From the NCBI RefSeq assembly GCF_002196515.1, contig NZ_CP018835.1:1240001-1304000 (forward strand): DNA of 64,000 nucleotides. Direction: 5' to 3'. The translations under genes were made by a program, and so were the position numbers. The DNA is from Vibrio gazogenes (GTDB lineage Bacteria; Pseudomonadota; Gammaproteobacteria; Enterobacterales; Vibrionaceae). Under the pieces are notes generated by a model. The model saw only the letters and a list, made by a program, of their open reading frames with translations. It made no database searches and was not told the origin of the DNA. This document shows, piece after piece, positions 1 to 64,000 of the stretch. How positions within the stretch are numbered: the first letter of the stretch is position 1; every line of letters begins with the position of its first letter.

Positions 1-719
1 AAGGATTGAGCGGAGATATCCCCGACCTGAGCCAGTACCTCGACATTATCGATATTTTTTTCAACCAGCCCCCCTTTGATTTCAGATGACATCGTGTCAT
101 CGTCCATATACAGCAACGACGAGGCCTGCTCCAACACTCCCTGAGCAAAACTTTCCATTGATTTGTGTTTGAGAATACTCGCTGTCGCAGAAATGACTTT
201 TTCGAGACCGAGCTTATGATTCTCTAAGGCCGAAATGTCACGGTAGGAACGGAGTGCGGTATAAACCGTCGAATGAAGTTTACGTTTAGTCAGCTCGGTC
301 TTCTCTCGATAATCATTAATATCATACTGTTCAATAATATCTTTTTCCGGAATGGTTCCCGGCTGACCGGTACGCAGAATAATCCGAACCAGATGATTGC
401 CCTGCACATCACGAATATATTCAGCCACCTCCAAGCCCGCTTCTTCCGTTTCCATCACTACATCCAATAACACCACCGCGATATCATTTTCAGATGACAG
501 AATCTCTTTTGCCTGAGCTGCACTATATGCACTGAAAAATGTGAGTCCTTTACCGTCAAATTGGGTCCGATTCAAAGCCAGCTTCGTGATTGTGTGAACA
601 CCGTCTTCATCATCGACAATCAGTATTTTCCACCTCGAAGGTTCGTCTTTACAGGTGTTGATGTGAGATGATTGACTTAGATTACCCGACTCATCAAATA
701 GCATATCCTGCTCTGACAT
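1..719 (-). CDS. response regulator with DUF3369 domain, C-terminus outside window
   Basis: The minus-strand frame is open from an ATG at 719 to the window edge, so the gene is partial (about 239 codons seen). After a short N-terminal tail there is a receiver domain with the motifs KILIVDDEDGVH, VVLLDVVME (phospho-acceptor Asp) and ILRTGQPG. This is followed by sequence typical of the DUF3369 sensor domain (NDYREKTELTKRKL, then ASSLLYMDDD). Known proteins with this order usually end in an HD-GYP cyclic-di-GMP phosphodiesterase domain, which would lie beyond the edge; that ending is inferred. It is divergent from the histidine kinase at 898, suggesting a two-component pair sharing the 720-897 promoter region. 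Confidence 0.85.
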   Translation of the reverse strand, partial: MSEQDMLFDESGNLSQSSHINTCKDEPSRWKILIVDDEDGVHTITKLALNRTQFDGKGLTFFSAYSAAQAKEILSSENDIAVVLLDVVMETEEAGLEVAEYIRDVQGNHLVRIILRTGQPGTIPEKDIIEQYDINDYREKTELTKRKLHSTVYTALRSYRDISALENHKLGLEKVISATASILKHKSMESFAQGVLEQASSLLYMDDDTMSSEIKGGLVEKNIDNVEVLAQVGDISAQS

Positions 720-897
720 TTCCCTGCCCTCTCTGATCCCAGCTGAACCTGACTGTTTTCATACGTCCATTCACCATGTGGAACTTGATTTTTACTGCTT
801 TACTAATCAACTTTAGTATATGAATGGACTTTTACATATACGAATAAGAAGCAACTAGACTCTTATCACTCTCGGTAGTCATCATTGGAGATAGCAC

Positions 898-2955
898 ATG
901 TCTATCTATTATCGAATTACAGCTTTTTGTTTATTTCTGGTTTTCTTATGCATGGGCGCATTTGGCTACATCTCAAATCAAGCTGGTGCAAACCTGCTGA
1001 ATCAATCCGTTGATAAACTTTTAAATGCGGTCGCAACAAACCAACAAGACCGACTCTATAACCTTATTCATGCTTGGAAAGATCGAGTCGCCTTGATCGC
1101 CAGCAGGACACAACTCCGCTTAAGTCTCAACGATTACTTACTTAATCAAAATCAGCAATCATTCGAAAAGATGGTCGGTATCATCCAGGATGCCATCAGC
1201 TCCGTCACAAAAGTGAAGTTTATTCAACTAAAAACCGTCAGTGGTGAAACCATCATCCAGACAGCACCAAATCAAGCCAACAAAGTAGCTGCCACACTTG
1301 CACTGACCGACCATAGCCCAACCGATATTATATTAAAAAGCATCACTCGCGATTTGAATGGGAGACTGTATATTCACATCGAAGCGCCCATGCGCCTTCA
1401 AGATAAACAAATCGGTATGGTGGTGGTAACACTAGCAGCCGATGAATTACTGAACAGCACTCAAAGCTATACGGGGATGGGCGAATCAGGAGAGACGATT
1501 CTCTTCACCAAGAATCAAGCCGATCAATTCGTCTATATCACGCCACTCCGTTACCCTCAATATTTAACAAACCCCGCAGATACAACCTCTTTCGCACTCG
1601 TAAACGATGATGTACTCATTCAAGCTATTGAACATCACACCCAAGACATTATTCAGTCGCGTGATTATCGAAATACCAATGTGATTGCTGTGGCTCGTTA
1701 TTTACCAGAGCTGAACTGGACGATTATCGTGAAGGTGGATCATCACGAAATGATGCAACCGATGAAACATTACCAATATTTACTGGTGATGGCAGCCGGT
1801 GTGCTGGGTATTATCGCGATCATCATTGGACTGGCTCTGGGGCGGGCGATTTCATCGCCGATTATCAAACTTGCCGCCGATGGTCGCAGAATTCGTCTCG
1901 GAGAACATCAGTTGAGAGCGAAAACCAGCCCGACTCAGGCAAAAGAGCTCAATGAACTCGCGCACAGTTTTAATAACCTGGCCGAAAACCTACTCACCAC
2001 CAATAACGAACTGGAAGATAAAGTTGCTGAAAGAACTGTCGCGCTGCAAGAATTGAATGAGACGCTAGAGCAACGAGTTGCATCCAGAACCGTTGATCTG
2101 CAACGAGCCAATCAAGAAATACAAGAAACTCTTGAAGATCTCAAACGGACTCAACGTGAACTCGTGGAATCTGAAAAAATGGCGGCACTCGGCGGCTTGG
2201 TCGCTGGGGTTGCACATGAGATCAATACACCATTAGGCATTGCCATTACCGGCACCACTCACCTCTATGAGGAAATACAGGAAATTCATACCAAAGTACA
2301 ATCAAACGCATTGACCCGGGCCGAACTAGAAATTTTTATCGAAAACGCCAGTCAAGCCGCTGACTTAATGTGTTCACAGCTCAAACATGCTTCAAAGCTC
2401 ATCTCTAATTTTAAAGAAATAGCCGTTGATCAATCGAGCCCGGACTATCGGACTATTTCCGTACAAGAATACCTTTCAAAGATCATTGCGACGATGCAAC
2501 CCAACTTTAAAAAAACACCGCATCACCTCTCTGTCAACATCGCGCAAGATCTTCACTTAGTCACCTGTCCCGGAGCACTGGCGCAAGTGCTCACCATTCT
2601 GATCACCAACAGTCTCATTCACGCATTTTATTCACCTGATTGCGAACAATCCGATACAATCAACGGAGAAGTAACCATTTCAGCTAAAAAAACCCAAGAA
2701 GAAACTTTAATCATCGTCACGGATAACGGTACTGGTATACCTCCCCAAGATTTGCCCAGACTCTTTGAACCTTTCTTTACCACCAAACGCGGTCATGGCG
2801 GCAGTGGTTTAGGGCTCAGTATTGCACATAATATCGTCACAGATATCCTGCACGGGAAAATACACTGTGAAAGTCAATTCGGTCAGGGAAGTACATTCAT
2901 TATCACTTTACCGGATCAGCCTGTGCCATCTCACGCTAGCGAGCAATCCACATAA
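898..2955 (+). CDS. membrane sensor histidine kinase (sensor-HAMP-coiled coil-HisKA-HATPase)
   Basis: 685 residues. An N-terminal membrane segment (about residues 5-28) and a second at about 295-317 bracket a periplasmic Cache-like sensor domain. A HAMP-like linker and a long coiled coil (about 375-430, with the repeated form LEQRVASRTVDLQ) lead to the kinase core. The H-box is VAGVAHEINTPLG with His440; the ATP-binding domain shows DNGTGIPP and GGSGLGLS near the C-terminus. The ATG is preceded by GGAG at a good distance. It lacks a receiver domain of its own and should autophosphorylate and pass phosphate to a partner, most simply the divergent response regulator at 1-719. The signal is not evident from sequence. 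Confidence 0.9.
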   Translation: MSIYYRITAFCLFLVFLCMGAFGYISNQAGANLLNQSVDKLLNAVATNQQDRLYNLIHAWKDRVALIASRTQLRLSLNDYLLNQNQQSFEKMVGIIQDAISSVTKVKFIQLKTVSGETIIQTAPNQANKVAATLALTDHSPTDIILKSITRDLNGRLYIHIEAPMRLQDKQIGMVVVTLAADELLNSTQSYTGMGESGETILFTKNQADQFVYITPLRYPQYLTNPADTTSFALVNDDVLIQAIEHHTQDIIQSRDYRNTNVIAVARYLPELNWTIIVKVDHHEMMQPMKHYQYLLVMAAGVLGIIAIIIGLALGRAISSPIIKLAADGRRIRLGEHQLRAKTSPTQAKELNELAHSFNNLAENLLTTNNELEDKVAERTVALQELNETLEQRVASRTVDLQRANQEIQETLEDLKRTQRELVESEKMAALGGLVAGVAHEINTPLGIAITGTTHLYEEIQEIHTKVQSNALTRAELEIFIENASQAADLMCSQLKHASKLISNFKEIAVDQSSPDYRTISVQEYLSKIIATMQPNFKKTPHHLSVNIAQDLHLVTCPGALAQVLTILITNSLIHAFYSPDCEQSDTINGEVTISAKKTQEETLIIVTDNGTGIPPQDLPRLFEPFFTTKRGHGGSGLGLSIAHNIVTDILHGKIHCESQFGQGSTFIITLPDQPVPSHASEQST

Positions 2956-3015
2956 TCGATCCGATGAAGTGACGCTCGATGATGTCCGTCATTCTGACTG
3001 GCTCATCGACAGCTC

Positions 3016-4170
3016 TCATCCCAGCGGCCCGGCAACAATCGTTTCTCTGAGCCCCTCAATAATATGCAGCCCCGTTTCGGTTTTTAATGATTTATACCAA
3101 GCCAACGTCTGCTCCATCTGTTTGCCATGGGTCAGTTCACATCGTTTCCTTGCTTTTAAAACCAGAGCTTTCACCCGTTCTAATCGTTCGTTTTGGTAAT
3201 GAAGTAACGCTGTTTCAATATCATGATGTTGTGAAAAAGATAGTCCTAAAACGACCGCATCTTCCATCGCTGCACATCCCCCCTGACCAATATCCGGTGT
3301 GGTACTATGCCCGGCATCACCCAATAAAGCGATCCGACCGTTCACTAACTGCTCAAAAGGGTCAATGTCATGAATCTCAATTCGGTTGGTCGTTTCAGGA
3401 TTAATCTGCTCAATCAGCGTTTGAACATGAGGGGTCCAATCCCGAAAGTAACGGCGCAAATCGTCTTTCAGCGTCGTTCGATCTTCTGGTAATCCTTTCG
3501 GCAACGGTACATCGAAAAAGAAATAAAAACGGTTGTCCGCTATCGGCATCACTGAAACCCGCTTTCCCTCAGCGACAAAAGTCGTCCATTGATCTGCTGG
3601 TGCAATGGCGGTATCGATCTCAACCAACCCATTCCAGTTCACATAACCGGCATATCTCCGTTCGACCGAATGCCCTAAAACCTCGGCACGAACTACCGAG
3701 TGTGTGCCGTCCGCAGCAATCATAAAATCGCCTTCGGCAACAGAGCCATCGGTAAACCAAGCCGTCACACCTTCAGCGGTTTGTTCAACCCGCTCAACCC
3801 GCTTATCAAAATGAATTTGATCACGTCCCCACCAATCGAGCATACTTGCTTGCAAATCAGCCCGCGAAACCGGACAAGGTCTTGTGCCGACCGCTTCAAC
3901 CAGCGGCATCAAACTGAAGTGTGTCATGGTAGAACCAGAGAACCCATCCTGATAAGACATATAGTTCATCGCCCCACCCAGTTCATCCATGATATGGCCC
4001 ATACCGAGATGCGCCATACACTTCACCCCGTTAGACCATACCGAAATAGCTGCTCCGACTGGTTTAATCTCCCTCACTGCTTCATAGATTTCACATGTAA
4101 TTCCATTTTGTTTCAGTGCAGCTGCAGCTGACATCCCACCGATGCCCGCCCCGATAATGAGCGCTTTCAT
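3016..4170 (-). CDS. hpxO: FAD-dependent urate hydroxylase
   Basis: 384 residues, full length for HpxO. The N-terminus has the FAD Rossmann motif GAGIGGMSAAAALKQNG; the middle has AADGTHSVVR and the second FAD motif GRIALLGDAGHSTTPDIGQG. The stretches KPVGAAISVWSNGVKCMAHL and RYAGYVNWNGLVEID are close to Klebsiella HpxO as I recall it. The family oxidises urate to 5-hydroxyisourate at the expense of NADH in purine catabolism. No other hpx/purine genes are adjacent in the window, so the gene stands alone, convergent with the kinase gene. A general salicylate-hydroxylase-type monooxygenase is the alternative, but the match along the whole length favours HpxO. Confidence 0.85.
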   Translation of the reverse strand: MKALIIGAGIGGMSAAAALKQNGITCEIYEAVREIKPVGAAISVWSNGVKCMAHLGMGHIMDELGGAMNYMSYQDGFSGSTMTHFSLMPLVEAVGTRPCPVSRADLQASMLDWWGRDQIHFDKRVERVEQTAEGVTAWFTDGSVAEGDFMIAADGTHSVVRAEVLGHSVERRYAGYVNWNGLVEIDTAIAPADQWTTFVAEGKRVSVMPIADNRFYFFFDVPLPKGLPEDRTTLKDDLRRYFRDWTPHVQTLIEQINPETTNRIEIHDIDPFEQLVNGRIALLGDAGHSTTPDIGQGGCAAMEDAVVLGLSFSQHHDIETALLHYQNERLERVKALVLKARKRCELTHGKQMEQTLAWYKSLKTETGLHIIEGLRETIVAGPLG

Positions 4171-4647
4171 GACTTCACCTTATCCCTATTATTGTGCCAA
4201 TCAATCGATAACAAGCATGATTTATTCCACGGTAGCCACGATACCACTAGCATATAATGAATTGTTTTTAATAAAAAAATAATAAAACATTGATCGACGT
4301 AAACAGCTCTGTGATTTAAATCTGTGCAAGTCACTGTATGAACGTTTTAGTTTGGTGCACCCTCACCGTTTATGACTCGTCTGCAGGCTATTCCTCAAAC
4401 TGAGACATGATTGATATCTAACTCATCCCATATTCCGATAGCACTAACAACATCCGCAATATTGCAAGTAACAGAAATGAGAATTTCACAATAAGATGAT
4501 CGTTGATTCAATAAAACAAACAAATGAAACGATGTTTTGGATTTTTATTAAGACAAGTGGTAATAGTATAAATGAGCATTTTACTTGCTCAGTATATTTA
4601 TAATAAGAATCGATATCCTGTCCATATAAAAAACAAGAAGGGAACAT
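4171..4647. other. AT-rich divergent intergenic region
   Basis: This 477-base stretch separates hpxO from the pectate lyase gene and should contain promoters for both. It is AT-rich, holds no convincing ORF, and has a KdgR-like palindrome near its right end (listed separately). No terminator-type hairpin stands out. Confidence 0.5.
4522..4540 (+). promoter_or_regulatory. candidate KdgR operator upstream of pectate lyase
   Basis: The sequence AAATGAAACGATGTTTTGG resembles the KdgR operator, whose core is an imperfect palindrome of GAAAC and GTTTC/GTTTT half-sites. It lies about 110 bases before the start of a PL3 pectate lyase, a type of gene KdgR controls in enterobacteria and vibrios. The half-sites are seen; binding is inferred. 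Confidence 0.45.
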
Positions 4648-5697
4648 ATGATGATTCATCGAACAACGGTGGCTTTACTTTCATTACTGTCATGCCAGTT
4701 TGCAATGGCGAGTGATTTGACACTCATGCTATACCAGCAAGACGCACAAACCATCCTGAGCTGGTCATCCGATCAGGATAGTATCGTACGTCAAGAAGTT
4801 TACCGAAAGTCCACATTATCAGATCAAGGAGAAAGAATTGCGGTTTTGACTCCGGATGAAAGAACATTTGAAGATACAACAGCAGATGGCTACACCGATT
4901 ATTACTACCAGATCAAGGCAGTTGATGATCAGGATCACACCTTTATTTCCAATGATTCCAGCACAAATAGCAGCGAAGCAAATTATTTAACCACCAGTCT
5001 CATGGCTGCCAGCTCATCTGAGTGTTATGCAGGGGCGGTAATTAGCAACAAAACGGTTGACTGCGGAGGTAAAACCATCGGATTAAATTGTAATGGGGAT
5101 GCAGAGGGTCAGAAAGCCGTGCTCACCTTACACAACGCAACCGTAAAAAATGTCCGCATCTCTCGAAATGGCGGTGCTGATGGTATTCATTGTGAATCCG
5201 GTAACTGCACTTTACAAAATGTCATCTGGGAAGATATCTGTGAAGATGCTGCGACCAATAATGGCAAGAGAATGACCATTATCGGTGGGGTTGCCTATAA
5301 CAGTGCCAATGGCCCGGGTGGCAAACCTGACAAAGTATTCCAGCACAACTCGAAAAATAGCACGACCGAAATCCGCGGCAATTTCACCCTCACTGGTCAA
5401 CACGGAAAACTGTATCGTTCTTGCGGAAATTGTACCAACAATGGTGGCCCGAGATACCTCTCAATCAATGGCGTTAAAGTGGATGCTAAAATTGGATCAA
5501 TTGCTGGCATCAACGGCAACTATAGAGATTCAGCAACCATCCGAAACCTGAAAATCAAGAACTACAAAACCGGAAAACCCAAAGTCTGTGTCGAGTATGT
5601 CGGTATTCCGAAAGGTCAGGGTGAATCGAGAAAAATTGGTGAGAAATGGAATACAAGTGCCTGTAATGTCTCGCATTCAGATGTACGAAAATTGTAA
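4648..5697 (+). CDS. secreted pectate lyase, polysaccharide lyase family 3, with N-terminal Fn3-like domain
   Basis: 349 residues. A signal peptide (about 1-21, hydrophobic core TVALLSLLSCQFAMA) is followed by a fibronectin type III-like segment (about 22-105, ending in DYYYQIKAVDDQD). The C-terminal 220 residues form a small Cys-rich parallel beta-helix lyase: TVDCGGKTIGLNC, NGGADGIHCESGNCTL, WEDICEDAATN, and FQHNSKNST are typical PL3 repeats carrying the acidic Ca-binding residues. The enzyme would cleave polygalacturonate outside the cell by beta-elimination. It is preceded by AAGAAGGG and followed by a strong hairpin terminator. It sits where mutS would be expected beside rpoS, so it looks like a lineage-specific insertion suggesting plant-material use. 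Confidence 0.85.
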   Translation: MMIHRTTVALLSLLSCQFAMASDLTLMLYQQDAQTILSWSSDQDSIVRQEVYRKSTLSDQGERIAVLTPDERTFEDTTADGYTDYYYQIKAVDDQDHTFISNDSSTNSSEANYLTTSLMAASSSECYAGAVISNKTVDCGGKTIGLNCNGDAEGQKAVLTLHNATVKNVRISRNGGADGIHCESGNCTLQNVIWEDICEDAATNNGKRMTIIGGVAYNSANGPGGKPDKVFQHNSKNSTTEIRGNFTLTGQHGKLYRSCGNCTNNGGPRYLSINGVKVDAKIGSIAGINGNYRDSATIRNLKIKNYKTGKPKVCVEYVGIPKGQGESRKIGEKWNTSACNVSHSDVRKL

Positions 5698-5716
5698 TCC
5701 ATACAGGATGAAAACA

Positions 5717-5740
5717 GAAACCCCGTACAAACGGGGTTTC
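5717..5740. terminator. bidirectional hairpin between pectate lyase and rpoS
   Basis: Perfect 10-bp arms GAAACCCCGT and ACGGGGTTTC around ACAA lie between the two convergent genes. The hairpin can serve pectate lyase on the plus strand and rpoS on the minus strand. Confidence 0.75.
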
Positions 5741-5785
5741 GCTTAAAATGATCGGTTACTAATTTTTTAGATAATAAATGATGTC

Positions 5786-6772
5786 TTATTCTTCACTCTC
5801 TACATCGAACAAAGACTCCATGTTCAAGCCTTGTTTCAGTAGAATTTCTCTTAAACGACGCAGGCCTTCAACTTGGATTTGGCGTACTCGCTCACGGGTT
5901 AGATTAATTTCTTTACCAACCTCTTCTAAAGTGGATGGTTCATATCCGAGTAAACCAAAGCGTCTTGCCAACACTTCTTTCTGTTTCGGATTCAGTTCAT
6001 CTAACCAATGTAACAGTGAAGATTTGATATCATCATCTTCTGTTGAATATTCGGGGTCATAGTGTTTTGCATCAGGAATAATATCCAACAATGCTTTATC
6101 ACCATCACCACCAATCGGTGTGTCAACAGAACTAATTCGTTCGTTCAGGCGGAGCATCTTACTGACATCATCAACCGATTTATCCAGCTCAAGCGCAATG
6201 TCTTCCGCTGTTGGTTCATGGTCTAACTTCTGTGATAGCTCACGTGCTGTCCGTAAATAAATATTTAGTTCTTTAACAACGTGAATAGGTAAACGAATCG
6301 TTCTGGTTTGATTCATCAACGCCCGTTCAATCGTTTGCCGGATCCACCAGGTTGCATACGTAGAAAAGCGAAATCCTCTTTCTGGATCAAACTTTTCAAC
6401 GGCCCGAATCAACCCGAGGTTGCCTTCTTCGATTAGATCCAGCAAAGCCAGACCACGGTTACTATATCGGCGAGATATTTTAACAACGAGACGTAGATTA
6501 CTCTCAATCATGCGCTTACGAGCGGCTTCATCTCCTCGGAGAGCCCGACGTGCATACAGGATTTCTTCCTCAGCGGTTAACAAAGGAGAAAAACCAATTT
6601 CGCCTAAATAGAGTTGAGTCGCGTCTAAACTTTTGGAAGTGACTTCGTAATCTTCCCGAGTTTCGACGGATGTTGCGTTAGAACTGACCTCATTGTCCAA
6701 TGTATTGAGATCAAACGCTTCTGAATCAAAATCAAATTGATCGACCTTAGTTACTGAATTGCTTTTACTCAT
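5786..6772 (-). CDS. rpoS: RNA polymerase sigma factor RpoS
   Basis: 328 residues, the usual size. Region 1.2 ([16 protein letters not shown]), region 2 ([40 protein letters not shown]) and region 4 ([20 protein letters not shown]) are intact. It directs stationary-phase and general stress transcription. The start ATG at 6772 lies 81 bases downstream of nlpD on the same strand, the standard arrangement; in related bacteria the main rpoS promoter lies inside nlpD, giving a long 5' leader. The usual neighbour mutS is absent on the downstream side. Confidence 0.98.
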
Positions 6773-6853
6773 GATGCCTCCCCCTGGCGAGCTAGCAAGA
6801 CACTACTACTTTCAATGTCGCTATATGGTGCTTACGCTTATCAATTCAAATAC

Positions 6854-7762
6854 TTATGGTAAGTAGCGTTTTGGATTCACTGGCTTACCCTGATAGCGGA
6901 TTTCAAAATGTAAACGAACACTGCTGGTACCGGAACTTCCCATTGTTGCGATTTTCTGGCCAGCTTTTACACTTTGTCCCTCACTCACTAGCAACCGATC
7001 ATTGTGCGCATACGCGCTAAGATATTTATCATTATGCTTTATAATCACAAGATTACCGTAACCTCTTAAAGCATTCCCCGAGTAAACAACGGTTCCTGCT
7101 GCCGAAGATACGACGGACTGACCTCGCTGCCCTGCAATATCAATCCCTTTGTTCCCTTGATCAATAGCCGAAAATTTTCGGATAACCCTCCCTTTTGTTG
7201 GCCATAGCCACCTATCAACTTTTGTGACATGTGCTAAATTAGTAGTTGGTAAATTAGAATTAACATTTTCTTTACCTTCGGATTCACCATACCCCTTTGA
7301 TTGTGAAGATTCAATACTTTTACCTGACGGTTTTTTAACTTCGTCATATTTATTCTCTAAATTATTAGAGATTTGCTTATTCTTAGAATCTTTTAATGAG
7401 ACGCTAGTTAACACTTCATCAGAACCTTTGATCCCTATCCCATTTTTGCCCATGGCAACAGACTGTGACTTCCCGTAAGAAGGCGGTGTATAAGCGGGTT
7501 TCCATAAGTGTATTTTTTGACCGGGATAGATCGTATAAGGGGGGGAGAGATGATTATAACTGATCAAATCTTCTACATTTTTGTCGGTTAGGTAAGCGAT
7601 AAAGTAAAGTGTATCTCCTTTTTTAACTTGATAGTAACTCCCACGGTAACTCCCCCGAGAGGCCTTTTTTACGTCAGACACCGGTGCGGGTGATATCGCG
7701 GCACATCCAATCAGATATGTTGATAAAACGGCTAAAATTAAAAGTCTGATGCTGCTTCTCAT
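6854..7762 (-). CDS. nlpD: divisome lipoprotein NlpD (LysM + degenerate LytM/M23)
   Basis: 302 residues. A lipoprotein signal ends in the lipobox YLIGC (Cys20). A LysM domain (YYQVKKGDTLYFIAYLTDKN ... YPGQKIHLW, about 45-90) binds peptidoglycan. A low-complexity linker precedes the C-terminal LytM fold (GYGNLVIIKHNDKYLSAYAH, SSVRLHFEIRYQGKPVNP). The His expected in the first metal-binding motif is missing (GIDIAG), consistent with NlpD being a non-enzymatic activator of amidase AmiC in daughter-cell separation. Two bases separate it from pcm, so it is in the surE-pcm-nlpD-rpoS operon. Confidence 0.95.
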   Translation of the reverse strand: MRSSIRLLILAVLSTYLIGCAAISPAPVSDVKKASRGSYRGSYYQVKKGDTLYFIAYLTDKNVEDLISYNHLSPPYTIYPGQKIHLWKPAYTPPSYGKSQSVAMGKNGIGIKGSDEVLTSVSLKDSKNKQISNNLENKYDEVKKPSGKSIESSQSKGYGESEGKENVNSNLPTTNLAHVTKVDRWLWPTKGRVIRKFSAIDQGNKGIDIAGQRGQSVVSSAAGTVVYSGNALRGYGNLVIIKHNDKYLSAYAHNDRLLVSEGQSVKAGQKIATMGSSGTSSVRLHFEIRYQGKPVNPKRYLP

Positions 7763-7764
7763 TG

Positions 7765-8391
7765 TTAGGCTAAATCACCTGCAACTAAAGGAACGAACCG
7801 GACCATTTCAATGATTTCTGAATGAAACGACTCATGATTCCGGGTGATTCTCAGGAGCTGTTGTTCATCACTACCAACAGGGATCACTAATCGTCCCCCG
7901 TCAGCCAACTGATCTAACAGCGCCTGAGGTATTTCAGAAGCAGCAGCTGTCACAATAATGGCATCAAAAGGTGCCTTGGTGCGCCATCCCTGCCAGCCAT
8001 CGCCATGTTTCATGGATACATTGTAAATATCCAGTTGTCTCAGACGACGCTTTGCTTCCCATTGCAACGTTTTTATTCGCTCAATCGAACACACATGCTC
8101 AACTAAACGTGCCAATACTGCGGTCTGATACCCAGAGCCGGTTCCGACTTCCAGTACCCGGCTTGTCGGTGTCAGTGCGAGCAGTTGGGTCATCTTGGCA
8201 ACAATATAAGGCTGAGAAATAGTCTGCCCCAACCCGATTGGTAATGCGTTATTTTCATACGCCTGATGAACCATGGCCTGTGAAACGAAATTCTCTCTCG
8301 GTAGTTCACGCATCGTGTCCAGAACACGTAAATCTTCAATGCCGTTTCTGACAAGAAAGTCGATCAACTTATCAGCGAGTGAATTTGACAT
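7765..8391 (-). CDS. pcm: protein-L-isoaspartate O-methyltransferase
   Basis: About 208 residues from the ATG at 8391. It repairs isoaspartyl residues in aged proteins using S-adenosylmethionine. The SAM-binding motif [16 protein letters not shown] and the upstream [12 protein letters not shown] are typical; [15 protein letters not shown] follows. I prefer the start at 8391 (MSNSLADKL), five bases after the surE stop and behind GGAAAGG; an upstream TTG in frame would overlap surE. Confidence 0.95.
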
Positions 8392-8396
8392 ATCAA

Positions 8397-9137
8397 CTAC
8401 CTTTCCAGCCAATCTGCCACCGCGTTGATCGACTCATGGGCGGTCAAATCCACTCGTAATGGCGAGAGCGACACAAATCCATGATCAACGGTGTAAAAAT
8501 CAGTGCCTTCTCCTGCATCCTGTTCTTTACCCGGCGGTCCCAACCAGTAAATATCATGCCCTCGCGGATCTTTTTGCCGGATCATACTCTCCGCATGATG
8601 TCTTGCTCCCAAACGAGTCACTTTCATACCGTGAATACGTTCCAACGGCAGATCAGGAATATTGACATTCATCAATCGATTGGTCGGGATTGGAGAATGT
8701 AAGTGTTGTTTGACAATCTGGCGGGCAATATGAGCAGCGGTATCAAAATGAGTCTCACCCACCAAAGAAAATGCAATGGATTGAACCCCTAAAAAATGCC
8801 CTTCCATTGCTGCGGCAACAGTCCCGGAATAAAACACATCATCGCCTAAATTCGCACCATGATTAATACCACTCAAGACCAAATCAGGTAAGGCATCTTT
8901 CATTAATTCATTCAAAGCGTAGTGAACACAGTCCGTGGGTGTCCCTTGAACAGAGTAAATCGCTGGTGCAATTTGCTGAATCCGCAAAGGTTGCTCCAGT
9001 GTCAAAGAGTTAGAAGCCCCGGAGCGATTTCGATCCGGAGCCACAACCACAACTTCAGCCAAATCAGACAACGCTTCAGCTAACGTATTAATTCCCCGAG
9101 CATAGACACCATCATCATTGCTCAACAAAATTTTCAT
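8397..9137 (-). CDS. surE: 5'/3'-nucleotidase SurE
   Basis: 246 residues beginning [15 protein letters not shown], the metal-binding N-terminal motif of Sur[16 protein letters not shown] and [20 protein letters not shown] complete the active site. The enzyme removes phosphate from nucleoside monophosphates and is a stationary-phase survival protein. It lies directly after truD (stop at 9141) and before pcm, in the usual order. Confidence 0.97.
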
Positions 9138-9140
9138 CAA

Positions 9141-10187
9141 TCAGAACTCCCTTTCCACAGGTATTTCTTCAATTAGCTCTCGTAATAAAGAAGTCGCAAA
9201 GCATCCCGCATCAAGCGAAAAATTCAATATAACCTCATTTTCCCCCAGCTTCCAATCCAGTTGCTGAGGTTTGAGAGCAATATTCCGCCTTTCATGCTTC
9301 ATTCGGTTCCCGCGAATCAATTTCATTAAATCTGGCTCATCATCAACAAACCGCTGTTCTAAAGCGAGTGCTTCTCGACGGGTTGGCAGCGCATTATCTC
9401 CGGCCAGAGCCGCTGAAATACCAGCTTGCCGCTGCACAACGGATGATTGCCACTGAGCAAGCATGTCATCGCCTTCAACGAGAATTGCTTCATTGCCCTG
9501 AAGCACAATGTCTCCATCAATCAAATGATGGAAACAATCTTTTGTAATCCGTTCGGAGACGATCTGATTAAAAATCCAAGAGCGAGCGGTAGAAAGATAG
9601 AAACTGCGCTGATTCTGGTTGCGAGTGCGGACATTCTCCCGTCCCCATCGCCGAGCCTCATTTAAATTATTGCCCTGATGACCAAACCGTTGTGCACCAA
9701 AATAGTTCGGCACGGCCTGTTCACAAATCATGTTCAAGCGTTGCTCAACATCCGCGATGTCGGTGACTTCTGTTAACGTAATCTGAAAATGATTCCCTCG
9801 TAGATCTCCCGGTCTCAATTTGCGCTGATGACGGGTCGTTTCAAGGATCTCTATGTGGGGATAACGCGCCTGAAAAGCAGAAAAGTCCGGGGTCTCCCCT
9901 TTTGGTAAGTGAACACTCAACCATTGTTCGGTGACAGCATGGCGATCTTTTAAACCCGCCCAACTCACATCTTTCGACTTCACACCACATGCTTTAGCTA
10001 ACTCATTGGCGACAAAGCTGGTATTTTCTCCGCTCTTGCGAATGCGAACCATCAGGTGCTCACCCAATCCATCCAATGGAAACCCGAGATCTTCCGTGAC
10101 AATAAAATGTTCTGGTTTTACTTTGATTTTTGCCTTTGCAACTGGTTTTCCATATAAATAGGCCAGATTGGCTAAAACATCATCCAT
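9141..10187 (-). CDS. truD: tRNA pseudouridine(13) synthase TruD
   Basis: 348 residues. It isomerises U13 in tRNA-Glu. The catalytic segment DVSWAGLKDRHAVTEQWLS contains the conserved Asp, and PNYFGAQRFGHQGNNL is a strong family signature. The stop codon lies three bases from the surE start, indicating coupled translation. Confidence 0.97.
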   Translation of the reverse strand: MDDVLANLAYLYGKPVAKAKIKVKPEHFIVTEDLGFPLDGLGEHLMVRIRKSGENTSFVANELAKACGVKSKDVSWAGLKDRHAVTEQWLSVHLPKGETPDFSAFQARYPHIEILETTRHQRKLRPGDLRGNHFQITLTEVTDIADVEQRLNMICEQAVPNYFGAQRFGHQGNNLNEARRWGRENVRTRNQNQRSFYLSTARSWIFNQIVSERITKDCFHHLIDGDIVLQGNEAILVEGDDMLAQWQSSVVQRQAGISAALAGDNALPTRREALALEQRFVDDEPDLMKLIRGNRMKHERRNIALKPQQLDWKLGENEVILNFSLDAGCFATSLLRELIEEIPVEREF

Positions 10188-10267
10188 GCGGATATCCTCG
10201 TTATGATGGTCAAGCCATCCCCCTGACGGGGTTATTTACAACTAAACTCATGAATAAAATCAGTGAA

Positions 10268-10741
10268 TTACTTCATTAATAGCACAACAGCTTCACAGGC
10301 GATCCCTTCCTTACGTCCGGTAAATCCCAATCGTTCTGTCGTCGTCGCTTTCACATTGACATGGCTGATATCAGTTGCCAAATCCTCAGCAATCAAAGCT
10401 CGCATCTGGTCAATGTAAGGTGCCATTTTCGGTGCCTGCGCAATAATCGTAATATCGGCATTACCCAATCGATAACCATGCGCAATCACTTTCTGATAAA
10501 CACTCCGCAGCAGCGCTCGACTATCAGCCCCCTTCCACTGTTCATCCGTATCGGGAAAGTGGCGTCCGATATCTCCGGCTGCAATGGCGCCCAGTAATGC
10601 ATCGGTTAATGCGTGCAAAGCCACGTCGCCATCTGAATGAGCCAATAGCCCTTGTTCATAAGGGATCGATACACCGCCAATGATGACAGGCCCTTCACCG
10701 CCAAATTTATGAACATCAAACCCGTGACCAATTCTAAACAT
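10268..10741 (-). CDS. ispF: 2-C-methyl-D-erythritol 2,4-cyclodiphosphate synthase
   Basis: 157 residues from the ATG at 10741. It catalyses the cyclisation step of the MEP isoprenoid pathway. [12 protein letters not shown] carries the metal ligands; [20 protein letters not shown] and [20 protein letters not shown] are hallmark motifs. AAGGA sits six bases before this ATG; an in-frame ATG two codons earlier is too close to it. It follows ispD by 49 bases. Confidence 0.96.
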
Positions 10742-10790
10742 AACCATTCCTTACTACTTTATTAAGGTATTATTCTTTAAGGCTTATCTA

Positions 10791-11483
10791 TTATTCTCGA
10801 CTGAGGTAAAACTCAGCCAGTGCTAAATCTTCAGGTTGCGTCACTTTAATATTATCAGCTCGACCCAAAACAATACGTGGCTTGTCCCCATGCCATTCCA
10901 TCACTGAAGCTTCATCTGTCACAGCGATATGCTGATCAATCACCCGGGATAAAGCACGGTGCAATTCATCAGTCCGGAACATTTGGGGGGTCAATGCATG
11001 CCAGAGGTTCTCTCGCTCTACAGTACCGATAATATCTTGGCTGTGATCGGCTCGCTTCATCGTGTCCCGAACCGGTGTTGCCAATATCCCGCCAACGTCA
11101 TGTGATATGACGACTTCGATCAAGCGATCAATATCACTCAAACGAATACATGGACGCGCCGCATCATGCACCATCACCCATGTTGTCGGGATGTGTTTCA
11201 CAACATAATCCAGTGCCGCAAAAACCGAATCTGATCGTTCCTGACCACCGGCAACCCGAATAATCTCAGGATCAGAGGCGAGAGATAACTGACTGAAATA
11301 AGGATCATCCTCACCGACGGCAATGACGACTTTGCCAACCTGTGGGTGAGCACGCAATTTTTCGACTGTATGTTCCAGAATGGTTTTGCCGTGAATCATC
11401 AAATACTGTTTCGGCTTATCGGTTAACATCCGACGGCCGACACCAGCCGCTGGAATAACCACTGAAATGAGTTCCTGAACCAT
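10791..11483 (-). CDS. ispD: 2-C-methyl-D-erythritol 4-phosphate cytidylyltransferase
   Basis: 230 residues. The nucleotide-binding motif SVVIPAAGVGRRMLTDKPKQ is at the N-terminus, and VMVHDAARPCI and VTDEASVMEWHG complete the family pattern. It joins MEP to CTP in the non-mevalonate isoprenoid pathway. It starts one base after the ftsB stop and is followed by ispF, as in other gammaproteobacteria. Confidence 0.97.
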   Translation of the reverse strand: MVQELISVVIPAAGVGRRMLTDKPKQYLMIHGKTILEHTVEKLRAHPQVGKVVIAVGEDDPYFSQLSLASDPEIIRVAGGQERSDSVFAALDYVVKHIPTTWVMVHDAARPCIRLSDIDRLIEVVISHDVGGILATPVRDTMKRADHSQDIIGTVERENLWHALTPQMFRTDELHRALSRVIDQHIAVTDEASVMEWHGDKPRIVLGRADNIKVTQPEDLALAEFYLSRE

Positions 11484-11765
11484 TTAGGGGCGGTCCTCAT
11501 TAATCACACGGTAAAATGTTTCACCTTCTTTCACCATACCAAGCTCATGCCTTGCTCTTTCTTCAACGGCATCCAGCCCCTGACGTAAGTCATCTATTTC
11601 TGCATACATTTCTTTATTTCGTTTTTGTAAATTCACATTCACCGAACGCTGAGTTTCGATTTCATCAGAGACACGATGAAAATCGGAAACGCCATTTTTG
11701 CCAAACCACAGAGTATACTGGAGCACGATTAAAAATAGAGTCAGTGTTAAAGCAAATACTCGCAT
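11484..11765 (-). CDS. ftsB: cell division protein FtsB
   Basis: 93 residues from the ATG at 11765. A single N-terminal membrane helix ([20 protein letters not shown]) is followed by a periplasmic coiled coil (about 35-75) ending in [18 protein letters not shown]. FtsB binds FtsL and FtsQ in the divisome. An in-frame TTG 21 bases upstream is a less likely start. Confidence 0.95.
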
Positions 11766-11904
11766 GACGCTCACTTGTGATTTCAAATAGAATGTCTGAG
11801 AAGTCTATCAAAAATGACTGAAAAGAACTTCCCTCTTATATTATCAGTCCGTTAAGGGCCGACTTGCTGACCAGTAGCCCTTACAACACAACGGTTCAGC
11901 AAGA

Positions 11905-12672
11905 TTAATAAGCCCAATACAGTAAAAAGCCACCGAACACGATGCGATAAATACCAAAAGCATTGAATGTAAAGCGATTCAGAAAAGCGAGAAACAGCTT
12001 CATGACAACCCAAGCTGCGATATAAGACGTGATAAAACCAACAATCAGAGGTAACGCACTTTCACCTTGAAAATTTTGATGGTTTTTCAATAAATCTAAA
12101 CCACTCGCAGCAAGCATCACCGGCAAGGCCAGTAGAAATGAAAATTCAGCACTCGCTTTACGGCTGACGCCCACAAGTAAAGCACCAACGATGGTTGAAC
12201 CGGCCCGGCTGGTCCCCGGAATCAAAGCAAACACCTGAGCAATCCCGATCCAAATCGCTTGCCGATAGGTGATTTGATCCAATGTTTCAGCCGTCGGAGC
12301 ATGATTTTTCAAGAAACGCTCTACAATCAGAAAAATAATCCCCCCAATAATGAACATGATCGGGACAACCTGAATGTTAAACAGCGCTTTTACTTGATCC
12401 TGGAACAAAAAGCCAATAGCTGCGATGGGTAAAAATGCGATGCATACTTTCATCCATAATGCAAAATATCGGGGATGGAAGCGCTCTTTATAATTCGTCA
12501 GCACAGCTAAAATAGCGGACAGCTGAATAATGACTTCAAAAGCTTTATTACTCTCTGTTTGAGGGAGACCAAGCCAATCACTGACAATAATTAAATGTCC
12601 GGTTGATGAGATTGGTAAAAATTCGGTAATACCTTCAACCAATCCAAGTATAACACTTTGAATTAAATCCAT
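11905..12672 (-). CDS. uppP: undecaprenyl-diphosphate phosphatase UppP
   Basis: 255 residues, an integral membrane enzyme with about eight helices. [19 protein letters not shown] and the second signature [18 protein letters not shown] form the active site. It recycles the lipid carrier for peptidoglycan and other envelope polymers and gives some bacitracin resistance. It overlaps the folK stop by one base. The tRNA nucleotidyltransferase gene cca, its neighbour in V. cholerae, is missing from the 132 bases up to ftsB. Confidence 0.95.
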
Positions 12673-13187
12673 TATTTACTCTTTACATTGGGAAAATTAG
12701 TTTTAGTGAACCAGAATTCTACAGGCTTCAAAACTTCCAGATTGTCAGCCTCAAGCCAAATTTGTCGGACACTTCGTCCATCACCCGGCAATAAAAGATC
12801 AGGGCACAGTTCAAAAAGCGGCTGAATCACAAACGGATACTGATAAATATCTTGACGAGGCAACTGCGGTGCTTCATCACTCACAACATCACCAAATAAG
12901 ATGATATCCAGATCCAACGTTCGATCCTGATATTTTTGGGCATCGGGTTGTCGCCCCCAGTTTCGCTCGATATCCTTGAGCATTCCGGTAAAAGCTGACA
13001 ATGAAAGATCAGTCTGCATTTCAATGACTAAATTGAAAAATGCCTCACTTCGAAATCCTTGTGACGGAGATTCATAAACCGTTGAAAGGCGAAGTTGATC
13101 TCCCAATTTTTTCAGTTCACAGACTGCGGCCTCGACATGCTTATGTCGGTCGATATTGGAACCGACACCGACATAAACCAACGTCAT
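12672..13187 (-). CDS. folK: 6-hydroxymethyl-7,8-dihydropterin pyrophosphokinase
   Basis: 171 residues. [18 protein letters not shown] at the N-terminus and the signature [16 protein letters not shown] near residue 90 identify HPPK of folate synthesis. It overlaps folB by four bases and uppP by one, so the three are one transcription unit. Confidence 0.94.
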
Positions 13188-13537
13188 AGCTGGCCCCTTT
13201 CAATCACGACACCGACACCAGCCGCCTGAGGCACCGCCCCCGGTTTCGTCAGACGAATCCTGAGCCAAGGCACTGTAAAAGTCGTCATGATCAAATTGGC
13301 AACCTCTTCAGCGACACGTTCTATGAGTAAAAACCTTCCATTTTCAACATATTGAATAATCTTTTGGCTCACCTGAGCATAATCCAATGCATCAGTGACA
13401 TCATCACTCTGACCTGCCGGGCGATTGTCATGCGCCATTTCGATATCGAAAACGAGCTTCTGCTTGATCTGCTGTTCCCAATCGTAAACACCGATCGTTG
13501 TGACAACAACTAACTGTTCTATAAATACTTTATCCAT
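13184..13537 (-). CDS. folB: dihydroneopterin aldolase
   Basis: 117 residues from the ATG at 13537; the TTG one codon upstream is not needed. DKVFIEQLVVVTTIGVYDWEQ is the usual start of FolB, and FLLIERVAEEVANLI carries the conserved catalytic region. It makes 6-hydroxymethyl-dihydropterin, the substrate of the adjacent FolK. Confidence 0.93.
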   Translation of the reverse strand: MDKVFIEQLVVVTTIGVYDWEQQIKQKLVFDIEMAHDNRPAGQSDDVTDALDYAQVSQKIIQYVENGRFLLIERVAEEVANLIMTTFTVPWLRIRLTKPGAVPQAAGVGVVIERGQL

Positions 13538-13828
13538 CAATTATCTCACCACATTTCAATCCCAAATATCGAATTGAGATAAAAAATCATCCTGTGTTAT
13601 CACCAAACCTGCTCTCAAAGCTGCCAGAAAGAGAGCGCCATCAGATATACAACAAATAATTCTGTTTAAACCTGTATTTTAAGATCAATTTGGCATATAC
13701 CCAAGCCTCCTTAGGATGACTTAGGTATAGTGATTATCATATACTTAAATGATTTCAATATGCGAAATTAATATAGATTTTTATAGATCGAATCATACAG
13801 TTAAACTTGCACACAACTCAGGGCCCAC

Positions 13829-14419
13829 ATGACGCCATTGATACTTCTGATCATTATCTCAGCTTACCTGCTTGGCTCGATTTCAAGTGCGGTGCTTGTG
13901 TGTCGTCTATTCCGGCTTCCCGATCCCAGAGAGTCCGGCTCTCATAATCCGGGCGCAACAAACGTTCTGAGGGTCGGCGGCCAAAAGGCAGCCGTTATTG
14001 TGCTGTTATGCGATATGCTGAAAGGCACGATTCCAGTCTGGGGAAGTTACTTTCTGGGTGTAACGCCTTTCCTGCTTGGCGTCATCGCAATTGCCGCTTG
14101 TTTAGGGCATATTTATCCGATTTTTTTCCATTTCCGAGGGGGAAAAGGCGTCGCAACAGCATTAGGCGCAATCGCACCGATCGGGCTCGACTTAACCGCG
14201 GTAGTCATGGTGACATGGCTGACAACCTTGCTTATCACCCGATATTCTTCGCTGGCAGCATTAATCACCGTGTTACTCACGCCCCTATACACTTGGATGA
14301 TCAAACCCAACTACACGTTACCTGTCGCGATGCTGTGCTGCCTGATTGTTTTCCGACATCAAGAAAATATGAAACGTCTGCTCAATGGCACAGAACCCAA
14401 AGTCGGTGAAAAAAACTGA
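13829..14419 (+). CDS. plsY: acyl-phosphate:glycerol-3-phosphate acyltransferase
   Basis: 196 residues and five or so membrane helices. [36 protein letters not shown] and the glycine-rich [14 protein letters not shown] are the PlsY motifs. The protein adds the first acyl chain in phospholipid synthesis at the inner membrane. It is divergent from folB, as in other vibrios. Confidence 0.95.
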
Positions 14420-14490
14420 TCTGACAATCAAGGCCAATGTACAAAGACAGTGCTCTTAATTGTCAGATTGATTAAGGAAGGTGTTGAGAT

Positions 14491-15312
14491 TTAAGGCGCA
14501 AGTGACTCAAAGAAATCTTGCAACGCTCGTGTGACAAACTCCGGTTGCTCCAGATTACTGATATGACCGGCTTGAGGAACCACAACCAGTCGACTCCCCG
14601 CGATAGCATCCTGCATCAGATGAGACTCTAACACTGGCCGAGGCTTATCCTGCTCTCCCACCATGATCAATACAGGCAAATTCAGATTATCTGTTTCATC
14701 CATCAGATCCCGACGATCAAACACCATCTTGCCGATTCGGCCCATTTCCGCAATCTGCGGCCCCGAAGTTTCCAGCAAAAACGTTCGAAACGCTGTGACA
14801 AAATCAGGTTCTGCCGCTTGCTGTAAAGCATGATCAGAGAAAAACATCGATACAACTTGTGAAATCATTGGTTCAGGAAAAGACCGCGTTGCAATTGCGG
14901 CATCGATCATTGCAAAATATTTGGCATGCATCACTTCAGGCTCAAGCCCGATAAACGTATCCATCAAAACCAGCGCATTCACTCGCTCTGGTGCGATCAA
15001 TGCCAGCTCAGCTCCCCACATACCGCCGACAGACAATCCAATGATTGAGAATGACTCAACCGCAAGATGATCCATGAGTGCCAACATGTGTTCGGCATAG
15101 TCTGTTAGCGAATGCATATCGTCAGGGGCGGCATCAGATTGACCATGTGACCATAAATCGGGAACGATACACCGATAATTCTGACTCAAAGCAGCCATTT
15201 GTGGTTGCCACATCTGGCTATGCCAAAGGTAGCTATGGCCGAACAGTAGCACCTCGCCAGTACCGATATCCTGATAACGCATTGTTTTGCCGTTCACTGT
15301 AAATGATTTCAT
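14491..15312 (-). CDS. alpha/beta hydrolase
   Basis: 273 residues with the alpha/beta hydrolase fold. The nucleophile elbow is GLSVGGMWG (Ser93), an acid residue lies in GEQDKPRPVLES, and the catalytic His in VVPQAGHISNLEQPE. The oxyanion region LLFGHSYLWHSQMWQPQM is like 3-oxoadipate enol-lactonase/BioH-type enzymes. The substrate cannot be read from sequence. It stands alone, convergent with plsY. Confidence 0.85.
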   Translation of the reverse strand: MKSFTVNGKTMRYQDIGTGEVLLFGHSYLWHSQMWQPQMAALSQNYRCIVPDLWSHGQSDAAPDDMHSLTDYAEHMLALMDHLAVESFSIIGLSVGGMWGAELALIAPERVNALVLMDTFIGLEPEVMHAKYFAMIDAAIATRSFPEPMISQVVSMFFSDHALQQAAEPDFVTAFRTFLLETSGPQIAEMGRIGKMVFDRRDLMDETDNLNLPVLIMVGEQDKPRPVLESHLMQDAIAGSRLVVVPQAGHISNLEQPEFVTRALQDFFESLAP

Positions 15313-15494
15313 TCGTTTGATGACCTTATAGACTGATTCATACTATTGTTATTTTTTAATGCTCGGTGATTATATGAGCACTGACAGAAAAACAGCCCAA
15401 GTTAGCTCTATTCAGTCAAATCCCGTGGAAACAGAATCCAGCAAGAAAAACAGGTTGAGCGTAATATTTGGGCTGCTGTTATTGAACATAGCGT

Positions 15495-16514
15495 TCAGGA
15501 ATGAACCGCCTGAAGCTGATCAATTGGCCAGCGAGGCGTCGCCTGCACGGTAAGGCCGGAAACTTCTCCATTTTTGAAGCGTTGCATACCAGCATAAGCA
15601 ATCATGGCACCATTATCGGTGCAAAATTCAGTCCGCGGATAATAGACCGCACCACCGACTTTCTGAGCCAATTGCGCTAAATCGGCTCTCAACCGTTGAT
15701 TGGCACTCACCCCGCCTGCAATGACGATCCGTTTTAATCCGGTTTGTTCCAGAGCCCGACGGCATTTGATCACCAACGTATCACACACGGCTTCCTGAAA
15801 AGCATAGGCAATATCGGCACGCGTCTGCTCATCATCACCATGTGCAGCAATCGTATTAGCGGCAAACGTTTTTAAGCCGGAAAAACTCATGTCCAGCCCG
15901 GGCCGGTCAGTCATTGGACGAGGAAAACGAAAGCGGCCCTGAGTGCCTTTTTCAGCTAAACGAGCCAATAATGGCCCTCCCGGATAATCCAGCCCCATTA
16001 ACTTCGCTGTTTTATCGAATGCTTCTCCGGCGGCATCGTCAATTGATTCACCGAGGATCTGATACGCCCCAATGCCTTGGACTTCGACAATCATGGTATG
16101 CCCACCCGAAACCAACACCGCAACAAAAGGAAACTCAGGCGGGTTTTCTTCCAACATCGGTGCCAGCAAATGTCCTTCCATATGATGAACTGGTACTGCT
16201 GGTACATTCCAGGCATAAGCGAGACTACGCCCTATCGTGGCACCAACCAGCAAAGCACCAACTAACCCCGGGCCGGCCGTGTAAGCCACCCCATCAATGT
16301 CTTCCGGGCGACAATCAGCCTCTGCCATTGCAGCCTGAATCAGAGGGATTGTTTTCTTAACGTGATCCCTTGAAGCAAGTTCCGGGACAACGCCACCATA
16401 ATCAGCATGAAGTTTTATCTGACTATATAATTGATGAGCCAATAAACCTTGTTCATCATCGTAAATCGCAATCCCCGTCTCATCACAAGAGGTTTCAATA
16501 CCTAATACACGCAT
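15495..16514 (-). CDS. tsaD: tRNA N6-adenosine threonylcarbamoyltransferase, catalytic subunit
   Basis: 339 residues from the ATG at 16514 ([14 protein letters not shown]), behind GGAAA; a further ATG seven codons upstream is possible but gives a non-standard N-terminus. The metal-binding motif is [12 protein letters not shown], followed by [16 protein letters not shown] sequence and [14 protein letters not shown]. It acts with TsaB and TsaE to make t6A37 in ANN-decoding tRNAs. It is divergent from rpsU. Confidence 0.97.
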
Positions 16515-16737
16515 AATTTTCCGGAAAAATTCCATCTCGACATCAAAATTGACGCCATGTTACCTTGCCTTCACAGGACAGACAAATTTTGTACAGAGAT
16601 TCATCCATAAAACACTTTACAAAGCCTTTCCATTCGGATTAAAATTCCGCACCATTTTTGATTGTGCTGGTAAGTACCGGATATATTCCGACTGAACGAG
16701 ACCAGCGTTAACGAATATCCCCTGAGGTGAAAGGCAT

Positions 16738-16953
16738 ATGCCAGTAGTTAAAGTACGTGAAAACGAACCGTTCGACGTCGCTCTGCGTCGTTTCAAGCGC
16801 TCTTGTGAAAAAGCAGGTATTCTTTCTGAAGTGCGTCGTCGTGAGCACTATGAAAAACCAACCACTGTTCGCAAACGCGCTAAAGCAGCAGCTCAAAAGC
16901 GTCACGCTAAGAAGCTTGCTCGCGAAAACGCTCGTCGCGTTCGCTTGTACTAA
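16738..16953 (+). CDS. rpsU: 30S ribosomal protein S21
   Basis: 71 residues beginning [20 protein letters not shown] and ending in an Arg/Lys-rich tail, the standard length and sequence of S21. It is first gene of the macromolecular synthesis operon (rpsU, here yqeY, dnaG, rpoD). Confidence 0.99.
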
Positions 16954-16978
16954 TAGCTCCTTCGGAAAGGAATGAGTT

Positions 16979-17422
16979 ATGGCTCTGATTGACAAACTCA
17001 AAGAAGAGCAAAAACTTGCGATGAAAGCCAAGGATAAAATTCGCCTTGGCACTATTCGTTTAGCTATGTCAGCAATCAAACAACGTGAAGTCGATGAGCG
17101 GATTACGCTAACCGACGATGATATCGTTGCTGTTCTGACAAAAATGGTTAAACAACGTCGCGATTCTGTCGCACAATACGAATCTGCGGGACGACAAGAT
17201 CTGGCAGATGCGGAAAGCAACGAAATCACAGTGCTTGAGGAATTTATGCCTCAGCCATTAACTGATGATGAAGTGCTGCAACTCATTGATGACGCAATTA
17301 CCGCTTCCGGTGCTCAAGGCATGCAGGATATGGGTAACGTCATGGCTGTATTGAGACCGCAAATTCAAGGGCGTGCAGATATGGGAAAAGTTAGCGGCTT
17401 AGTTAAAAGCAAACTTACTTAA
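16979..17422 (+). CDS. yqeY: GatB/YqeY domain protein
   Basis: 147 residues. The YqeY family is related to the tRNA-binding tail of the GatB amidotransferase subunit; its exact role is not established. IRLAMSAIKQREVDER and ALRPQIQGRADMGKVSGLVK-like sequence near the end are typical. It lies between rpsU and dnaG, its usual place in Vibrio. Confidence 0.93.
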   Translation: MALIDKLKEEQKLAMKAKDKIRLGTIRLAMSAIKQREVDERITLTDDDIVAVLTKMVKQRRDSVAQYESAGRQDLADAESNEITVLEEFMPQPLTDDEVLQLIDDAITASGAQGMQDMGNVMAVLRPQIQGRADMGKVSGLVKSKLT

Positions 17423-17440
17423 CCCACTCCTCTAAACATC

Positions 17441-17469
17441 AAGCCGTGCTATTCTATATGGCACGGCTT
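17441..17469 (+). terminator. operon-internal hairpin between yqeY and dnaG
   Basis: Arms AAGCCGTGC and GCACGGCTT pair around an 11-base loop and are followed by a short T-rich stretch. A partial terminator before dnaG is known from the rpsU-dnaG-rpoD operon of other gammaproteobacteria and keeps primase levels low. Confidence 0.7.
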
Positions 17470-17529
17470 GTTTGTATACACGCTAACATGTAAATTAGCT
17501 ATCCACAGTAACATTAGCTATCAGGTCTT

Positions 17530-19296
17530 ATGGCTGGGTATATTCCTCGAAATTTCATCAATGATTTACTCGCTCGACTGGATATCGTCGATGTTATTGA
17601 CGCTCGCGTCAAACTTAAAAAAAAGGGAAAGAACTACAGCGCCTGCTGCCCTTTTCACAATGAAAAAACGCCATCCTTCAGTGTCAGTCAAGACAAACAA
17701 TTCTATCATTGTTTCGGCTGCGGTGTGCATGGGAATGCCATCGACTTCATGATGGAATACGAACGTTTAGAGTTCGTCGAAGCCATTGAAGAACTTGCAG
17801 GCTTACTTGGATTAGAAGTCCCGAGAGAAAAAGGCACAACCCCGTTCGATGCCCAAAAATCACAGGCGCGTAAAGAACAAAAACGCACCTTGTATGATTT
17901 AATGGAACAGATTGCGCAGTTTTATCGCCATCAACTCAGACATCCAAGCAGCAAGGTGGCAATCGATTATTTAAAAAATCGCGGTCTATCGAAAGATATT
18001 GTCCAAAAATTTGGTATCGGCTATGTCGCTGATGAATGGGATCTGATCCATAAAAATTTTTCCCGCACGCCAGAGTCAGAACAGATGCTCACCGCTGCAG
18101 GAATGCTGGTTGAGAATGACAACGGGCGTCGCTATGACCGTTTTCGAGGTCGGGTGATGTTTCCCATCCGGGATCGTCGTGGACGTGTGATTGGTTTCGG
18201 TGGCCGAGTTCTTGGGGACGGGACACCCAAATATCTCAATTCGCCGGAAACCGACATTTTCCACAAAGGAAAAGAGTTATATGGTTTATACGAAGTCCTT
18301 CAGGCGCATCGTGAGCCGCCACAAATTCTGGTAACAGAAGGTTACATGGATGTCGTGGCACTGGCTCAGTACGGTGTTGACTATGCGGTTGCATCTTTGG
18401 GGACATCCACAACCAACGATCATCTACAGGTACTTTTCCGACAAACTAATGCTGTCGTTTGTTGTTATGATGGCGATAATGCAGGACGACAAGCTGCATG
18501 GCGAGCATTAGAGAATGCGCTCTCCCTACTCAGTGGTAATAAAACCCTGAAATTTATGTTCTTGCCGGACAAAGAAGATCCAGACTCATACATCCGTCAA
18601 CGTGGTACAGAAGCATTCGAACATCAAGTTCAGCAATCGATGTCTTTCTCTGATTTCCTGTTTCAGGGATTAATGTCTCGTGTGGTAGATAACAGTAGTC
18701 GGGAAGGTCGTTTTCGGGTTATCCATCTGGCCGAGCCTTTAATTAATCAGGTTCAGGACGAAGCACTAAAAATTTATCTCTGGGAAGAATTGTCATTGCG
18801 CACCGGCCTCAGTGCAAATGCGATTCAATCGGCATTGAATAAAAAGCAAGTTTCGGAACACACACCGGCGATTCGCCCGCAAGCGGAAATGAAGCGAACA
18901 CCAATGAGAGAAGTTATCGCTTTGCTTCTGCAAAATCCGAACTATGCTGATAGGATACCGGATCTTTCAAGTATCGCGACACTTGATATTCCCGGCTTGA
19001 GCTTATTTATTGAGGTCCTTGAAAAATGTCGAAATTACCCCAATGTAACAACAGGTCAGCTACTTGAAAACTGGCGAGGCCATCGAAATGAACCTCTTCT
19101 ATCACGTCTTGCTAGCTGGGATATCCCTCTCGTAGAAGACAATCAAGAAGAAATATTTTTAGACTCACTGGATAAGATAATTACCCAGTGTGTTGAAAAA
19201 CAAATTGAAAATCTGCAGGCAAAAGAGAGAAGCGTTGGTTTATCAGCTGACGAGAAAAGGGAACTACTAGCATTGATGCTAGATTTAAAAGCGTAA
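17530..19296 (+). CDS. dnaG: DNA primase
   Basis: 588 residues. The N-terminal zinc finger (CCPFHNEKTPSFSV ... FYHCFGCGVHGN), the RNA polymerase core with TOPRIM motif (ILVTEGYMDVVALAQYG, CCYDGDNAGRQAAWRALE) and a C-terminal helicase-binding domain are all present. It primes Okazaki fragments with DnaB. Confidence 0.98.
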   Translation: MAGYIPRNFINDLLARLDIVDVIDARVKLKKKGKNYSACCPFHNEKTPSFSVSQDKQFYHCFGCGVHGNAIDFMMEYERLEFVEAIEELAGLLGLEVPREKGTTPFDAQKSQARKEQKRTLYDLMEQIAQFYRHQLRHPSSKVAIDYLKNRGLSKDIVQKFGIGYVADEWDLIHKNFSRTPESEQMLTAAGMLVENDNGRRYDRFRGRVMFPIRDRRGRVIGFGGRVLGDGTPKYLNSPETDIFHKGKELYGLYEVLQAHREPPQILVTEGYMDVVALAQYGVDYAVASLGTSTTNDHLQVLFRQTNAVVCCYDGDNAGRQAAWRALENALSLLSGNKTLKFMFLPDKEDPDSYIRQRGTEAFEHQVQQSMSFSDFLFQGLMSRVVDNSSREGRFRVIHLAEPLINQVQDEALKIYLWEELSLRTGLSANAIQSALNKKQVSEHTPAIRPQAEMKRTPMREVIALLLQNPNYADRIPDLSSIATLDIPGLSLFIEVLEKCRNYPNVTTGQLLENWRGHRNEPLLSRLASWDIPLVEDNQEEIFLDSLDKIITQCVEKQIENLQAKERSVGLSADEKRELLALMLDLKA

Positions 19297-19394
19297 TCCC
19301 TTATTTATAGCCAACAAATGATTAATTTGTTAGAATACGTGGTTTGCATTCCGCATACTAATTCCGTCACTAGAAATGAAGTTGGATACCGTCT

Positions 19395-21296
19395 ATGGAT
19401 CAAAATCCGCAGTCACAGCTTAAATCACTTGTCCTTAAGGGCAAAGAACAAGGCTATCTGACCTACGCTGAAGTCAATGACCACCTCCCTGCAGAAATTG
19501 TAGATTCTGAGCAGGTAGAAGACATTATTCAGATGATTAACGACATGGGTATCAAGGTAGTCGAAACTGCACCTGATGCTGATGATCTGGCACTGAATGA
19601 TGATACGAACATTACGGATGAAGATGTTGCAGAAGCAGCCGCAGCAGCTCTCTCCAGTGTTGAAAGTGAAATTGGCCGTACGACAGACCCAGTCCGTATG
19701 TATATGCGTGAAATGGGAACTGTCGAGCTTCTCACTCGTGAAGGTGAAATCGATATTGCAAAGCGCATTGAAGAAGGGATTAACCAAGTTCAAAGCGCTG
19801 TTGCCGAATATCCGGGAACCATCCCTTACATCCTTGAACAATTCGACAGAGTTGAAACTGAAGAGTTAAGACTCACCGATTTGATTTCAGGCTTTGTCGA
19901 TCCAGATGCTGATGAAACAACATCACCAACAGCGACCCATATCGGTTCAGAACTGACGGGGTCAGATCTGGAAGACGAAGATATGCCTCTTGCATCAAAG
20001 AATAAAGATGATGAGGAGGAGGATGAGGAAGACGAAGAAAGTGGTGATAACACTAGTGATGATGATGATAGTGACGACGATGTCGGTATCGATCCTGAAC
20101 TAGCACAAGAGAAGTTCAATAACCTTCGTAACAAATATCGTGATTACCAGTTAGCACTGAATGAATTCGGTGAGTCTACCGAACAAACGTCACAAGCATC
20201 TGAACTTGTTCTCGATGCCTTCCGTGAGTTTCGTCTGACCCCAAAACAGTTTGATAATCTGGTTGAAACACTTCGCGGCTCAATGGATCGGGTCAAAACA
20301 CAAGAACGCTTAATCATGAAGCATGTTGTTGAACATGCCAAAATGCCGAAAAAAGCGTTTATTACAGCATTTACCGGTAATGAGTCTGACGAAAACTGGC
20401 TGGATACGCTTTTAGCATCTGACAAACCTTATGTTGATAAAATTCGTAAGAGCGAAGAAGACATCCGCCGTTCGATCCAGAAACTTAAAGCCATTGAAGA
20501 AGAAACATCTTTAAGTGTTGTGCGTATCAAAGATATCAGCCGTCGTATGTCTATCGGTGAAGCGAAAGCACGTCGAGCCAAGAAAGAGATGGTTGAAGCG
20601 AACTTACGTTTGGTGATTTCAATTGCGAAAAAATACACCAACCGAGGCCTACAATTCCTTGATTTGATTCAGGAAGGGAATATCGGTCTGATGAAAGCTG
20701 TTGATAAATTTGAATACCGTCGTGGTTACAAATTCTCGACTTACGCAACATGGTGGATTCGTCAGGCAATCACTCGCTCGATTGCTGACCAAGCACGGAC
20801 GATTCGTATCCCAGTCCATATGATCGAAACGATCAACAAGCTGAACCGGATCTCTCGTCAAATGCTTCAGGAAATGGGGCGTGAGCCACTACCGGAAGAA
20901 CTGGCAGAGCGAATGCAGATGCCGGAAGACAAAATCCGTAAAGTGCTGAAGATTGCCAAAGAGCCAATCTCAATGGAGACACCAATCGGTGACGACGAAG
21001 ATTCGCATCTGGGTGATTTCATTGAAGATACAACGCTCGATCTGCCAATAGACTCAGCAACCGCAACTAGCTTAAAGGCTGCGACACGTGATGTTCTGGC
21101 AGGGCTAACCCCTCGTGAGGCCAAAGTGCTTCGGATGCGTTTTGGTATCGATATGAACACAGACCACACTCTTGAAGAAGTGGGCAAACAGTTTGATGTA
21201 ACCCGTGAACGGATTCGTCAAATCGAAGCCAAAGCACTACGCAAATTACGACACCCAAGTCGTTCAGAAACACTGCGTAGCTTCTTAGACGAGTAG
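19395..21296 (+). CDS. rpoD: RNA polymerase housekeeping sigma factor RpoD
   Basis: 633 residues. Region 1.1 at the N-terminus, an acidic insert (about 198-232, mostly Asp/Glu) in the non-conserved region, then region 2 ([37 protein letters not shown]) and region 4 ([38 protein letters not shown]). Last gene of the macromolecular synthesis operon, followed by a strong terminator. Confidence 0.99.
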
Positions 21297-21315
21297 TCTG
21301 ATTAAAGTAACGTAC

Positions 21316-21343
21316 AAAAGGTGAGCGGATGCTCACCTTTTTT
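21316..21343 (+). terminator. rho-independent terminator of rpoD
   Basis: Arms AAAAGGTGAGC and GCTCACCTTTT with a GGAT loop, followed by more T residues, 20 bases after the rpoD stop. Confidence 0.9.
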
Positions 21344-21439
21344 ATGCCCAATGATTTAAGTGAATAAAATATAAGCACATTTAGTCACCATTGAGGCTAG
21401 ACAGTATCAGACGTATCCCCTATAATCGTCCGTCTTAAG

Positions 21440-21516
21440 GGGCCTTTAGCTCAGTTGGTTAGAGCATCCGACTCATAATCGGCAGGTCCTGGGTTCAAGT
21501 CCCGGAAGGCCCACCA
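21440..21516 (+). tRNA. tRNA with CAT anticodon, probably tRNA-Ile2 (lysidine-modified)
   Basis: 77 bases with acceptor arms GGGCCTT and AAGGCCC, D-arm GCTC/GAGC, anticodon loop CTCATAA, T-loop GTTCAAGT-type sequence and an encoded CCA. The anticodon is CAT. The sequence resembles E. coli ileX, which also lies beside rpoD, so isoleucine (AUA) is preferred over methionine. In V. cholerae the tRNA at this locus, usually called tRNA-Met, is the insertion site of the VSP-II island. Confidence 0.92.
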
Positions 21517-21522
21517 AATATC

Positions 21523-21556
21523 AAGGACTTAGGTGATTTTCATCTAAGTCCTTTTT
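21523..21556 (+). terminator. terminator after the tRNA
   Basis: Arms AAGGACTTAG and CTAAGTCCTT followed by a run of T. Confidence 0.85.
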
Positions 21557-21568
21557 CTTTGTTTTCTA

Positions 21569-21616
21569 TTTATAGCATATTTATAGCAAAATTATTTATA
21601 GCAGTGGTGCTATAAA
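21569..21616. repeat. iterated TTTATAGCA sites beside the tRNA
   Basis: Three direct copies of TTTATAGCA (21569, 21580, 21595) are followed by an exact inverted copy, TGCTATAAA, at 21608. Iterons next to a tRNA 3' end resemble recombinase or excisionase binding sites of an integrated element. No integrase gene is seen in the window. Confidence 0.55.
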
Positions 21617-21711
21617 TCCGGCTGCTATATTCGGTTCCCGGATAAGAAAAAAGGCCGGAGTATTCCGACCTTTACAACAAGTTACAATCATCAAATGGTT
21701 CACTGAATTCT

Positions 21712-21900
21712 CTACTTCATCCGCATCAATGCAACCTCTAATTTGTTCTGAATCGGCTGTAGCAGGAAAAACAACGATTCCCCGCTTAAATGTTCCATAG
21801 AACCTTTCTGAGCGATTGCCAAGGCCGACAATCCTAAAACAATTTCGTGAGCTTCATGAATGAGATCGGAAGGGTCTTTAGATGAATCACAATGACACAT
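21712..21900 (-). CDS. small conserved hypothetical protein
   Basis: 62 residues, ATG at 21900 behind GGAG. The sequence (DLIHEAHEIVLGLSALAIAQ, then SGESLFFLLQPIQNKLEVAL) is predicted helical and resembles short proteins common in proteobacterial accessory DNA. The N-terminal MCHCD could bind metal, but there is no second Cys pair. Function unknown. It is first in the accessory segment after the tRNA. Confidence 0.6.
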   Translation of the reverse strand: MCHCDSSKDPSDLIHEAHEIVLGLSALAIAQKGSMEHLSGESLFFLLQPIQNKLEVALMRMK

Positions 21901-22025
21901 GATGAATTCTCCATGCGCCTTTTGGTTATATCGAGGTTCCTAAGCCCGGCACTGGATTTTGCCAGTACACGGGTAGATGAGTTCTGTTGGAGGGAGGTGT
22001 CAAATGATGTTTGTATGGACTGAAA

Positions 22026-22373
22026 TCAAAGAAAACGTTCAGCAATAACAGAAAGCCAAAAGATAAAGAAACTGTAGAAACAGGCCGAGTTCAGGGTCAT
22101 CAAAACCCGAAAACCTTTAGATGTTGTCGTCATCCGGTGATAAATAAACGGATACGCAACACAATAACGGTTAAAACGCCCACCTATGGCAAAAAATGTC
22201 ATGTGAAAAGGCTTTTCATAGACTTCATTAACATCTTTCGCCAACTGCTCATCTATAAACAGAATACGCTTTGAATTACCTAATGAAATACTGATAGATT
22301 GAATTCCCAAAGGAACAATCCAGCCTATAAAAAAACCGCCCGAAATCAGTTGTATCCAGTCAATGAGATTCAC
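22026..22373 (-). CDS. putative membrane immunity protein for the adjacent toxin
   Basis: 115 residues, GTG start behind AAGGA; the start overlaps the stop of the toxin gene by one base (TAGTG), so translation is coupled. Hydrophobic segments near residues 8-30, 58-75 and 90-112 indicate an inner-membrane protein. A toxin with a glycine-zipper membrane tail followed directly by a small polytopic protein is the usual layout of pore-forming or membrane-active effectors and their immunity proteins (for example Tme/Tmi pairs in Vibrio). I do not recognise the family, so the role is inferred from position and topology. Confidence 0.6.
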   Translation of the reverse strand: MNLIDWIQLISGGFFIGWIVPLGIQSISISLGNSKRILFIDEQLAKDVNEVYEKPFHMTFFAIGGRFNRYCVAYPFIYHRMTTTSKGFRVLMTLNSACFYSFFIFWLSVIAERFL

Positions 22374-23924
22374 TATTCGAGTCCTTCCATCGTTTTTTCA
22401 TAAATAATATCAACTGTAGCTTTACCTGCCATAGATCCAAATGTACCGCCAATGAATCCCCCAGCAACAGCACTACCAACCAAAGCAATGGCAATCACTG
22501 GTGCAGACGCTGCCCCAACAAAGCCTAATGCAAGAGTTGCAATAGCAGCTCCGATTTCTCCCCCCCAGACGCCAGCAATCCATCCAGAGAAAAAGCCTAC
22601 AACTTCCCTTGCAGTTGTTTTACCACACTCCCCTCTACCATCGACTGAACAAGCATCGTAAATATTATTTACTCCACTAGCTGCTGCTAATCCAAGGCCT
22701 AAATAACCAACACCTCTAGCCCCCCAAACACCAACTGAAATATTGGCAATTCGTTTGCCAAGGTTCGGGACGACGCCACTCTTAATAATGTCATCCGCAT
22801 TATGAATTACAGATTTGGTAGAAAGCCTGAGTGATTTTTTTACCTGCCGAAAAGCAGGGATGTTTATAGCGCGGCTTGAAAAGCGGGTAAATGACTGGTC
22901 CAGTTTATTGAGCAGTGCCGCACGTTCAGCAACAAAAGAACCATAATTAATCCCACCTGTACGACTTGCCATAGCCACTTGGGTTACATAAAGAGAATTT
23001 ATTTCCTGAATGATACTACTGACATTTTTTAAATGACCTTCAATTCCTGTAGCAACGGCACCAACACCAATAGATGCATAAGCATATTGATCCGAAGGTA
23101 AGCCGTTATCCCGGATATATTTCAAACCGTTCGAAGCATAATAGTCTAATAATTCAAAATGGCGGTAAACAGTTGCGACCTCTTCATCACTAAGCTTCGC
23201 TAATTCGATACTAGCTGTTTGCGCCTCTTCCTGTAACTCAGTAAGCGACTGCTTCTCTTTATCGGTTGTAGGCTCCGTGGTTGGTAATATAACAATTTCG
23301 CCCTGACGAACGGGTTCATTCAGATGAGTATTATACTTTTTGACTAATTGCTTTTGTGTCGTGGTCGTGTCAGAAGTGAACAGACTTGTCCACAAATCTT
23401 GCTGAGATTGCGTTGATTCGACCTGCATCCATCCCAGAAAAAATTGCTGTTCCTGTGCCTTTTCCTGAGCTTTTCTTTCCTGAAGCATCGCCCACGTTTT
23501 TTCACTGTTGAGATGATTTTCCCGGCATTGTTTCTCATAGCGCTCTTTCAGGGATAATTTCACGGGTTCAGGCTCAATGTAAGGCTCGGTATAAACCAAC
23601 GCATTGACACTCCCTGAATAGAATGAACCGACCCCATGATTCACCAGTCCCACTCTCTCGGTATAGGCTTTGTGAGCCAACGAATCGATATTGGATTCAA
23701 CCGCAGGATTGACCCGCCAGTATAGGCCAGTATAGATTGCCCCATTCATCCCGATCTTGGATCAGTAAAGGGATAGACGGAACATCAGTAAGCAACACCT
23801 GATGCCCGGTGCGGAGCTGTTCGAGAAAGGCTTGAAATAACATTCTGTTCGGGAGCACAGATTTTAAGTCGGACTCGCGCAGGGACATAAAATCCCCTTC
23901 AACCTGAGCGAACTCATAAGCCAT
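22373..23924 (-). pseudogene. putative membrane-active polymorphic toxin, copy 1, frameshifted near N-terminus
   Basis: The reading frame starts at 23924 (MAYEFAQVEGDFMSLRESD) and is intact for about 66 codons, then shifts at a 10-base tandem duplication (23716-23735) and continues in the next frame to 22373. Copy 2 at 24789-26177 has only one copy of the 10-mer and stays in frame. Order: N-terminal domain; a LysM-like stretch (YNTHLNEPVRQGEIVILP); a helical middle; a C-terminal glycine-rich hydrophobic tail (about 100 residues, IAIALVGSAVAGGFIGGTFG) fit to insert into membranes. A shorter product could start at an ATG at 23749 inside the duplication. No T6SS marker (PAAR, Hcp, VgrG) is present; the secretion route is unknown. 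Confidence 0.6.
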
Positions 23925-24127
23925 CAGGTTGTAGACTTGAATGATTTGGTAATTTATTGAATTTACTTGTTTTTATTTATTATTAAAATGAGCGCGTATT
24001 ATACAGTGGTGGTAAGTGAGATGCAGTTGTAGATATGAAACTAGGAAATTAATTTGATTTGGGTTCCGTGATGATGAGCCACTATTGTTTTAGTGGTCAG
24101 TATGGTGTTGACTGACACGTTTATGGA
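22730..24127. repeat. duplicated toxin module, copy A
   Basis: About 1.4 kb, nearly identical to 24990-26380, covering the toxin gene promoter region, N-terminus and middle. Similarity fades at about 22730-22850, where the C-termini diverge, and upstream at about 24127. The upstream 200 bases (23925-24127) contain no gene. Confidence 0.9.
23716..23735. repeat. 10-bp tandem duplication causing the frameshift
   Basis: GCCAGTATAG occurs twice in tandem here and once at the matching place in copy 2 (25979-25988). The extra 10 bases shift the frame. Confidence 0.9.
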
Positions 24128-24170
24128 CAGAAACGTTTTAAAAATGATGCTCTATAGTGTTTCTGTCAGA

Positions 24171-24722
24171 TTAGGAAAAGTATGTTGAGGTCTTTGGTGT
24201 AACCCAAGCCATTGTTTCATAGTCATATACCGTGCAATTAGAGAAAATTTCGTCGATATCACTAATATGCTTATAGTTTACGCTTGGCATAAAATGAACA
24301 ATGTATGATTCGACTATAGAGCTATAACCCTCACCATAATCGTCAAGTTCATCAAGGTAAGCATCTAAAAACACTTCGTCACTTTCAGCTGTACCTAGAA
24401 TCACAAAATTGCTATTCGAGTAACGTATGAGTTTGATTTCAAGCTCGTGCTTTTCTATATCAGAATATAACTCTTCCCCTATTGGGAAAACTTCCATGCT
24501 TCCAATCTTGCTCACTTTTTGAGGTGCATCTCCGAGAGATGACAAATGAAATTTAAGCAATAAATCCACTTGCTGTCGTGTTAATTCTGAATGCTGTCGA
24601 AAAACATCTTCTTGAATTGAACGAGGGTCAATCGTAGTGTTTTTTAGCAACAAATAGCTAAGCGTATCCTTTGTATTAATTTCAAAAAGGTGAAACTTAT
24701 TGATTAATGTTCTTCGTACCAA
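24171..24722 (-). CDS. uncharacterised protein following the attC-like site
   Basis: 183 residues from a TTG at 24722 that is preceded at five bases by GGGAGG; the frame stays open 20 codons further to a GTG without a ribosome site, and no ATG occurs in the N-terminal half. The start lies just outside the attC-like site, as expected for the first gene of an integron cassette. The protein is acidic towards its C-terminus (DEVFLDAYLDELDDYGEG) and has no membrane segment or motif I recognise. It may be an immunity protein for copy 2 or an unrelated cassette protein. It is in the same orientation as the toxin and 66 bases downstream of it. Confidence 0.6.
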   Translation of the reverse strand: MVRRTLINKFHLFEINTKDTLSYLLLKNTTIDPRSIQEDVFRQHSELTRQQVDLLLKFHLSSLGDAPQKVSKIGSMEVFPIGEELYSDIEKHELEIKLIRYSNSNFVILGTAESDEVFLDAYLDELDDYGEGYSSIVESYIVHFMPSVNYKHISDIDEIFSNCTVYDYETMAWVTPKTSTYFS

Positions 24723-24743
24723 ATTTGCCTCCCATGAGGGTGA

Positions 24744-24850
24744 ACATAACGTCGCAAACAGTGGCGCTTTCACCAACGTCACAACACTTTAAAAACTCAA
24801 AACAACAAGTGACCAAGCGTTAAGCGTCCATTGATTTACTTTGTTATAAC
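24744..24850 (-). repeat. attC-like (VCR-type) integron recombination site
   Basis: Read on the minus strand, the 107 bases begin GTTATAACAAAG and end GCGACGTTATGT, the two simple sites of an attC. In between are AACGCTTGG and TTGTTGTTTTGAGTTT, which match the Vibrio superintegron repeat as I know it. The two halves are imperfectly complementary (ATAAC..AAA..TGG.CGCTT near the left end against the right end). It overlaps the last 21 codons of toxin copy 2. Confidence 0.75.
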
Positions 24851-26177
24851 CAACTTTCATTGCTGTTTCTACAACCGATGTCTTAGCACATTCGCCATTT
24901 TCATCAGAAACACAAGCCTGATGAATATTTTCTAAAGCGCTGGCACCTGATAGCATAACTCCAACGCGCCCAACATATTTGGCACCTTGAATTCCGATTG
25001 AAATATTGGCAATCCGTTTACCAAGGTTCGGGACAATTCCCTTTTCAATAATTTCATCTGCATGATGAATCACTGATTTTGTAGAAAGCCTGAGTGATTT
25101 TTTCACCTGCCGGAAAGCCGGGATGTTTATAGCGCGACTCGAAAAGCGGGTAAACGATTGATCCAGTTTATTGAGCAGTGCCGCACGCTCGGCAACAAAA
25201 GAACCATAATTAATCCCACCTGTACGACTTGCCATAGCCACTTGGGTTACATAAAGAGAATTTATTTCCTGAATGATACTACCGACATGCTTTAAGTGAC
25301 TTTCAATCCCCGTCGCAACGGCACTAACACCGACTGATGCATAAGCATATTGATCCGAAGGTAAGCCGTTATCCCGGATATATTTCAAACCGTTCGAAGC
25401 ATAATAGTCTAATAATTCAAAATGGCGGTAAACAGTTGCGACCTCTTCATCACTAAGCTTCGCTAATTCGGTACTAGCTGCTTGCGCCTCTTCCTGTAAC
25501 TCAGTAAGCGACTGCTTCTCTTTATCGGTCGTTGGCTCCGTGGTTGGTAATATAACAATTTCGCCCTGACGAACGGGTTCATTCAGATGAGTATTATACT
25601 TTTTGACTAATTGCTTTTGTGTCGTGGTCGTGTCAGAAGTGAACAGACTTGTCCACAAATCTTGCTGAGATTGCGTTGATTCGACCTGCATCCATCCCAG
25701 AAAAAATTGCTGTTCCTGTGCCTTTTCCTGAGCTTTTCTTTCCTGAAGCATCGCCCACGTTTTTTCACTATTGAGATGATTTTCCCGGCATTGTTTCTCA
25801 TAGCGTTCTTTCAGGGATAATTTCACGGGTTCAGGCTCAATGTAAGGCTCGGTATAAACCAACGCATTGACACTCCCGGAATAGAATGAACCGACCCCAT
25901 GATTCACCAGTCCCACTCTCTCGGTATAGGCTTTGTGAGCCAACGAATCGATATTGGATTCAACCGCAGGATTGACCCGCCAGTATAGATTGCCCCATTC
26001 ATCCCGATCTTGGATCAGTAAAGGGATAGACGGAACATCAGTAAGCAATACCTGATGCCCGGTGCGGAGCTGTTCGAGAAAGGCTTGAAAGGATATCCCG
26101 AAGGGAATTACAGATTTCACATCGGACTCACGCAAGGACATGAAATCCCCTTCAACCTGAGCGAACTCATAAGCCAT
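24789..26177 (-). CDS. putative polymorphic toxin, copy 2, C-terminus replaced by attC-derived sequence
   Basis: 462 residues, ATG at 26177. The first ~370 residues are nearly identical to copy 1, including LRTGHQVLLTDVPSIPLLIQ, the LysM-like YNTHLNEPVRQGEIVILP and the helical middle. After NLGKRIANIS the sequence diverges (IGIQGAKYVGRVGVMLSGAS), and the last residues (GYNKVNQWTLNAWSLVVLSF) are translated from the attC-like site. The glycine-zipper tail of copy 1 is absent, so copy 2 may have lost its toxic end. It follows its own copy of the promoter region. Confidence 0.65.
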   Translation of the reverse strand: MAYEFAQVEGDFMSLRESDVKSVIPFGISFQAFLEQLRTGHQVLLTDVPSIPLLIQDRDEWGNLYWRVNPAVESNIDSLAHKAYTERVGLVNHGVGSFYSGSVNALVYTEPYIEPEPVKLSLKERYEKQCRENHLNSEKTWAMLQERKAQEKAQEQQFFLGWMQVESTQSQQDLWTSLFTSDTTTTQKQLVKKYNTHLNEPVRQGEIVILPTTEPTTDKEKQSLTELQEEAQAASTELAKLSDEEVATVYRHFELLDYYASNGLKYIRDNGLPSDQYAYASVGVSAVATGIESHLKHVGSIIQEINSLYVTQVAMASRTGGINYGSFVAERAALLNKLDQSFTRFSSRAINIPAFRQVKKSLRLSTKSVIHHADEIIEKGIVPNLGKRIANISIGIQGAKYVGRVGVMLSGASALENIHQACVSDENGECAKTSVVETAMKVGYNKVNQWTLNAWSLVVLSF

Positions 26178-26380
26178 CAGGTTGTAGACTTGAATGATTT
26201 GGTAACTTATTGAATTTAATTGTTTTTATTTATTATTAAAATGAGCGCGTATTATACAGTGGTGGTAAGTGAGATGCAGTTGTAGATATGAAACTAGGAA
26301 ATTAATTTGATTTGGGTTCCGTGATGATGAGCCACTATTATTTTAGTGATTAGTATGATGTTGACTAACACGTTTATGGA
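24990..26380. repeat. duplicated toxin module, copy B
   Basis: Counterpart of 22730-24127 at an offset of about 2.26 kb. The part outside the gene, 26178-26380, is the matching upstream region and carries no ORF. Confidence 0.9.
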
Positions 26381-26424
26381 CAAAACTGTGTTACGAGTTA
26401 AACCTAAAAGGGTTTATTTCGGAT

Positions 26425-26468
26425 GACAAAAAGTAGTGAAAACATTTAAAACAGTTATCACTTTTTGT
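26425..26468. terminator. hairpin downstream of the tetR gene
   Basis: ACAAAAAGT...TGA pairs with TCACTTTTTGT, with a three-base bulge and an 18-base loop, between the tetR stop and the copy B upstream region. On the minus strand it could end the tetR transcript. Confidence 0.45.
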
Positions 26469-26495
26469 GTGCCACAACAAACCAGACTCTTACTA

Positions 26496-27047
26496 TCACT
26501 CCTTGTTAGAAGACACCTGTTCACAAACTTTTCTACATGAATCCAACACATCTTGTGCCAGTTGCTCATCTGTTAACGCTCTGGCGATAGCAACGCCGCC
26601 AATGAGCATTGCTGAAATAGCGTAAGACATCTCTTTATCTTTCACTTGTTTGTTGTGTTCTATTAAAGCTGAAAATCCTTTAAAAACATTGGTGTATACA
26701 TCTCTTATTTCCTCTTCCTTTGTGGCAACATCGGTGGTTAAAAATGCAAGAGGACAAGATGGATCCTTAAGATTGACATGAGACATACTGAGATAATTTG
26801 TGAACACGGTATTAATATTGGTGTCCCAATGTTTGTCCATGCTCATTTTTGCTGCTTTGGTGATTGCTTCAGCGTACAAATGGTTTTTTGATGAAAAGTG
26901 TGAATAAAAGCCCCCATGTGTTTTTCCTGCATCTTTCATCACGTCCCCTATAGAGATTTTATCGTATCCATAAGCAGTAAAGAGGCGAGATGCACTTTCT
27001 AAAATTTCTTCCCGACTTTTCGATTTTCTTTCTTTAGGCCACGTCAT
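26496..27047 (-). CDS. TetR/AcrR-family transcriptional repressor
   Basis: 183 residues. N-terminal helix-turn-helix: REEILESASRLFTAYGYDKI followed by SIGDVMKDAGKTHGGFYSHF, with KNHLYAEAI after it. The C-terminal ligand-binding half (about 70-180) is typical of the NemR/AcrR side of the family (DPSCPLAFLTTDV). It is divergent from the cupin gene at 27139, and a perfect palindrome lies between them, so it likely represses both. Confidence 0.9.
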   Translation of the reverse strand: MTWPKERKSKSREEILESASRLFTAYGYDKISIGDVMKDAGKTHGGFYSHFSSKNHLYAEAITKAAKMSMDKHWDTNINTVFTNYLSMSHVNLKDPSCPLAFLTTDVATKEEEIRDVYTNVFKGFSALIEHNKQVKDKEMSYAISAMLIGGVAIARALTDEQLAQDVLDSCRKVCEQVSSNKE

Positions 27048-27059
27048 ACAAATCCCTCT

Positions 27060-27089
27060 TTCACTATATTACCTTGAACATATAGTGAA
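27060..27089. promoter_or_regulatory. palindromic operator of the TetR regulator
   Basis: Perfect 10-bp arms TTCACTATAT and ATATAGTGAA around a 10-base spacer, 12 bases before the tetR start and about 50 before the cupin gene. Position and symmetry suit a TetR dimer controlling both divergent promoters. Confidence 0.7.
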
Positions 27090-27138
27090 GCAGTTTAGCA
27101 TCATCATGAACACAAAAATATAACTAAGGAGTATGGTG

Positions 27139-27582
27139 ATGTCAGAAGAATATCGGGTCGAACATAGGAACCACTATTCAGTTTTCAAAACTGAAAACTT
27201 ATCGGATTTAAGAAAATACACATTTGCCCATAATGCGATTGCAGGAAAAGTTGCTGGTAAATTATTTTTGAGTCAGGTTCTCAATTGCTCTGGTTCCATC
27301 GTTTCTTTAAACCAATTGGAATCGCATACCTCGCTGCCATTTTATCATCGACATCTAAAAAATGAGGAAATTTACTTTTTTATCAAAGGAACCGGGCAGT
27401 TTTTAATTGATGATGATTGTATTGATGTCTATGAGGGGACTGCAATAAGAGTATCCCCAGAAGGCGTTAGAGGATTAACAAATAACGCTGATGAGGTATT
27501 AGTTTATCTGGTGATACAAGGAGTATTAAATTCATTTTCATTAGAGCAAACAATTGAAGATGGAAGAATTGTAGAGATGTAA
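27139..27582 (+). CDS. small cupin-domain protein
   Basis: 147 residues from the ATG at 27139, seven bases after AAGGAG; an ATG two codons upstream is too close to that site. The cupin motif is LPFYHRHLKNEEIYFFIKGTGQF with two His and one Glu as metal ligands; the second motif is VSPEGVRGLTN, where the usual His is absent. It may be a dioxygenase-, isomerase- or sensing-type cupin. As the only gene opposite the TetR regulator it probably acts on, or responds to, the regulator's ligand. Confidence 0.8.
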   Translation: MSEEYRVEHRNHYSVFKTENLSDLRKYTFAHNAIAGKVAGKLFLSQVLNCSGSIVSLNQLESHTSLPFYHRHLKNEEIYFFIKGTGQFLIDDDCIDVYEGTAIRVSPEGVRGLTNNADEVLVYLVIQGVLNSFSLEQTIEDGRIVEM

Positions 27583-27599
27583 TTGAAATAGGTATAGTT

Positions 27600-27622
27600 G
27601 AGCTAGTCATGTTGACTAGCTC
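27600..27622. terminator. hairpin after the cupin gene
   Basis: GAGCTAGTCA and TGACTAGCTC pair perfectly around TGT, 18 bases past the stop. There is no clear T run. Confidence 0.5.
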
Positions 27623-27767
27623 GAATTTGGGCAAAACCGTTTTACCCAATCACTCTTTTTCCCCTAAAAATACACTTATTCACAGAACTCCAAGTTAAAA
27701 GAAGGCGCTAAGCCGGACTCTATCCGCCATGCAAAAACACGGGTGATTAATTCACGTCCGGCAGTCA

Positions 27768-27887
27768 TCACCCTTTTAAAGCCCTGACCAGTTCGTTGTC
27801 ACAATATTGGCTGGTTTTCACCGCTCCGGTGTCTTGGTCGATGGAAAGTCCTTTTTCTTTATGCCAATCTGTAAACCAAAATATCAG
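27768..27887 (-). pseudogene. C-terminal gene remnant
   Basis: The minus strand has a 39-codon stretch between two stops, with no start codon, reading FTDWHKEKGLSIDQDTGAVK and TSQYCDNELVRALKG. It has coding-like composition and looks like the end of a broken gene. I do not recognise the parent. The rest of 27623-27962 holds no other feature. Confidence 0.35.
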
Positions 27888-27962
27888 TCACGACGTTAAA
27901 ACCGACTAATTTTTGCACAACGTATATACTTCAGGTAAGTGGACACAACTCAGGAGGCAGTG

Positions 27963-28199
27963 ATGGAAATCTATCAACACGACATGTCGGATCTATTCGA
28001 ACAGCTTGGTCTCGGAAGTTCACCGGAAGAAATCAAAGCGTTCGTGAAAAACCATCGACATTCACGAGACTCAACACTGATACATGAAGCCAGCTTTTGG
28101 ACAGCTTCCCAATCCGCTTTTTTGAAACAGGCAATTGAGGACGATGCGGATTGGGTCGAGTTGGTGGATCAACTCGATGTGATGCTGCGCGACGAATAG
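27963..28199 (+). CDS. DUF2789 family protein
   Basis: 78 residues from the ATG at 27963, six bases after AGGAGG; the frame is open eight codons upstream but that start has no ribosome site. The sequence (HDMSDLFEQLGLGSSPEEIK, LIHEASFWTASQSAFLKQAI, DADWVELVDQLDVMLR) fits the DUF2789 family of short gammaproteobacterial proteins of unknown function. A GGGGTAAAA/TTTTACCCC hairpin follows at 28215-28236. Confidence 0.85.
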   Translation: MEIYQHDMSDLFEQLGLGSSPEEIKAFVKNHRHSRDSTLIHEASFWTASQSAFLKQAIEDDADWVELVDQLDVMLRDE

Positions 28200-28214
28200 A
28201 TCAATCACGTTTCT

Positions 28215-28236
28215 GGGGTAAAAAAGATTTTACCCC
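28215..28236 (+). terminator. hairpin after the DUF2789 gene
   Basis: Perfect 9-bp arms GGGGTAAAA and TTTTACCCC around four bases, 16 bases past the stop. Confidence 0.55.
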
Positions 28237-28332
28237 ATCACTAAATCAGCCATCACCGATATCAAATATTGAGATTTCTGCACCTCTTGGAACAAATCAA
28301 ACCGATATAAGCCAAGAGATAGGCTGATATAA

Positions 28333-28671
28333 CTACATACTGCCTCGGCAGTAACTCACCCAGACCTGATCACTGCCACAACCGCTATCGACGACACAAT
28401 CGAGACTTTTCTTTTGTACTTGCATTGAAAGCAACCATGAATAGAACTCTTTAAAATGTGGTTTATCCATATTCAATCTAAAATATTGCGGTCTAACACC
28501 TGCACATTGTCCCTGATGAGTCCCATTGAGATAAAATCGGCCGTCTGTTCCCATGTGAATATAATTGGGCACACCTAAACTAATCCATCCACGACCATTT
28601 CCTTGCGCGTCTAAAGCGAATGAATTCACATGCACCATAAGGCCAATCACGAAAATAAATATTTTTTTCAT
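28333..28671 (-). CDS. small secreted hypothetical protein
   Basis: 112 residues. A signal peptide (KKIFIFVIGLMVHVNSFA) is followed by a mature domain of about 92 residues with four Cys, the last three close to the C-terminus (SLDCVVDSGCGSDQVWVSYC), likely in disulfides. The mature part resembles short periplasmic or secreted proteins of vibrios that bind or mimic subtilase AB5-like pentamer subunits, but I am not sure of that. Single gene. Confidence 0.65.
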   Translation of the reverse strand: MKKIFIFVIGLMVHVNSFALDAQGNGRGWISLGVPNYIHMGTDGRFYLNGTHQGQCAGVRPQYFRLNMDKPHFKEFYSWLLSMQVQKKSLDCVVDSGCGSDQVWVSYCRGSM

Positions 28672-28906
28672 AAAGATTCCAATTCTATGATTTTAAAGTA
28701 AGTGTTGGGATTTCAAAAAGTCATTTAAAAATATTTCCCAGCCAACATAATCTAGACCAGCTAAATTTAAATAGCGGCACTTGATATGCATGAGGTTTAT
28801 ATCACACAGATATAATAAGGAAAAGTTCATTCACTATTATAGAAAATGCGCGCATGGCAAAAATTTGCTCAAACAAGCGACATCGTCAATGCAAATTGCT
28901 CAAAAT

Positions 28907-28947
28907 AAAAACGTTCAGGCAGTATCATGTGCTGCCTGAACGTTTTT
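28907..28947. terminator. strong bidirectional terminator
   Basis: Arms AAAAACGTTCAGGCAG and CTGCCTGAACGTTTTT are perfect over 16 bp around nine bases. It serves the gene at 29004-29312 on the minus strand. The rest of 28672-29003 holds no gene. Confidence 0.85.
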
Positions 28948-29003
28948 ATATCACACGCTCTTTGAAACTCGCGGCCTACCCGATTCATGGCTCATTCTAT
29001 CGA

Positions 29004-29312
29004 TTATGGCCAAGCACGTTTTTTACCGCCATTGGCTTTAATCAGCTCAATCGCTTTCTTCGATTTATCTTCAATCGACCGTAAACTACGCGTGACTTTC
29101 TCCTGAAACTCAGCTTTACTCTGACCATATTCCTCAGGCGGGGTTGATGCGTGTGATTGCAATTGGTGGATCATCTGAACCAGTTGCTTATTCTGTGCTT
29201 CGAGTGACTTCACCTTCGCAGTCAACTCTCGCAACATACCATTCTGCTCTTGGATTCGAGATTCTATGTTATTGAAAGACTGGAGTATTTGTCCGATATT
29301 TTGATCTGCCAT
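29004..29312 (-). CDS. coiled-coil hypothetical protein
   Basis: 102 residues from the ATG at 29312. About residues 15-60 form a coiled coil (LRELTAKVKSLEAQNKQLVQ) followed by a Pro-containing break and a basic helical C-terminus (KSKKAIELIKANGGKKRAWP). No signal peptide. Function unknown; it may act as a small scaffold or DNA/RNA-associated protein. A hairpin GACCTACA/TGTAGGTC lies just upstream (29328-29352). Confidence 0.6.
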   Translation of the reverse strand: MADQNIGQILQSFNNIESRIQEQNGMLRELTAKVKSLEAQNKQLVQMIHQLQSHASTPPEEYGQSKAEFQEKVTRSLRSIEDKSKKAIELIKANGGKKRAWP

Positions 29313-29440
29313 CGCTATATCCAATTAGACCTACATCCCTCAAGTGTAGGTCAGACTTCGCGATTTATTCGACCAATGTAGACGCCCAATGTCATGATGA
29401 TAGAAACCCCTGTTTATCACCATTCGTCCGTGATTTGAAG

Positions 29441-29462
29441 CGGGGCGGCCTCTGCCGCCCCG
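29441..29462. terminator. GC-rich hairpin downstream of the LtaS-like gene
   Basis: CGGGGCGGC pairs with GCCGCCCCG around CTCT, 22 bases past the stop of the minus-strand sulfatase gene. No T run follows on that strand, so termination is uncertain. Confidence 0.5.
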
Positions 29463-29484
29463 AAACAATCCGCCCTATCTGAAG

Positions 29485-31494
29485 CTAGTGATAATTCTCT
29501 TGCGCTTGATAATAATTATCCCGAAAAGCCAGACTCCCCCACATTGCATAGGCGTGAGCCCTTTCTACGACAGGTTCAGCCACAGGATGGTCGGTTAACG
29601 TATCCTTTTGCGGATCATACTGATACGTTGTAATCCCCTGCTCAGGACGAATCACCACCACTTGATTATCGGCGGTCATCCAACCAAAGTTTTTATCCCG
29701 TTGCATCAAGGCCCGCTGTTTGTCGACCGGCACTGTTTTGGTCATATCATTGCCGACCATCGGATTGATACTACTGATCCCCGCCAGAGATAATAGTGTC
29801 GGTGGCAGATCAATCTGACTGACCAACCGATCATCCAGTCGGTGTTCAATACCACCACCAAAGATAATCGCCGGAATTTTAAAGTGGCCGATAGGCACCG
29901 GTAAATTACCGCTGGTTCGGGCATCATGGTCAGCCACAGCGACAAAGATCGTATCATTCCAATACGCAGACTGCTTGGCCTTCTTCACAAATTGGCCTAA
30001 AGCATAGTCGGCATACTTCACTGCATTTTCTACCGTATTCTTCGGCTGGTTATACAGTTCAAACGGGCGATCCGGAAACTCATACGGCGTGTGATTGGAT
30101 GAGGAGAACACCAAACTGAAGAAAGGTTTATGCTGTGCATCCAACTGGGTAAATTGCTCATCCGCTTTTTTGTACAAGTCACTATCGGAAGCTCCCCATG
30201 ATCCCACATATTCAGGGGACTTAAAGGTTGGAAAATCCTGCATGTCCACAAAGCCATTGCCGAGGAAAAAGCTCTTCATATTGTCAAAATGGCTCTCTCC
30301 ACCGTAAATAAACTGCGTATGATAGCCCTGCTTTTTCAAGAGATCGGCAATCGTGAAAAAGTTCGTCTGACTCTTGCCCAGTTTCACAACCGCACGCGCC
30401 GGTGTCGGTGTAAACCCGGTCGTTACAGCTTCGATCCCACGGACAGAGCGGGTTCCTGTGGCATACATCCGGGTAAAGGCCCAACCTTCATCGATTAAGT
30501 GATCGATATTCGGTGAAGCATCAATGCCCCCGAGGCGACTGACGAACTGAGCCCCGTGGCTCTCCAAGAGTAAAATGACAATATTCTTCGGTTTACCCTG
30601 ATACTGTGCCTGATGGCGAGCCAATGTCGGTTTATCACCCGGCACAAAATCTTGCGGCTGAACATTCATCGAGGCTTTCACCTCTTTGATAATTTTGTCT
30701 TTGGCCATTTTCGGATAAAACTGAAATGCACTGGCTTCAGAGCCCATCTGTTTAGCAGCAAAAATCACCGAGTAAGAAGAGTTTAATGCAAAATCATTCA
30801 TCAATGGATCACTGGAAAAAGCCACCATCGCCGGATTCATCGGACGATGCTCAAAGCTCGAACGAGCCCCCATCACACCCAAAGCAACCACAACAACGGC
30901 AATCACCGGACGCCAGTACCAGCGCGGGAAAGAAAGTCCTGTCACCAATGTCTTCGACCAGCGCCAACCAATGAAAATCGTTGCCACCGATATAATCAAA
31001 GCAATCAGCAGCTCCAGTTTATAGCCGCTCCAAAGCATCCCAAAAACTTCTTTCGGATAGATCAGGTACTCGATAAATAATCGATTCGGACGAAGGTCAT
31101 ATTCTTGAATAAACGGAACGGTTGCCACTTCCATATACACAACCAGCCATAATCCGGCAGTCAACCAGATACGGAGAATGACATGCCAGCAACGTCCAAT
31201 CAGATGATCGCCTGAAAAAAGTGCAGAAAGAAGTGCAGGCAAGATCAACAAGTAACAGATCGACGATACATCAACCCGTAAACCGCCCAAGAAAATATTT
31301 CCCCATCCTTGGGCATCATTCACCCGTTCAACCTGCCATAACGACAGACCTAAACGGGAAATCGTAAAAAGAAGAATAAAAACAACCGCAGCGCTAACAA
31401 TTGGATATAACGGCCCCAGAAAAGCTTTTACTTTATACAATGTCAATTCCCTCAAAGGTATATAGTGATGCTTCGCTCTGATAAACATGATCAT
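29485..31494 (-). CDS. LtaS/OpgB-like membrane phosphoglycerol transferase or sulfatase
   Basis: 669 residues from the ATG at 31494 behind AAAGG; an in-frame TTG 21 codons upstream is unlikely. Five N-terminal membrane helices (about residues 25-230) are followed by an extracytoplasmic alkaline-phosphatase-like domain. Its motifs include NIVILLLESHGAQFV, the metal/nucleophile region YATGTRSVRGIEAVTTG and VAVADHDARTSG with SSNHTPYEFP. Related proteins transfer phosphoglycerol to lipids or periplasmic glucans, or act on phosphoethanolamine; the substrate here is not determinable. Single gene. Confidence 0.85.
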   Translation of the reverse strand: MIMFIRAKHHYIPLRELTLYKVKAFLGPLYPIVSAAVVFILLFTISRLGLSLWQVERVNDAQGWGNIFLGGLRVDVSSICYLLILPALLSALFSGDHLIGRCWHVILRIWLTAGLWLVVYMEVATVPFIQEYDLRPNRLFIEYLIYPKEVFGMLWSGYKLELLIALIISVATIFIGWRWSKTLVTGLSFPRWYWRPVIAVVVVALGVMGARSSFEHRPMNPAMVAFSSDPLMNDFALNSSYSVIFAAKQMGSEASAFQFYPKMAKDKIIKEVKASMNVQPQDFVPGDKPTLARHQAQYQGKPKNIVILLLESHGAQFVSRLGGIDASPNIDHLIDEGWAFTRMYATGTRSVRGIEAVTTGFTPTPARAVVKLGKSQTNFFTIADLLKKQGYHTQFIYGGESHFDNMKSFFLGNGFVDMQDFPTFKSPEYVGSWGASDSDLYKKADEQFTQLDAQHKPFFSLVFSSSNHTPYEFPDRPFELYNQPKNTVENAVKYADYALGQFVKKAKQSAYWNDTIFVAVADHDARTSGNLPVPIGHFKIPAIIFGGGIEHRLDDRLVSQIDLPPTLLSLAGISSINPMVGNDMTKTVPVDKQRALMQRDKNFGWMTADNQVVVIRPEQGITTYQYDPQKDTLTDHPVAEPVVERAHAYAMWGSLAFRDNYYQAQENYH

Positions 31495-31557
31495 CAAACC
31501 TTTACCTGAATCATTTTTAAACCAGAATCCAACACCTTGTTTCCATTCGACCTGCAA

Positions 31558-32031
31558 ATCTCAAATAAATTCAGATAATTTTGATATATAAAAACAGTAT
31601 CATATTGATTTTATAGACAAAATCGACCAAACATCGCGATTCATAATACGCATGGAACATATAAAACATTCCTAAATATAGAAAAGCTTAGACAAAATAC
31701 AAAGATACAATCGCTGCGTGGGGGAGATTTTCGCAGTAGCATCACACAGCCATCCCCCATGATTTACCTCCCAATAACGATAGAGCCCCGCCAGCGGATC
31801 ACATCAACGGGCATGAATAGTCTGATGATTGGTGGGAGAAATCCGGTTTTGAAGGTTCGTTGTTCTACGATAAATGGTTCTATGATAAATGGCTCAATGA
31901 TAAATAACCCAATGATCAAGGGGTCAATGGTAAGCGGTTTGACGCTCAACAATATGAAAGTAGCGATTTGAATCGTAGGTGTAAAAAAGGGAGAGCGGAA
32001 CTAAAAGAAAGATAAGCGAACCCGACTTCAA
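31558..32031. other. gene-free intergenic region with minisatellite
   Basis: No ORF here has coding character. The region includes the upstream sequence of the LtaS-like gene and a 15-bp tandem repeat (31867-31941, listed separately). Confidence 0.5.
31867..31941. repeat. 15-bp tandem repeat, five degenerate units
   Basis: Units start at 31867, 31882, 31897, 31912 and 31927 and follow the pattern ATGATAAATGGCTCA with drift towards the right. The period equals five codons; a short ORF over it (repeated SMING) has no ribosome site and is not called. Confidence 0.8.
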
Positions 32032-32060
32032 CATCACCGGAGCATATCTCTCCGGTGATG
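32032..32060. terminator. hairpin downstream of acuI
   Basis: CATCACCGGAG and CTCCGGTGATG are perfect 11-bp arms around seven bases, 29 bases beyond the acuI stop. No T run on the minus strand. Confidence 0.5.
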
Positions 32061-32088
32061 AAAATGACAAGTCTGTCAGGTCAATAAA

Positions 32089-33078
32089 TCAAGCCTGATT
32101 GACATCGACAACCACTCGCCCTGCCACTTTGCCTGCCAGTAAGGCTTGTGCGGTCTCAATGACTTCCGACATACCAATCACACGGCTGGCCTGTGCGATG
32201 AGGTCTGAATCGACCAACTCGGCAATTTTTTCCCATGCCATATGTCTTTCATTCATCGGACACATCACACTATCGATCCCGACTAAAGTCACACCGCGTA
32301 GAATAAACGGTGCCACACTGGCGGGAAAATCCATCCCCTGAGCGAGTCCACATGCGGTGACGACACCGCCATATACCGTTGACGCACAAGCATTGGCTAA
32401 TGTATGACTGCCGACAGAATCAATCACACCCGCCCAACGTTCTTTTGCCAGCGGTTTTCCCGGTTGAGACAAACTCTGCCGCTCAATAATCTCAGATGCA
32501 CCGAGCGCATAGAGCCGATCCGCTTCTTCAGGACGTCCCGTCGAAGCCACAACTTCATAACCGAGTTTTGCCAAAAATGCGACCGCAAATCCACCGACAC
32601 CACCATTGGCCCCGGTCACCAAAATCGGCCCATTCTGCGGTAATACGCCTTGTTTCTCTAATGCCAGAACCGAGAGCATCGCCGTATAACCGGCTGTCCC
32701 AATCGCCATCACATCGAAATTGCTGAGTGTTGCTGGCACCGGTAGTAACCATTCACCCGGAACTTTGGCTTTTTGTGCCAGACCGCCCCAGTATTTCTCA
32801 CCCAGTCCCCAGCCATTGATCAATACCCGTTGACCAACTGAAAAATCAGGGTGCTGGCTCGATTCAACGACACCAGAGAAATCAATCCCCGGAACCATAG
32901 GAAAAGAACGGACGACCGGTGAACTTCCGGTAATCGCCAATCCGTCTTTAAAGTTCAGCGTGGAATAATCAACCCGGACGATCACATCACCATGTTCAGG
33001 AAAATCCTCATCCTGCAGGGTTTTCAGCGCACATTGATAATCATCACCTTGTTTGTCGATATAGAGAGCTTGGAACAT
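32089..33078 (-). CDS. acuI: acrylyl-CoA reductase (NADPH) AcuI/YhdH
   Basis: 329 residues, the usual length. A zinc-free medium-chain reductase: VRVDYSTLNFKDGLAITGSS at the N-terminus, the NADPH-binding motif LVTGANGGVGGFAVAFLAKL near 150, and the AcuI stretch WAGVIDSVGSHTLANACAST. The enzyme reduces toxic acrylyl-CoA to propionyl-CoA, for instance during DMSP breakdown. Single gene. Confidence 0.92.
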   Translation of the reverse strand: MFQALYIDKQGDDYQCALKTLQDEDFPEHGDVIVRVDYSTLNFKDGLAITGSSPVVRSFPMVPGIDFSGVVESSQHPDFSVGQRVLINGWGLGEKYWGGLAQKAKVPGEWLLPVPATLSNFDVMAIGTAGYTAMLSVLALEKQGVLPQNGPILVTGANGGVGGFAVAFLAKLGYEVVASTGRPEEADRLYALGASEIIERQSLSQPGKPLAKERWAGVIDSVGSHTLANACASTVYGGVVTACGLAQGMDFPASVAPFILRGVTLVGIDSVMCPMNERHMAWEKIAELVDSDLIAQASRVIGMSEVIETAQALLAGKVAGRVVVDVNQA

Positions 33079-33272
33079 AATTTTCCCCTAATTGGTATCT
33101 CTTGATTCGATGTAGAAAGATTATAGCTTGAACGTCTAAAGCAGTCATAAAACCATAAGGTGCTCAGTCTCTTACTTCAAGGTAAAAGCTTCAAGCAGAA
33201 AGCCTGAGAACAGACACTAAGCTACCGTTTTTTTGAACTAAATCAAATGGCGTTCATTATCTTGCAACAACA

Positions 33273-33290
33273 AGGTCATCAGAACGTCAC
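33273..33290 (+). promoter_or_regulatory. candidate Pho box upstream of olsF
   Basis: AGGTCAT and ACGTCAC repeat at 11-base spacing, each matching five of seven bases of the PhoB half-site CTGTCAT, about 90 bases before the olsF start. Ornithine-lipid genes are often phosphate-regulated. Weak match; inference. Confidence 0.35.
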
Positions 33291-33379
33291 CGGCATGACA
33301 TGAAAGCCTCATAAATCTGAAGCGCGTCTGCAACAAACCCGCCCTAGCATAGAAATCATCATCATGATTCGAGGTTGAT

Positions 33380-35137
33380 ATGTTAGCGAATAGTCCTTTT
33401 AAGCTTCCCCAAAAGACGCCATTTGGTGTCGGAGAACACATTGCGGAATGGGCAACAGGCTTAACCAAATTAGATAAGTTTTACGCGCAGCGTCCGGCAA
33501 ACTGCGATACTCAGACCTTTTTAAGATTCACTTTGGAAATTTTAGGTATCGATTATCGGGTGATTAAAGGGAACATGAATCATATTCCCGCTTCCGGCCC
33601 GACCGTCGTGGTTGCCAACCATCCACTCGGCTGTGTTGAAGGCGTGATTCTGGCTGAAATGCTGCTACAAATTCGTTCTGATATCCAAATTCTCGCCAAT
33701 CATTATCTGAAAACCGTTCCCGAATTAGATTCGCTATTTATCGGTGTCGATGTTTTTAACACCAGTGAATCACAACAGGCGAACCGGAAAGCCATGCGAG
33801 CTGCCCATCGTCATCTGGAACACGGTGGTCTGCTGCTGATTTTCCCTGCCGGAGAAGTCTCTCATCTGGTCGATATCAAACAACAACGGCTACAGGATAA
33901 AGCGTGGAGCACGTCTGTCAGCCGCTTAATTAAAAAACACCACGCAACGTCAGTGCCCATCTTTATTAATGGGCAAAACTCCAAGCGTTTCTATATGGCA
34001 GGAAAAATTCACCCGCTATTGAGAACGCTGATGCTCGGGCGGGAACTACTCAATAAAAAATCCCGTTCAATCGAGATCGCCATCGGGCAGTCAATTCAGT
34101 ATAAAGAAGTCACCCCTCTCAATGATGAGCAATTGGTCCATTACCTTCGCTTTAATACCTACCTGCTCAATCCGGCGACCCAAAAACAACGCAACAAGCA
34201 AGATGGCGATCTCACCCTCCCTCCTGTCGCGCCTCGTCTGCCGCTTGATGATCTGAAAAGTGATCTGGCCCGGTTATCCGCAGAAGAGCACATATTGCAA
34301 TATAATGAATTTGATGTGTATTGCGCCAAAGCAGCCTCAATCCCATGCATCATGCACGAAATCGGCCGTGTCCGGGAAATCAACTTCCGTCAGGTCGGTG
34401 AAGGAACCGGGCTGGCACTGGATATAGATAAGTTCGACCGTCATTACTTCCATTTGTTTATCTGGGATCGGGAAGCTGATGAACTGGTCGGTGCCTATCG
34501 CTTAGGTCTGGTCGATCAACTGATGGCGGAGCATGGTCTGGCCGGGCTGTATTCCAGTACCTTGTTCAACTATGACCCGCAGTTCATTCATCAAATGGGT
34601 CACTCTATAGAAATGGGGCGTTCTGTGGTTGCGCAGTCTTATCAGAAAAGCATGGCATCCCTGCTACTGCTCTGGAAAGGGATCGCGACTTTCGTCACCC
34701 GCCATCCCAAATATACGCACCTGTTTGGCCCCGTCAGTATCAGTAATGAGTACAGTGATGATGCCCGTCAGTTGATGGCACAAACGATGACTCTGAATTA
34801 CTACGATCCCGAGCAGGCGCAGCTCGTCAAGCCGACCAATCCACTACCGACCCACAAATCCCATGACTGGAGTATTCACCTGCTCAGTGCCTTGGCAGAC
34901 TTACAACTGCTGTCCAAAGTGATTGCCCGAATCGATGAAGGAAAAGGCGTACCGGTGCTATTGCGGCAGTATTTGGGACTGAACGGCAAATTTGCCTGCT
35001 TCAATGTTGACCCGGATTTTCATGATTCCCTTGACGGCCTGATTGTGGTCGATCTCCGCCAAGTGTCAGAAAAGACCTTAACCCGCTACATGGGCAGCGC
35101 TCCGGCCAAAGCTTATCTGGCGCATCATGCCGTATAA
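33380..35137 (+). CDS. olsF: bifunctional ornithine lipid synthase OlsF
   Basis: 585 residues in two parts. The N-terminal half is a lysophospholipid-type acyltransferase: VVVANHPLGCVEG (His81) and LLIFPAGEVSHL. The C-terminal half is a GNAT/hemolysin-like N-acyltransferase: DKFDRHYFHLFIWDREADEL and GAYRLGLVDQLM. In OlsF proteins the C-terminal half adds a 3-hydroxyacyl chain to ornithine and the N-terminal half adds the second acyl chain, giving membrane lipids that replace phospholipids under phosphate shortage. The V. cholerae counterpart VC0489 marks the far edge of the VSP-II insertion site. Confidence 0.88.
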   Translation: MLANSPFKLPQKTPFGVGEHIAEWATGLTKLDKFYAQRPANCDTQTFLRFTLEILGIDYRVIKGNMNHIPASGPTVVVANHPLGCVEGVILAEMLLQIRSDIQILANHYLKTVPELDSLFIGVDVFNTSESQQANRKAMRAAHRHLEHGGLLLIFPAGEVSHLVDIKQQRLQDKAWSTSVSRLIKKHHATSVPIFINGQNSKRFYMAGKIHPLLRTLMLGRELLNKKSRSIEIAIGQSIQYKEVTPLNDEQLVHYLRFNTYLLNPATQKQRNKQDGDLTLPPVAPRLPLDDLKSDLARLSAEEHILQYNEFDVYCAKAASIPCIMHEIGRVREINFRQVGEGTGLALDIDKFDRHYFHLFIWDREADELVGAYRLGLVDQLMAEHGLAGLYSSTLFNYDPQFIHQMGHSIEMGRSVVAQSYQKSMASLLLLWKGIATFVTRHPKYTHLFGPVSISNEYSDDARQLMAQTMTLNYYDPEQAQLVKPTNPLPTHKSHDWSIHLLSALADLQLLSKVIARIDEGKGVPVLLRQYLGLNGKFACFNVDPDFHDSLDGLIVVDLRQVSEKTLTRYMGSAPAKAYLAHHAV

Positions 35138-35204
35138 AGTCATGCTGTATACCATCAGACTTGTCTCCAGCCCGGCTTAAACAAGATAAGTGACATTCCC
35201 AGAG

Positions 35205-35690
35205 TCAATCCGTCTCTGGGGATGGCGCAGCGGGCATGGGCTCATCACACGCGATACGGATCGTTTGCCCCGAGGACTCTGAAAAATGCAGCGACATTTT
35301 GACTGGTGTATTGTTCGACCACCAGCGGGCTTTTTTAGATAACGTCACCTGCGGCGCAACCGCAGTTGTGTCATCTCGGTCACGTTGTTCAAGGTAGGCA
35401 TTCAACTCAAGTGACAAACTCTCAACTTTGAAAAAACGACACGGGCACAACATGTATAACGGTATCCATTGCACTTGGTAATGAATGCCCTCATCAGTCA
35501 CACAAGGCATTTTGATCCCGACCGGTTTGGCCGTCATCATCGCATCGTCATCAATGGAAAAGTAGTCCTGAAGCGGTGAGAATTTTTCATCTTCCGCACG
35601 CGCTTTGGCCCGGAGAATATCTCGCATCAACCACTCAGCCAACATCCCGGAAGATTGGGGTTGAGTCTTTGTAGACTTACTCTTCTTCAT
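35205..35690 (-). CDS. DUF2589-like protein (divergent)
   Basis: 161 residues from the ATG at 35690. It is not obviously related to anything by motif, but the segment VQWIPLYMLCPCRFFKVESL followed by SLELNAYLE parallels the central IPLLTLLPL...VDDVSIEF segment of the two DUF2589 proteins at 36112 and 36963, and it shares their pattern of a helical N-terminus and a beta-rich C-terminus. I infer a third, divergent member. Last gene of a minus-strand group of four. Confidence 0.6.
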   Translation of the reverse strand: MKKSKSTKTQPQSSGMLAEWLMRDILRAKARAEDEKFSPLQDYFSIDDDAMMTAKPVGIKMPCVTDEGIHYQVQWIPLYMLCPCRFFKVESLSLELNAYLEQRDRDDTTAVAPQVTLSKKARWWSNNTPVKMSLHFSESSGQTIRIACDEPMPAAPSPETD

Positions 35691-35715
35691 CACGCATACC
35701 TTTATCTCAGTAAAC

Positions 35716-35790
35716 TACGATTACGTAGGGTACGATTAAGTGAGCCATAATTAAGCTAGCTACGATTAAGTTAGCGACGATCAAGTTTCG
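35716..35790. repeat. 15-bp tandem repeat, five degenerate units
   Basis: Units at 35716, 35731, 35746, 35761 and 35776 follow TACGATTAAGTTAGC. The last units run into the end of the zinc-ribbon gene and supply its final codons. Confidence 0.8.
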
Positions 35791-36013
35791 GCCGCTCGCC
35801 TTCTGCTTTCAGCCCGTGAGTCACCATTTGATATTGGCGATACTTATCTAACCCCTGACGATAAATAGGATAACTACTGATCGACAGCGACACCGAGCTA
35901 TGGCAGATCGGACACGAGAAATGTGCACCGGATAACAACAATTCAGGCTCAATGTGAATGATGCTTTTCTTACCGTTTTCAAGGCAAGTCGGACAAGGTA
36001 ACTGGGTATTCAT
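35771..36013 (-). CDS. small zinc-ribbon protein
   Basis: 80 residues from the ATG at 36013, behind AGAGGTG; the frame continues upstream but that would overlap the previous gene's leader. CPTC near residue 6 and CPIC near 38 form a likely zinc ribbon. The C-terminus is basic and encoded in part by the 15-bp tandem repeat. Such small ribbons are often adaptor or nucleic-acid-binding proteins. It sits between two DUF2589-type genes. Confidence 0.7.
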   Translation of the reverse strand: MNTQLPCPTCLENGKKSIIHIEPELLLSGAHFSCPICHSSVSLSISSYPIYRQGLDKYRQYQMVTHGLKAEGERPKLDRR

Positions 36014-36111
36014 GGCAACACCTCTGTTGAGATAAAGACAAACATGGTCATAGAGAAAAAGGGCCAACCCCAGGGCATAGACTAGCAGGCTGGCCAAGTG
36101 AGGTTATTTCA

Positions 36112-36807
36112 TCACGATGATGATTTGTTTTCAGTCACCATAATCGGTGCAATATTGTCGGTATAAGCCTTAATGATCACACCAACCCCTTCAGGCAACG
36201 GCAGTTGACCGGCATGAACTTTAACGTCATAACTCGCTTTATTACTCTTCTCATATTTTTCTGTGTTGCTGTTGCTCTTTTCAGAAGATTTCGAAACGCT
36301 ACCACTCACACTGGCAGAAAACGGGCCGTAACCGATCTTCGCTTCAAAACTCCCCTGAGCGCTCATATTCTCTTTCTCTTGCTGACTTTGCTCATTCGAG
36401 AAGCTGGACTTCACTTCCATATTGAATTCGATACTGACATCATCAACCGCCAGTGCATTCAAAGGAAGCAATGTCAGCAACGGAATCGAAATCGATGATT
36501 CCGCGGTATCGGTAGTAACGGTCGAGTCTCCTTCTTTTTCACCTTTGGTGGTCGTAATTACGGGCCGCTTGAGTTTCAAATCAACCATCACCGGCTGATA
36601 TTCGGAACCTGATGACTGATCGTCACTCCCACCTTTGACAGCCTGTTTACTGAAACAGGTATCCAGCATGAACTTCACCTGTGTCATCGCCATTTTATTG
36701 TTCGCATCGGCAGCGGCCATGAGCGGCCCGCCGATCAAATCTCCCATCGGGAGACCACTGAATTGTTGCGCCATTGAGACCAGACCCGGCCCGGAAGAGA
36801 CAGCCAT
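36112..36807 (-). CDS. DUF2589 domain protein
   Basis: 231 residues, ATG at 36807 behind AAGGAG. N-terminal motif GLPMGDLIGGPLMAAADANN, central SISIPLLTLLPLNALAVDDV and FNMEVKSS are characteristic of DUF2589. A Ser/Lys/Glu-rich, low-complexity segment (about 150-205) precedes a C-terminal strand region (VHAGQLPLPEGVGVIIKAYT). Function of the family is unknown; no signal peptide or membrane helix, so cytoplasmic. First of a group with the zinc-ribbon and DUF2589-like genes. Confidence 0.8.
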   Translation of the reverse strand: MAVSSGPGLVSMAQQFSGLPMGDLIGGPLMAAADANNKMAMTQVKFMLDTCFSKQAVKGGSDDQSSGSEYQPVMVDLKLKRPVITTTKGEKEGDSTVTTDTAESSISIPLLTLLPLNALAVDDVSIEFNMEVKSSFSNEQSQQEKENMSAQGSFEAKIGYGPFSASVSGSVSKSSEKSNSNTEKYEKSNKASYDVKVHAGQLPLPEGVGVIIKAYTDNIAPIMVTENKSSS

Positions 36808-36915
36808 AAAGACTCCTTATCTGTGTGTAAACACCTGCTTTTCACTCATCAGAGAGCACTCAACCCCGTGCTCGACGTGATAACAGTCAGTAACGGTCAG
36901 TCACTGTCTGTTATG

Positions 36916-36947
36916 GTGATGAATCAAATTTATTATTGATTCATCAC
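36916..36947. terminator. 12-bp stem-loop between the two DUF2589 genes
   Basis: GTGATGAATCAA and TTGATTCATCAC pair perfectly around ATTTATTA. It may end or attenuate the 36963-37580 transcript before the next DUF2589 gene. Confidence 0.65.
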
Positions 36948-36962
36948 GATTTCATTCATGAA

Positions 36963-37580
36963 TTAACCCGGAACCTGCGCTCTCAACGCTCTTTCATAAC
37001 CATCAACGATATATTTCAGCCCGTCCGGCGTCTCCATCGCTGCGATTTTTACCTCCAGCTTGGCTTTACCACCATGCCCCTGCTTGGCACCTTCTTCTGC
37101 CATTTCTTTGGCTTTGAGCGTTCGTTTAGGAAATGAAACTTGCAGTGCATCACCGTTGACACTGAGCTCCAATTCCGTAGAAAAACTCATTTCCCGGAGT
37201 TCAACCTGAGATAACGGAATCAGAGTAATCAACGGAACATTGACAGTTTGGATACCCGGCCCGTTGCGAGTCACCGTCGGATACTGCATTGCGACCATTT
37301 TCGGTTTAAGAATCGGAATCTCGCCCCCGTATTCACCATGCATAAACAGCTTCGGTGCATCATCCGACGGTGGTTCTTTTTTCTCACCGCGCTTTAGTGT
37401 TTTGCCTTCAACTTTGGCATCGGAACGGCCGATTTCTGCCATATGTGTGATGTCTTCATCATCATCATCCGCCGGCTCAAAAAATCGCTCCAGCAAATCA
37501 AGGTTTTTCTGGATGAGCGCTTCTCCGGCTGAAGCCGTCGCCACATGAATCGAATGGACAAACTCTTCTAAGTTGATCAT
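36963..37580 (-). CDS. DUF2589 domain protein
   Basis: 205 residues. The N-terminus (NLEEFVHSIHVATASAGEAL) is helical; NVPLITLIPLSQVELREMSF is the family's central motif; the C-terminus is KLEVKIAAMETPDGLKYIVD. An acidic patch (FEPADDDDED) lies near residue 38. Paralogue of the next gene in the same direction; function unknown. Confidence 0.78.
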   Translation of the reverse strand: MINLEEFVHSIHVATASAGEALIQKNLDLLERFFEPADDDDEDITHMAEIGRSDAKVEGKTLKRGEKKEPPSDDAPKLFMHGEYGGEIPILKPKMVAMQYPTVTRNGPGIQTVNVPLITLIPLSQVELREMSFSTELELSVNGDALQVSFPKRTLKAKEMAEEGAKQGHGGKAKLEVKIAAMETPDGLKYIVDGYERALRAQVPG

Positions 37581-37813
37581 GCATCTCTGTTCCGTTAGTT
37601 CACATGGACTCAGTATTGTTGAGCTTGCCGAAAAGTTATCGGCCTAACACAGGAACTTTCAGGTCAAACGGATGAATGACTATCAATGCGACCCCCGTCG
37701 GTTCACCGCTCAATATCATGGTGCGTAATTTCACCGTCAAAAAAACGATTTTCGCCAAGTAGTTGCATCACGAATACGCTGTGATCAATGCAGAGATTGA
37801 GAGGACGATGTCA

Positions 37814-38920
37814 ATGAAACCATTACTGGAAAAGTTAAAGACCAAAAGTCGGCCGATATTGTTAGGGCTGGCAGGTATCGCATCGGCATCGGTGATCCCG
37901 GTCTGGCAAATTTATTTTGTCGAAACATCGGATGTCACATTAGAAATCACCGGCATTCAACGGATCGAATCCGATCATCTCAAAACCACACTCGATACCG
38001 ATGAACTCAAATTGCTTGAGCCTTATATTCCTGAACAACTACGCTATGAATATAACCCTCAGGGGGAAAAGGGAGATAAAATCGACTACCCCGAATTCAC
38101 CGTATCCACCTTAACTGATGCCTATGATGCAGCCCGTCAGGATCTGAAAAATATTGCTGAAACTCGCGCCAAGCTAGAGCTATACATTGCGACCATCAAT
38201 GCCTATCTGGATCCGAAAGATCACGAACATCAGCTCAGTGAATTCAGGGTCAGCGAAATGAAACAGTGGACGCTCAGCAACTATATCGATGATTCAGAAG
38301 CCCACTACTACGAACAACAGGTACTGACAATCACCCGCAACTATGCCGAATTGAAATTTACCGGAAAACAGACGCCCCAATTTAATCTGCCGGCCCTGAA
38401 GTTTTTACTGTCCGACGTGAGAGATGATCTCGGTGAAGTCATCAAACAAAATAATTATCGGCTGGAACTGCTGCGGGACAATATTCGCGGTATCGAAGCG
38501 CAACTCAACAAATTGAAAGCCGAAAAATATCACCAATATAGCTATTTCACTCTCGATGTTGTGGCTGGAAATACCGGCCGGGTCAGTACTTCACTCCGCC
38601 CTGTGGCATTAATGCGGGTACAAATCAGTGGCAATAACTATGTCGATGTACGGTTGCTGATGGAGGATTATCAGAATAACGCCGAGCTACCACCGGCATC
38701 GACCAAAGTCCTCCATTATCGTTCTGCTGAATTAAATCATCTGCCCAATGATGATCGCACGCTCGTGAACACCTTCTGGGGCAGTACCGGCCTTGCCAGA
38801 ATCGTCACGCTCGATACCGGCGAACATATTTACGCCTCAAATACCATCGCTTTTGCCGATAATCAGAACCAGAAAGTGATGGTCGATAGACTAAAAAAAG
38901 CCGCCGGGTATTTTAAATAA
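37814..38920 (+). CDS. membrane-anchored hypothetical protein with coiled coil
   Basis: About 368 residues from the ATG at 37814 (an ATG two codons earlier is also possible). One N-terminal membrane helix (ILLGLAGIASASVIPVWQIY) leaves the rest outside the cytoplasm. Helical and coiled-coil regions occur at about 100-150 and 210-265 (DNIRGIEAQLNKLKAEKYH), with a beta-rich domain after 265. I do not recognise the family. Divergent from the DUF2589 gene. Confidence 0.65.
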   Translation: MKPLLEKLKTKSRPILLGLAGIASASVIPVWQIYFVETSDVTLEITGIQRIESDHLKTTLDTDELKLLEPYIPEQLRYEYNPQGEKGDKIDYPEFTVSTLTDAYDAARQDLKNIAETRAKLELYIATINAYLDPKDHEHQLSEFRVSEMKQWTLSNYIDDSEAHYYEQQVLTITRNYAELKFTGKQTPQFNLPALKFLLSDVRDDLGEVIKQNNYRLELLRDNIRGIEAQLNKLKAEKYHQYSYFTLDVVAGNTGRVSTSLRPVALMRVQISGNNYVDVRLLMEDYQNNAELPPASTKVLHYRSAELNHLPNDDRTLVNTFWGSTGLARIVTLDTGEHIYASNTIAFADNQNQKVMVDRLKKAAGYFK

Positions 38921-39019
38921 ATAAATAATAGAATTATCACAATTATCATTTATTATAAAAAAAACAGATGGTTAAAAATCCCATACCATCATCTAATCAT
39001 TCACAATGAGGTAAAGACA

Positions 39020-39412
39020 ATGAAAAAAATGAGTGCCGTATTACTCGGATTAACTGTAGGATTCTCCAGTATGGTCAGTGCAGCAACGACTAATTTTTCC
39101 GGTTTGTGGAAATTTAATGTCAATGGTTTTACCTACGATGTAGAAATCTCACAAAATAAATTACTGCTCGAAGGGACAATGGTAAGTACCAATTCTAACG
39201 AACCCAACAGTAAAATTGTCGGTTCTGTTTCAGGTAGTACAATTATGTTTAGCCGAGATATTTCTCCACTTTTAGATACACCACAAAACTACGTCGGATA
39301 TTTTTTCCAAAAAAGCGGAGGGACAAATACAATGGCAGGAGAACTGTATAATATGACACCTCAAAATACGCCCTCAGAAAAGTATGGGTGGTATGCCACT
39401 AAGGTTGAATGA
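39020..39412 (+). CDS. small secreted protein
   Basis: 130 residues with a clear signal peptide (KKMSAVLLGLTVGFSSMVSAA) and a mature beta-rich domain starting TNFSGLWKFNVNGFTYDVEI, then VGSVSGSTIMFSRD. This looks like a small beta-barrel (lipocalin- or avidin-like) fold. Function unknown. It has its own upstream region and terminator. Confidence 0.7.
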   Translation: MKKMSAVLLGLTVGFSSMVSAATTNFSGLWKFNVNGFTYDVEISQNKLLLEGTMVSTNSNEPNSKIVGSVSGSTIMFSRDISPLLDTPQNYVGYFFQKSGGTNTMAGELYNMTPQNTPSEKYGWYATKVE

Positions 39413-39443
39413 TTGATCGCATCATTCATTCTATGACCGATTG

Positions 39444-39474
39444 AAGCAGGCCAAGATGGTCTGCTTATTTTTTC
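39444..39474 (+). terminator. rho-independent terminator
   Basis: AAGCAGGCC and GGTCTGCTT form a stem with a mismatch, followed by ATTTTTT, 32 bases past the secreted-protein stop. Confidence 0.75.
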
Positions 39475-39584
39475 CTAGATACATCATCACTTTCCCTTAT
39501 TAATTCCCCATTATTCCCGATAATTTTCTTAATAATTCCACTACTGTGGCCTTGTATCCACCCATATTATACAAGGAGCGAACC

Positions 39585-40475
39585 ATGCAAGAGCTGGAAC
39601 TGACGGCATCAGTCGGCAACGGTGCAGACAATTCCCCGGAAGATGTATTGAATATCCAGAAGGCGTTGAATCAGATTGCCGGCAAGATCGGCCTGCAAAC
39701 GCCCCTGGCAGAAGACGGACAAATTATCGAAGCCCCGGATCAATCGCCAACCTGTCAAGCCATCGGTCTGTTACAAACCACCCTATTAGGTTATCGGCAT
39801 CCCGATAATCGGATCGACTGCGGTGGCAAAAGTGAACAGGCACTCAAGCAAGCACTCCTGCCGACTCCGGCTTATATTCCCGATCTGGCGTTACCGGAAT
39901 CTGCGCCACAAAGAGGACTCAGCGAACAGGATTATCAGGATGCCAGCGAACTGCTCTCATGTGACGTTGCTGCGATCAAAGCGGTTTCGGATGTCGAATC
40001 ATCCGGTAGTGGATTCTTTGCATCCGGTGCCCCCTGCTTATTGTTTGAAGCCCATCAGTTCTCTAAATATAGTGACCATCGGTTTAATGACTCCCATCCG
40101 GATATTTCTTCGCCAAAATGGAATCGGGCGCTGTATGCCGGCGGAGAAAAAGAGTACGAACGGCTACAACAAGCTCTGACACTGGACCGGGAAGCCGCTT
40201 TGAAATCAGCGTCTTACGGACGCTATCAGATCATGGGATTCAACCATCAAAGCGCAGGCTATGCAGACGTCGAAAGCTTTGTCCGGGATATGTTTTTGGC
40301 AGAGCGTCATCACCTGATGGCCTTCGTTCATTTTATTCAATCCAATCCGAAACTACTCAGTGCCATTCAATCCCTCGATTGGGCAACCTTTGCCCGGTAT
40401 TACAATGGCCCGGGTTATGCTGAAAACCACTACGATGAGAAGCTACAACGGGCTTATGAACACCATCAAGGATAA
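39585..40475 (+). CDS. N-acetylmuramidase with peptidoglycan-binding domain, no signal peptide
   Basis: 296 residues from the ATG at 39585 behind AAGGAG. The N-terminal ~110 residues are a peptidoglycan-binding type repeat (DNSPEDVLNIQKALNQIAGK, YRHPDNRIDCGGKSEQALKQ). The C-terminal ~180 residues are an N-acetylmuramidase domain (AIKAVSDVESSGSGFF with the catalytic Glu, CLLFEAHQFSKYS, ASYGRYQIMGFNH, WATFARYYNGPGYAENHYDE), as in phage endolysins. The lack of a signal peptide means export by a specialised machine or action only on lysis. It belongs to the plus-strand group 39585-42515. Confidence 0.85.
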   Translation: MQELELTASVGNGADNSPEDVLNIQKALNQIAGKIGLQTPLAEDGQIIEAPDQSPTCQAIGLLQTTLLGYRHPDNRIDCGGKSEQALKQALLPTPAYIPDLALPESAPQRGLSEQDYQDASELLSCDVAAIKAVSDVESSGSGFFASGAPCLLFEAHQFSKYSDHRFNDSHPDISSPKWNRALYAGGEKEYERLQQALTLDREAALKSASYGRYQIMGFNHQSAGYADVESFVRDMFLAERHHLMAFVHFIQSNPKLLSAIQSLDWATFARYYNGPGYAENHYDEKLQRAYEHHQG

Positions 40476-40633
40476 GTCAATCCGTCTGATATACCGCACG
40501 GTGATATTCACTCAGGATATCTGGATAGCACCGCCTATCAGTCGCCATGAATCAACCCCTGGTGGTGATTCACCATATGTAAGTAAGGCAACCCAATTGC
40601 CATCACGGACTCAATGATAAAAGGAGACCACCC

Positions 40634-41395
40634 GTGTCAAATACAACTTTGAAAATACATCCTCTCTGCCAAGAGATTCTGTCAACCGATCCTTTAGAAA
40701 ACGCCAAGATGGACGAGTTCTGGGACAGACTGAATGATTTGCAAATGAAGCTTTATCTCCAAATTTCCGGGCTGGATTTTCGCGGGGAGCCAAACAACAA
40801 TGAGTCTGTCACCATGACCAACCGAAGCCATGCCATTTGGGACATCAGTCAATTTCGTATCAATGCCGGTTCTCCCAGCCAGCACTACGTTTTCCCCGAG
40901 AATACCCTGATCCGTAGCGGTGAATCGATAACCGTTTATACCCAGCCCGGAGCCCAGTATAGTTTCAACTCCAATCGCCCAATCTGGAATAATCATGGCG
41001 ATACCGCCACACTACTCAATAGCAAGGGTGACGTCATCTCAACTTGGATTTACGGCAATGTCGCTCGCGATTATGTCCTGATTAGTTATCTGCACTATGA
41101 CGGTCATGAGTTCAGAACAGAAGGGGACGAATATGTTGAGTTAAAAAACTTTTCTGAACATCATATTGATCTCACTGATTGGCAGCTCAGGTCAGAGCTC
41201 AATGATCACACTTTTACCTTCCCCTCAGGGTCAACACTGACACCATCAGGGACAGTTCTGGTTTATACCAATCGTCCCCCCACGGCCGACAATGAATATA
41301 GTTTTAATAGCCCGACAGCGATCTGGGACAATACCGGAGGCCGGTGCACCCTGCTTGATTATGACGACAATGAGGTCGCTTTTTATGCATATTAA
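40634..41395 (+). CDS. protein with two lamin-tail domains
   Basis: 253 residues, GTG start seven bases after AAGGAG. Two lamin-tail (LTD) Ig-like domains in tandem: about 45-145 (ESVTMTNRSHAIWDISQFRI ... ISTWIYG) and about 150-250 (DEYVELKNFSEHHIDLTDWQ ... CTLLDYDDNEVAFY). No signal peptide. LTDs are usually extracellular or bind polymers and nucleic acids. 158 bases downstream of the muramidase gene. Confidence 0.75.
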   Translation: MSNTTLKIHPLCQEILSTDPLENAKMDEFWDRLNDLQMKLYLQISGLDFRGEPNNNESVTMTNRSHAIWDISQFRINAGSPSQHYVFPENTLIRSGESITVYTQPGAQYSFNSNRPIWNNHGDTATLLNSKGDVISTWIYGNVARDYVLISYLHYDGHEFRTEGDEYVELKNFSEHHIDLTDWQLRSELNDHTFTFPSGSTLTPSGTVLVYTNRPPTADNEYSFNSPTAIWDNTGGRCTLLDYDDNEVAFYAY

Positions 41396-41468
41396 ACATT
41401 AAACGATGAGTGCGTATTCCGAAGCGTCATTCAGTCACACCGTTCAATACAGATAAGTGCCCATTGAT

Positions 41469-42515
41469 ATGGTTATTCGCGCATTCAGCCGTCGCTCCTC
41501 CGGGAGCGCGGCGTCCGTACCGCCATCAAGTGTAGATAAAACGGCACCACCGCCAGCGCTGACCGAAACACAAACGCTGATCAACGATGGCATTCGACTG
41601 TTACATTATGTTGCCCGTTCGGGAAACTTGAATGTTGATCCAGATATCGCAGCAGGCATTATCAACGCACAAACCAACCTGCACAGCCGCAATTGGGGAG
41701 AAGACGACGAAAACCGCTTATTGCGTTGCTATGACAAACTCGCCACTCAGGTCTGGCCGGTGACCGTCGAAAGTATCAAATCCGTTGTTCCCAATGCCGT
41801 GAACGGACAAATCGAGTCTCCCCGCGCCAATCGCACGATTATCTGGTATCGCCGTTATACCGTCTTTACCTTAATCATGCTGCTCAGCGTTCAGATCTAT
41901 TATCTGTTCGGTTACGGATTAACCCAAACCCTGTTGCAATATACACATTTGCCCATGTTATCTGCCTCGGCAGTGCAAGAACAATCCGAGTCGTCTTCAC
42001 CTCAAAACGCGAAGCTCTACGAAAATCATCTCCGCGCCAGTTATCAGCTATTACAATATTGGAATCAAGTCTGGATGCTCGGCAACGATTTTCAACGGAC
42101 ACCGGCGGATCAATTGATCCCACCCGGTCAGGAAGAGCAGACCATTCACTTTGCCACTCATTTGATCGCTGCCCAGTCCGTTCTGCAAATGTTACAAAAC
42201 TATGTTCTGCCCTTAATGTACGGTTTGTTGGGGGCCTTTATTTTTGTCCTGCGGAGCCTGTTACAACAGATCAGAACCCTGACCTATACCGCCAGCCGCG
42301 AAATCGGCTACCGACTGCGACTGACTCTCGGCTGTCTGGCTGGCATGATCACTGGCTGGCTGCTCAAGCCAGACATAGGCACAATGACACTGTCACCGAT
42401 GGCACTGGCCTTTATTGCCGGTTACAGCATTGAAGTACTGTTCAGTGCACTGGATATGATCATCGATAATATTCGTAAGAAAACACCGGAAACCAAAGAT
42501 TCAACCCCGCCTTAG
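41469..42515 (+). CDS. polytopic membrane protein of unknown function
   Basis: 348 residues from the ATG at 41469 (a GTG four codons earlier is the alternative; neither has a strong ribosome site). A Ser/Pro-rich N-terminus and a cytoplasmic helical domain (to about 130) precede a membrane helix (VFTLIMLLSVQIYYLFGYGL), a second and third near 225-255 (NYVLPLMYGLLGAFIFVLRS) and one or two more before residue 330. No known motif. Last gene of the left accessory group. Confidence 0.65.
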   Translation: MVIRAFSRRSSGSAASVPPSSVDKTAPPPALTETQTLINDGIRLLHYVARSGNLNVDPDIAAGIINAQTNLHSRNWGEDDENRLLRCYDKLATQVWPVTVESIKSVVPNAVNGQIESPRANRTIIWYRRYTVFTLIMLLSVQIYYLFGYGLTQTLLQYTHLPMLSASAVQEQSESSSPQNAKLYENHLRASYQLLQYWNQVWMLGNDFQRTPADQLIPPGQEEQTIHFATHLIAAQSVLQMLQNYVLPLMYGLLGAFIFVLRSLLQQIRTLTYTASREIGYRLRLTLGCLAGMITGWLLKPDIGTMTLSPMALAFIAGYSIEVLFSALDMIIDNIRKKTPETKDSTPP

Positions 42516-43127
42516 TCTCCCTCATCAGTTCATTTTATGAGTCGATAAAACATCTCGGTCTTCATGAACATGTAACAAAATTAAAAACTAAAAAAAATTA
42601 AAAAAACCAATAAATTAGAATATAACGCCATAAAAATACAAATTTACAGAATTACAATTCAAATAGACTACTATCTTTGAAATTGATAGTGACTCGTCCG
42701 GCATATAAACCCGCCAAAATGTAACAAAATATTTCTTGACTTCTAAATGGAAAAGTATAGTTTATCAAACTAATTGAAATGAAACTCAATGCATCAAATA
42801 TTACTTTAACAATAACTATCATTCTGACTTGGGATACTTACCGACCCAATCAGGATGGTGTATGCATACATCTGTTATCAATTAAATACGACCAATTATA
42901 TTTTTTATTTATATTATTAATGAATAAATATATGAATACATTATTAGTGTACTTCGTATGGTTAAATTTAAATTAATTATTTAACCATCACAATACTTAG
43001 TAGAAAGACCACCCCAATTTGTAATGATTATTTATATCAAATTAATAAATACATTTATATGTAAAATATGATTAATAAATCATAACAATTGAAAATATAA
43101 AAATTAGATTTACAGGAATTCGTCAGT
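42516..43127. other. AT-rich region upstream of the NRPS gene
   Basis: 612 bases of very AT-rich sequence compared with its neighbours, with no credible gene. It contains TTGACT at 42736 followed by TATAGT at 42756, but the 14-base spacing is short for a sigma70 promoter. AT-rich leaders before secondary-metabolite operons are often H-NS-silenced; that is inference. Confidence 0.5.
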
Positions 43128-46100
43128 ATGATTAGTACAGAAGGCTATGTCGTTTCATGTGCTCAAGAAGCCATGTGGTTTGTTGATGGGTTTCATTCAA
43201 CCAGTCGGGAGAATGAAATTAGAATCGCATTTAAACTAGAAAAACAAACAGATATAACAATTTTATGTCAAAGATTCATGGATATTATCAATCAAAATCC
43301 TGAATTAAGAAGTCATTTCAGACCCAGCGACACGACGTTATTAAAATATAAAACGCCATATTTTAATATGGATGACGTTATTCAATCACATCAAGAAATA
43401 AATGAAGAAGAATTTATTAACAATGTATTACTAGAGAGATTCGATCTCAAAACAGACGACTGCCTAGTCAAGCTTCACATCAATCAAGTTAACAAAAAAA
43501 ATCTCATTATAATTAGAGTACACCATATTATTTCTGACTTTCATCTGATTGAAACGATTATCAAACAATTATTTGAACATGATGTTAAACATTCATTCCC
43601 TGCGACAGCACTGAGTGAATTGCAGTGTGAATATATCGATAGTGATGAATACCATGATGACATTCATTTCTGGGTGGCGCAATTAAAGCAGAAGAAGACT
43701 GCGCTTGAACTATTACCAAATACGCCCCCTCACAATGACTTCAATGGCCATATAGGTAAAACTCAGATTCAAGGATCGCTATATTCCAATATCAAACACT
43801 ACTGTGAGCACACAAGTATCAGCCCGGCACGGTTACTGAGTCAGATATTTGCGATGACATTATACCGGTTGAGCGGACAAAACGAATTCTGCATGGGTTT
43901 ATCTGTCAGTCAGAGAAAGAGCTTTCCAGATCTCGGTTTAGGTTATGCCGTCAATGTGCTCCCTATCCCATACCATTTTTCACCAAATCAGACCGTCAGC
44001 GATACGCTCTCAACTGGCAATGAGATGATACTCGATGCACTCCGTCATAGTCGTCTCCCCTTAAAACGTATCGTCGAAGCCTGCGCACCAGAACGCTCAC
44101 TAGGGGCCAATCCGTTATTTAATGTGTGCTTCAACTATCAAACACGTTCCCAACCCTACCAAGGCAGCCTGTCCTCTTTGTTGTATGGTTCTCAAGGGCA
44201 ATCCATCACGATCAATCAGACAACCCTGGAGCCTTTCAACATCGAACAGATCGATTGTCAGTTTGACTTACTGATGGTGGTGGAAGAAATCACGGACGGA
44301 TTTGATGTTTTTCTTCTCCATAAAGATAACGTGATCAGTCATGCAACTGCGGAAGGGATTTTGGCTAACTTTGTCCACTTTTCTGATATCTGCCTGCAAC
44401 AGCCAGAACGGGCACTCTCCGAATTTGGTTTTACGCCGAATCAAACACAACGCCCATTGGCTCTCCAGTCCGGCAGCACCAATCGTACGCTGGTTGACTG
44501 GCTGAATGAAACCGCAGCAAAATATCCCGATCATCTGGCAATTCGCTACAACGATACGCAACTCACCTATCGGTCATTATTTAATCTGGCCGACAATCTG
44601 GCCCACCAGCTCATCGGATATGGCGTTCAGCGCGGTGACAAAATTCCACTGTGCTTCAACCCCGGCCCCGAAATGATTGTCGCGATCCTTGCCGTGTTGA
44701 AATGCGGTGCCTGTTATGTACCGATAAACCCTGCTTACCCCGATAGCCGTGTGGGTGATATTTTATCCGATATTCAAGCGGTAAACGGCTTGGTTGAAGA
44801 GAGCCTCACCGCAAGATTTGAACCGCTGCTGCCACGCGTGATCGTGCCTGACCTCGATGCATTGGCACAAGAGACGCCGAGCGGTTCCCTGACATCATAT
44901 TTGCCGGAGTGTGAAGATCTGGCCTATATCATTTATACCTCGGGGTCGACCGGTAAACCCAAAGGTGTTCAGATTTGCCATCGCAATGTCGTTCGCCTGT
45001 TTACCACCAGCGATGATAGTTTCCATTTTTCTGATACCGATGTCTGGACGCTTTACCATTCATTTGCGTTTGATTTCTCGGTCTGGGAGATCTTCGGTGC
45101 GCTGCTCTACGGTGGCCGTCTGGTGATAGTGCCTTATCTGATCTCACGCAGCCCCGAAGAGTTCGCGCAATTGGTCGAGCAAGAACAGGTCACCGTCCTC
45201 AATCAGACTCCGACTGCCTTCTCCCGCTTCAGTGACAGTTGTATTCGCAATCAACTCCCATTGAATCAATTACGGGTAGTCGTGTTTGGAGGGGAAGCGC
45301 TCAATCTGGCGAGTCTATTACCTTGGTACAACACCTACGGTGAACGCGTCAGCCTGATCAATATGTACGGCATCACGGAAACAACCGTTCACGTGACCTA
45401 TCGCAAGCTCACGCAACAAGACTGTCTTGAAGACCGGGGCAGCCTGATCGGAATGCCTCTGAATGACTTAGGCGTCGTGGTCATGGATACATTGGGTCAC
45501 CCATTACCAATTGGCTGGCCGGGAGAAATGTATGTCGCCGGTGAAGGGTTAGCCAAAGGATATTTCAACCGCCCTGAACTCACGGCAGAAAAATTCATTG
45601 AAACATCGCTGGGAGGAGAAACGCGACGTTTGTATCGCTCCGGTGATCTGGCGCGCTTTATCAGTGATCAAGAAATTGACTATCTGGGTCGCATCGATCA
45701 TCAGGTCAAAATACGCGGATTCAGGATTGAGCTCGGTGATATCCAGGCCAAGCTATCTCGTATTTCGGCCGTGTCTCACGCATTTGTCACAACCCAAAAA
45801 ACCGATAGTGACACGATTCTCATCGCTTACTTATTGGTTAACGCTCCGATTGATTACGAAGAGATTATTCAAGAGATCACCGCCGATCTACCGGAGTACA
45901 TGATTCCGCAACAATTCTATCTCACCGATGAAATTCCACTGACCGTCAATAACAAAGTCGATATGCAACGGTTGCATGACATTTCAACCAAATTATTGCC
46001 GACAGTCCGAAATCAGGTCACAGAGTCAGCAACAGAAGTCACCATCTTGTCGATTTGGCAGCAAATTCTCGGCCTCGACGAAATCGATCTGGAAAGTGAC

Positions 46101-46355
46101 TTCTTCACCATGGGAGGAAACTCAAGCTCTATCTTAAAAGTGTATCAACAACTGAATCAACACTACCCCAATCAGTTATTGGTTACCGATTTATTTAAAT
46201 ACAGAAATATCCGGAGCTTAGCTCGATTTTTATCCGATAAAACCACAATAGCGCCCAACACAGAGACCGGACCGAAAAAGACGGCAAGAGCGCAGAAAAG
46301 AATCAATCAATTAAAAAATAGAAGACAACGTCAACCCCAATTAAATGGTGCATAA
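43128..46355 (+). CDS. nonribosomal peptide synthetase, C-A-PCP, predicted threonine
   Basis: 1075 residues. Condensation domain about 1-430 with VHHIISDFHL (His132, His133, Asp137). Adenylation domain about 455-955: YIIYTSGSTGKPKGVQ, FDFSVWEIFGALLYGGRLV, INMYGITETTVHVT, YRSGDLARF and the NNKVD lysine. Peptidyl carrier about 985-1055 with MGGNSSSIL (phosphopantetheine Ser999). There is no thioesterase or epimerase. Reading the pocket against GrsA gives D-F-W-N-V-G-M-V-H-K, the threonine code. A C domain at the start of the chain suggests an acyl group is joined to Thr first. The PKS gene follows directly with overlapping or abutting start. Confidence 0.92.
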   Translation: MISTEGYVVSCAQEAMWFVDGFHSTSRENEIRIAFKLEKQTDITILCQRFMDIINQNPELRSHFRPSDTTLLKYKTPYFNMDDVIQSHQEINEEEFINNVLLERFDLKTDDCLVKLHINQVNKKNLIIIRVHHIISDFHLIETIIKQLFEHDVKHSFPATALSELQCEYIDSDEYHDDIHFWVAQLKQKKTALELLPNTPPHNDFNGHIGKTQIQGSLYSNIKHYCEHTSISPARLLSQIFAMTLYRLSGQNEFCMGLSVSQRKSFPDLGLGYAVNVLPIPYHFSPNQTVSDTLSTGNEMILDALRHSRLPLKRIVEACAPERSLGANPLFNVCFNYQTRSQPYQGSLSSLLYGSQGQSITINQTTLEPFNIEQIDCQFDLLMVVEEITDGFDVFLLHKDNVISHATAEGILANFVHFSDICLQQPERALSEFGFTPNQTQRPLALQSGSTNRTLVDWLNETAAKYPDHLAIRYNDTQLTYRSLFNLADNLAHQLIGYGVQRGDKIPLCFNPGPEMIVAILAVLKCGACYVPINPAYPDSRVGDILSDIQAVNGLVEESLTARFEPLLPRVIVPDLDALAQETPSGSLTSYLPECEDLAYIIYTSGSTGKPKGVQICHRNVVRLFTTSDDSFHFSDTDVWTLYHSFAFDFSVWEIFGALLYGGRLVIVPYLISRSPEEFAQLVEQEQVTVLNQTPTAFSRFSDSCIRNQLPLNQLRVVVFGGEALNLASLLPWYNTYGERVSLINMYGITETTVHVTYRKLTQQDCLEDRGSLIGMPLNDLGVVVMDTLGHPLPIGWPGEMYVAGEGLAKGYFNRPELTAEKFIETSLGGETRRLYRSGDLARFISDQEIDYLGRIDHQVKIRGFRIELGDIQAKLSRISAVSHAFVTTQKTDSDTILIAYLLVNAPIDYEEIIQEITADLPEYMIPQQFYLTDEIPLTVNNKVDMQRLHDISTKLLPTVRNQVTESATEVTILSIWQQILGLDEIDLESDFFTMGGNSSSILKVYQQLNQHYPNQLLVTDLFKYRNIRSLARFLSDKTTIAPNTETGPKKTARAQKRINQLKNRRQRQPQLNGA

Positions 46356-46356
46356 A

Positions 46357-49300
46357 ATGAAAAAAAATGGCATAGAGGTAGCAATCATCGGAATTGCAGG
46401 CAAATACCCACAAGCTGATAATATTCAAGACTTTTTCGATAATCTTAAACACGGCAAAGAGTGCTTAACCACATTCACAGATGAAGAGTTACAAGCAAGT
46501 GACCCTTGGTACACTCAGGATGCAAACTACGTCAAACGAGCGGGCATCATCAATAACGCAACCGGATTTGATAATAAGTTTTTTAATATCTCGAACCGGG
46601 ACGCGCTATTAACTGATCCACAACAGCGGATCTTTTTACAAACCGCATGGCACGCGCTGGAAGATGCCGGATGTGACCCATTTACCTATCAGGGGGATAT
46701 CGCCCTGTATGGCGGCAGTAGTTCCAATACCTATCTGTCCCACCATATTTTTAATTCAGATTATCGCCATGAACTCAATCAATACCCCGTCGTTCTCGGC
46801 AATGAAAAAGACTTCCTCTGTACGCGAGTCTCTCACGCCCTGAACCTGCGTGGCCCAGCAATGACCATTCAGACCGGCTGCTCAACCTCTCTGGTTGCCG
46901 TTCATATGGCCTGCCAGAGTCTGCTCAATGGCGAGTGTGATATTGCCATGGCCGGCGGTGTGACCATTCGCTTCCCCGTCAAAGCAGGCTATAAATATCA
47001 GGATGGCGGCATCTTGTCGCCTGATGGTCACTGCCGCCCGTTTGACCAAGATGCCTGCGGTACAGTGGTCAGTGATGGCTGCGGTATTGTCGTGCTGAAA
47101 TTACTCGAAGACGCATTACGTGACCGTGACCAGATCTACTGTGTGATCAAAGGATCCGCAATCAATAATGATGGTCAGGATAAAATGGGCTTCACCTCCC
47201 CCAGCATTTCAGGACAAACTCGTGTTATTGAAGACACATTACAATTATCCGGTATCGACGCCGGTCAGATCAGCTATGTAGAAACCCATGGCACCGCTAC
47301 GAAGCTGGGCGATCCGATTGAAATCAATGCCCTCAAAGAAGTTTATAGCGGTCATCAAGGTCAGAAAGTAAAAATCGGCTCGGTCAAAGCCAATATCGGC
47401 CATACCGATAGCGCTTCAGGCATCAGCGGATTGATCAAAGTCGCACTGATGATGAAACATCATACCCTGCTGCCCCAGATTCACTTTAATCAACCCAGCC
47501 CACTGCTTGAACTCGACAACAGTCGCTTGGAAATCAACACCCAACTGGCCGACTGGTATGATCATGACAGCGATATACGCTATGCAGCCATCAGTTCTTT
47601 CGGTCTGGGTGGCACCAATGCCCATATGATTGTTGAGTCTGGCGATATCTACCATTCCCCTTCACAACGCGCACCATCCAAACCACAACATCTATTGGTG
47701 TCTGGCCGGACAGCACAAGATTTGATACACAATAGTCAGCAAATTGCAGCAGCGGTTCAGCACTACAGCGATCAAGATTTGACAGACATTGCCTATACAC
47801 TGGCAACCGGAAGACATCACTTCCCATATCGTCAGTGGGTCCAGGCCGCGAATATTGACGAGCTACATCATCAACTCGCAGCGTTCACCGAAAATACGGT
47901 TTATCAGCCCACCGGCATTTGTCGGATTAAAATCTATCAAAACCAGGAGCTGACCTTACCGGAAACCTTCATTAATCATGCTCACTATTTCAACTTTGCG
48001 GAACTGCCAGAAAAACACCGTTTCCTTGCAGAATTATGCGCACAAATGGTCGTCGAACCATTAGACGTTGAAATGATCTATACCAATGAGCTGATTGATA
48101 AAGTGATGATTCATGCCTACAACGCCGACATCAAAAAAGTGGCAGAGACCGACTGCGAAATTTCTTATCTGAGCAACGACGATGTATTCAATATACTTTG
48201 CTGGTTATGGCAACAGGGTCTGACCATCCACTGGGAAAAATTCTACGCGGTTCAGCCCGTTCGGAAAATCTCACTGCCGGGCTATGCGTTTAATCAAACC
48301 GTCTTTGAAATTGAGCCGACTTATCTCAGCAACGCGCTCACCCCCCAACCAGAGGCTGAACAGCCAACGTCTGACGATTCAGCAGTAACATTGGAAAGTA
48401 TTCAAGACAAAATCCGCCAAATCTGGCTTGATGACTTAGGCGAAACGATCCCTTCGGCTGAAACCACCGACATCTATGAGTTATGCGGTGACTCATTTAC
48501 CGCACTTCAGATGAATATTGAGCTGGAGGATTTCTATGAAATCACACTGTCGAATAAGACTTTCATTGAAAACAATACGTTAAACAAAATCTCTGAAGTC
48601 ATTTATCATCTCAAACATGGCAATGAACACTCTACTTTTGATGAGCACATTGTCTGTTTCAATGACCAGGGAAATCTAGCACCAATATTCCTGATTCACC
48701 CGGCAGGCGGCACCGTCATGGGCTATAAAGAAGTCGCACGTAACCTGCCAGAAGGTCACCCTGTTTACGGGATTCAGTATCCCTTCCGTGATGAAGGCAA
48801 TGACATCATGGCCATGTGTGATTTGGCCCGTCACTATAATGAAAAGATTACCGCGCTTTATCCCACCGGTAACCTGATCCTTGCCGGTCACTCATTCGGT
48901 GGCAATGCGGCACTGGAAATGGCGCTTCAGTTCGAACAAACAGGCAGAACCATCGAGCAAGTGATCATGTTTGACAGCCACCCACCGCAAGCATACTACT
49001 CGAATACCGTCTTCAGTGAACAACGCTTTCTGGCATCATTTCCTATCATCTGCGGCATGTTCTTTAACACCAAAGAACCGCTCAATGATATGCAAAGCAA
49101 CACCCTTGAAGAAGTGGTCGATTACCTCAAACAAAAAGGCTGGGTACCTTGGGGATTCAGTACCGAAGAATTCAAGTTGTACTACGAACTATGGCGCAGC
49201 AATCACAATACCTTGAGAACACATATGCCATCTCAGAAACTGAAAGCAGATTTAATCTTCTTCAAAGCAGCGGTGTTCCAACCCCAAGAAATACTGGATG

Positions 49301-49476
49301 TGCTGAACATCTCGTTGGTTGAAGGCACCGAAATTGAGCAATGGCAGTGTTTTGCACAATCCACGATCAAAGAATTCGAAGTTCCCGGAACTCATTACAC
49401 CATTCTGGACAAAGAAAATGTCAATGTGATCGCCAATGTATTGCATGAATTACTCACTGTTGCCATCGCAGCTTAG
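46357..49476 (+). CDS. AT-less modular polyketide synthase, KS-ACP-TE
   Basis: 1039 residues from the ATG at 46357 (an ATG at 46345 overlapping the NRPS stop is also possible). Ketosynthase about 1-430: QTGCSTSLVAVHMA (Cys175), ETHGTATKLGDPIE and KANIGHTDSASG. About 430-670 there is no acyltransferase (no GHSxG motif), only the post-AT linker-like end WQQGLTIHWEKF ... KISLPGYAFNQ. ACP about 680-755 with CGDSFTAL (Ser713). Thioesterase about 770-1035 with FLIHPAGGTVMG and AGHSFGGNAALEMA (Ser846). No KR, DH or ER. It likely adds one malonyl unit, loaded in trans, to the Thr intermediate and releases it. Confidence 0.9.
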   Translation: MKKNGIEVAIIGIAGKYPQADNIQDFFDNLKHGKECLTTFTDEELQASDPWYTQDANYVKRAGIINNATGFDNKFFNISNRDALLTDPQQRIFLQTAWHALEDAGCDPFTYQGDIALYGGSSSNTYLSHHIFNSDYRHELNQYPVVLGNEKDFLCTRVSHALNLRGPAMTIQTGCSTSLVAVHMACQSLLNGECDIAMAGGVTIRFPVKAGYKYQDGGILSPDGHCRPFDQDACGTVVSDGCGIVVLKLLEDALRDRDQIYCVIKGSAINNDGQDKMGFTSPSISGQTRVIEDTLQLSGIDAGQISYVETHGTATKLGDPIEINALKEVYSGHQGQKVKIGSVKANIGHTDSASGISGLIKVALMMKHHTLLPQIHFNQPSPLLELDNSRLEINTQLADWYDHDSDIRYAAISSFGLGGTNAHMIVESGDIYHSPSQRAPSKPQHLLVSGRTAQDLIHNSQQIAAAVQHYSDQDLTDIAYTLATGRHHFPYRQWVQAANIDELHHQLAAFTENTVYQPTGICRIKIYQNQELTLPETFINHAHYFNFAELPEKHRFLAELCAQMVVEPLDVEMIYTNELIDKVMIHAYNADIKKVAETDCEISYLSNDDVFNILCWLWQQGLTIHWEKFYAVQPVRKISLPGYAFNQTVFEIEPTYLSNALTPQPEAEQPTSDDSAVTLESIQDKIRQIWLDDLGETIPSAETTDIYELCGDSFTALQMNIELEDFYEITLSNKTFIENNTLNKISEVIYHLKHGNEHSTFDEHIVCFNDQGNLAPIFLIHPAGGTVMGYKEVARNLPEGHPVYGIQYPFRDEGNDIMAMCDLARHYNEKITALYPTGNLILAGHSFGGNAALEMALQFEQTGRTIEQVIMFDSHPPQAYYSNTVFSEQRFLASFPIICGMFFNTKEPLNDMQSNTLEEVVDYLKQKGWVPWGFSTEEFKLYYELWRSNHNTLRTHMPSQKLKADLIFFKAAVFQPQEILDVLNISLVEGTEIEQWQCFAQSTIKEFEVPGTHYTILDKENVNVIANVLHELLTVAIAA

Positions 49477-49486
49477 GAGAAACAAG

Positions 49487-50614
49487 ATGACTCAACCACG
49501 CCCATTCCCAAAAGGACAGACGCCAGCCCGATTAAACGCCCGGGGAATTGATTTTTCGGACTACAACAAAATTGATTACCAAGTCGTTCGCAAAGGTCAA
49601 GACTACCTCGAAACCTGCTGCTCACTGGCAGCGCACCTCGATGAAGTAGCCGGCGAAAAACTCGCTGCCGGACATCAACTGAGCGCCTGCCGATTATCAT
49701 ATAAAGCAGCGGCTTTATACCGAATTGCCCATTACGGGCTGCTAGAATTTGATGAAGAGAAAGCAGCGTTATATCAAAAAGAATTAGACATTTTCTCCCG
49801 CGCACTGGCGCTTGATAACCGCTTTAGCGCAGAAAGAACCGAAATTCCCTACAAAAATGGGCAATTGGTCGGCTGGCTGATGAAGCCATTGAATTGTAGT
49901 GATGATGTCCCTGTTGTGATTGCAACCGGTGGCATAACCGGCTTTAAAGAAGAAGTCCATTATGTGATTACCCATTTTCTCGAACGGGGAATCGCGGTCT
50001 TAAATATTGACGGTCCGGGGCAAGGAGAAACTTTCTACCACTATAACATCAGTGTTGAACCCGAATCAGAACAAGCCCATGAAGTGATGATTGATTACTT
50101 GCTCAATCGCGCTGACGTCGGCAACGATATCGCTCTATATGGTTTATGTATGGGCGGATTATTAATGGCCAGAACCGCAGCGGTACATCAGGATAAGGTC
50201 AAAGCCATTATCTCGATGGGTGGCGGCTATGAGCTGTCAAGCTGCATCAAAGAACATCCTCAATTTGAAGCGGTATTTGCCTATCGTGGCAATATAGCCA
50301 TTACCGATGTCCATCCATTTATCGATCGTTTCGCCATGAATACACTGTCCACGACCATTGATTGTCCGCTGTTGATCATTCACAACCGCCCGGACTTTTT
50401 AATTCCGTCATCGAACGTTAAGCGCATTTATGAAGAAGCAACCGCCACCGATAAACAACAGGTCTTCTTTAAAGGTGCGGAACACAATGCACATAATGCC
50501 AATGCAGAAGCTTGCGCGCTGGCTGCCGACTGGCTGGTGGAACGATTACTCAATCGTCAGGAAACCAGTGATGCTCCGGCACAAGCCAGACCAGCCGACT
50601 TGGTGGCAGGATAA
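49487..50614 (+). CDS. FrsA/Ayg1-like alpha/beta hydrolase with Cys nucleophile
   Basis: 375 residues from the ATG at 49487 behind AGGAG, 10 bases after the PKS stop. Helical N-terminal cap (about 1-110), then the hydrolase fold: VVIATGGITGFKEE, NIDGPGQGET, ALYGLCMGGLLMA, IIHNRPDFLIP, GAEHNAHN. The triad would be Cys221, the Asp in RPDF and the His in EHNAH. The Ser normal in this family is replaced by Cys, as in dienelactone hydrolase. Relatives include 2,6-dihydroxypseudooxynicotine hydrolase and the fungal PKS-shortening enzyme Ayg1, both acting on carbon-carbon bonds. It probably tailors the NRPS/PKS product. Confidence 0.8.
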   Translation: MTQPRPFPKGQTPARLNARGIDFSDYNKIDYQVVRKGQDYLETCCSLAAHLDEVAGEKLAAGHQLSACRLSYKAAALYRIAHYGLLEFDEEKAALYQKELDIFSRALALDNRFSAERTEIPYKNGQLVGWLMKPLNCSDDVPVVIATGGITGFKEEVHYVITHFLERGIAVLNIDGPGQGETFYHYNISVEPESEQAHEVMIDYLLNRADVGNDIALYGLCMGGLLMARTAAVHQDKVKAIISMGGGYELSSCIKEHPQFEAVFAYRGNIAITDVHPFIDRFAMNTLSTTIDCPLLIIHNRPDFLIPSSNVKRIYEEATATDKQQVFFKGAEHNAHNANAEACALAADWLVERLLNRQETSDAPAQARPADLVAG

Positions 50615-50629
50615 ACAATCAACACCGTA

Positions 50630-50658
50630 TGAGCCTTGCATTCGCAAGGCTCATTTTT
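50630..50658 (+). terminator. terminator of the NRPS/PKS operon
   Basis: Perfect arms TGAGCCTTGC and GCAAGGCTCA around ATTC, then TTTTT, 15 bases after the hydrolase stop. Confidence 0.92.
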
Positions 50659-50817
50659 ATATATCACCAATAACCAATGACATGATGCAATATCGGCTGA
50701 AATCTCATCCTAGCCATCATAAAACTGTGCTAACATATAAGCGTCTATTTGCATAGACGTAAATTCAATTTAATCCCTGATTCCAAACTCATCTATTTCT
50801 TTTAGGGCAGCTGAACC

Positions 50818-51129
50818 ATGATATGGGTATTTTTACCGCTGATGATTGTACCTTTCCGCTGGAAGTCATTTGATATCTCACAATGGCGCTTTACAGTTTA
50901 CTATCTGTTGTATGCCATTTTTCTCACGCAATTTTATCACGCGCCACTCTCACCTTACCTCGGCAGTTTCTATCTGGGCATTCCGGCAATTTGTTATGTC
51001 TCATTTCTGTTTCCCAATTTGCAGAACTATTATCCGGAATCATCAGTCAGAATGCTCAGTATCATCGGGCTCTCGATGGCCTTTGCTGTTTTGCTTTACA
51101 GTTTGCTCATCAACAGTACCTGGCGCTAA
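50818..51129 (+). CDS. small polytopic membrane protein
   Basis: 103 residues with hydrophobic segments at about 2-12, 25-40, 50-68 and 80-99 (MLSIIGLSMAFAVLLYSLLI). AGGGCAG lies ahead of the ATG. No family recognised. Its end overlaps the end of the opposite-strand gene at 51043-51444 by 87 bases, so one of the two may be shorter than drawn or only one may be real. Confidence 0.5.
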   Translation: MIWVFLPLMIVPFRWKSFDISQWRFTVYYLLYAIFLTQFYHAPLSPYLGSFYLGIPAICYVSFLFPNLQNYYPESSVRMLSIIGLSMAFAVLLYSLLINSTWR

Positions 51130-51444
51130 ATCATCCAGCGGTGGATCCTGCTCTGCACCATGCGTTGAACCATGCTCGCCTGAACTCGGTGCAAGTCCCG
51201 ATGTTGCCTGCGTGATTTGTTTGGGGATCTGTTGGATAAAAGTTTTGATCAATTCCTGAATCAACTGATCCGATTCATCTTTCACCCGATCCAGCGTCCC
51301 CAGTTTCAGTCTGAACAGATGAATCGATGACTTCACCTTCGCCATCTGTGCCAATTGCTTCGGCGTCAGTTTCTGCTGCTGTTTCGGTGGCTTCGGTTTA
51401 AACGCTTTTTCGATTTGCCGTAAAATCTTATTCGTATCGGTCAT
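51043..51444 (-). CDS. hypothetical hydrophilic protein
   Basis: 133 residues from the ATG at 51444 (MTDTNKILRQIEKAFKPKPP); the frame is open 39 codons further upstream but without a good start. It has a basic, Gln/Lys/Pro-rich N-terminus, a helical middle (IHLFRLKLGTLDRVKDESDQ) and an acidic, low-complexity C-terminus. No homologue recognised. Overlaps the membrane protein gene on the other strand tail to tail. Confidence 0.5.
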   Translation of the reverse strand: MTDTNKILRQIEKAFKPKPPKQQQKLTPKQLAQMAKVKSSIHLFRLKLGTLDRVKDESDQLIQELIKTFIQQIPKQITQATSGLAPSSGEHGSTHGAEQDPPLDDLAPGTVDEQTVKQNSKGHREPDDTEHSD

Positions 51445-51597
51445 CGGGGAGCACTCTTCAATACCGCCTACCATTGATATTAACGGTTCTTCCTCACGAA
51501 ATATCGGTGAAACAACGGCAATATTCACGCATTTCACTGAGTATTCCGGCCCAGAAATCACATAATCAAAGCTCGTTTTATTTTTCGGAAAGCTCCT

Positions 51598-52032
51598 ATG
51601 ATCAAAATACCTTCACGTTGGCTTTTCATCCTGTTCTTCTTACTATCGGGATGCACCGTTCAGCTCGTTGCCGACTATGATCCACAAACGATGTTGAAAA
51701 TTCAGCAAATCAATAACCAAATCGATCGGCTGTACATTCAGATGGCAGTGTTACCCGCCAAAGAACGCCGTTATGACCAATTTCAGCATCAGTACTTAAA
51801 TATTGATGTCGAGATTCGGGGATTTGTCCGGTTACAGAAGTGGCGAAAAATGAATGAAGAGACGTATAAACAAGCGGAAATTCTGGCCAAGCTCTGGCAA
51901 CAAGACATGGCTCAGCATCAAAAGAACGGTTATCTCTCAGATTTTCTGCTCAAACGCCACCGCGCGCAGTATCAGCGGTTGCTCGACACGATCGCTCAGG
52001 GTGAACTTGCGAAAAACACCTCACATTCCTGA
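51598..52032 (+). CDS. putative lipoprotein
   Basis: 144 residues. A signal peptide with lipobox LLSGC (Cys19) is followed by a helical domain of about 125 residues (NNQIDRLYIQMAVLPAKERR, FLLKRHRAQYQRLLDTIAQG). Envelope-anchored; function unknown. First of a plus-strand set of four (51598-54864). Confidence 0.75.
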   Translation: MIKIPSRWLFILFFLLSGCTVQLVADYDPQTMLKIQQINNQIDRLYIQMAVLPAKERRYDQFQHQYLNIDVEIRGFVRLQKWRKMNEETYKQAEILAKLWQQDMAQHQKNGYLSDFLLKRHRAQYQRLLDTIAQGELAKNTSHS

Positions 52033-52096
52033 ACATCAATCACCACCGGCCTTGACGAACTCATGGCTATGATTCACCACTGACAAAGGAGTCTTT

Positions 52097-52396
52097 ATGT
52101 CCTTTTCCATTGATACGATCGTCGATCAGGTTGCCGCACAATTCGGGCAGTCCCCCTTAAAATCAACCATCGAAAATACGCTCAAAGCCAGCCTGAATCA
52201 AAAACAGGGAGAATTTGAAGCGCTACAGACTGCATTACAAAACGGAGAGCTGACGCAAGAAGAGTTTCAAATCGAAATCGAACGGGAAAAAGCCCTTCTG
52301 GCCGCAGAGATGGAAACCCTCAAGATCATCGCCAAAGCCGAGGTCCAAAAAATAGTCAATCAGGTATTTCAGGCCATAACCAGTCAGTTGAAATAA
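52097..52396 (+). CDS. short helical hypothetical protein
   Basis: 99 residues starting MSFSIDTIVDQVAAQFGQSP behind AAGGAG. Helical throughout, with NGELTQEEFQIEIEREKALL and a hydrophobic C-terminal repeat (AKAEVQKIVNQVFQAITSQL). It may pack as a bundle like the Reb-type small proteins further on, but it lacks the RebB motif. Function unknown. Confidence 0.65.
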   Translation: MSFSIDTIVDQVAAQFGQSPLKSTIENTLKASLNQKQGEFEALQTALQNGELTQEEFQIEIEREKALLAAEMETLKIIAKAEVQKIVNQVFQAITSQLK

Positions 52397-52465
52397 CCCG
52401 GCACCGACCATTACCAATCATCATCACCGGTACGGACTGACAACACAGGTACAGGAGGAGAAACC

Positions 52466-53947
52466 ATGAGACGCGTTCGAATCACTCGTATTATTTGGGT
52501 TCCGTCCGGTTACCATCTCGTCCGCCGTATCGCGAACCGGACGGCAAAACCGCGTTCAAGCTCAAAGATAGCAACCTCTCACAACACAATCTCACAGCCG
52601 CAGCAAGCGGCTGAGGCCCTGACGCAACCAACCGAGCCGGATACGGTGCTTGTTACACCATCCGAGACGCAAGTCTCACCAGAGAGCCCCACCCAAACGG
52701 AGGACTTTCAGACAGCACCAGAATCGAGTGAAATTGCTTCATTTCCAGAACAATGCAACCCTTATCGTGATTTTTTACAGCATTTACCCCACTATTTAGA
52801 TTCGATGCCAACAGGCACATTTGTGACGTATTCCCCTACGGAAGCACTTCACTTATCGCCAAGTCCATCCGATTTATCTGAAAATACCGCTTTGCCACGC
52901 CCTCCATTGACCGAGCGCCCGAGAGCACCCCGTGACACGCCGGCACAATCCTCAGACAGCGATTCAGCGCATCAATCCGATGATGAGAATGACGATGAGG
53001 AGCCCCGGCATCCGGCAAAGCACAGTGGGTCAACCCCACACCTCCGCCTCCTAACCGGCATCCGCCATGTACTGCGAGCATCAGCCGTTTGTCATCCTGC
53101 CTCATTACCGGCAACCGCCTCGGCCCCGATACACACAATTTCATCAGAAAACCGTCATTACGCATCCATTCAGCCAAGTTTCTCGACACCAGAACCTTTA
53201 GGATCACTCCGTCATGACTCAACTTGGAGAAAGAGAATGAGACAATTGCTATTTCGCTTATGTGAAGCCGCTGATGGCCGTCACTTTGCTTTCCTCACTG
53301 ATCAGCCAGATGTTGAAGACTTATTCGACAACGGCTACAAAGTTGCCTATAAAAGCCACGATAGGACGACCGGTAACGGTATACTGGCGCGCTGGAAAAA
53401 AGCCTATTCGGTAAAATCAGTCAATTACGAGCAGTTGCCAGAACAAGACGGTTTACCGGATGGTGTGCAAAGTGCCTTCGATATGATGATTCGCAACTTA
53501 ATCCCCGGTGTTGATATTTTCTTCTGTGATTACAATTTGGCCATTGAAGCCGATTTACCCATCTGTAACCATATGATGGAACAATACCGCTCCACTGACT
53601 TTGTACTCTTCTCCTGCGAAGAGTTAATCGGTAATGATCCCACCACCCAACCTTACATGGTCTCTTATGCTGCACCTCGTTATCAAAATGGCGGTAATAC
53701 CAGTAGTCAGCATCGAATTTATTGTAAAACCGACGCTTTTGCTTTTTGCCAGTCCATTCATGCCATTGTGGTTCAACGAGAAAAAGATGCCCTGAGCGGT
53801 GGACATATTCGCACTGAAGTCGATAGCTATGTTGGCGAGCCGCCCGTCGAAGCCGCAGTTGCCGAACAAGTCATCAATCGATTTGTCGAAGCTCTGCCGC
53901 AATACAATAGTTCAGTCAAAGCGCTGAAGGCGCCACAGACAGAATAA
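52466..53947 (+). CDS. Pro/Ser-rich protein with receiver-like C-terminal domain
   Basis: 493 residues, ATG behind AGGAGG. Residues ~1-250 are low complexity (Pro, Ser, Thr, acidic patch NDDEEP), likely disordered. The C-terminal ~240 residues are folded: MRQLLFRLCEAADGRHFAFL, then DIFFCDYNLAIEADLPICNH and DFVLFSCEELIG. The CDYNLA...FVLFSCEE pattern is like strands 3 and 4 of a response-regulator receiver with its Asp, so a pseudo-receiver is possible; this is weak. No known family. Followed 15 bases later by the next gene. Confidence 0.65.
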   Translation: MRRVRITRIIWVPSGYHLVRRIANRTAKPRSSSKIATSHNTISQPQQAAEALTQPTEPDTVLVTPSETQVSPESPTQTEDFQTAPESSEIASFPEQCNPYRDFLQHLPHYLDSMPTGTFVTYSPTEALHLSPSPSDLSENTALPRPPLTERPRAPRDTPAQSSDSDSAHQSDDENDDEEPRHPAKHSGSTPHLRLLTGIRHVLRASAVCHPASLPATASAPIHTISSENRHYASIQPSFSTPEPLGSLRHDSTWRKRMRQLLFRLCEAADGRHFAFLTDQPDVEDLFDNGYKVAYKSHDRTTGNGILARWKKAYSVKSVNYEQLPEQDGLPDGVQSAFDMMIRNLIPGVDIFFCDYNLAIEADLPICNHMMEQYRSTDFVLFSCEELIGNDPTTQPYMVSYAAPRYQNGGNTSSQHRIYCKTDAFAFCQSIHAIVVQREKDALSGGHIRTEVDSYVGEPPVEAAVAEQVINRFVEALPQYNSSVKALKAPQTE

Positions 53948-53961
53948 GTTCTGGAGAGGGT

Positions 53962-54864
53962 ATGAAAGCAGAACGACTGTATTATGCGGCCTTAAGTGCC
54001 GCATTAATGGCAAAGGCTGAGCCGGCACTCGCCCAACAACTGGCCTACCAACTCGCTTATCTCACCGCCAACCCAAGGTTGCAGGGACATTCCGTGCTCA
54101 CACCATCACATGATGCCGCAACGGAGCAACCATCAGTCAATGATACGGCGCCGACACATCAAGCATTTGCTTCACCGGCTCAGCGCTCACAGCAATCCCC
54201 GCAACGCTGGCCGATTAATCCACTCAACCACGTCGATTGGCTCGCTGGCGGCCGACTGAATGAACGTTGGCTCCAACAGCAGAAGTTTGCCACTGGCAGA
54301 CAACCACACACGACGACACACACAATGCATCCACCGTCTCAGGGCATCCTATCCACTCCGTCTCCCGCAGGCGAAGAACGAATTCTGAACCGGATCAATG
54401 ATGCCATCATGCGGGCATTGGTTCAGTCAGACCCTGATGCGCAGCATAAATTTGCGGTGGCACTATTTGCCTGTCTTTGCCATCATCGCTGGCCCGCACC
54501 TGATGCTGAACGTGAAATCTACTGGCTGATGATGCATTCAGTCCGCTGTTACCTTTACGGCACCCGACTACAGTGGGGCAAAGCATTCGTCGATAGTACC
54601 GAGGCCAGACAATCCCGAAACCCGATGTATCAGATCGTGTCAGAGTGCCTGAATCATCCACCGTCTGGACGCTCGCAAATCGGGCTGAAGCAAGTGATGA
54701 TGCAACTGAGTCTATTACCACCGATCCTTCAGATACAATGTTTAGGCCTCGGGATCACCTATCGGGATCCCCATGCAGCCGCAACGGACAAATGCAGCGT
54801 CTTACATGATGTGCTTCATCCACCGGCACTCGATACAGCCTTGGGATGGTTTTGGGGGGAATGA
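53962..54864 (+). CDS. hypothetical protein
   Basis: 300 residues, start behind GGAGAGGG. The N-terminal ~60 residues are helical (AALMAKAEPALAQQLAYQLA), a Pro/Ser/Gln-rich linker follows, and the C-terminal ~170 residues are a helical domain (ILNRINDAIMRALVQSDPDA, VALFACLCHHRWPAPDAERE). I do not recognise it. Tightly linked to the 493-residue gene before it, so the two probably act together. Confidence 0.65.
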   Translation: MKAERLYYAALSAALMAKAEPALAQQLAYQLAYLTANPRLQGHSVLTPSHDAATEQPSVNDTAPTHQAFASPAQRSQQSPQRWPINPLNHVDWLAGGRLNERWLQQQKFATGRQPHTTTHTMHPPSQGILSTPSPAGEERILNRINDAIMRALVQSDPDAQHKFAVALFACLCHHRWPAPDAEREIYWLMMHSVRCYLYGTRLQWGKAFVDSTEARQSRNPMYQIVSECLNHPPSGRSQIGLKQVMMQLSLLPPILQIQCLGLGITYRDPHAAATDKCSVLHDVLHPPALDTALGWFWGE

Positions 54865-54876
54865 TTGTGGAGCGCT

Positions 54877-54921
54877 GTCGTTTGGTGAACAGTCATTTGG
54901 TGAATAGTCATTTGGTGAATA
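54877..54921. repeat. 15-bp tandem repeat, three units
   Basis: Units at 54877, 54892 and 54907 follow GTCATTTGGTGAATA; the second and third are identical. It lies just downstream of a gene, like the 15-bp arrays at 31867 and 35716. Confidence 0.85.
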
Positions 54922-54935
54922 GTGAATGACCAACT

Positions 54936-54969
54936 ATGACATGCTTAAAATCATCTTTGAGCATGTCAT
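54936..54969. terminator. stem-loop downstream of the 300-residue gene
   Basis: ATGACATGCT and AGCATGTCAT form a perfect 10-bp stem, with AAA/TTT pairing further in. No T run follows. Confidence 0.55.
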
Positions 54970-55035
54970 GTCGCTGAAAGCTAAATTGTGCGTCAAACGT
55001 CGATGCTGGGGGGAACAACAGTTGATTGTGTCACC

Positions 55036-55584
55036 CTATTTCCAACTCATCACACTATCGTAGTTCTCACAGTTCTCTACAGCATCAGATGCATTGGTGA
55101 TAAAAACTTGCTGCTTCTCCGAAACCGGATAACTGAGATATTCAGAACACAGGGCACTTTGACCATTACCGACAACAACTTTTGTGCCTGCCTTCAATGT
55201 ACATTTCACCAACTTATCGAGTGGTGACCATTGATAACAAATCTCATAATCTTGTCTATATGTCGCTGTCTTGCCTGACGGAAATTGAAATGACCACCAC
55301 TGACCAAACTGACTATGAGGGTTGGTACTATTCCATGCACGATAGACTGTAACTTTATCTGTGCTTTCATAAACTTCCCCTTGACATAACTTCCCCTTCA
55401 ACGGCTCACCAATGGCCTGAGTAAGCAGCGCTGAGTCTTGAACCAACTTAAACCGGCTACTTAAATCACCGGTAATGATAGTACTACCGACACAAGATGA
55501 CGGTGGAACTTGTTCGGTGTTCTTCGGTTCATTCGCACACCCCTGTATCGCAATGATCAATGCACCGATTAAAATCCTTTTCAT
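55036..55584 (-). CDS. putative lipoprotein
   Basis: 182 residues. Signal peptide with lipobox AIQGC (Cys16), then a Cys-containing domain of about 165 residues (GKLCQGEVYESTDKVTVYRA, FGQWWSFQFPSGKTATYRQD, YEICYQWSPLDKLVKCTLKA). The pairs of Cys suggest disulfides in the periplasm or at the cell surface. Function unknown. Convergent with the plus-strand set. Confidence 0.7.
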   Translation of the reverse strand: MKRILIGALIIAIQGCANEPKNTEQVPPSSCVGSTIITGDLSSRFKLVQDSALLTQAIGEPLKGKLCQGEVYESTDKVTVYRAWNSTNPHSQFGQWWSFQFPSGKTATYRQDYEICYQWSPLDKLVKCTLKAGTKVVVGNGQSALCSEYLSYPVSEKQQVFITNASDAVENCENYDSVMSWK

Positions 55585-55693
55585 GTAAATTCACCCATAT
55601 TTGATTCATAGTCACCAAGGCATCACAGCGTCTTTTAACCAGACGGTGCCTGTATGATTTTGCAAGAAGATAAAGTATTTATATTAGTCTGTT

Positions 55694-57165
55694 TTGGGCA
55701 CAGAACACCGATGTTTCAGGAATCGAGGAACGGATTGTGTGTCAAAATTTGGGGCCGGAAGGCTGGGAGATGAACATTGTGGCGCTGCTGTTTGGTGCGC
55801 ACTTGATTTTGCCGATTCCAATCGCATCTCCGAAAGCGCCCCAGATACTTTTGCCCAGCAGCAAAAGTACCCAAAAGTGCCTTGAGTTTAAGTTCAGAGC
55901 GTGTAATCAGGGTCGGATTGATTCGCTCCTGCTCAAGCAATCCTGAAAAATCGTCCTGATTTTTCACCCTGAGTCCTGTGACCAAATTGGCTTTTTGCTA
56001 TGTTTCACCCAACTCAAATCAACCACCCAACCAAGAAAACCATTCCGGGAGAATGGTTAGGCTTTTCCGGGCAAGACGCCCGTAAAAGGCGGTTCTGGAC
56101 AACGTGCGACACCGTCAAACAAACAAGATTTTCTGGTTACTCTTGCATCTTGGCAAGAGTAACTGGCGCACAGAGCACCAATGCTTCTGAAATCGCAGAA
56201 CGTAATTGTGCGTCAAATTTCGGGGCCGGAGGCTGGGGAGATAAAAATAATAGGCTGCTGGTTTGGTGCGCAATCACTTTCCTCGATTTCAATCGCATCT
56301 CCAACAGCGCCCCAGATACTTTTGGCGTTCCAAAAGTACCCAAAAGAACGGTTTAGTTCGTGAGCGCTAGCCGGGTCGGATTGATTCGCTCCTGCTCAAG
56401 CAATCCTGAAAAATCGTCCTGATTTTTCACCCTGAGTCCTGTGACCAAATTGGCTTTTTGCTATGTTTCACCCAATTCAAATCAACCACCCAACCAAGAA
56501 AACCATTCATGGAAGAATGGTTAGGCTTTTCCGGGCAGGACGCCCGTAAAAGGCGGTTCTGGACAACACGCGACGCCGTCAAACAAAAAAGATTTTCTGG
56601 TTCGTCTTTCATCTCTGAAAGATGAACTGGCGCACAGAGCACCGATGCCTCTGAAATCGCAGAACGTAATTGGGCGTCAAATTTCGGGGCCGGAGGCTGG
56701 GGAGATAAAAATAATAGGCTGCTGGTTTGGTGCGCAATCACTTTCCTCGATTTCAATCGCATCTCCGAAAGCGCCCCAGATACTTTTGGCGTTCCAAAAG
56801 TACCCAAAAGAACGGTTTAGTTCGTGGACGCTGGCCGGGGCGCTTTTATTCGCTCCTGCTCACGAAAAGCTAAAAATTCATCCATGAATTTTTACCCTGA
56901 GCGCATCGATCAAATTGGCTTTTTACTATGTTTCACCCAATTCAAATCAACCACCCAACCAAGAAAACCATTCATGGAAGAATGGTTAGGCTTTTCCGGG
57001 CAGGACGCCCGTAAAAGGCGGTTCTGGACAACTCGCGACCCCGTCAAACAAAAAAGATTTTCTGGTTCGTCTTTCATCTCTGAAAGATGAACTGGCGCAC
57101 AGAGCACCAATGCTTCTGAAATCGCAGAACGTAATTGGGCGTCAAATCTGGAGAGCCGGAGGCTG
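55694..57165. repeat. array of structured ~470-base repeats, block 1
   Basis: It contains a 3' partial copy (about 55694-55990), two full copies (about 55991-56460 and 56461-56935) and a 5' partial copy (about 56936-57165). Each full unit holds at least five stem-loops: AACCATTC/GAATGGTT, CGGGC/GCCCG, a variable GTTACTCTTGC or GTTCGTCTTTC stem, ACTTTTGG/CCAAAAGT, and a T/A-rich stem. Two of these differ between copies on both arms yet still pair. Stops and lack of ribosome sites argue against coding; ORFs of 60-126 codons on either strand here are by-products. Confidence 0.85.
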
Positions 57166-57558
57166 GGAAAAACAAACACTGAGACCGTATCTCTCTCCAA
57201 CATTTTGAAATCACTCGCAAAAATGACACATCAAGAATTAGAAAAGGATGAAATTCAACAACATCACTCGCGTTTCACACTGCGACGACTCGTCAACATC
57301 CCTGATACCACTTACGCTACGCAGGCACCGAAAAAAACGGTGTCGGGATTGGAACACCGATAAAACTCGATAGCACATCATATGCTGAACTTGTCTCAGT
57401 ATTTTTTTATGTGTAGCCTTGCTCAATTATGGTGAGCTGGCAAGGCAGCGTATGCTGGCCGTACTTCGAGGCGGTTGTTCCAACCTTGTCCAGCCCACCA
57501 CCTAAAGATTGGAACCTTTGCGTGGTGGGGCAATTCATATTCTCGAAGAGGCTTTTCC
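57166..57558. other. non-repeat insert with structured leader
   Basis: The insert between the two repeat blocks starts here. No convincing gene is seen before 57559. The last ~90 bases contain stems GGTTG/CAACC (57473-57485) and CCCACCAC/GTGGTGGG (57494-57529), which would lie in the 5' leader of the next small gene. Confidence 0.45.
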
Positions 57559-57741
57559 ATGTCAAAAACCAACCTCGATTTACACCTGACAGCTCGCAGC
57601 TATCTGATTGATTGTCTTATCACCAATTCGCACCCCAGTATCGTTCAAAATGAACTGCGAGAGGTTATCCTGTACCTCAATAATCTGATTACCTTTGATG
57701 AAATGAATCTGCGGAAAGAAGAAATCATGCTTGATGAGTAA
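57559..57741 (+). CDS. 60-residue hypothetical protein
   Basis: ATG at 57559, seven bases after AAGAGG; a longer frame starts at 57475 but overlaps the stem-loops. The protein (SKTNLDLHLTARSYLIDCLI, VQNELREVILYLNNLITFDE) is helical and slightly acidic. No family recognised. It lies between a structured leader and a hairpin beside the CRISPR array. Confidence 0.5.
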   Translation: MSKTNLDLHLTARSYLIDCLITNSHPSIVQNELREVILYLNNLITFDEMNLRKEEIMLDE

Positions 57742-57765
57742 ACCAGTGGCTGATTGAAATAAATC

Positions 57766-57798
57766 GGAGTGGCATCAGCCTCAACTGAGTGTCACTCC
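57766..57798. terminator. hairpin between the small gene and the CRISPR array
   Basis: GGAGTGGCA pairs with TGTCACTCC (one G-T pair) around a 15-base loop. It ends where the first CRISPR repeat begins and could terminate the small gene on the plus strand or the array transcript on the minus strand. Confidence 0.5.
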
Positions 57799-57886
57799 TT
57801 TCTAAGCTGCCTATGCGGCAGTGAACGGAAGAAAGAGAAGTGAAAATGTTTGGCTTGATTTCTAAGCTGCCTATGCGGCAGTGAAC
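57799..57886 (-). CRISPR. type I-F CRISPR mini-array: two repeats, one spacer
   Basis: Two identical 28-base repeats (57799-57826 and 57859-57886) begin TTTCTAAGCTGCC and end GCGGCAGTGAAC, the reverse of the type I-F repeat GTTCACTGCC...CTTAGAAA. They flank a 32-base spacer (57827-57858), the exact I-F length. The crRNA would be read from the minus strand. No cas genes occur in the window. Confidence 0.9.
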
Positions 57887-58029
57887 AATGAACATATCAC
57901 GAAAAAATAAGCGGCAGCAAGCGGTTAGCGGCAAAAACCCTTTTTTACCTTGTTAAAATCGCCCTTCTGTATCTTACTGTTTTTATTAATTATTTTTTAG
58001 GGACAAAAAAAGAAGGTCTAAACGATTTA
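57887..58029 (-). promoter_or_regulatory. probable CRISPR leader
   Basis: The 140 bases upstream of the array, on the transcribed (minus) strand side, are AT-rich with runs of A and T and have no ORF. Position and composition fit a leader; no promoter element is assigned. Confidence 0.5.
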
Positions 58030-58775
58030 AATTTTACCCTGAGCGCATCGGTCAAATTGGCTTTTAAAATGTTTCACTCAACTCAAATCAACCACCCAAC
58101 CAAGAAAACCATTCATGGAAGAATGGTTAGGCTTTTCCGGGCAGGACGCCCGTAAAAGGTGGTTCTGGACAACACGCGACGCCGTCAAACAAAAAAGATT
58201 TTCTGGTTCGTCTTTCATCTCTGAAAGATGAACTGGCGCACAGAGCACCAATGCTACTGAAATCAGAAAACTCAATTGTGCGTCAAATTTCGGGGCCGGA
58301 GGCTGGGAAGATAAAAATAATAGGCTGCTGGTTTGGTGCGCAATCACTTTCCTCGATTTCAATCGCATCTCCGAAAGCGCCCCAGATACTTTTGGCGTTC
58401 CAAAAGTACCCAAAAGAACGGTTTAGTTCGTGGACGCTAGCCGGGGCGCTTTTATTCGCTCCTGCTCACGAAAAGCTAAAAATTCATCCTTGAATTTTTA
58501 CCCTGAGTACATCGATTCTATTGGCTTTGTATATGTTTCTCTGAATTCAAATAAAATTCTGAACAAAGAAAACCATTCATGGAAGAATGGTTAGGCTTTT
58601 CCGGGCAGGACGCCCGTAAAAGGCGGTTCTGGACAACGTGCGACCAAGTCAAACAAAAAGATTTTCTGGTTACTCTTGCATCTTGGCAAGAGTAACTGGC
58701 GCACAGAGCTCAGAAGCCTCTGAAATCGGGAAACTCAATTGTGCGTCAAATCTGGAGAGCCGGAGGCTGCGAACC
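58030..58775. repeat. array of structured ~470-base repeats, block 2
   Basis: One full unit (about 58030-58530) and a 5' partial unit (about 58531-58775), matching block 1. The partial unit ends at the same internal point as the one ending block 1 (GGAGAGCCGGAGGCTG). The partial unit carries the GTTACTCTTGC form of the variable stem and the full unit the GTTCGTCTTTC form. Confidence 0.85.
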
Positions 58776-58924
58776 CCATGCAACAGAAAATCGCCCCCAA
58801 CACCAACCAAAACCTGAGTTTTAAGAACTCAGGGAAAAACACCGAGATCCGCCCCCCCCAATCACTTACAGTCATCACTGTACACCACACCATCATCGAT
58901 GAATCCATCATGTAAGGAGCACAG

Positions 58925-59527
58925 ATGAACGCCCAACAACTTCTCACCTTTTTTGCCGAACATTATGATTTTCAGCGAGCCAATCAGTATCTTGCCGATC
59001 CAGAGATCCGCACCTTCGCGAAATCCTGGCTGACGGTCGAGCTGGGGCAGACGCTGCAACAACATCATCCGAATTCAAATCTCACCTATACACCCCGCTA
59101 TACCGCCGACGACAACTACCTTCACTACCAAGAAAAGGCGGATCAGATTGAAGTGTGCAGTAAACGGCAGGCTTCTTACGCTGATTTCGGTATTCGACAA
59201 GAACATAAATCCGTTTGGTATGAAATATTCTCAATGCATGAGCAACAGTTTCGTCACGCCCGTGAGCGGCAGAAAATGCACATGAATATGGCGCGAGTTA
59301 CGACTTTTCAGCGCTATTTGCAAGGTGATCGGGTCTGTTTGCTGAGTGTCTTATGGGGCGCTTTTGATACCCAAGATGCCGCAATGCTGGCTGAGTTTGA
59401 TCATCGATCACGCTGTACCTATGCCTTAGATTCACAGCGGACGGGGAGCGGGCAGATTTCGCGGTTATGTCAGATTGATAAGCAAGCCAACCCAAGACTG
59501 ATTCTGGCGGCCTATATGCCTAAGTAA
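58925..59527 (+). CDS. hypothetical protein beside the reb operon
   Basis: 200 residues, ATG behind AAGGAG. Mixed alpha/beta sequence: NAQQLLTFFAEHYDFQRANQ, IRTFAKSWLTVELGQTLQQH, YADFGIRQEHKSVWYEIFSM, VCLLSVLWGAFDTQDAAMLA. No signal peptide. It is convergent with the reb operon and starts right after the repeats. Not recognised. Confidence 0.7.
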   Translation: MNAQQLLTFFAEHYDFQRANQYLADPEIRTFAKSWLTVELGQTLQQHHPNSNLTYTPRYTADDNYLHYQEKADQIEVCSKRQASYADFGIRQEHKSVWYEIFSMHEQQFRHARERQKMHMNMARVTTFQRYLQGDRVCLLSVLWGAFDTQDAAMLAEFDHRSRCTYALDSQRTGSGQISRLCQIDKQANPRLILAAYMPK

Positions 59528-59596
59528 TATGCCAAATGTTCAAACTCAATCACATTCAAACCCAGATCATCAGCGACTGAAATGAGGTGTGCTGCC

Positions 59597-59863
59597 TCAA
59601 TCAAATTTCTTCGCGACTTCTGCCGCTTTATTCCCCAGCTCAGAAAAATTCGCAGTCCCTTTTTCCATCACTTGCTGAGCTTGTTCGATGACCTTGATAT
59701 ATTTTTCATCACCGGTTGCCAACAACTGTGACAATGCCACCCCAATCGCAGTGGTACTGATCGTATTGAGGTTGCGGAGATTATCGACAGCATCCTGAAC
59801 GGCAATCGCCGTTGACTGTGCAACGGACTGTTTCGCCTTGTCAGTGGTTGATCCTTTCGACAT
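59597..59863 (-). CDS. R-body-associated small helical protein
   Basis: 88 residues. SVAQSTAIAVQDAVDNLRNL, NTISTTAIGVALSQLLATGD and KVIEQAQQVMEKGTANFSEL are close to the 97-residue protein at 61340-61633, so the two are paralogues. They share the Ala/Gln/Asn-rich helical character of Reb proteins but not the RebB motif. Last gene of the minus-strand reb operon. Confidence 0.7.
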   Translation of the reverse strand: MSKGSTTDKAKQSVAQSTAIAVQDAVDNLRNLNTISTTAIGVALSQLLATGDEKYIKVIEQAQQVMEKGTANFSELGNKAAEVAKKFD

Positions 59864-59930
59864 GGTTCCTCATCAAAGCATCGCGCTGAGTCAAGATAAT
59901 GCGTCAAACTGCGACGTCACTCGTCATCGC

Positions 59931-60116
59931 TTAACCTTGCTGTAAAATCAGGGCGCAAGCGGTGGAAGTTGAAGCGTTACTGATGGCTTGCATCCCCTGT
60001 TGAATCGTCACTGCATTTTGCATATGCAATCCCATAGTATCTGACATGGCAGATTCGGTCAGTTGGTTGATCATCTCATCGACCTGTTCCAGATCGGTAT
60101 TTTCCTGTTTTGCCAT
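59931..60116 (-). CDS. R-body-associated short protein
   Basis: 61 residues: a polar N-terminus (NTDLEQVDEMINQLTESAMS) and DTMGLHMQNAVTIQQGMQAI followed by STACALILQQG. The second half is related to DTLGLSMYNAITNQQQSQM in the 60757-61197 protein. Both resemble a shortened RebB core (membership inferred). In the reb operon. Confidence 0.65.
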   Translation of the reverse strand: MAKQENTDLEQVDEMINQLTESAMSDTMGLHMQNAVTIQQGMQAISNASTSTACALILQQG

Positions 60117-60154
60117 GATGTGTTCTCCGTGGAGGAAAGAGGAACGGCTGGTTT

Positions 60155-60202
60155 AAAGGGGATTCGCCATTCACACACCTTGGTTTGAATGGCTGCCCCT
60201 TT
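60155..60202 (-). promoter_or_regulatory. long stem-loop within the reb operon
   Basis: AAAGGGG and CCCCTTT, with GCCATTCA and TGAATGGC inside, form a long interrupted stem between a rebB gene and the 61-residue gene. It could stabilise upstream mRNA or attenuate downstream genes. Confidence 0.5.
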
Positions 60203-60221
60203 TGCTGACCAATGCCAATGA

Positions 60222-60488
60222 CTAACCTTTTTCGACGATATCTTCGGCTGCACGACCCAATACCGCAGTGCCGATAGCCGTCAGTGAGTTGATCCCCTGA
60301 ACCGTTGCCGATTGCATCGTGATACCGGCTTGTTGCTGTGCCGATGTCGCATTATGGTTGAGATTCGACATTGCCAGACTCATTGCAGTATAGAGATTCC
60401 CCATCGCATTAGCTGGAGAACTCGCCAGTACCTGCGTATTGGTCTGAGTGATTGAGTCCGTAATTTGTTCGTTCACTTTTTTAGACAT
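60222..60488 (-). CDS. RebB-family R-body structural protein
   Basis: 88 residues. NEQITDSITQTNTQVLASSP, ANAMGNLYTAMSLAMSNLNH and NATSAQQQAGITMQSATVQG follow the RebB pattern (ITDSxTQxN ... AMGNL ... ATxAQQQA ... ATVQGxNS). RebB proteins polymerise into the coiled ribbon that extends on a pH drop. Divergent copy compared with those at 61692 and 62061. Confidence 0.88.
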   Translation of the reverse strand: MSKKVNEQITDSITQTNTQVLASSPANAMGNLYTAMSLAMSNLNHNATSAQQQAGITMQSATVQGINSLTAIGTAVLGRAAEDIVEKG

Positions 60489-60499
60489 AATTTCCTCGT

Positions 60500-60760
60500 T
60501 TATGCGTGCTGCTCAGGCAATACCTGCTGAAGTTGCTGATTGATTTTTTGCATTTCCTGCTCGATCTGGGTGTGAACATCTTCAAACATCTGGTTCACTT
60601 CCTGATGAACCTTTTGGATATTTTCGCCCATCTCCAATGCCTCAAATTGATCCTGATTCTGGCGAACCATTTGCTGAATCTCTTGCATCTGGTTTTCCGT
60701 GGCTTGCTGAATCTGGTTCAGTCGCTGCTCGATATCGGTGGATGATGGTTGATGACTCAT
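60500..60760 (-). CDS. coiled-coil protein in the reb operon
   Basis: 86 residues, Gln/Glu-rich and almost all coiled coil (EQRLNQIQQATENQMQEIQQ, VHQEVNQMFEDVHTQIEQEM). The start overlaps the stop of the gene before it by four bases (ATGA), so it is translationally coupled. Possibly an assembly or nucleation factor of the ribbon; function unknown. Confidence 0.7.
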   Translation of the reverse strand: MSHQPSSTDIEQRLNQIQQATENQMQEIQQMVRQNQDQFEALEMGENIQKVHQEVNQMFEDVHTQIEQEMQKINQQLQQVLPEQHA

Positions 60761-61197
60761 TCTTGTGTTTCCTCCGGCTGTTGTTTATTCCGTTTTAAAA
60801 ACTTGAATAAGTTAAAACGCTTGGTTGTTTTGGTGTCTACCGCGGTATTGTCTGATTCACCGGCATCCGGAGACAAACGATCTGACCCATCAACAAAAAT
60901 CGCGGGCTCGGGCTCTGCATGCGAATCTTTTCGGGATGACGCTGACATCGCGGGAGACTGTGTTTGCAGCAACCGGGCACAAGCATTGGTCACCGACGCT
61001 GCGGTTGTCATTTGTGACTGTTGTTGATTGGTGATCGCGTTATACATCGATAGCCCCAACGTATCTGCCAATGTTGTTTCCAACAGGCTGGTCGGCTGGG
61101 CGGTATATACCTGCAATGTATTGAAATGTTCAATCGTCTGCTGGGGTAACTCCTGGCGCGATTCATTTTCATAACGGGGATTCTGCTCTTGCATCAT
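60757..61197 (-). CDS. R-body-associated protein with Reb-like core
   Basis: 146 residues from the ATG at 61197, behind AAGGAG (the frame also has a GTG two codons earlier). About residues 35-85 (ETTLADTLGLSMYNAITNQQ, QSQMTTAASVTNACARLLQT) match the 61-residue protein at 59931. The C-terminal half is charged and ends in a basic helix (KTTKRFNLFKFLKRNKQQPE). Followed without gap by the coiled-coil gene. Confidence 0.65.
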   Translation of the reverse strand: MMQEQNPRYENESRQELPQQTIEHFNTLQVYTAQPTSLLETTLADTLGLSMYNAITNQQQSQMTTAASVTNACARLLQTQSPAMSASSRKDSHAEPEPAIFVDGSDRLSPDAGESDNTAVDTKTTKRFNLFKFLKRNKQQPEETQE

Positions 61198-61339
61198 CGT
61201 CACTCCTTGATGGTTGCTGATGATCCTGATTTGCGATGAGGAAAATCAAAGATCATGACGTGGATTGAATCAGGATCTATCACTCATATCTCTTCCCTTG
61301 TGTGGCTTCGATACGGGATCGTCGTATTGGTCGCAACGA

Positions 61340-61633
61340 TTATTTGGCAGAGTCGTACAGCACGGTGGCAATTTTTTCCCCGACGACGCCAAAGTTATCC
61401 GCACCATGGGTCACGACTTTTTGAGCCTGTTCAATGATATCGGCATACTTCAAATCGCCGGTCTCTAACATCTGACTCAATGCGGAACCAATTGCCGTGG
61501 TACTGAGCGTGTTGAGGTTACGCAGGTTGTCTGTTGCATCCGATAATGCCAGTGCAGTCGATTGAGCAACCGACTGAAACGCAGAATTGAATGCACTTTG
61601 ATCCGGCTCAGGAGGGCGTACAGTGTCTTTCAT
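61340..61633 (-). CDS. R-body-associated small helical protein
   Basis: 97 residues. FQSVAQSTALALSDATDNLR, NLNTLSTTAIGSALSQMLET, and KYADIIEQAQKVVTHGADNF make it a paralogue of the 59597-59863 protein. The N-terminal ~15 residues are Pro/Glu-rich. In the reb operon between rebB copies and the 146-residue gene. Confidence 0.7.
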   Translation of the reverse strand: MKDTVRPPEPDQSAFNSAFQSVAQSTALALSDATDNLRNLNTLSTTAIGSALSQMLETGDLKYADIIEQAQKVVTHGADNFGVVGEKIATVLYDSAK

Positions 61634-61651
61634 CCTATGCTCCTTTTAAGT

Positions 61652-61678
61652 ACCTTTGCCGGCGAATCCGGCAAAGGT
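61652..61678 (-). promoter_or_regulatory. stem-loop within the reb operon
   Basis: ACCTTTGCCGG and CCGGCAAAGGT form a perfect 11-bp stem around CGAAT, between the 61692 rebB gene and the next gene. It likely adjusts how much downstream mRNA is made or kept. Confidence 0.65.
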
Positions 61679-61691
61679 AGTGAAAGCATGA

Positions 61692-61952
61692 TTAATCTTT
61701 CTCAATAATGCCTTCAGCGCTACGACCAACAACCGAGCCACCAATAGACATCAATGAGTTGACGCCCTGCACTGTGGCAGCCTGCATCGTAATTTGCGCT
61801 TGCTGCTGAGCAGCCGTTGCATTATGAGCAGCCGTTCCTAACGCTTGGCCGGTTGACATCAGTAAGTTACCCATTGCCATAGCTGGGGTTTCACCAACGA
61901 CTTTGGTATTGACTTGTGTGACCGAGTCAGTCACTTGTTCATTTACTGGCAT
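61692..61952 (-). CDS. rebB: RebB-family R-body structural protein
   Basis: 86 residues: PVNEQVTDSVTQVNTKVVGE, AMAMGNLLMSTGQALGTAAH, NATAAQQQAQITMQAATVQG, VNSLMSIGGSVVGRSAEGII. This is a full RebB protein. It differs from the next copy (62061) at 10 of 86 positions, so they are recent duplicates. Expected to be a main ribbon subunit in the cytoplasm. Confidence 0.92.
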   Translation of the reverse strand: MPVNEQVTDSVTQVNTKVVGETPAMAMGNLLMSTGQALGTAAHNATAAQQQAQITMQAATVQGVNSLMSIGGSVVGRSAEGIIEKD

Positions 61953-62060
61953 TGTGATTTCCTTTTACGAGTTAATTGATAAAACGGTGTTCTGCTCATG
62001 CCACTATTGGATTTTCACCACAATCAGATCTCAGGCAGAACGAGTTAACACATCATGGTG

Positions 62061-62321
62061 TTAACCTTTTTCAATGATGCCTTCAGCACCCCGCCCAATG
62101 ACGGAAGAACCGATGGCCATCAAAGAATTGACGCCCTGCACGGTCGCGGCCTGCATGGTAATCTGAGCCTGTTGTTGCGCCGCTGTTGCATTATGTGCTG
62201 CATTACTTAATGCATGGCTGGTTGACATCAGCAGGTTGCCCATTGCCATCGCGGGAGTTTCCCCGACAACTTTTGTATTCACCTGTGTTACAGAATCGGT
62301 GATTTGTTCATTCACTGGCAT
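62061..62321 (-). CDS. rebB: RebB-family R-body structural protein
   Basis: 86 residues: PVNEQITDSVTQVNTKVVGE, AMAMGNLLMSTSHALSNAAH, NATAAQQQAQITMQAATVQG, VNSLMAIGSSVIGRGAEGII. Recent duplicate of the 61692 gene. Multiple RebB paralogues are normal in reb operons, where different subunits co-assemble. Confidence 0.92.
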   Translation of the reverse strand: MPVNEQITDSVTQVNTKVVGETPAMAMGNLLMSTSHALSNAAHNATAAQQQAQITMQAATVQGVNSLMAIGSSVIGRGAEGIIEKG

Positions 62322-62344
62322 AATATTCTCCTACGTTCACTGAA

Positions 62345-62620
62345 TTAGCTTTTCTTCTTACTACTCTGTTCTAGAATGAGCTCGACACTACGACCGACAA
62401 TTGCACTACCGGTACTCAGCAATGAATTGACACCCTGTACTGTCGAGGTCTGGTGGACCAAAGTTCCCTGCTGGTTCGCGCTTACACTGCTGTGCGCTGT
62501 CAGCCCCATCGCATGGCTCGTGGAAATCAGCAGATTCCCAATCGCCGCAGCCGGTGTACTGCCAACGGCTTCCGTGTTGACTTGGGTTACCGAATCAGTA
62601 ACCGCATCATTTACTGGCAT
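62345..62620 (-). CDS. RebB-family R-body structural protein, divergent
   Basis: 91 residues from the ATG at 62620, behind AGAGGAG; the frame is open 15 codons upstream but that start lacks a ribosome site. PVNDAVTDSVTQVNTEAVGS, AAAIGNLLISTSHAMGLTAH and STVQGVNSLLSTGSAIVGRS keep the RebB pattern, but the AQQQA core is NQQGT and the C-terminus is basic. 23 bases upstream of the next copy. Confidence 0.88.
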   Translation of the reverse strand: MPVNDAVTDSVTQVNTEAVGSTPAAAIGNLLISTSHAMGLTAHSSVSANQQGTLVHQTSTVQGVNSLLSTGSAIVGRSVELILEQSSKKKS

Positions 62621-62672
62621 AGATATGCTCCTCTTAGTCATGAAAGATGACGATTCATCCTTCAAAGCCGGT

Positions 62673-62879
62673 TCAGGACGACGAACTTTTCAGTGCAATG
62701 GCGTAAATCAAACTCGAACTTAGTGCAGTGTTGGTTACGACAATTGTCTGTATCTGCTGCTGAACCTGAGTTGCATTCTCTGCGGCTCTGCCAAGTGAGG
62801 CAGCAACCAAATTCAACTGCGTGTTTCGTGAAACCTTGGGTGTCAATTCGCTTAACAACTTCTGAACATCAATTTCCAT
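62673..62879 (-). CDS. short Reb-like protein, first of the operon
   Basis: 68 residues from the ATG at 62879 (AGGA nine bases before it); longer starts at 62900 and 62918 are possible but have poorer sites. VQKLLSELTPKVSRNTQLNL, GRAAENATQVQQQIQTIVVT and NTALSSSLIYAIALK resemble the ATxxQQQ core of RebB in a shortened form. Function presumed in R-body assembly. Confidence 0.65.
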   Translation of the reverse strand: MEIDVQKLLSELTPKVSRNTQLNLVAASLGRAAENATQVQQQIQTIVVTNTALSSSLIYAIALKSSSS

Positions 62880-62992
62880 CTTCCGGCTTCCTGACGCCAT
62901 CCTGTGACTGAGTTTCATATTAGAAGTAAGGCGATTGGATAACTTGGCTTAACGGATGAATAATCACGGCTGATCTAGCAATAAATCGGTGA

Positions 62993-64000
62993 TTAGTGGG
63001 CGACGAAATAGTCGTGTTCCCGGCGTTGTTCTTGTCGGAACTCTCTTGGCGTACAACCGGTATAACGTTTGAACATTTTTTCAAAATGACTGAGGTCGCC
63101 AAATCCGGCACTCATACACACATCGGTGATCTTGATCAGTGGGTTGGTCATAATCAGACGTTGGGCTTCACGGATCCGGAGCTGACACAGCATCGATTTA
63201 AATGAAGAGCCCAGATGTTCTCGGAACAAATATGATAAATGAGAGGCACTGGTATAACTGGCGGCGGCGATTTGGCTCAAAGAGATGTCTTCGTGGAAGT
63301 GTTCACTTAAAAACAGTAATGCTTTGGTTAATGCCGGATGCATGTTGGTCCATGATGATTGCTCATGACGGAGTAAATGCTCGATCAAATCTACTTTTGG
63401 CGTTGCTTTTTGACAGAGTCCTAAACGCGCCAGATCATCCGTGGTGATCTCTGTTTGATCCAATGAAGTAATTAACAATAGTATATTTTGTAACTGGCTA
63501 ATATTGCCGGGCCACTCATATTGTTTCAGTTGCTCCCAGGCATCATCAGAAAATAAAACTTGGCGTTCAAATCGGCCCAAGATGTATTGGATATGCTGTT
63601 CTATATCTTGTTTTCTCTCACGTAATGGTGGCAAGTGAAAATTAAACTGAGGTACGGAAGAACCTAATATTTTGGCAATAAACTGTTGTTCCGAAGGTAA
63701 GTTATAAAAAGGTTCTGTACAGGAGACAATTAAGCGAATTTTATTTTTTATTAATGCGTCCTGAAATGAATCTTGTGTTAATAAAAAAATCAGTTCGTCT
63801 TTGAACGAGGGTTCTAATTTATCGACTTCTTCCAGATAAATAGAACCATTCCCAATTTGCTCAATACAATGACACAGATAGTCACGATAGGTTTGCGCAT
63901 TATGAAGATTGGCGGGAATACAGATGAACGGTTCTCGGGAGCGTGCACTGTGATAGTGGATATTAAATGCCACATCTTTTTTTTCACACCCCGTTTCACC
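62993..64000 (-). CDS. AAA+/AraC fusion transcriptional regulator, N-terminus outside window
   Basis: The frame is open to the window edge, so the gene is partial (335 codons seen). The edge holds a Walker A-like GETGCEKKDVAFNIHYHS, like sigma54-activator AAA+ domains (GESGTGKE...) but with Glu for the second Gly. A Walker B-like SIYLEEVDKL and LPPLRERKQDIEQHIQYILG follow; the GAFTGA loop is absent. Instead of a Fis-type HTH, the C-terminal ~100 residues are an AraC HTH pair (DISLSQIAAASYTSASHLSY, KITDVCMSAGFGDLSHFEKM, FKRYTGCTPREFRQ). It lies directly upstream of the reb genes in the same direction, so it is the likely reb activator. Confidence 0.88.
   Translation of the reverse strand, partial: GETGCEKKDVAFNIHYHSARSREPFICIPANLHNAQTYRDYLCHCIEQIGNGSIYLEEVDKLEPSFKDELIFLLTQDSFQDALIKNKIRLIVSCTEPFYNLPSEQQFIAKILGSSVPQFNFHLPPLRERKQDIEQHIQYILGRFERQVLFSDDAWEQLKQYEWPGNISQLQNILLLITSLDQTEITTDDLARLGLCQKATPKVDLIEHLLRHEQSSWTNMHPALTKALLFLSEHFHEDISLSQIAAASYTSASHLSYLFREHLGSSFKSMLCQLRIREAQRLIMTNPLIKITDVCMSAGFGDLSHFEKMFKRYTGCTPREFRQEQRREHDYFVAH

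Follow-up and report, generated by a model that had tools for sequence, protein, structure and literature searches.

R-bodies, spring-like protein ribbons, are built by the products of reb genes. Vibrio is among the genera in which these genes are highly prevalent (Dorr 2026, PMC13430693), and an earlier study lists V. fischeri, V. nigripulchritudo and V. coralliilyticus (Raymann 2013, PMC3583457). R-body production by V. nigripulchritudo is cited in the accessible text of Dorr 2026 (PMC13430693), according to which the reb cluster of this species alone suffices for R-bodies (after Goudenege 2013), and electron micrographs of Reb proteins of this species made recombinantly are cited in PMC7457808. 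An initial annotation of the DNA studied here had described the experimental record of R-bodies in Vibrio as slight or absent; this was wrong, because R-bodies of V. nigripulchritudo are cited in both of these papers. In V. coralliilyticus, RebB-domain genes are raised on chitin (PMC5209532). An island of approximately 30 kb is also described in this species, and the available part of that report offers no mechanism tying the flanking genes to R-bodies (PMC7457808). The reb locus of P. aeruginosa PA14 shares RebB-type proteins and dedicated regulators with the locus described below, the regulators being FecI2 and RcgA in PA14 and an AraC-type protein here; an R-body-associated protein, RapA, and a 'kamikaze' release model were also presented for PA14 (PMC8322103). 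Finally, the accessible parts of two further papers describe a muramidase, TtsA, that serves typhoid toxin (PMC6996933), and a Tc holin/endolysin cassette for toxin release (PMC9718411).

We analyzed a 64,000-nucleotide window of the chromosome of the marine bacterium Vibrio gazogenes (NZ_CP018835.1, positions 1,240,001 to 1,304,000), in which ten minus-strand reb-type genes, designated a-j, occupy positions 59597-62879. As initially annotated, this row is an R-body (reb) operon in a Vibrio chromosome, which is supported by RebB scores and by clustering, i.e., a profile search of the whole genome found six RebB matches, all within one cluster. Strand and spacing suggest that genes a-j form a single transcription unit, which comprises four strong RebB genes, three divergent RebB-domain companions, a pair at the edge of detection (59597/61340) and one coiled coil. 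The same ten-gene order, with nearly the same lengths, is given for V. coralliilyticus RE22 (AXN33720-AXN33750) in Table 2 of PMC7457808, as far as that source was available, a match resting on the table's lengths, order and domains and not on sequence. Dorr 2026 names groups 1 and S3 as the pairing favored in Vibrionales (PMC13430693). The reb operon itself was already known; what is new is a convergent module at 39546-59527 with a phage-type muramidase.

Against the Pfam RebB model (PF11747; cut-off 24 bits), the four proteins initially named as RebB all gave strong scores, and their genes are all minus-strand and fall between 59597 and 62879. These are b (62345..62620, 91 aa, 77.1 bits, with 62620 as its best start), c (62061..62321, 86 aa, 103.5 bits), d (61692..61952, 86 aa, 101.2 bits) and h (60222..60488, 88 aa, 88.7 bits). 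Gene c, which likely encodes the main ribbon subunit, has all of the primary-Reb marks of Dorr 2026, i.e., QITD, KxxxD/E, QQQ, two prolines, no Cys pair and few aromatics. An AF2 model of c consists of one helix (residues 2-85, pTM 0.36), and c had no match among PDB sequences. The motif previously ascribed to each RebB does not extend to all four: d, which is 88% identical to c, has QVTD in place of QITD, and b lacks QITD (it has AVTD), QQQ and KxxxD/E. In h there is a single Pro, a single Tyr and a KxxxE confined to the N-terminus, and Cys is absent from b, c, d and h.

The remaining genes number six rather than the five companions first counted, the sixth being a (62673..62879, minus strand, 68 aa). 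This divergent RebB-domain companion scores 22 bits, below the cut-off; a RebB match was found in 12 of the 12 members of its family (best E 4.3e-11), and hhalign to RebB gave 94%. Also on the minus strand, f (60757..61203, 148 aa, 35.8 bits) is a RebB-domain protein whose long C-terminal tail carries the basic/aromatic motif KRFNLFKFLKR, the tail being found by regular expression in 19 of 29 homologues, and i (59931..60116, 61 aa, 34.2 bits) is a short RebB-domain companion related to f. The paralogous companions e (61340..61633, 97 aa) and j (59597..59863, 88 aa), again on the minus strand, score 20 and 18 bits, both below the cut-off. Their family is marginal for RebB (9 of 33 members at E<=0.01, best E 7.2e-4 at 20 bits), and two e homologues are labeled 'RebB family R body protein' by NCBI. 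With narrow alignments, hhalign gave 0.3% for e/j and 3.2% for i against RebB, yet i is recovered by the Pfam model. An AF2 model of e has two helices (10-58 and 62-96, pTM 0.65) and may be read as a hairpin; Foldseek with this model found no PDB match at E<=0.001. The coiled-coil-like companion g (60500..60760, minus strand, 86 aa) is the only operon gene without a RebB match, none being found in its 11 family members. Weak NCBIfam matches of the small operon proteins were set down to low-complexity helix noise.

Both of the proposed paralogue pairs were recovered, with 58% identity for 59597/61340 and a profile-profile (hhalign) probability of 98% for 59931/60757. The accompanying description of the companions as not RebB fails for 59931 and 60757 and is borderline for 59597/61340. 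The suggestion that they are undescribed is likewise unsupported, since their lengths and arrangement agree with HP1.2-HP1.4 and with the 'secondary' Reb groups of Dorr 2026. Judged by size, order and the available text of Raymann 2013, the group 1 synteny would have counterparts here in f (HP1.3-like) and i (HP1.4-like), both distant Reb homologues, and in an HP1.2-like pair, e/j. A role for the companions in assembly is possible, because Azorhizobium needs AZC_3784, a gene that resembles no known reb gene, to form R-bodies. Of 36 gammaproteobacterial reb loci, 27 have e, f, i and j together, always in the order e-f-i-j, and 18 have g.

All ten reb frames are open. Their dN/dS was 0-0.16 against one related genome (G132) and no higher than 0.21 in three others, the value of 0.21 (62345 against G068) being based on very few changes and 60500 yielding no ratio in G111, where it is identical. 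Given these values the ten genes look functional, and the idea that the reb operon is decaying or silent is highly improbable.

The regulator R (392 aa, minus strand; 403 aa for the AraC regulator in the available RE22 table) occupies 62993..64000 and runs beyond the window (L007:6993-8171). It combines a degenerate NtrC-like AAA region (Sigma54_activ_2, 61.6 bits) with a C-terminal AraC helix-turn-helix (HTH_18, 76 bits; cut-off 33.6), which places it in the AraC family. GAF[TS]G and a canonical Walker A were absent from R and from all 34 homologues compared; a variant Walker A occurs in 25 of the 34, and the rest (about nine) align poorly or are without the AAA region. Lacking both the GAFTGA loop and Walker A, R is predicted to work without sigma-54. 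An R match was found in 33 of 36 gammaproteobacterial reb loci, in some cases to the AraC part only, and R likely activates the reb operon. The 113-bp reb upstream region (62880..62992, minus strand), a predicted control region, is conserved among related genomes, with 91% mean column identity in an alignment of five genomes.

The convergent module lies on the plus strand and begins with mur (39546..40475, 309 aa), a phage-type N-acetylmuramidase (endolysin) identified by PF11860 (222 bits) and by PHROG (endolysin, 4.9e-70). It is followed by ltd (40634..41395, 253 aa), a lamin tail domain protein (PF00932, 116 bits), and tm (41457..42515, 352 aa), a predicted membrane protein with three hydrophobic stretches and 139 homologues, 120 among the matches listed. 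Then come lip (51598..52032, 144 aa), a predicted lipoprotein with an LSGC lipobox by eye and homologues at the same position; sm (52097..52396, 99 aa), small and helical by eye; z (52466..53947, 493 aa), whose C-terminal 236 aa are conserved and receiver-like by eye only; y (53962..54864, 300 aa); and x (58925..59527, 200 aa), which ends 69 bases from j. No Pfam family matched x, y or z, and a by-eye assignment of x as a nuclease was dropped, with no match in its support. The dN/dS values of mur, ltd, tm, lip, sm, z, y and x were 0.06-0.49. The module sits outside 59597..62879, the range covered by the initial annotation, and is absent from it.

The endolysin part of a phage lysis cassette is thus represented by mur. 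No holin or spanin was identified, tm and lip having no NCBIfam or PHROG match at E<=0.01 and no Pfam match above cut-off. In TtsA and the Tc cassette, as far as those sources were available, a wall enzyme serves the release of a large bacterial weapon; they are precedents, by description, for the role predicted for mur, with no holin found here. In the available RE22 table the reb flanks fit the module (PF11860, PF00932, and proteins of 320, 140, 99, 261, 235, 283 and 197 aa). They differ in that several genes separate reb from x in RE22, z seems to be two genes there (261 and 235 aa) and one here, and an NRPS/PKS biosynthetic cluster interrupts the module in the window clade, unlike in RE22. 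In size, tm resembles HP1.1, the likeness to HP1.1-HP1.4 being one of size, order and text in the available part of Raymann 2013 (PMC3583457); from size and place, tm is possibly HP1.1 (about 360 aa), for which our analysis would thus suggest an identity. The HP set given there does not include z, y, x, mur or ltd, and the survey of Dorr 2026 (PMC13430693) set aside non-Reb neighbors, unlike the present analysis.

Gene order bears on whether the module and reb belong together. V. coralliilyticus (G148) and G081 keep the order mur-ltd-tm-lip-sm-z-y-x, with other genes between mur and ltd in G148; G164 keeps mur to y in this order, without x; and in G349, which belongs to a different family, the stretch from ltd to x is retained and the next 5 kb that were read hold no mur. 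In all four, y holds the same position. Directly upstream of reb and on the same strand lie ltd and tm in Oceanospirillum, and ltd, lip and sm in Photobacterium lipolyticum. An alternative is that the reb row is a standard group 1 operon whose convergent neighbors share its genomic island with no joint function, in keeping with the partly available account of the 30-kb V. coralliilyticus island (PMC7457808). The stretch between j and x is variable, and module parts can lie far from reb: tm is about 0.48 Mb away and mur on another contig in G156, mur is on another contig in G136, and mur is roughly 30-40 kb away in G164 and G171. Nevertheless, two families share most of the gene order, and reb is directly preceded by ltd-tm in Oceanospirillum and by ltd-lip-sm in Photobacterium; as distant lineages keep the same genes with reb, a passive island is hardly to be expected, and we consider this alternative rather unlikely.

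Co-occurrence was counted for mur, ltd, tm, the C-terminal part of z, and x across 196 Vibrio genomes (24 RebB-positive and 172 RebB-negative), the P values ignoring phylogeny. The module was found in most of the RebB-positive genomes sampled and in very few of the RebB-negative ones: 18 of 24 against 1 of 172 for close mur orthologues (n=19, the line being drawn after the matches were seen), 17 against 2 for ltd (19 genomes in all), 17 against 2 for tm (both of the latter fragment matches only), and 19 against 1 for z (20 genomes). All 13 genomes with x were RebB-positive (0 of 172 RebB-negative), and in 13 of 13 x is convergent with reb on its downstream side. Only close mur orthologues track reb, since muramidase matches of any kind at E<=0.001 (30 of 196 genomes, 20 RebB-positive) include 10 RebB-negative genomes. 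Not every reb system needs the module, given that 6 of the 24 RebB-positive genomes are without a close mur and 7 without ltd and tm; among them are split-type clusters without most of the module, a point that favors the passive island. So does RebB-negative G175, with mur, ltd, lip, sm, z and y; since it and RebB-negative G195, which keeps ltd, retain some module genes, these may serve another purpose. In an order-wide sample of 394 genomes, RebB occurred in eight, our own included; of the other seven, tm was found in G349 only, and the remaining six had 1-6 RebB matches without tm.

From what the sequences show, i.e., which genes are present and in what order, their homologies, low dN/dS and co-occurrence, we infer all activities that follow. 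In the reading that we favor, and hold with about even confidence, the ten genes likely make R-bodies and the convergent module is predicted to breach the producer's wall, so that the ribbons and cell contents could act outside. R would likely act without sigma-54, its AraC domain turning the operon on from the conserved 113 bp in front of it. The ribbon would likely be a co-polymer of c, d, b and h, whereas a, f, i and the helical pair e/j likely form its ends, link it or help to assemble it. The muramidase, together with the lipoprotein and the membrane protein, might then breach the envelope of some of the cells or cut the wall in the manner of an export enzyme, after which the ribbons could extend or escape. 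The deployment of R-bodies through an envelope opened by the module is thus a prediction from sequence. Alternatively, the module may make or anchor the R-body, in which case tm, lip and ltd would tether the ribbon to the envelope, the muramidase only remodeling the surrounding wall. The conserved basic/aromatic tail of f could touch the membrane, and tm is a predicted membrane protein; against this, the V. nigripulchritudo reb cluster alone suffices for R-bodies in the accessible text of Dorr 2026 (PMC13430693), and split-type clusters lack mur, ltd and tm, making anchoring improbable.

A wider and more doubtful extension of the wall-breaching reading is that marine gammaproteobacterial R-bodies are half of a two-operon weapon, formed by the ribbon, an envelope-opening module and an exchangeable cargo slot between them. 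The proposed slot holds a large VasX-N-domain protein in V. coralliilyticus and is empty in the window clade, where a small-molecule synthase cluster lies inside the module. A gene set that tracks reb and includes a wall-cutting enzyme provides a short knock-out list for R-body exit and release in free-living bacteria, and x and z are added to the protein families that follow reb operons.

No promoter motif common to reb and the module held up in pattern searches or in a 9-mer comparison, which also returned two isolated 9-mers before ltd and tm. For a two-repeat CRISPR-like array, a type I-F effector was rejected, as the genome has no Csy4. An 11-mer near two DUF2589 genes was likewise rejected as a shared motif, being missing from four relatives checked. 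These two genes (36112-36807 and 36963-37580, minus strand; PF11655, 111 and 41.6 bits) are tentative members of the module, because certain other loci (V. mexicanus L012 and L078, and L089 and L090) carry DUF2589 homologues on the downstream side of reb.

The minus-strand interval 59597-62879 is certainly a reb operon, and one of ordinary type. It comprises ten small genes, lettered a to j in reading direction, which are probably co-transcribed, judging from their strand and spacing. The products of b (62345), c (62061), d (61692) and h (60222) were clear RebB proteins, scoring 77-103 bits against the Pfam RebB profile (cut-off 24), with f (60757) and i (59931) also exceeding the cut-off at 35.8 and 34.2 bits, respectively. 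The window copy of a (62673) fell under the cut-off; 12 of 12 members of its family matched RebB (best E 4.3e-11), and a profile-profile comparison of a with RebB gave 94%. The paralogues e (61340) and j (59597), which share 58% identity, belong to a family that is marginally RebB-like (9 of its 33 members reached E<=0.01), and two e homologues carry the NCBI name 'RebB family R body protein'. No RebB match was obtained for g (60500), which has the appearance of a coiled coil. The initial annotation had placed companions of the RebB proteins in two paralogue families that are not RebB; the two paralogue pairs are real, but most of the companions turned out to be RebB relatives, as seen for f, i and the a family. 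In AlphaFold2 models, c forms a single long helix (pTM 0.36) and e a pair of helices (pTM 0.65), which we read as a predicted hairpin; the e model had no PDB match at E<=0.001 in a structure search. Near its C-terminal end, f (60757-61203), like its homologues, carries a conserved basic/aromatic stretch, about KKRFNLxxFLKRK, and this tail might possibly contact the membrane or the ribbon end. Diverged j homologues in two other loci (L032 and L034) end in KKRFLIF and KKKFFLF.

Vibrio species are listed among reb carriers by Raymann (2013, PMC3583457), whose group 1 synteny consists of HP1.1 (~360 aa), HP1.2 (110-120 aa), HP1.3 (~170 aa, distant Reb) and HP1.4 (60-80 aa, distant Reb). Similarly, Dorr (2026, PMC13430693) finds Vibrio rich in reb, describes secondary Reb groups S1-S4 and, citing Goudenege (2013), gives the V. 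nigripulchritudo reb cluster as enough for R-bodies, while RebB-domain genes of V. coralliilyticus are reported to be up on chitin (PMC5209532). The reb proteins tabulated for V. coralliilyticus RE22 measure 88, 63, 90, 87, 142, 97, 87, 86, 88 and 66 aa, followed by one of 403 aa (PMC7457808), as compared with 88, 61, 88, 86, 148, 97, 86, 86, 91 and 68 aa for j to a in the window, followed by 392 aa for R, the AraC-type regulator upstream of a. Given these published Vibrio accounts, including the RE22 table, the reb operon itself is of a known kind.

All ten reb genes displayed dN/dS values far below 1 in four related genomes; in the comparison with one of these, G132, values ranged from 0 to 0.16. 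Here c was unchanged and d almost so, at a dS of 0.4-0.6. Amongst 36 gammaproteobacterial reb loci found with RebB c as query, e was present in 33, f and j in 29 each, i in 27 and g in 18, and the order e, f, i, j was kept in all 27 loci having all four. Only RebB was found in 15 Chryseobacterium loci. A match to R occurred in 33 of the 36 gammaproteobacterial loci, in some cases only to its AraC part. R itself (62993-64000, minus strand; L007:6993-8171 in the extracted locus) extends past the window end and contains sigma-54-interaction AAA, AAA lid and AraC HTH domains (Pfam). Neither GAF[TS]G nor a canonical Walker A was present in any of 34 R homologues; 25 of these had a glycine-to-glutamate variant of Walker A, the remainder aligning poorly or lacking the region. 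Because both motifs are absent, R is unlikely, on sequence grounds, to act with sigma-54, and it may act AraC-style at a conserved region upstream of reb. Regulators of reb known from other bacteria are FecI2 and RcgA in Pseudomonas (PMC8322103), and PraR and RebR in Azorhizobium (PMC5527310). Just outside the window on the R side (L007:13598-18999), an anaerobic-sulfatase-maturase-like gene is flanked by two sulfatase-like genes, as named by eye.

Importantly, the linkage to reb of a module of plus-strand genes is well supported and, to our knowledge, new as a statement. The module consists of mur (39546, a PF11860 muramidase), ltd (40634, a lamin-tail protein), tm (41457, a predicted membrane protein), lip (51598, a predicted lipoprotein), sm (52097), z (52466), y (53962) and x (58925-59527), the last facing j at 69 bases. 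Of 196 Vibrio genomes, the window's own included, 24 had a RebB match (RebB+). The x gene was found in 13 genomes, all RebB+, and in 13 of 13 was convergent with reb on its downstream side, with ~0.4 to 23 kb separating it from the closest RebB match listed. We detected z in 20 genomes (19 RebB+), tm and ltd in 19 each (17 RebB+ in either case) and close orthologues of mur in 19 (18 RebB+), with any mur match in 30 (20 RebB+). Fisher tests of x, z, tm and mur against RebB yielded P values of 4e-14 to 7e-21, which ignore kinship between genomes.

The association has exceptions. RebB-negative G175 possessed mur, ltd, lip, sm, z and y with a tm fragment only and without x, and RebB-negative G195 possessed ltd with fragmentary tm and mur. 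The RebB+ genomes that lacked most of the module were those with split-type clusters along with a few more (G032, G067, G088, G100, G122 and G169, as well as G129 with mur only). In G156, ltd adjoined reb, with tm ~0.48 Mb off and mur on a different contig; the module of G136 was on a different contig from reb, and in G164 and G171 some 30 to 40 kb separated mur from reb. A weak z homologue was located between divergent reb arrays in G032, G088 and G122; in G088, whose locus was read directly (L092:2210-10370), the two RebB arrays of the split cluster flank an R-like gene together with this distant z homologue.

The order mur-ltd-tm-lip-sm-z-y-x was retained in V. coralliilyticus G148, with extra genes between mur and ltd, and in G081, as well as in G164 without x. 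In G349, from another family, ltd to x were convergent with the reb operon, and no mur was found within the 5 kb read past ltd. Photobacterium chitinilyticum has tm-ltd-mur facing the reb operon, and same-strand genes directly precede the RebB genes in Oceanospirillum (ltd-tm) and Photobacterium lipolyticum (ltd-lip-sm); Thalassomonas, P. luteoviolacea and O. sediminis carry tm homologues on contigs equal in length to those bearing reb. Between tm and lip, an NRPS/PKS cluster (43128-50614) encoding an NRPS (condensation, adenylation, carrier), a PKS-type ketosynthase with thioesterase and an FrsA-like hydrolase was present in the window and in four of four relatives read. Gene by gene, the module also fits the RE22 table in length; there, module-sized and reb genes have P values near 5e-4 (3.5e-3 for one reb gene), as against P near 1 or none for the genes that separate reb from the x-sized gene (PMC7457808). 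We read the reb-to-x interval as a variable slot with a fixed block on either side. The G148 slot holds a 1187-aa protein (L079:4319-7882) with a VasX N-terminal domain (VasX_N), which has homologues in G115 and G186, then two 297-aa paralogues; other genomes have different genes in this slot.

The mur family, PF11860, comprises endolysin-type wall cutters, and mur matches a PHROG endolysin. R-bodies are cytoplasmic. Cells producing them have been suggested to act as 'kamikazes' (Wang, 2021, PMC8322103), and wall enzymes serve the release of other large weapons (PMC6996933; PMC9718411). On these grounds, the module could open the envelope of cells making R-bodies, and a role in R-body deployment is plausible by analogy. 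Counting against an envelope role, however, some reb systems lack the module, which also occurs once without reb and is not always close to it. No holin was recognised in the module, and no co-regulation of module and reb was found. In searches of open-licence literature, the module genes turned up only in table rows of the RE22 paper, which mentions the island's endolysin in its text (PMC7457808), and we found no paper tying them to R-body release.

The gap separating y from x is in large part taken up by a ~465-base repeat (55790-58773) in four to five copies, 69-95% identical to reference copies, and pieces related to it occur in the G111 locus L074. Within the same gap, two exact 28-base repeats, which we take to be type I-F-like CRISPR repeats, surround a single 32-base spacer (57799-57886). 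Neither further copies of the 28-base repeat (up to 2 mismatches) nor a match to Csy4 were found in the genome, and we describe 57799-57886 as an orphan mini-array.
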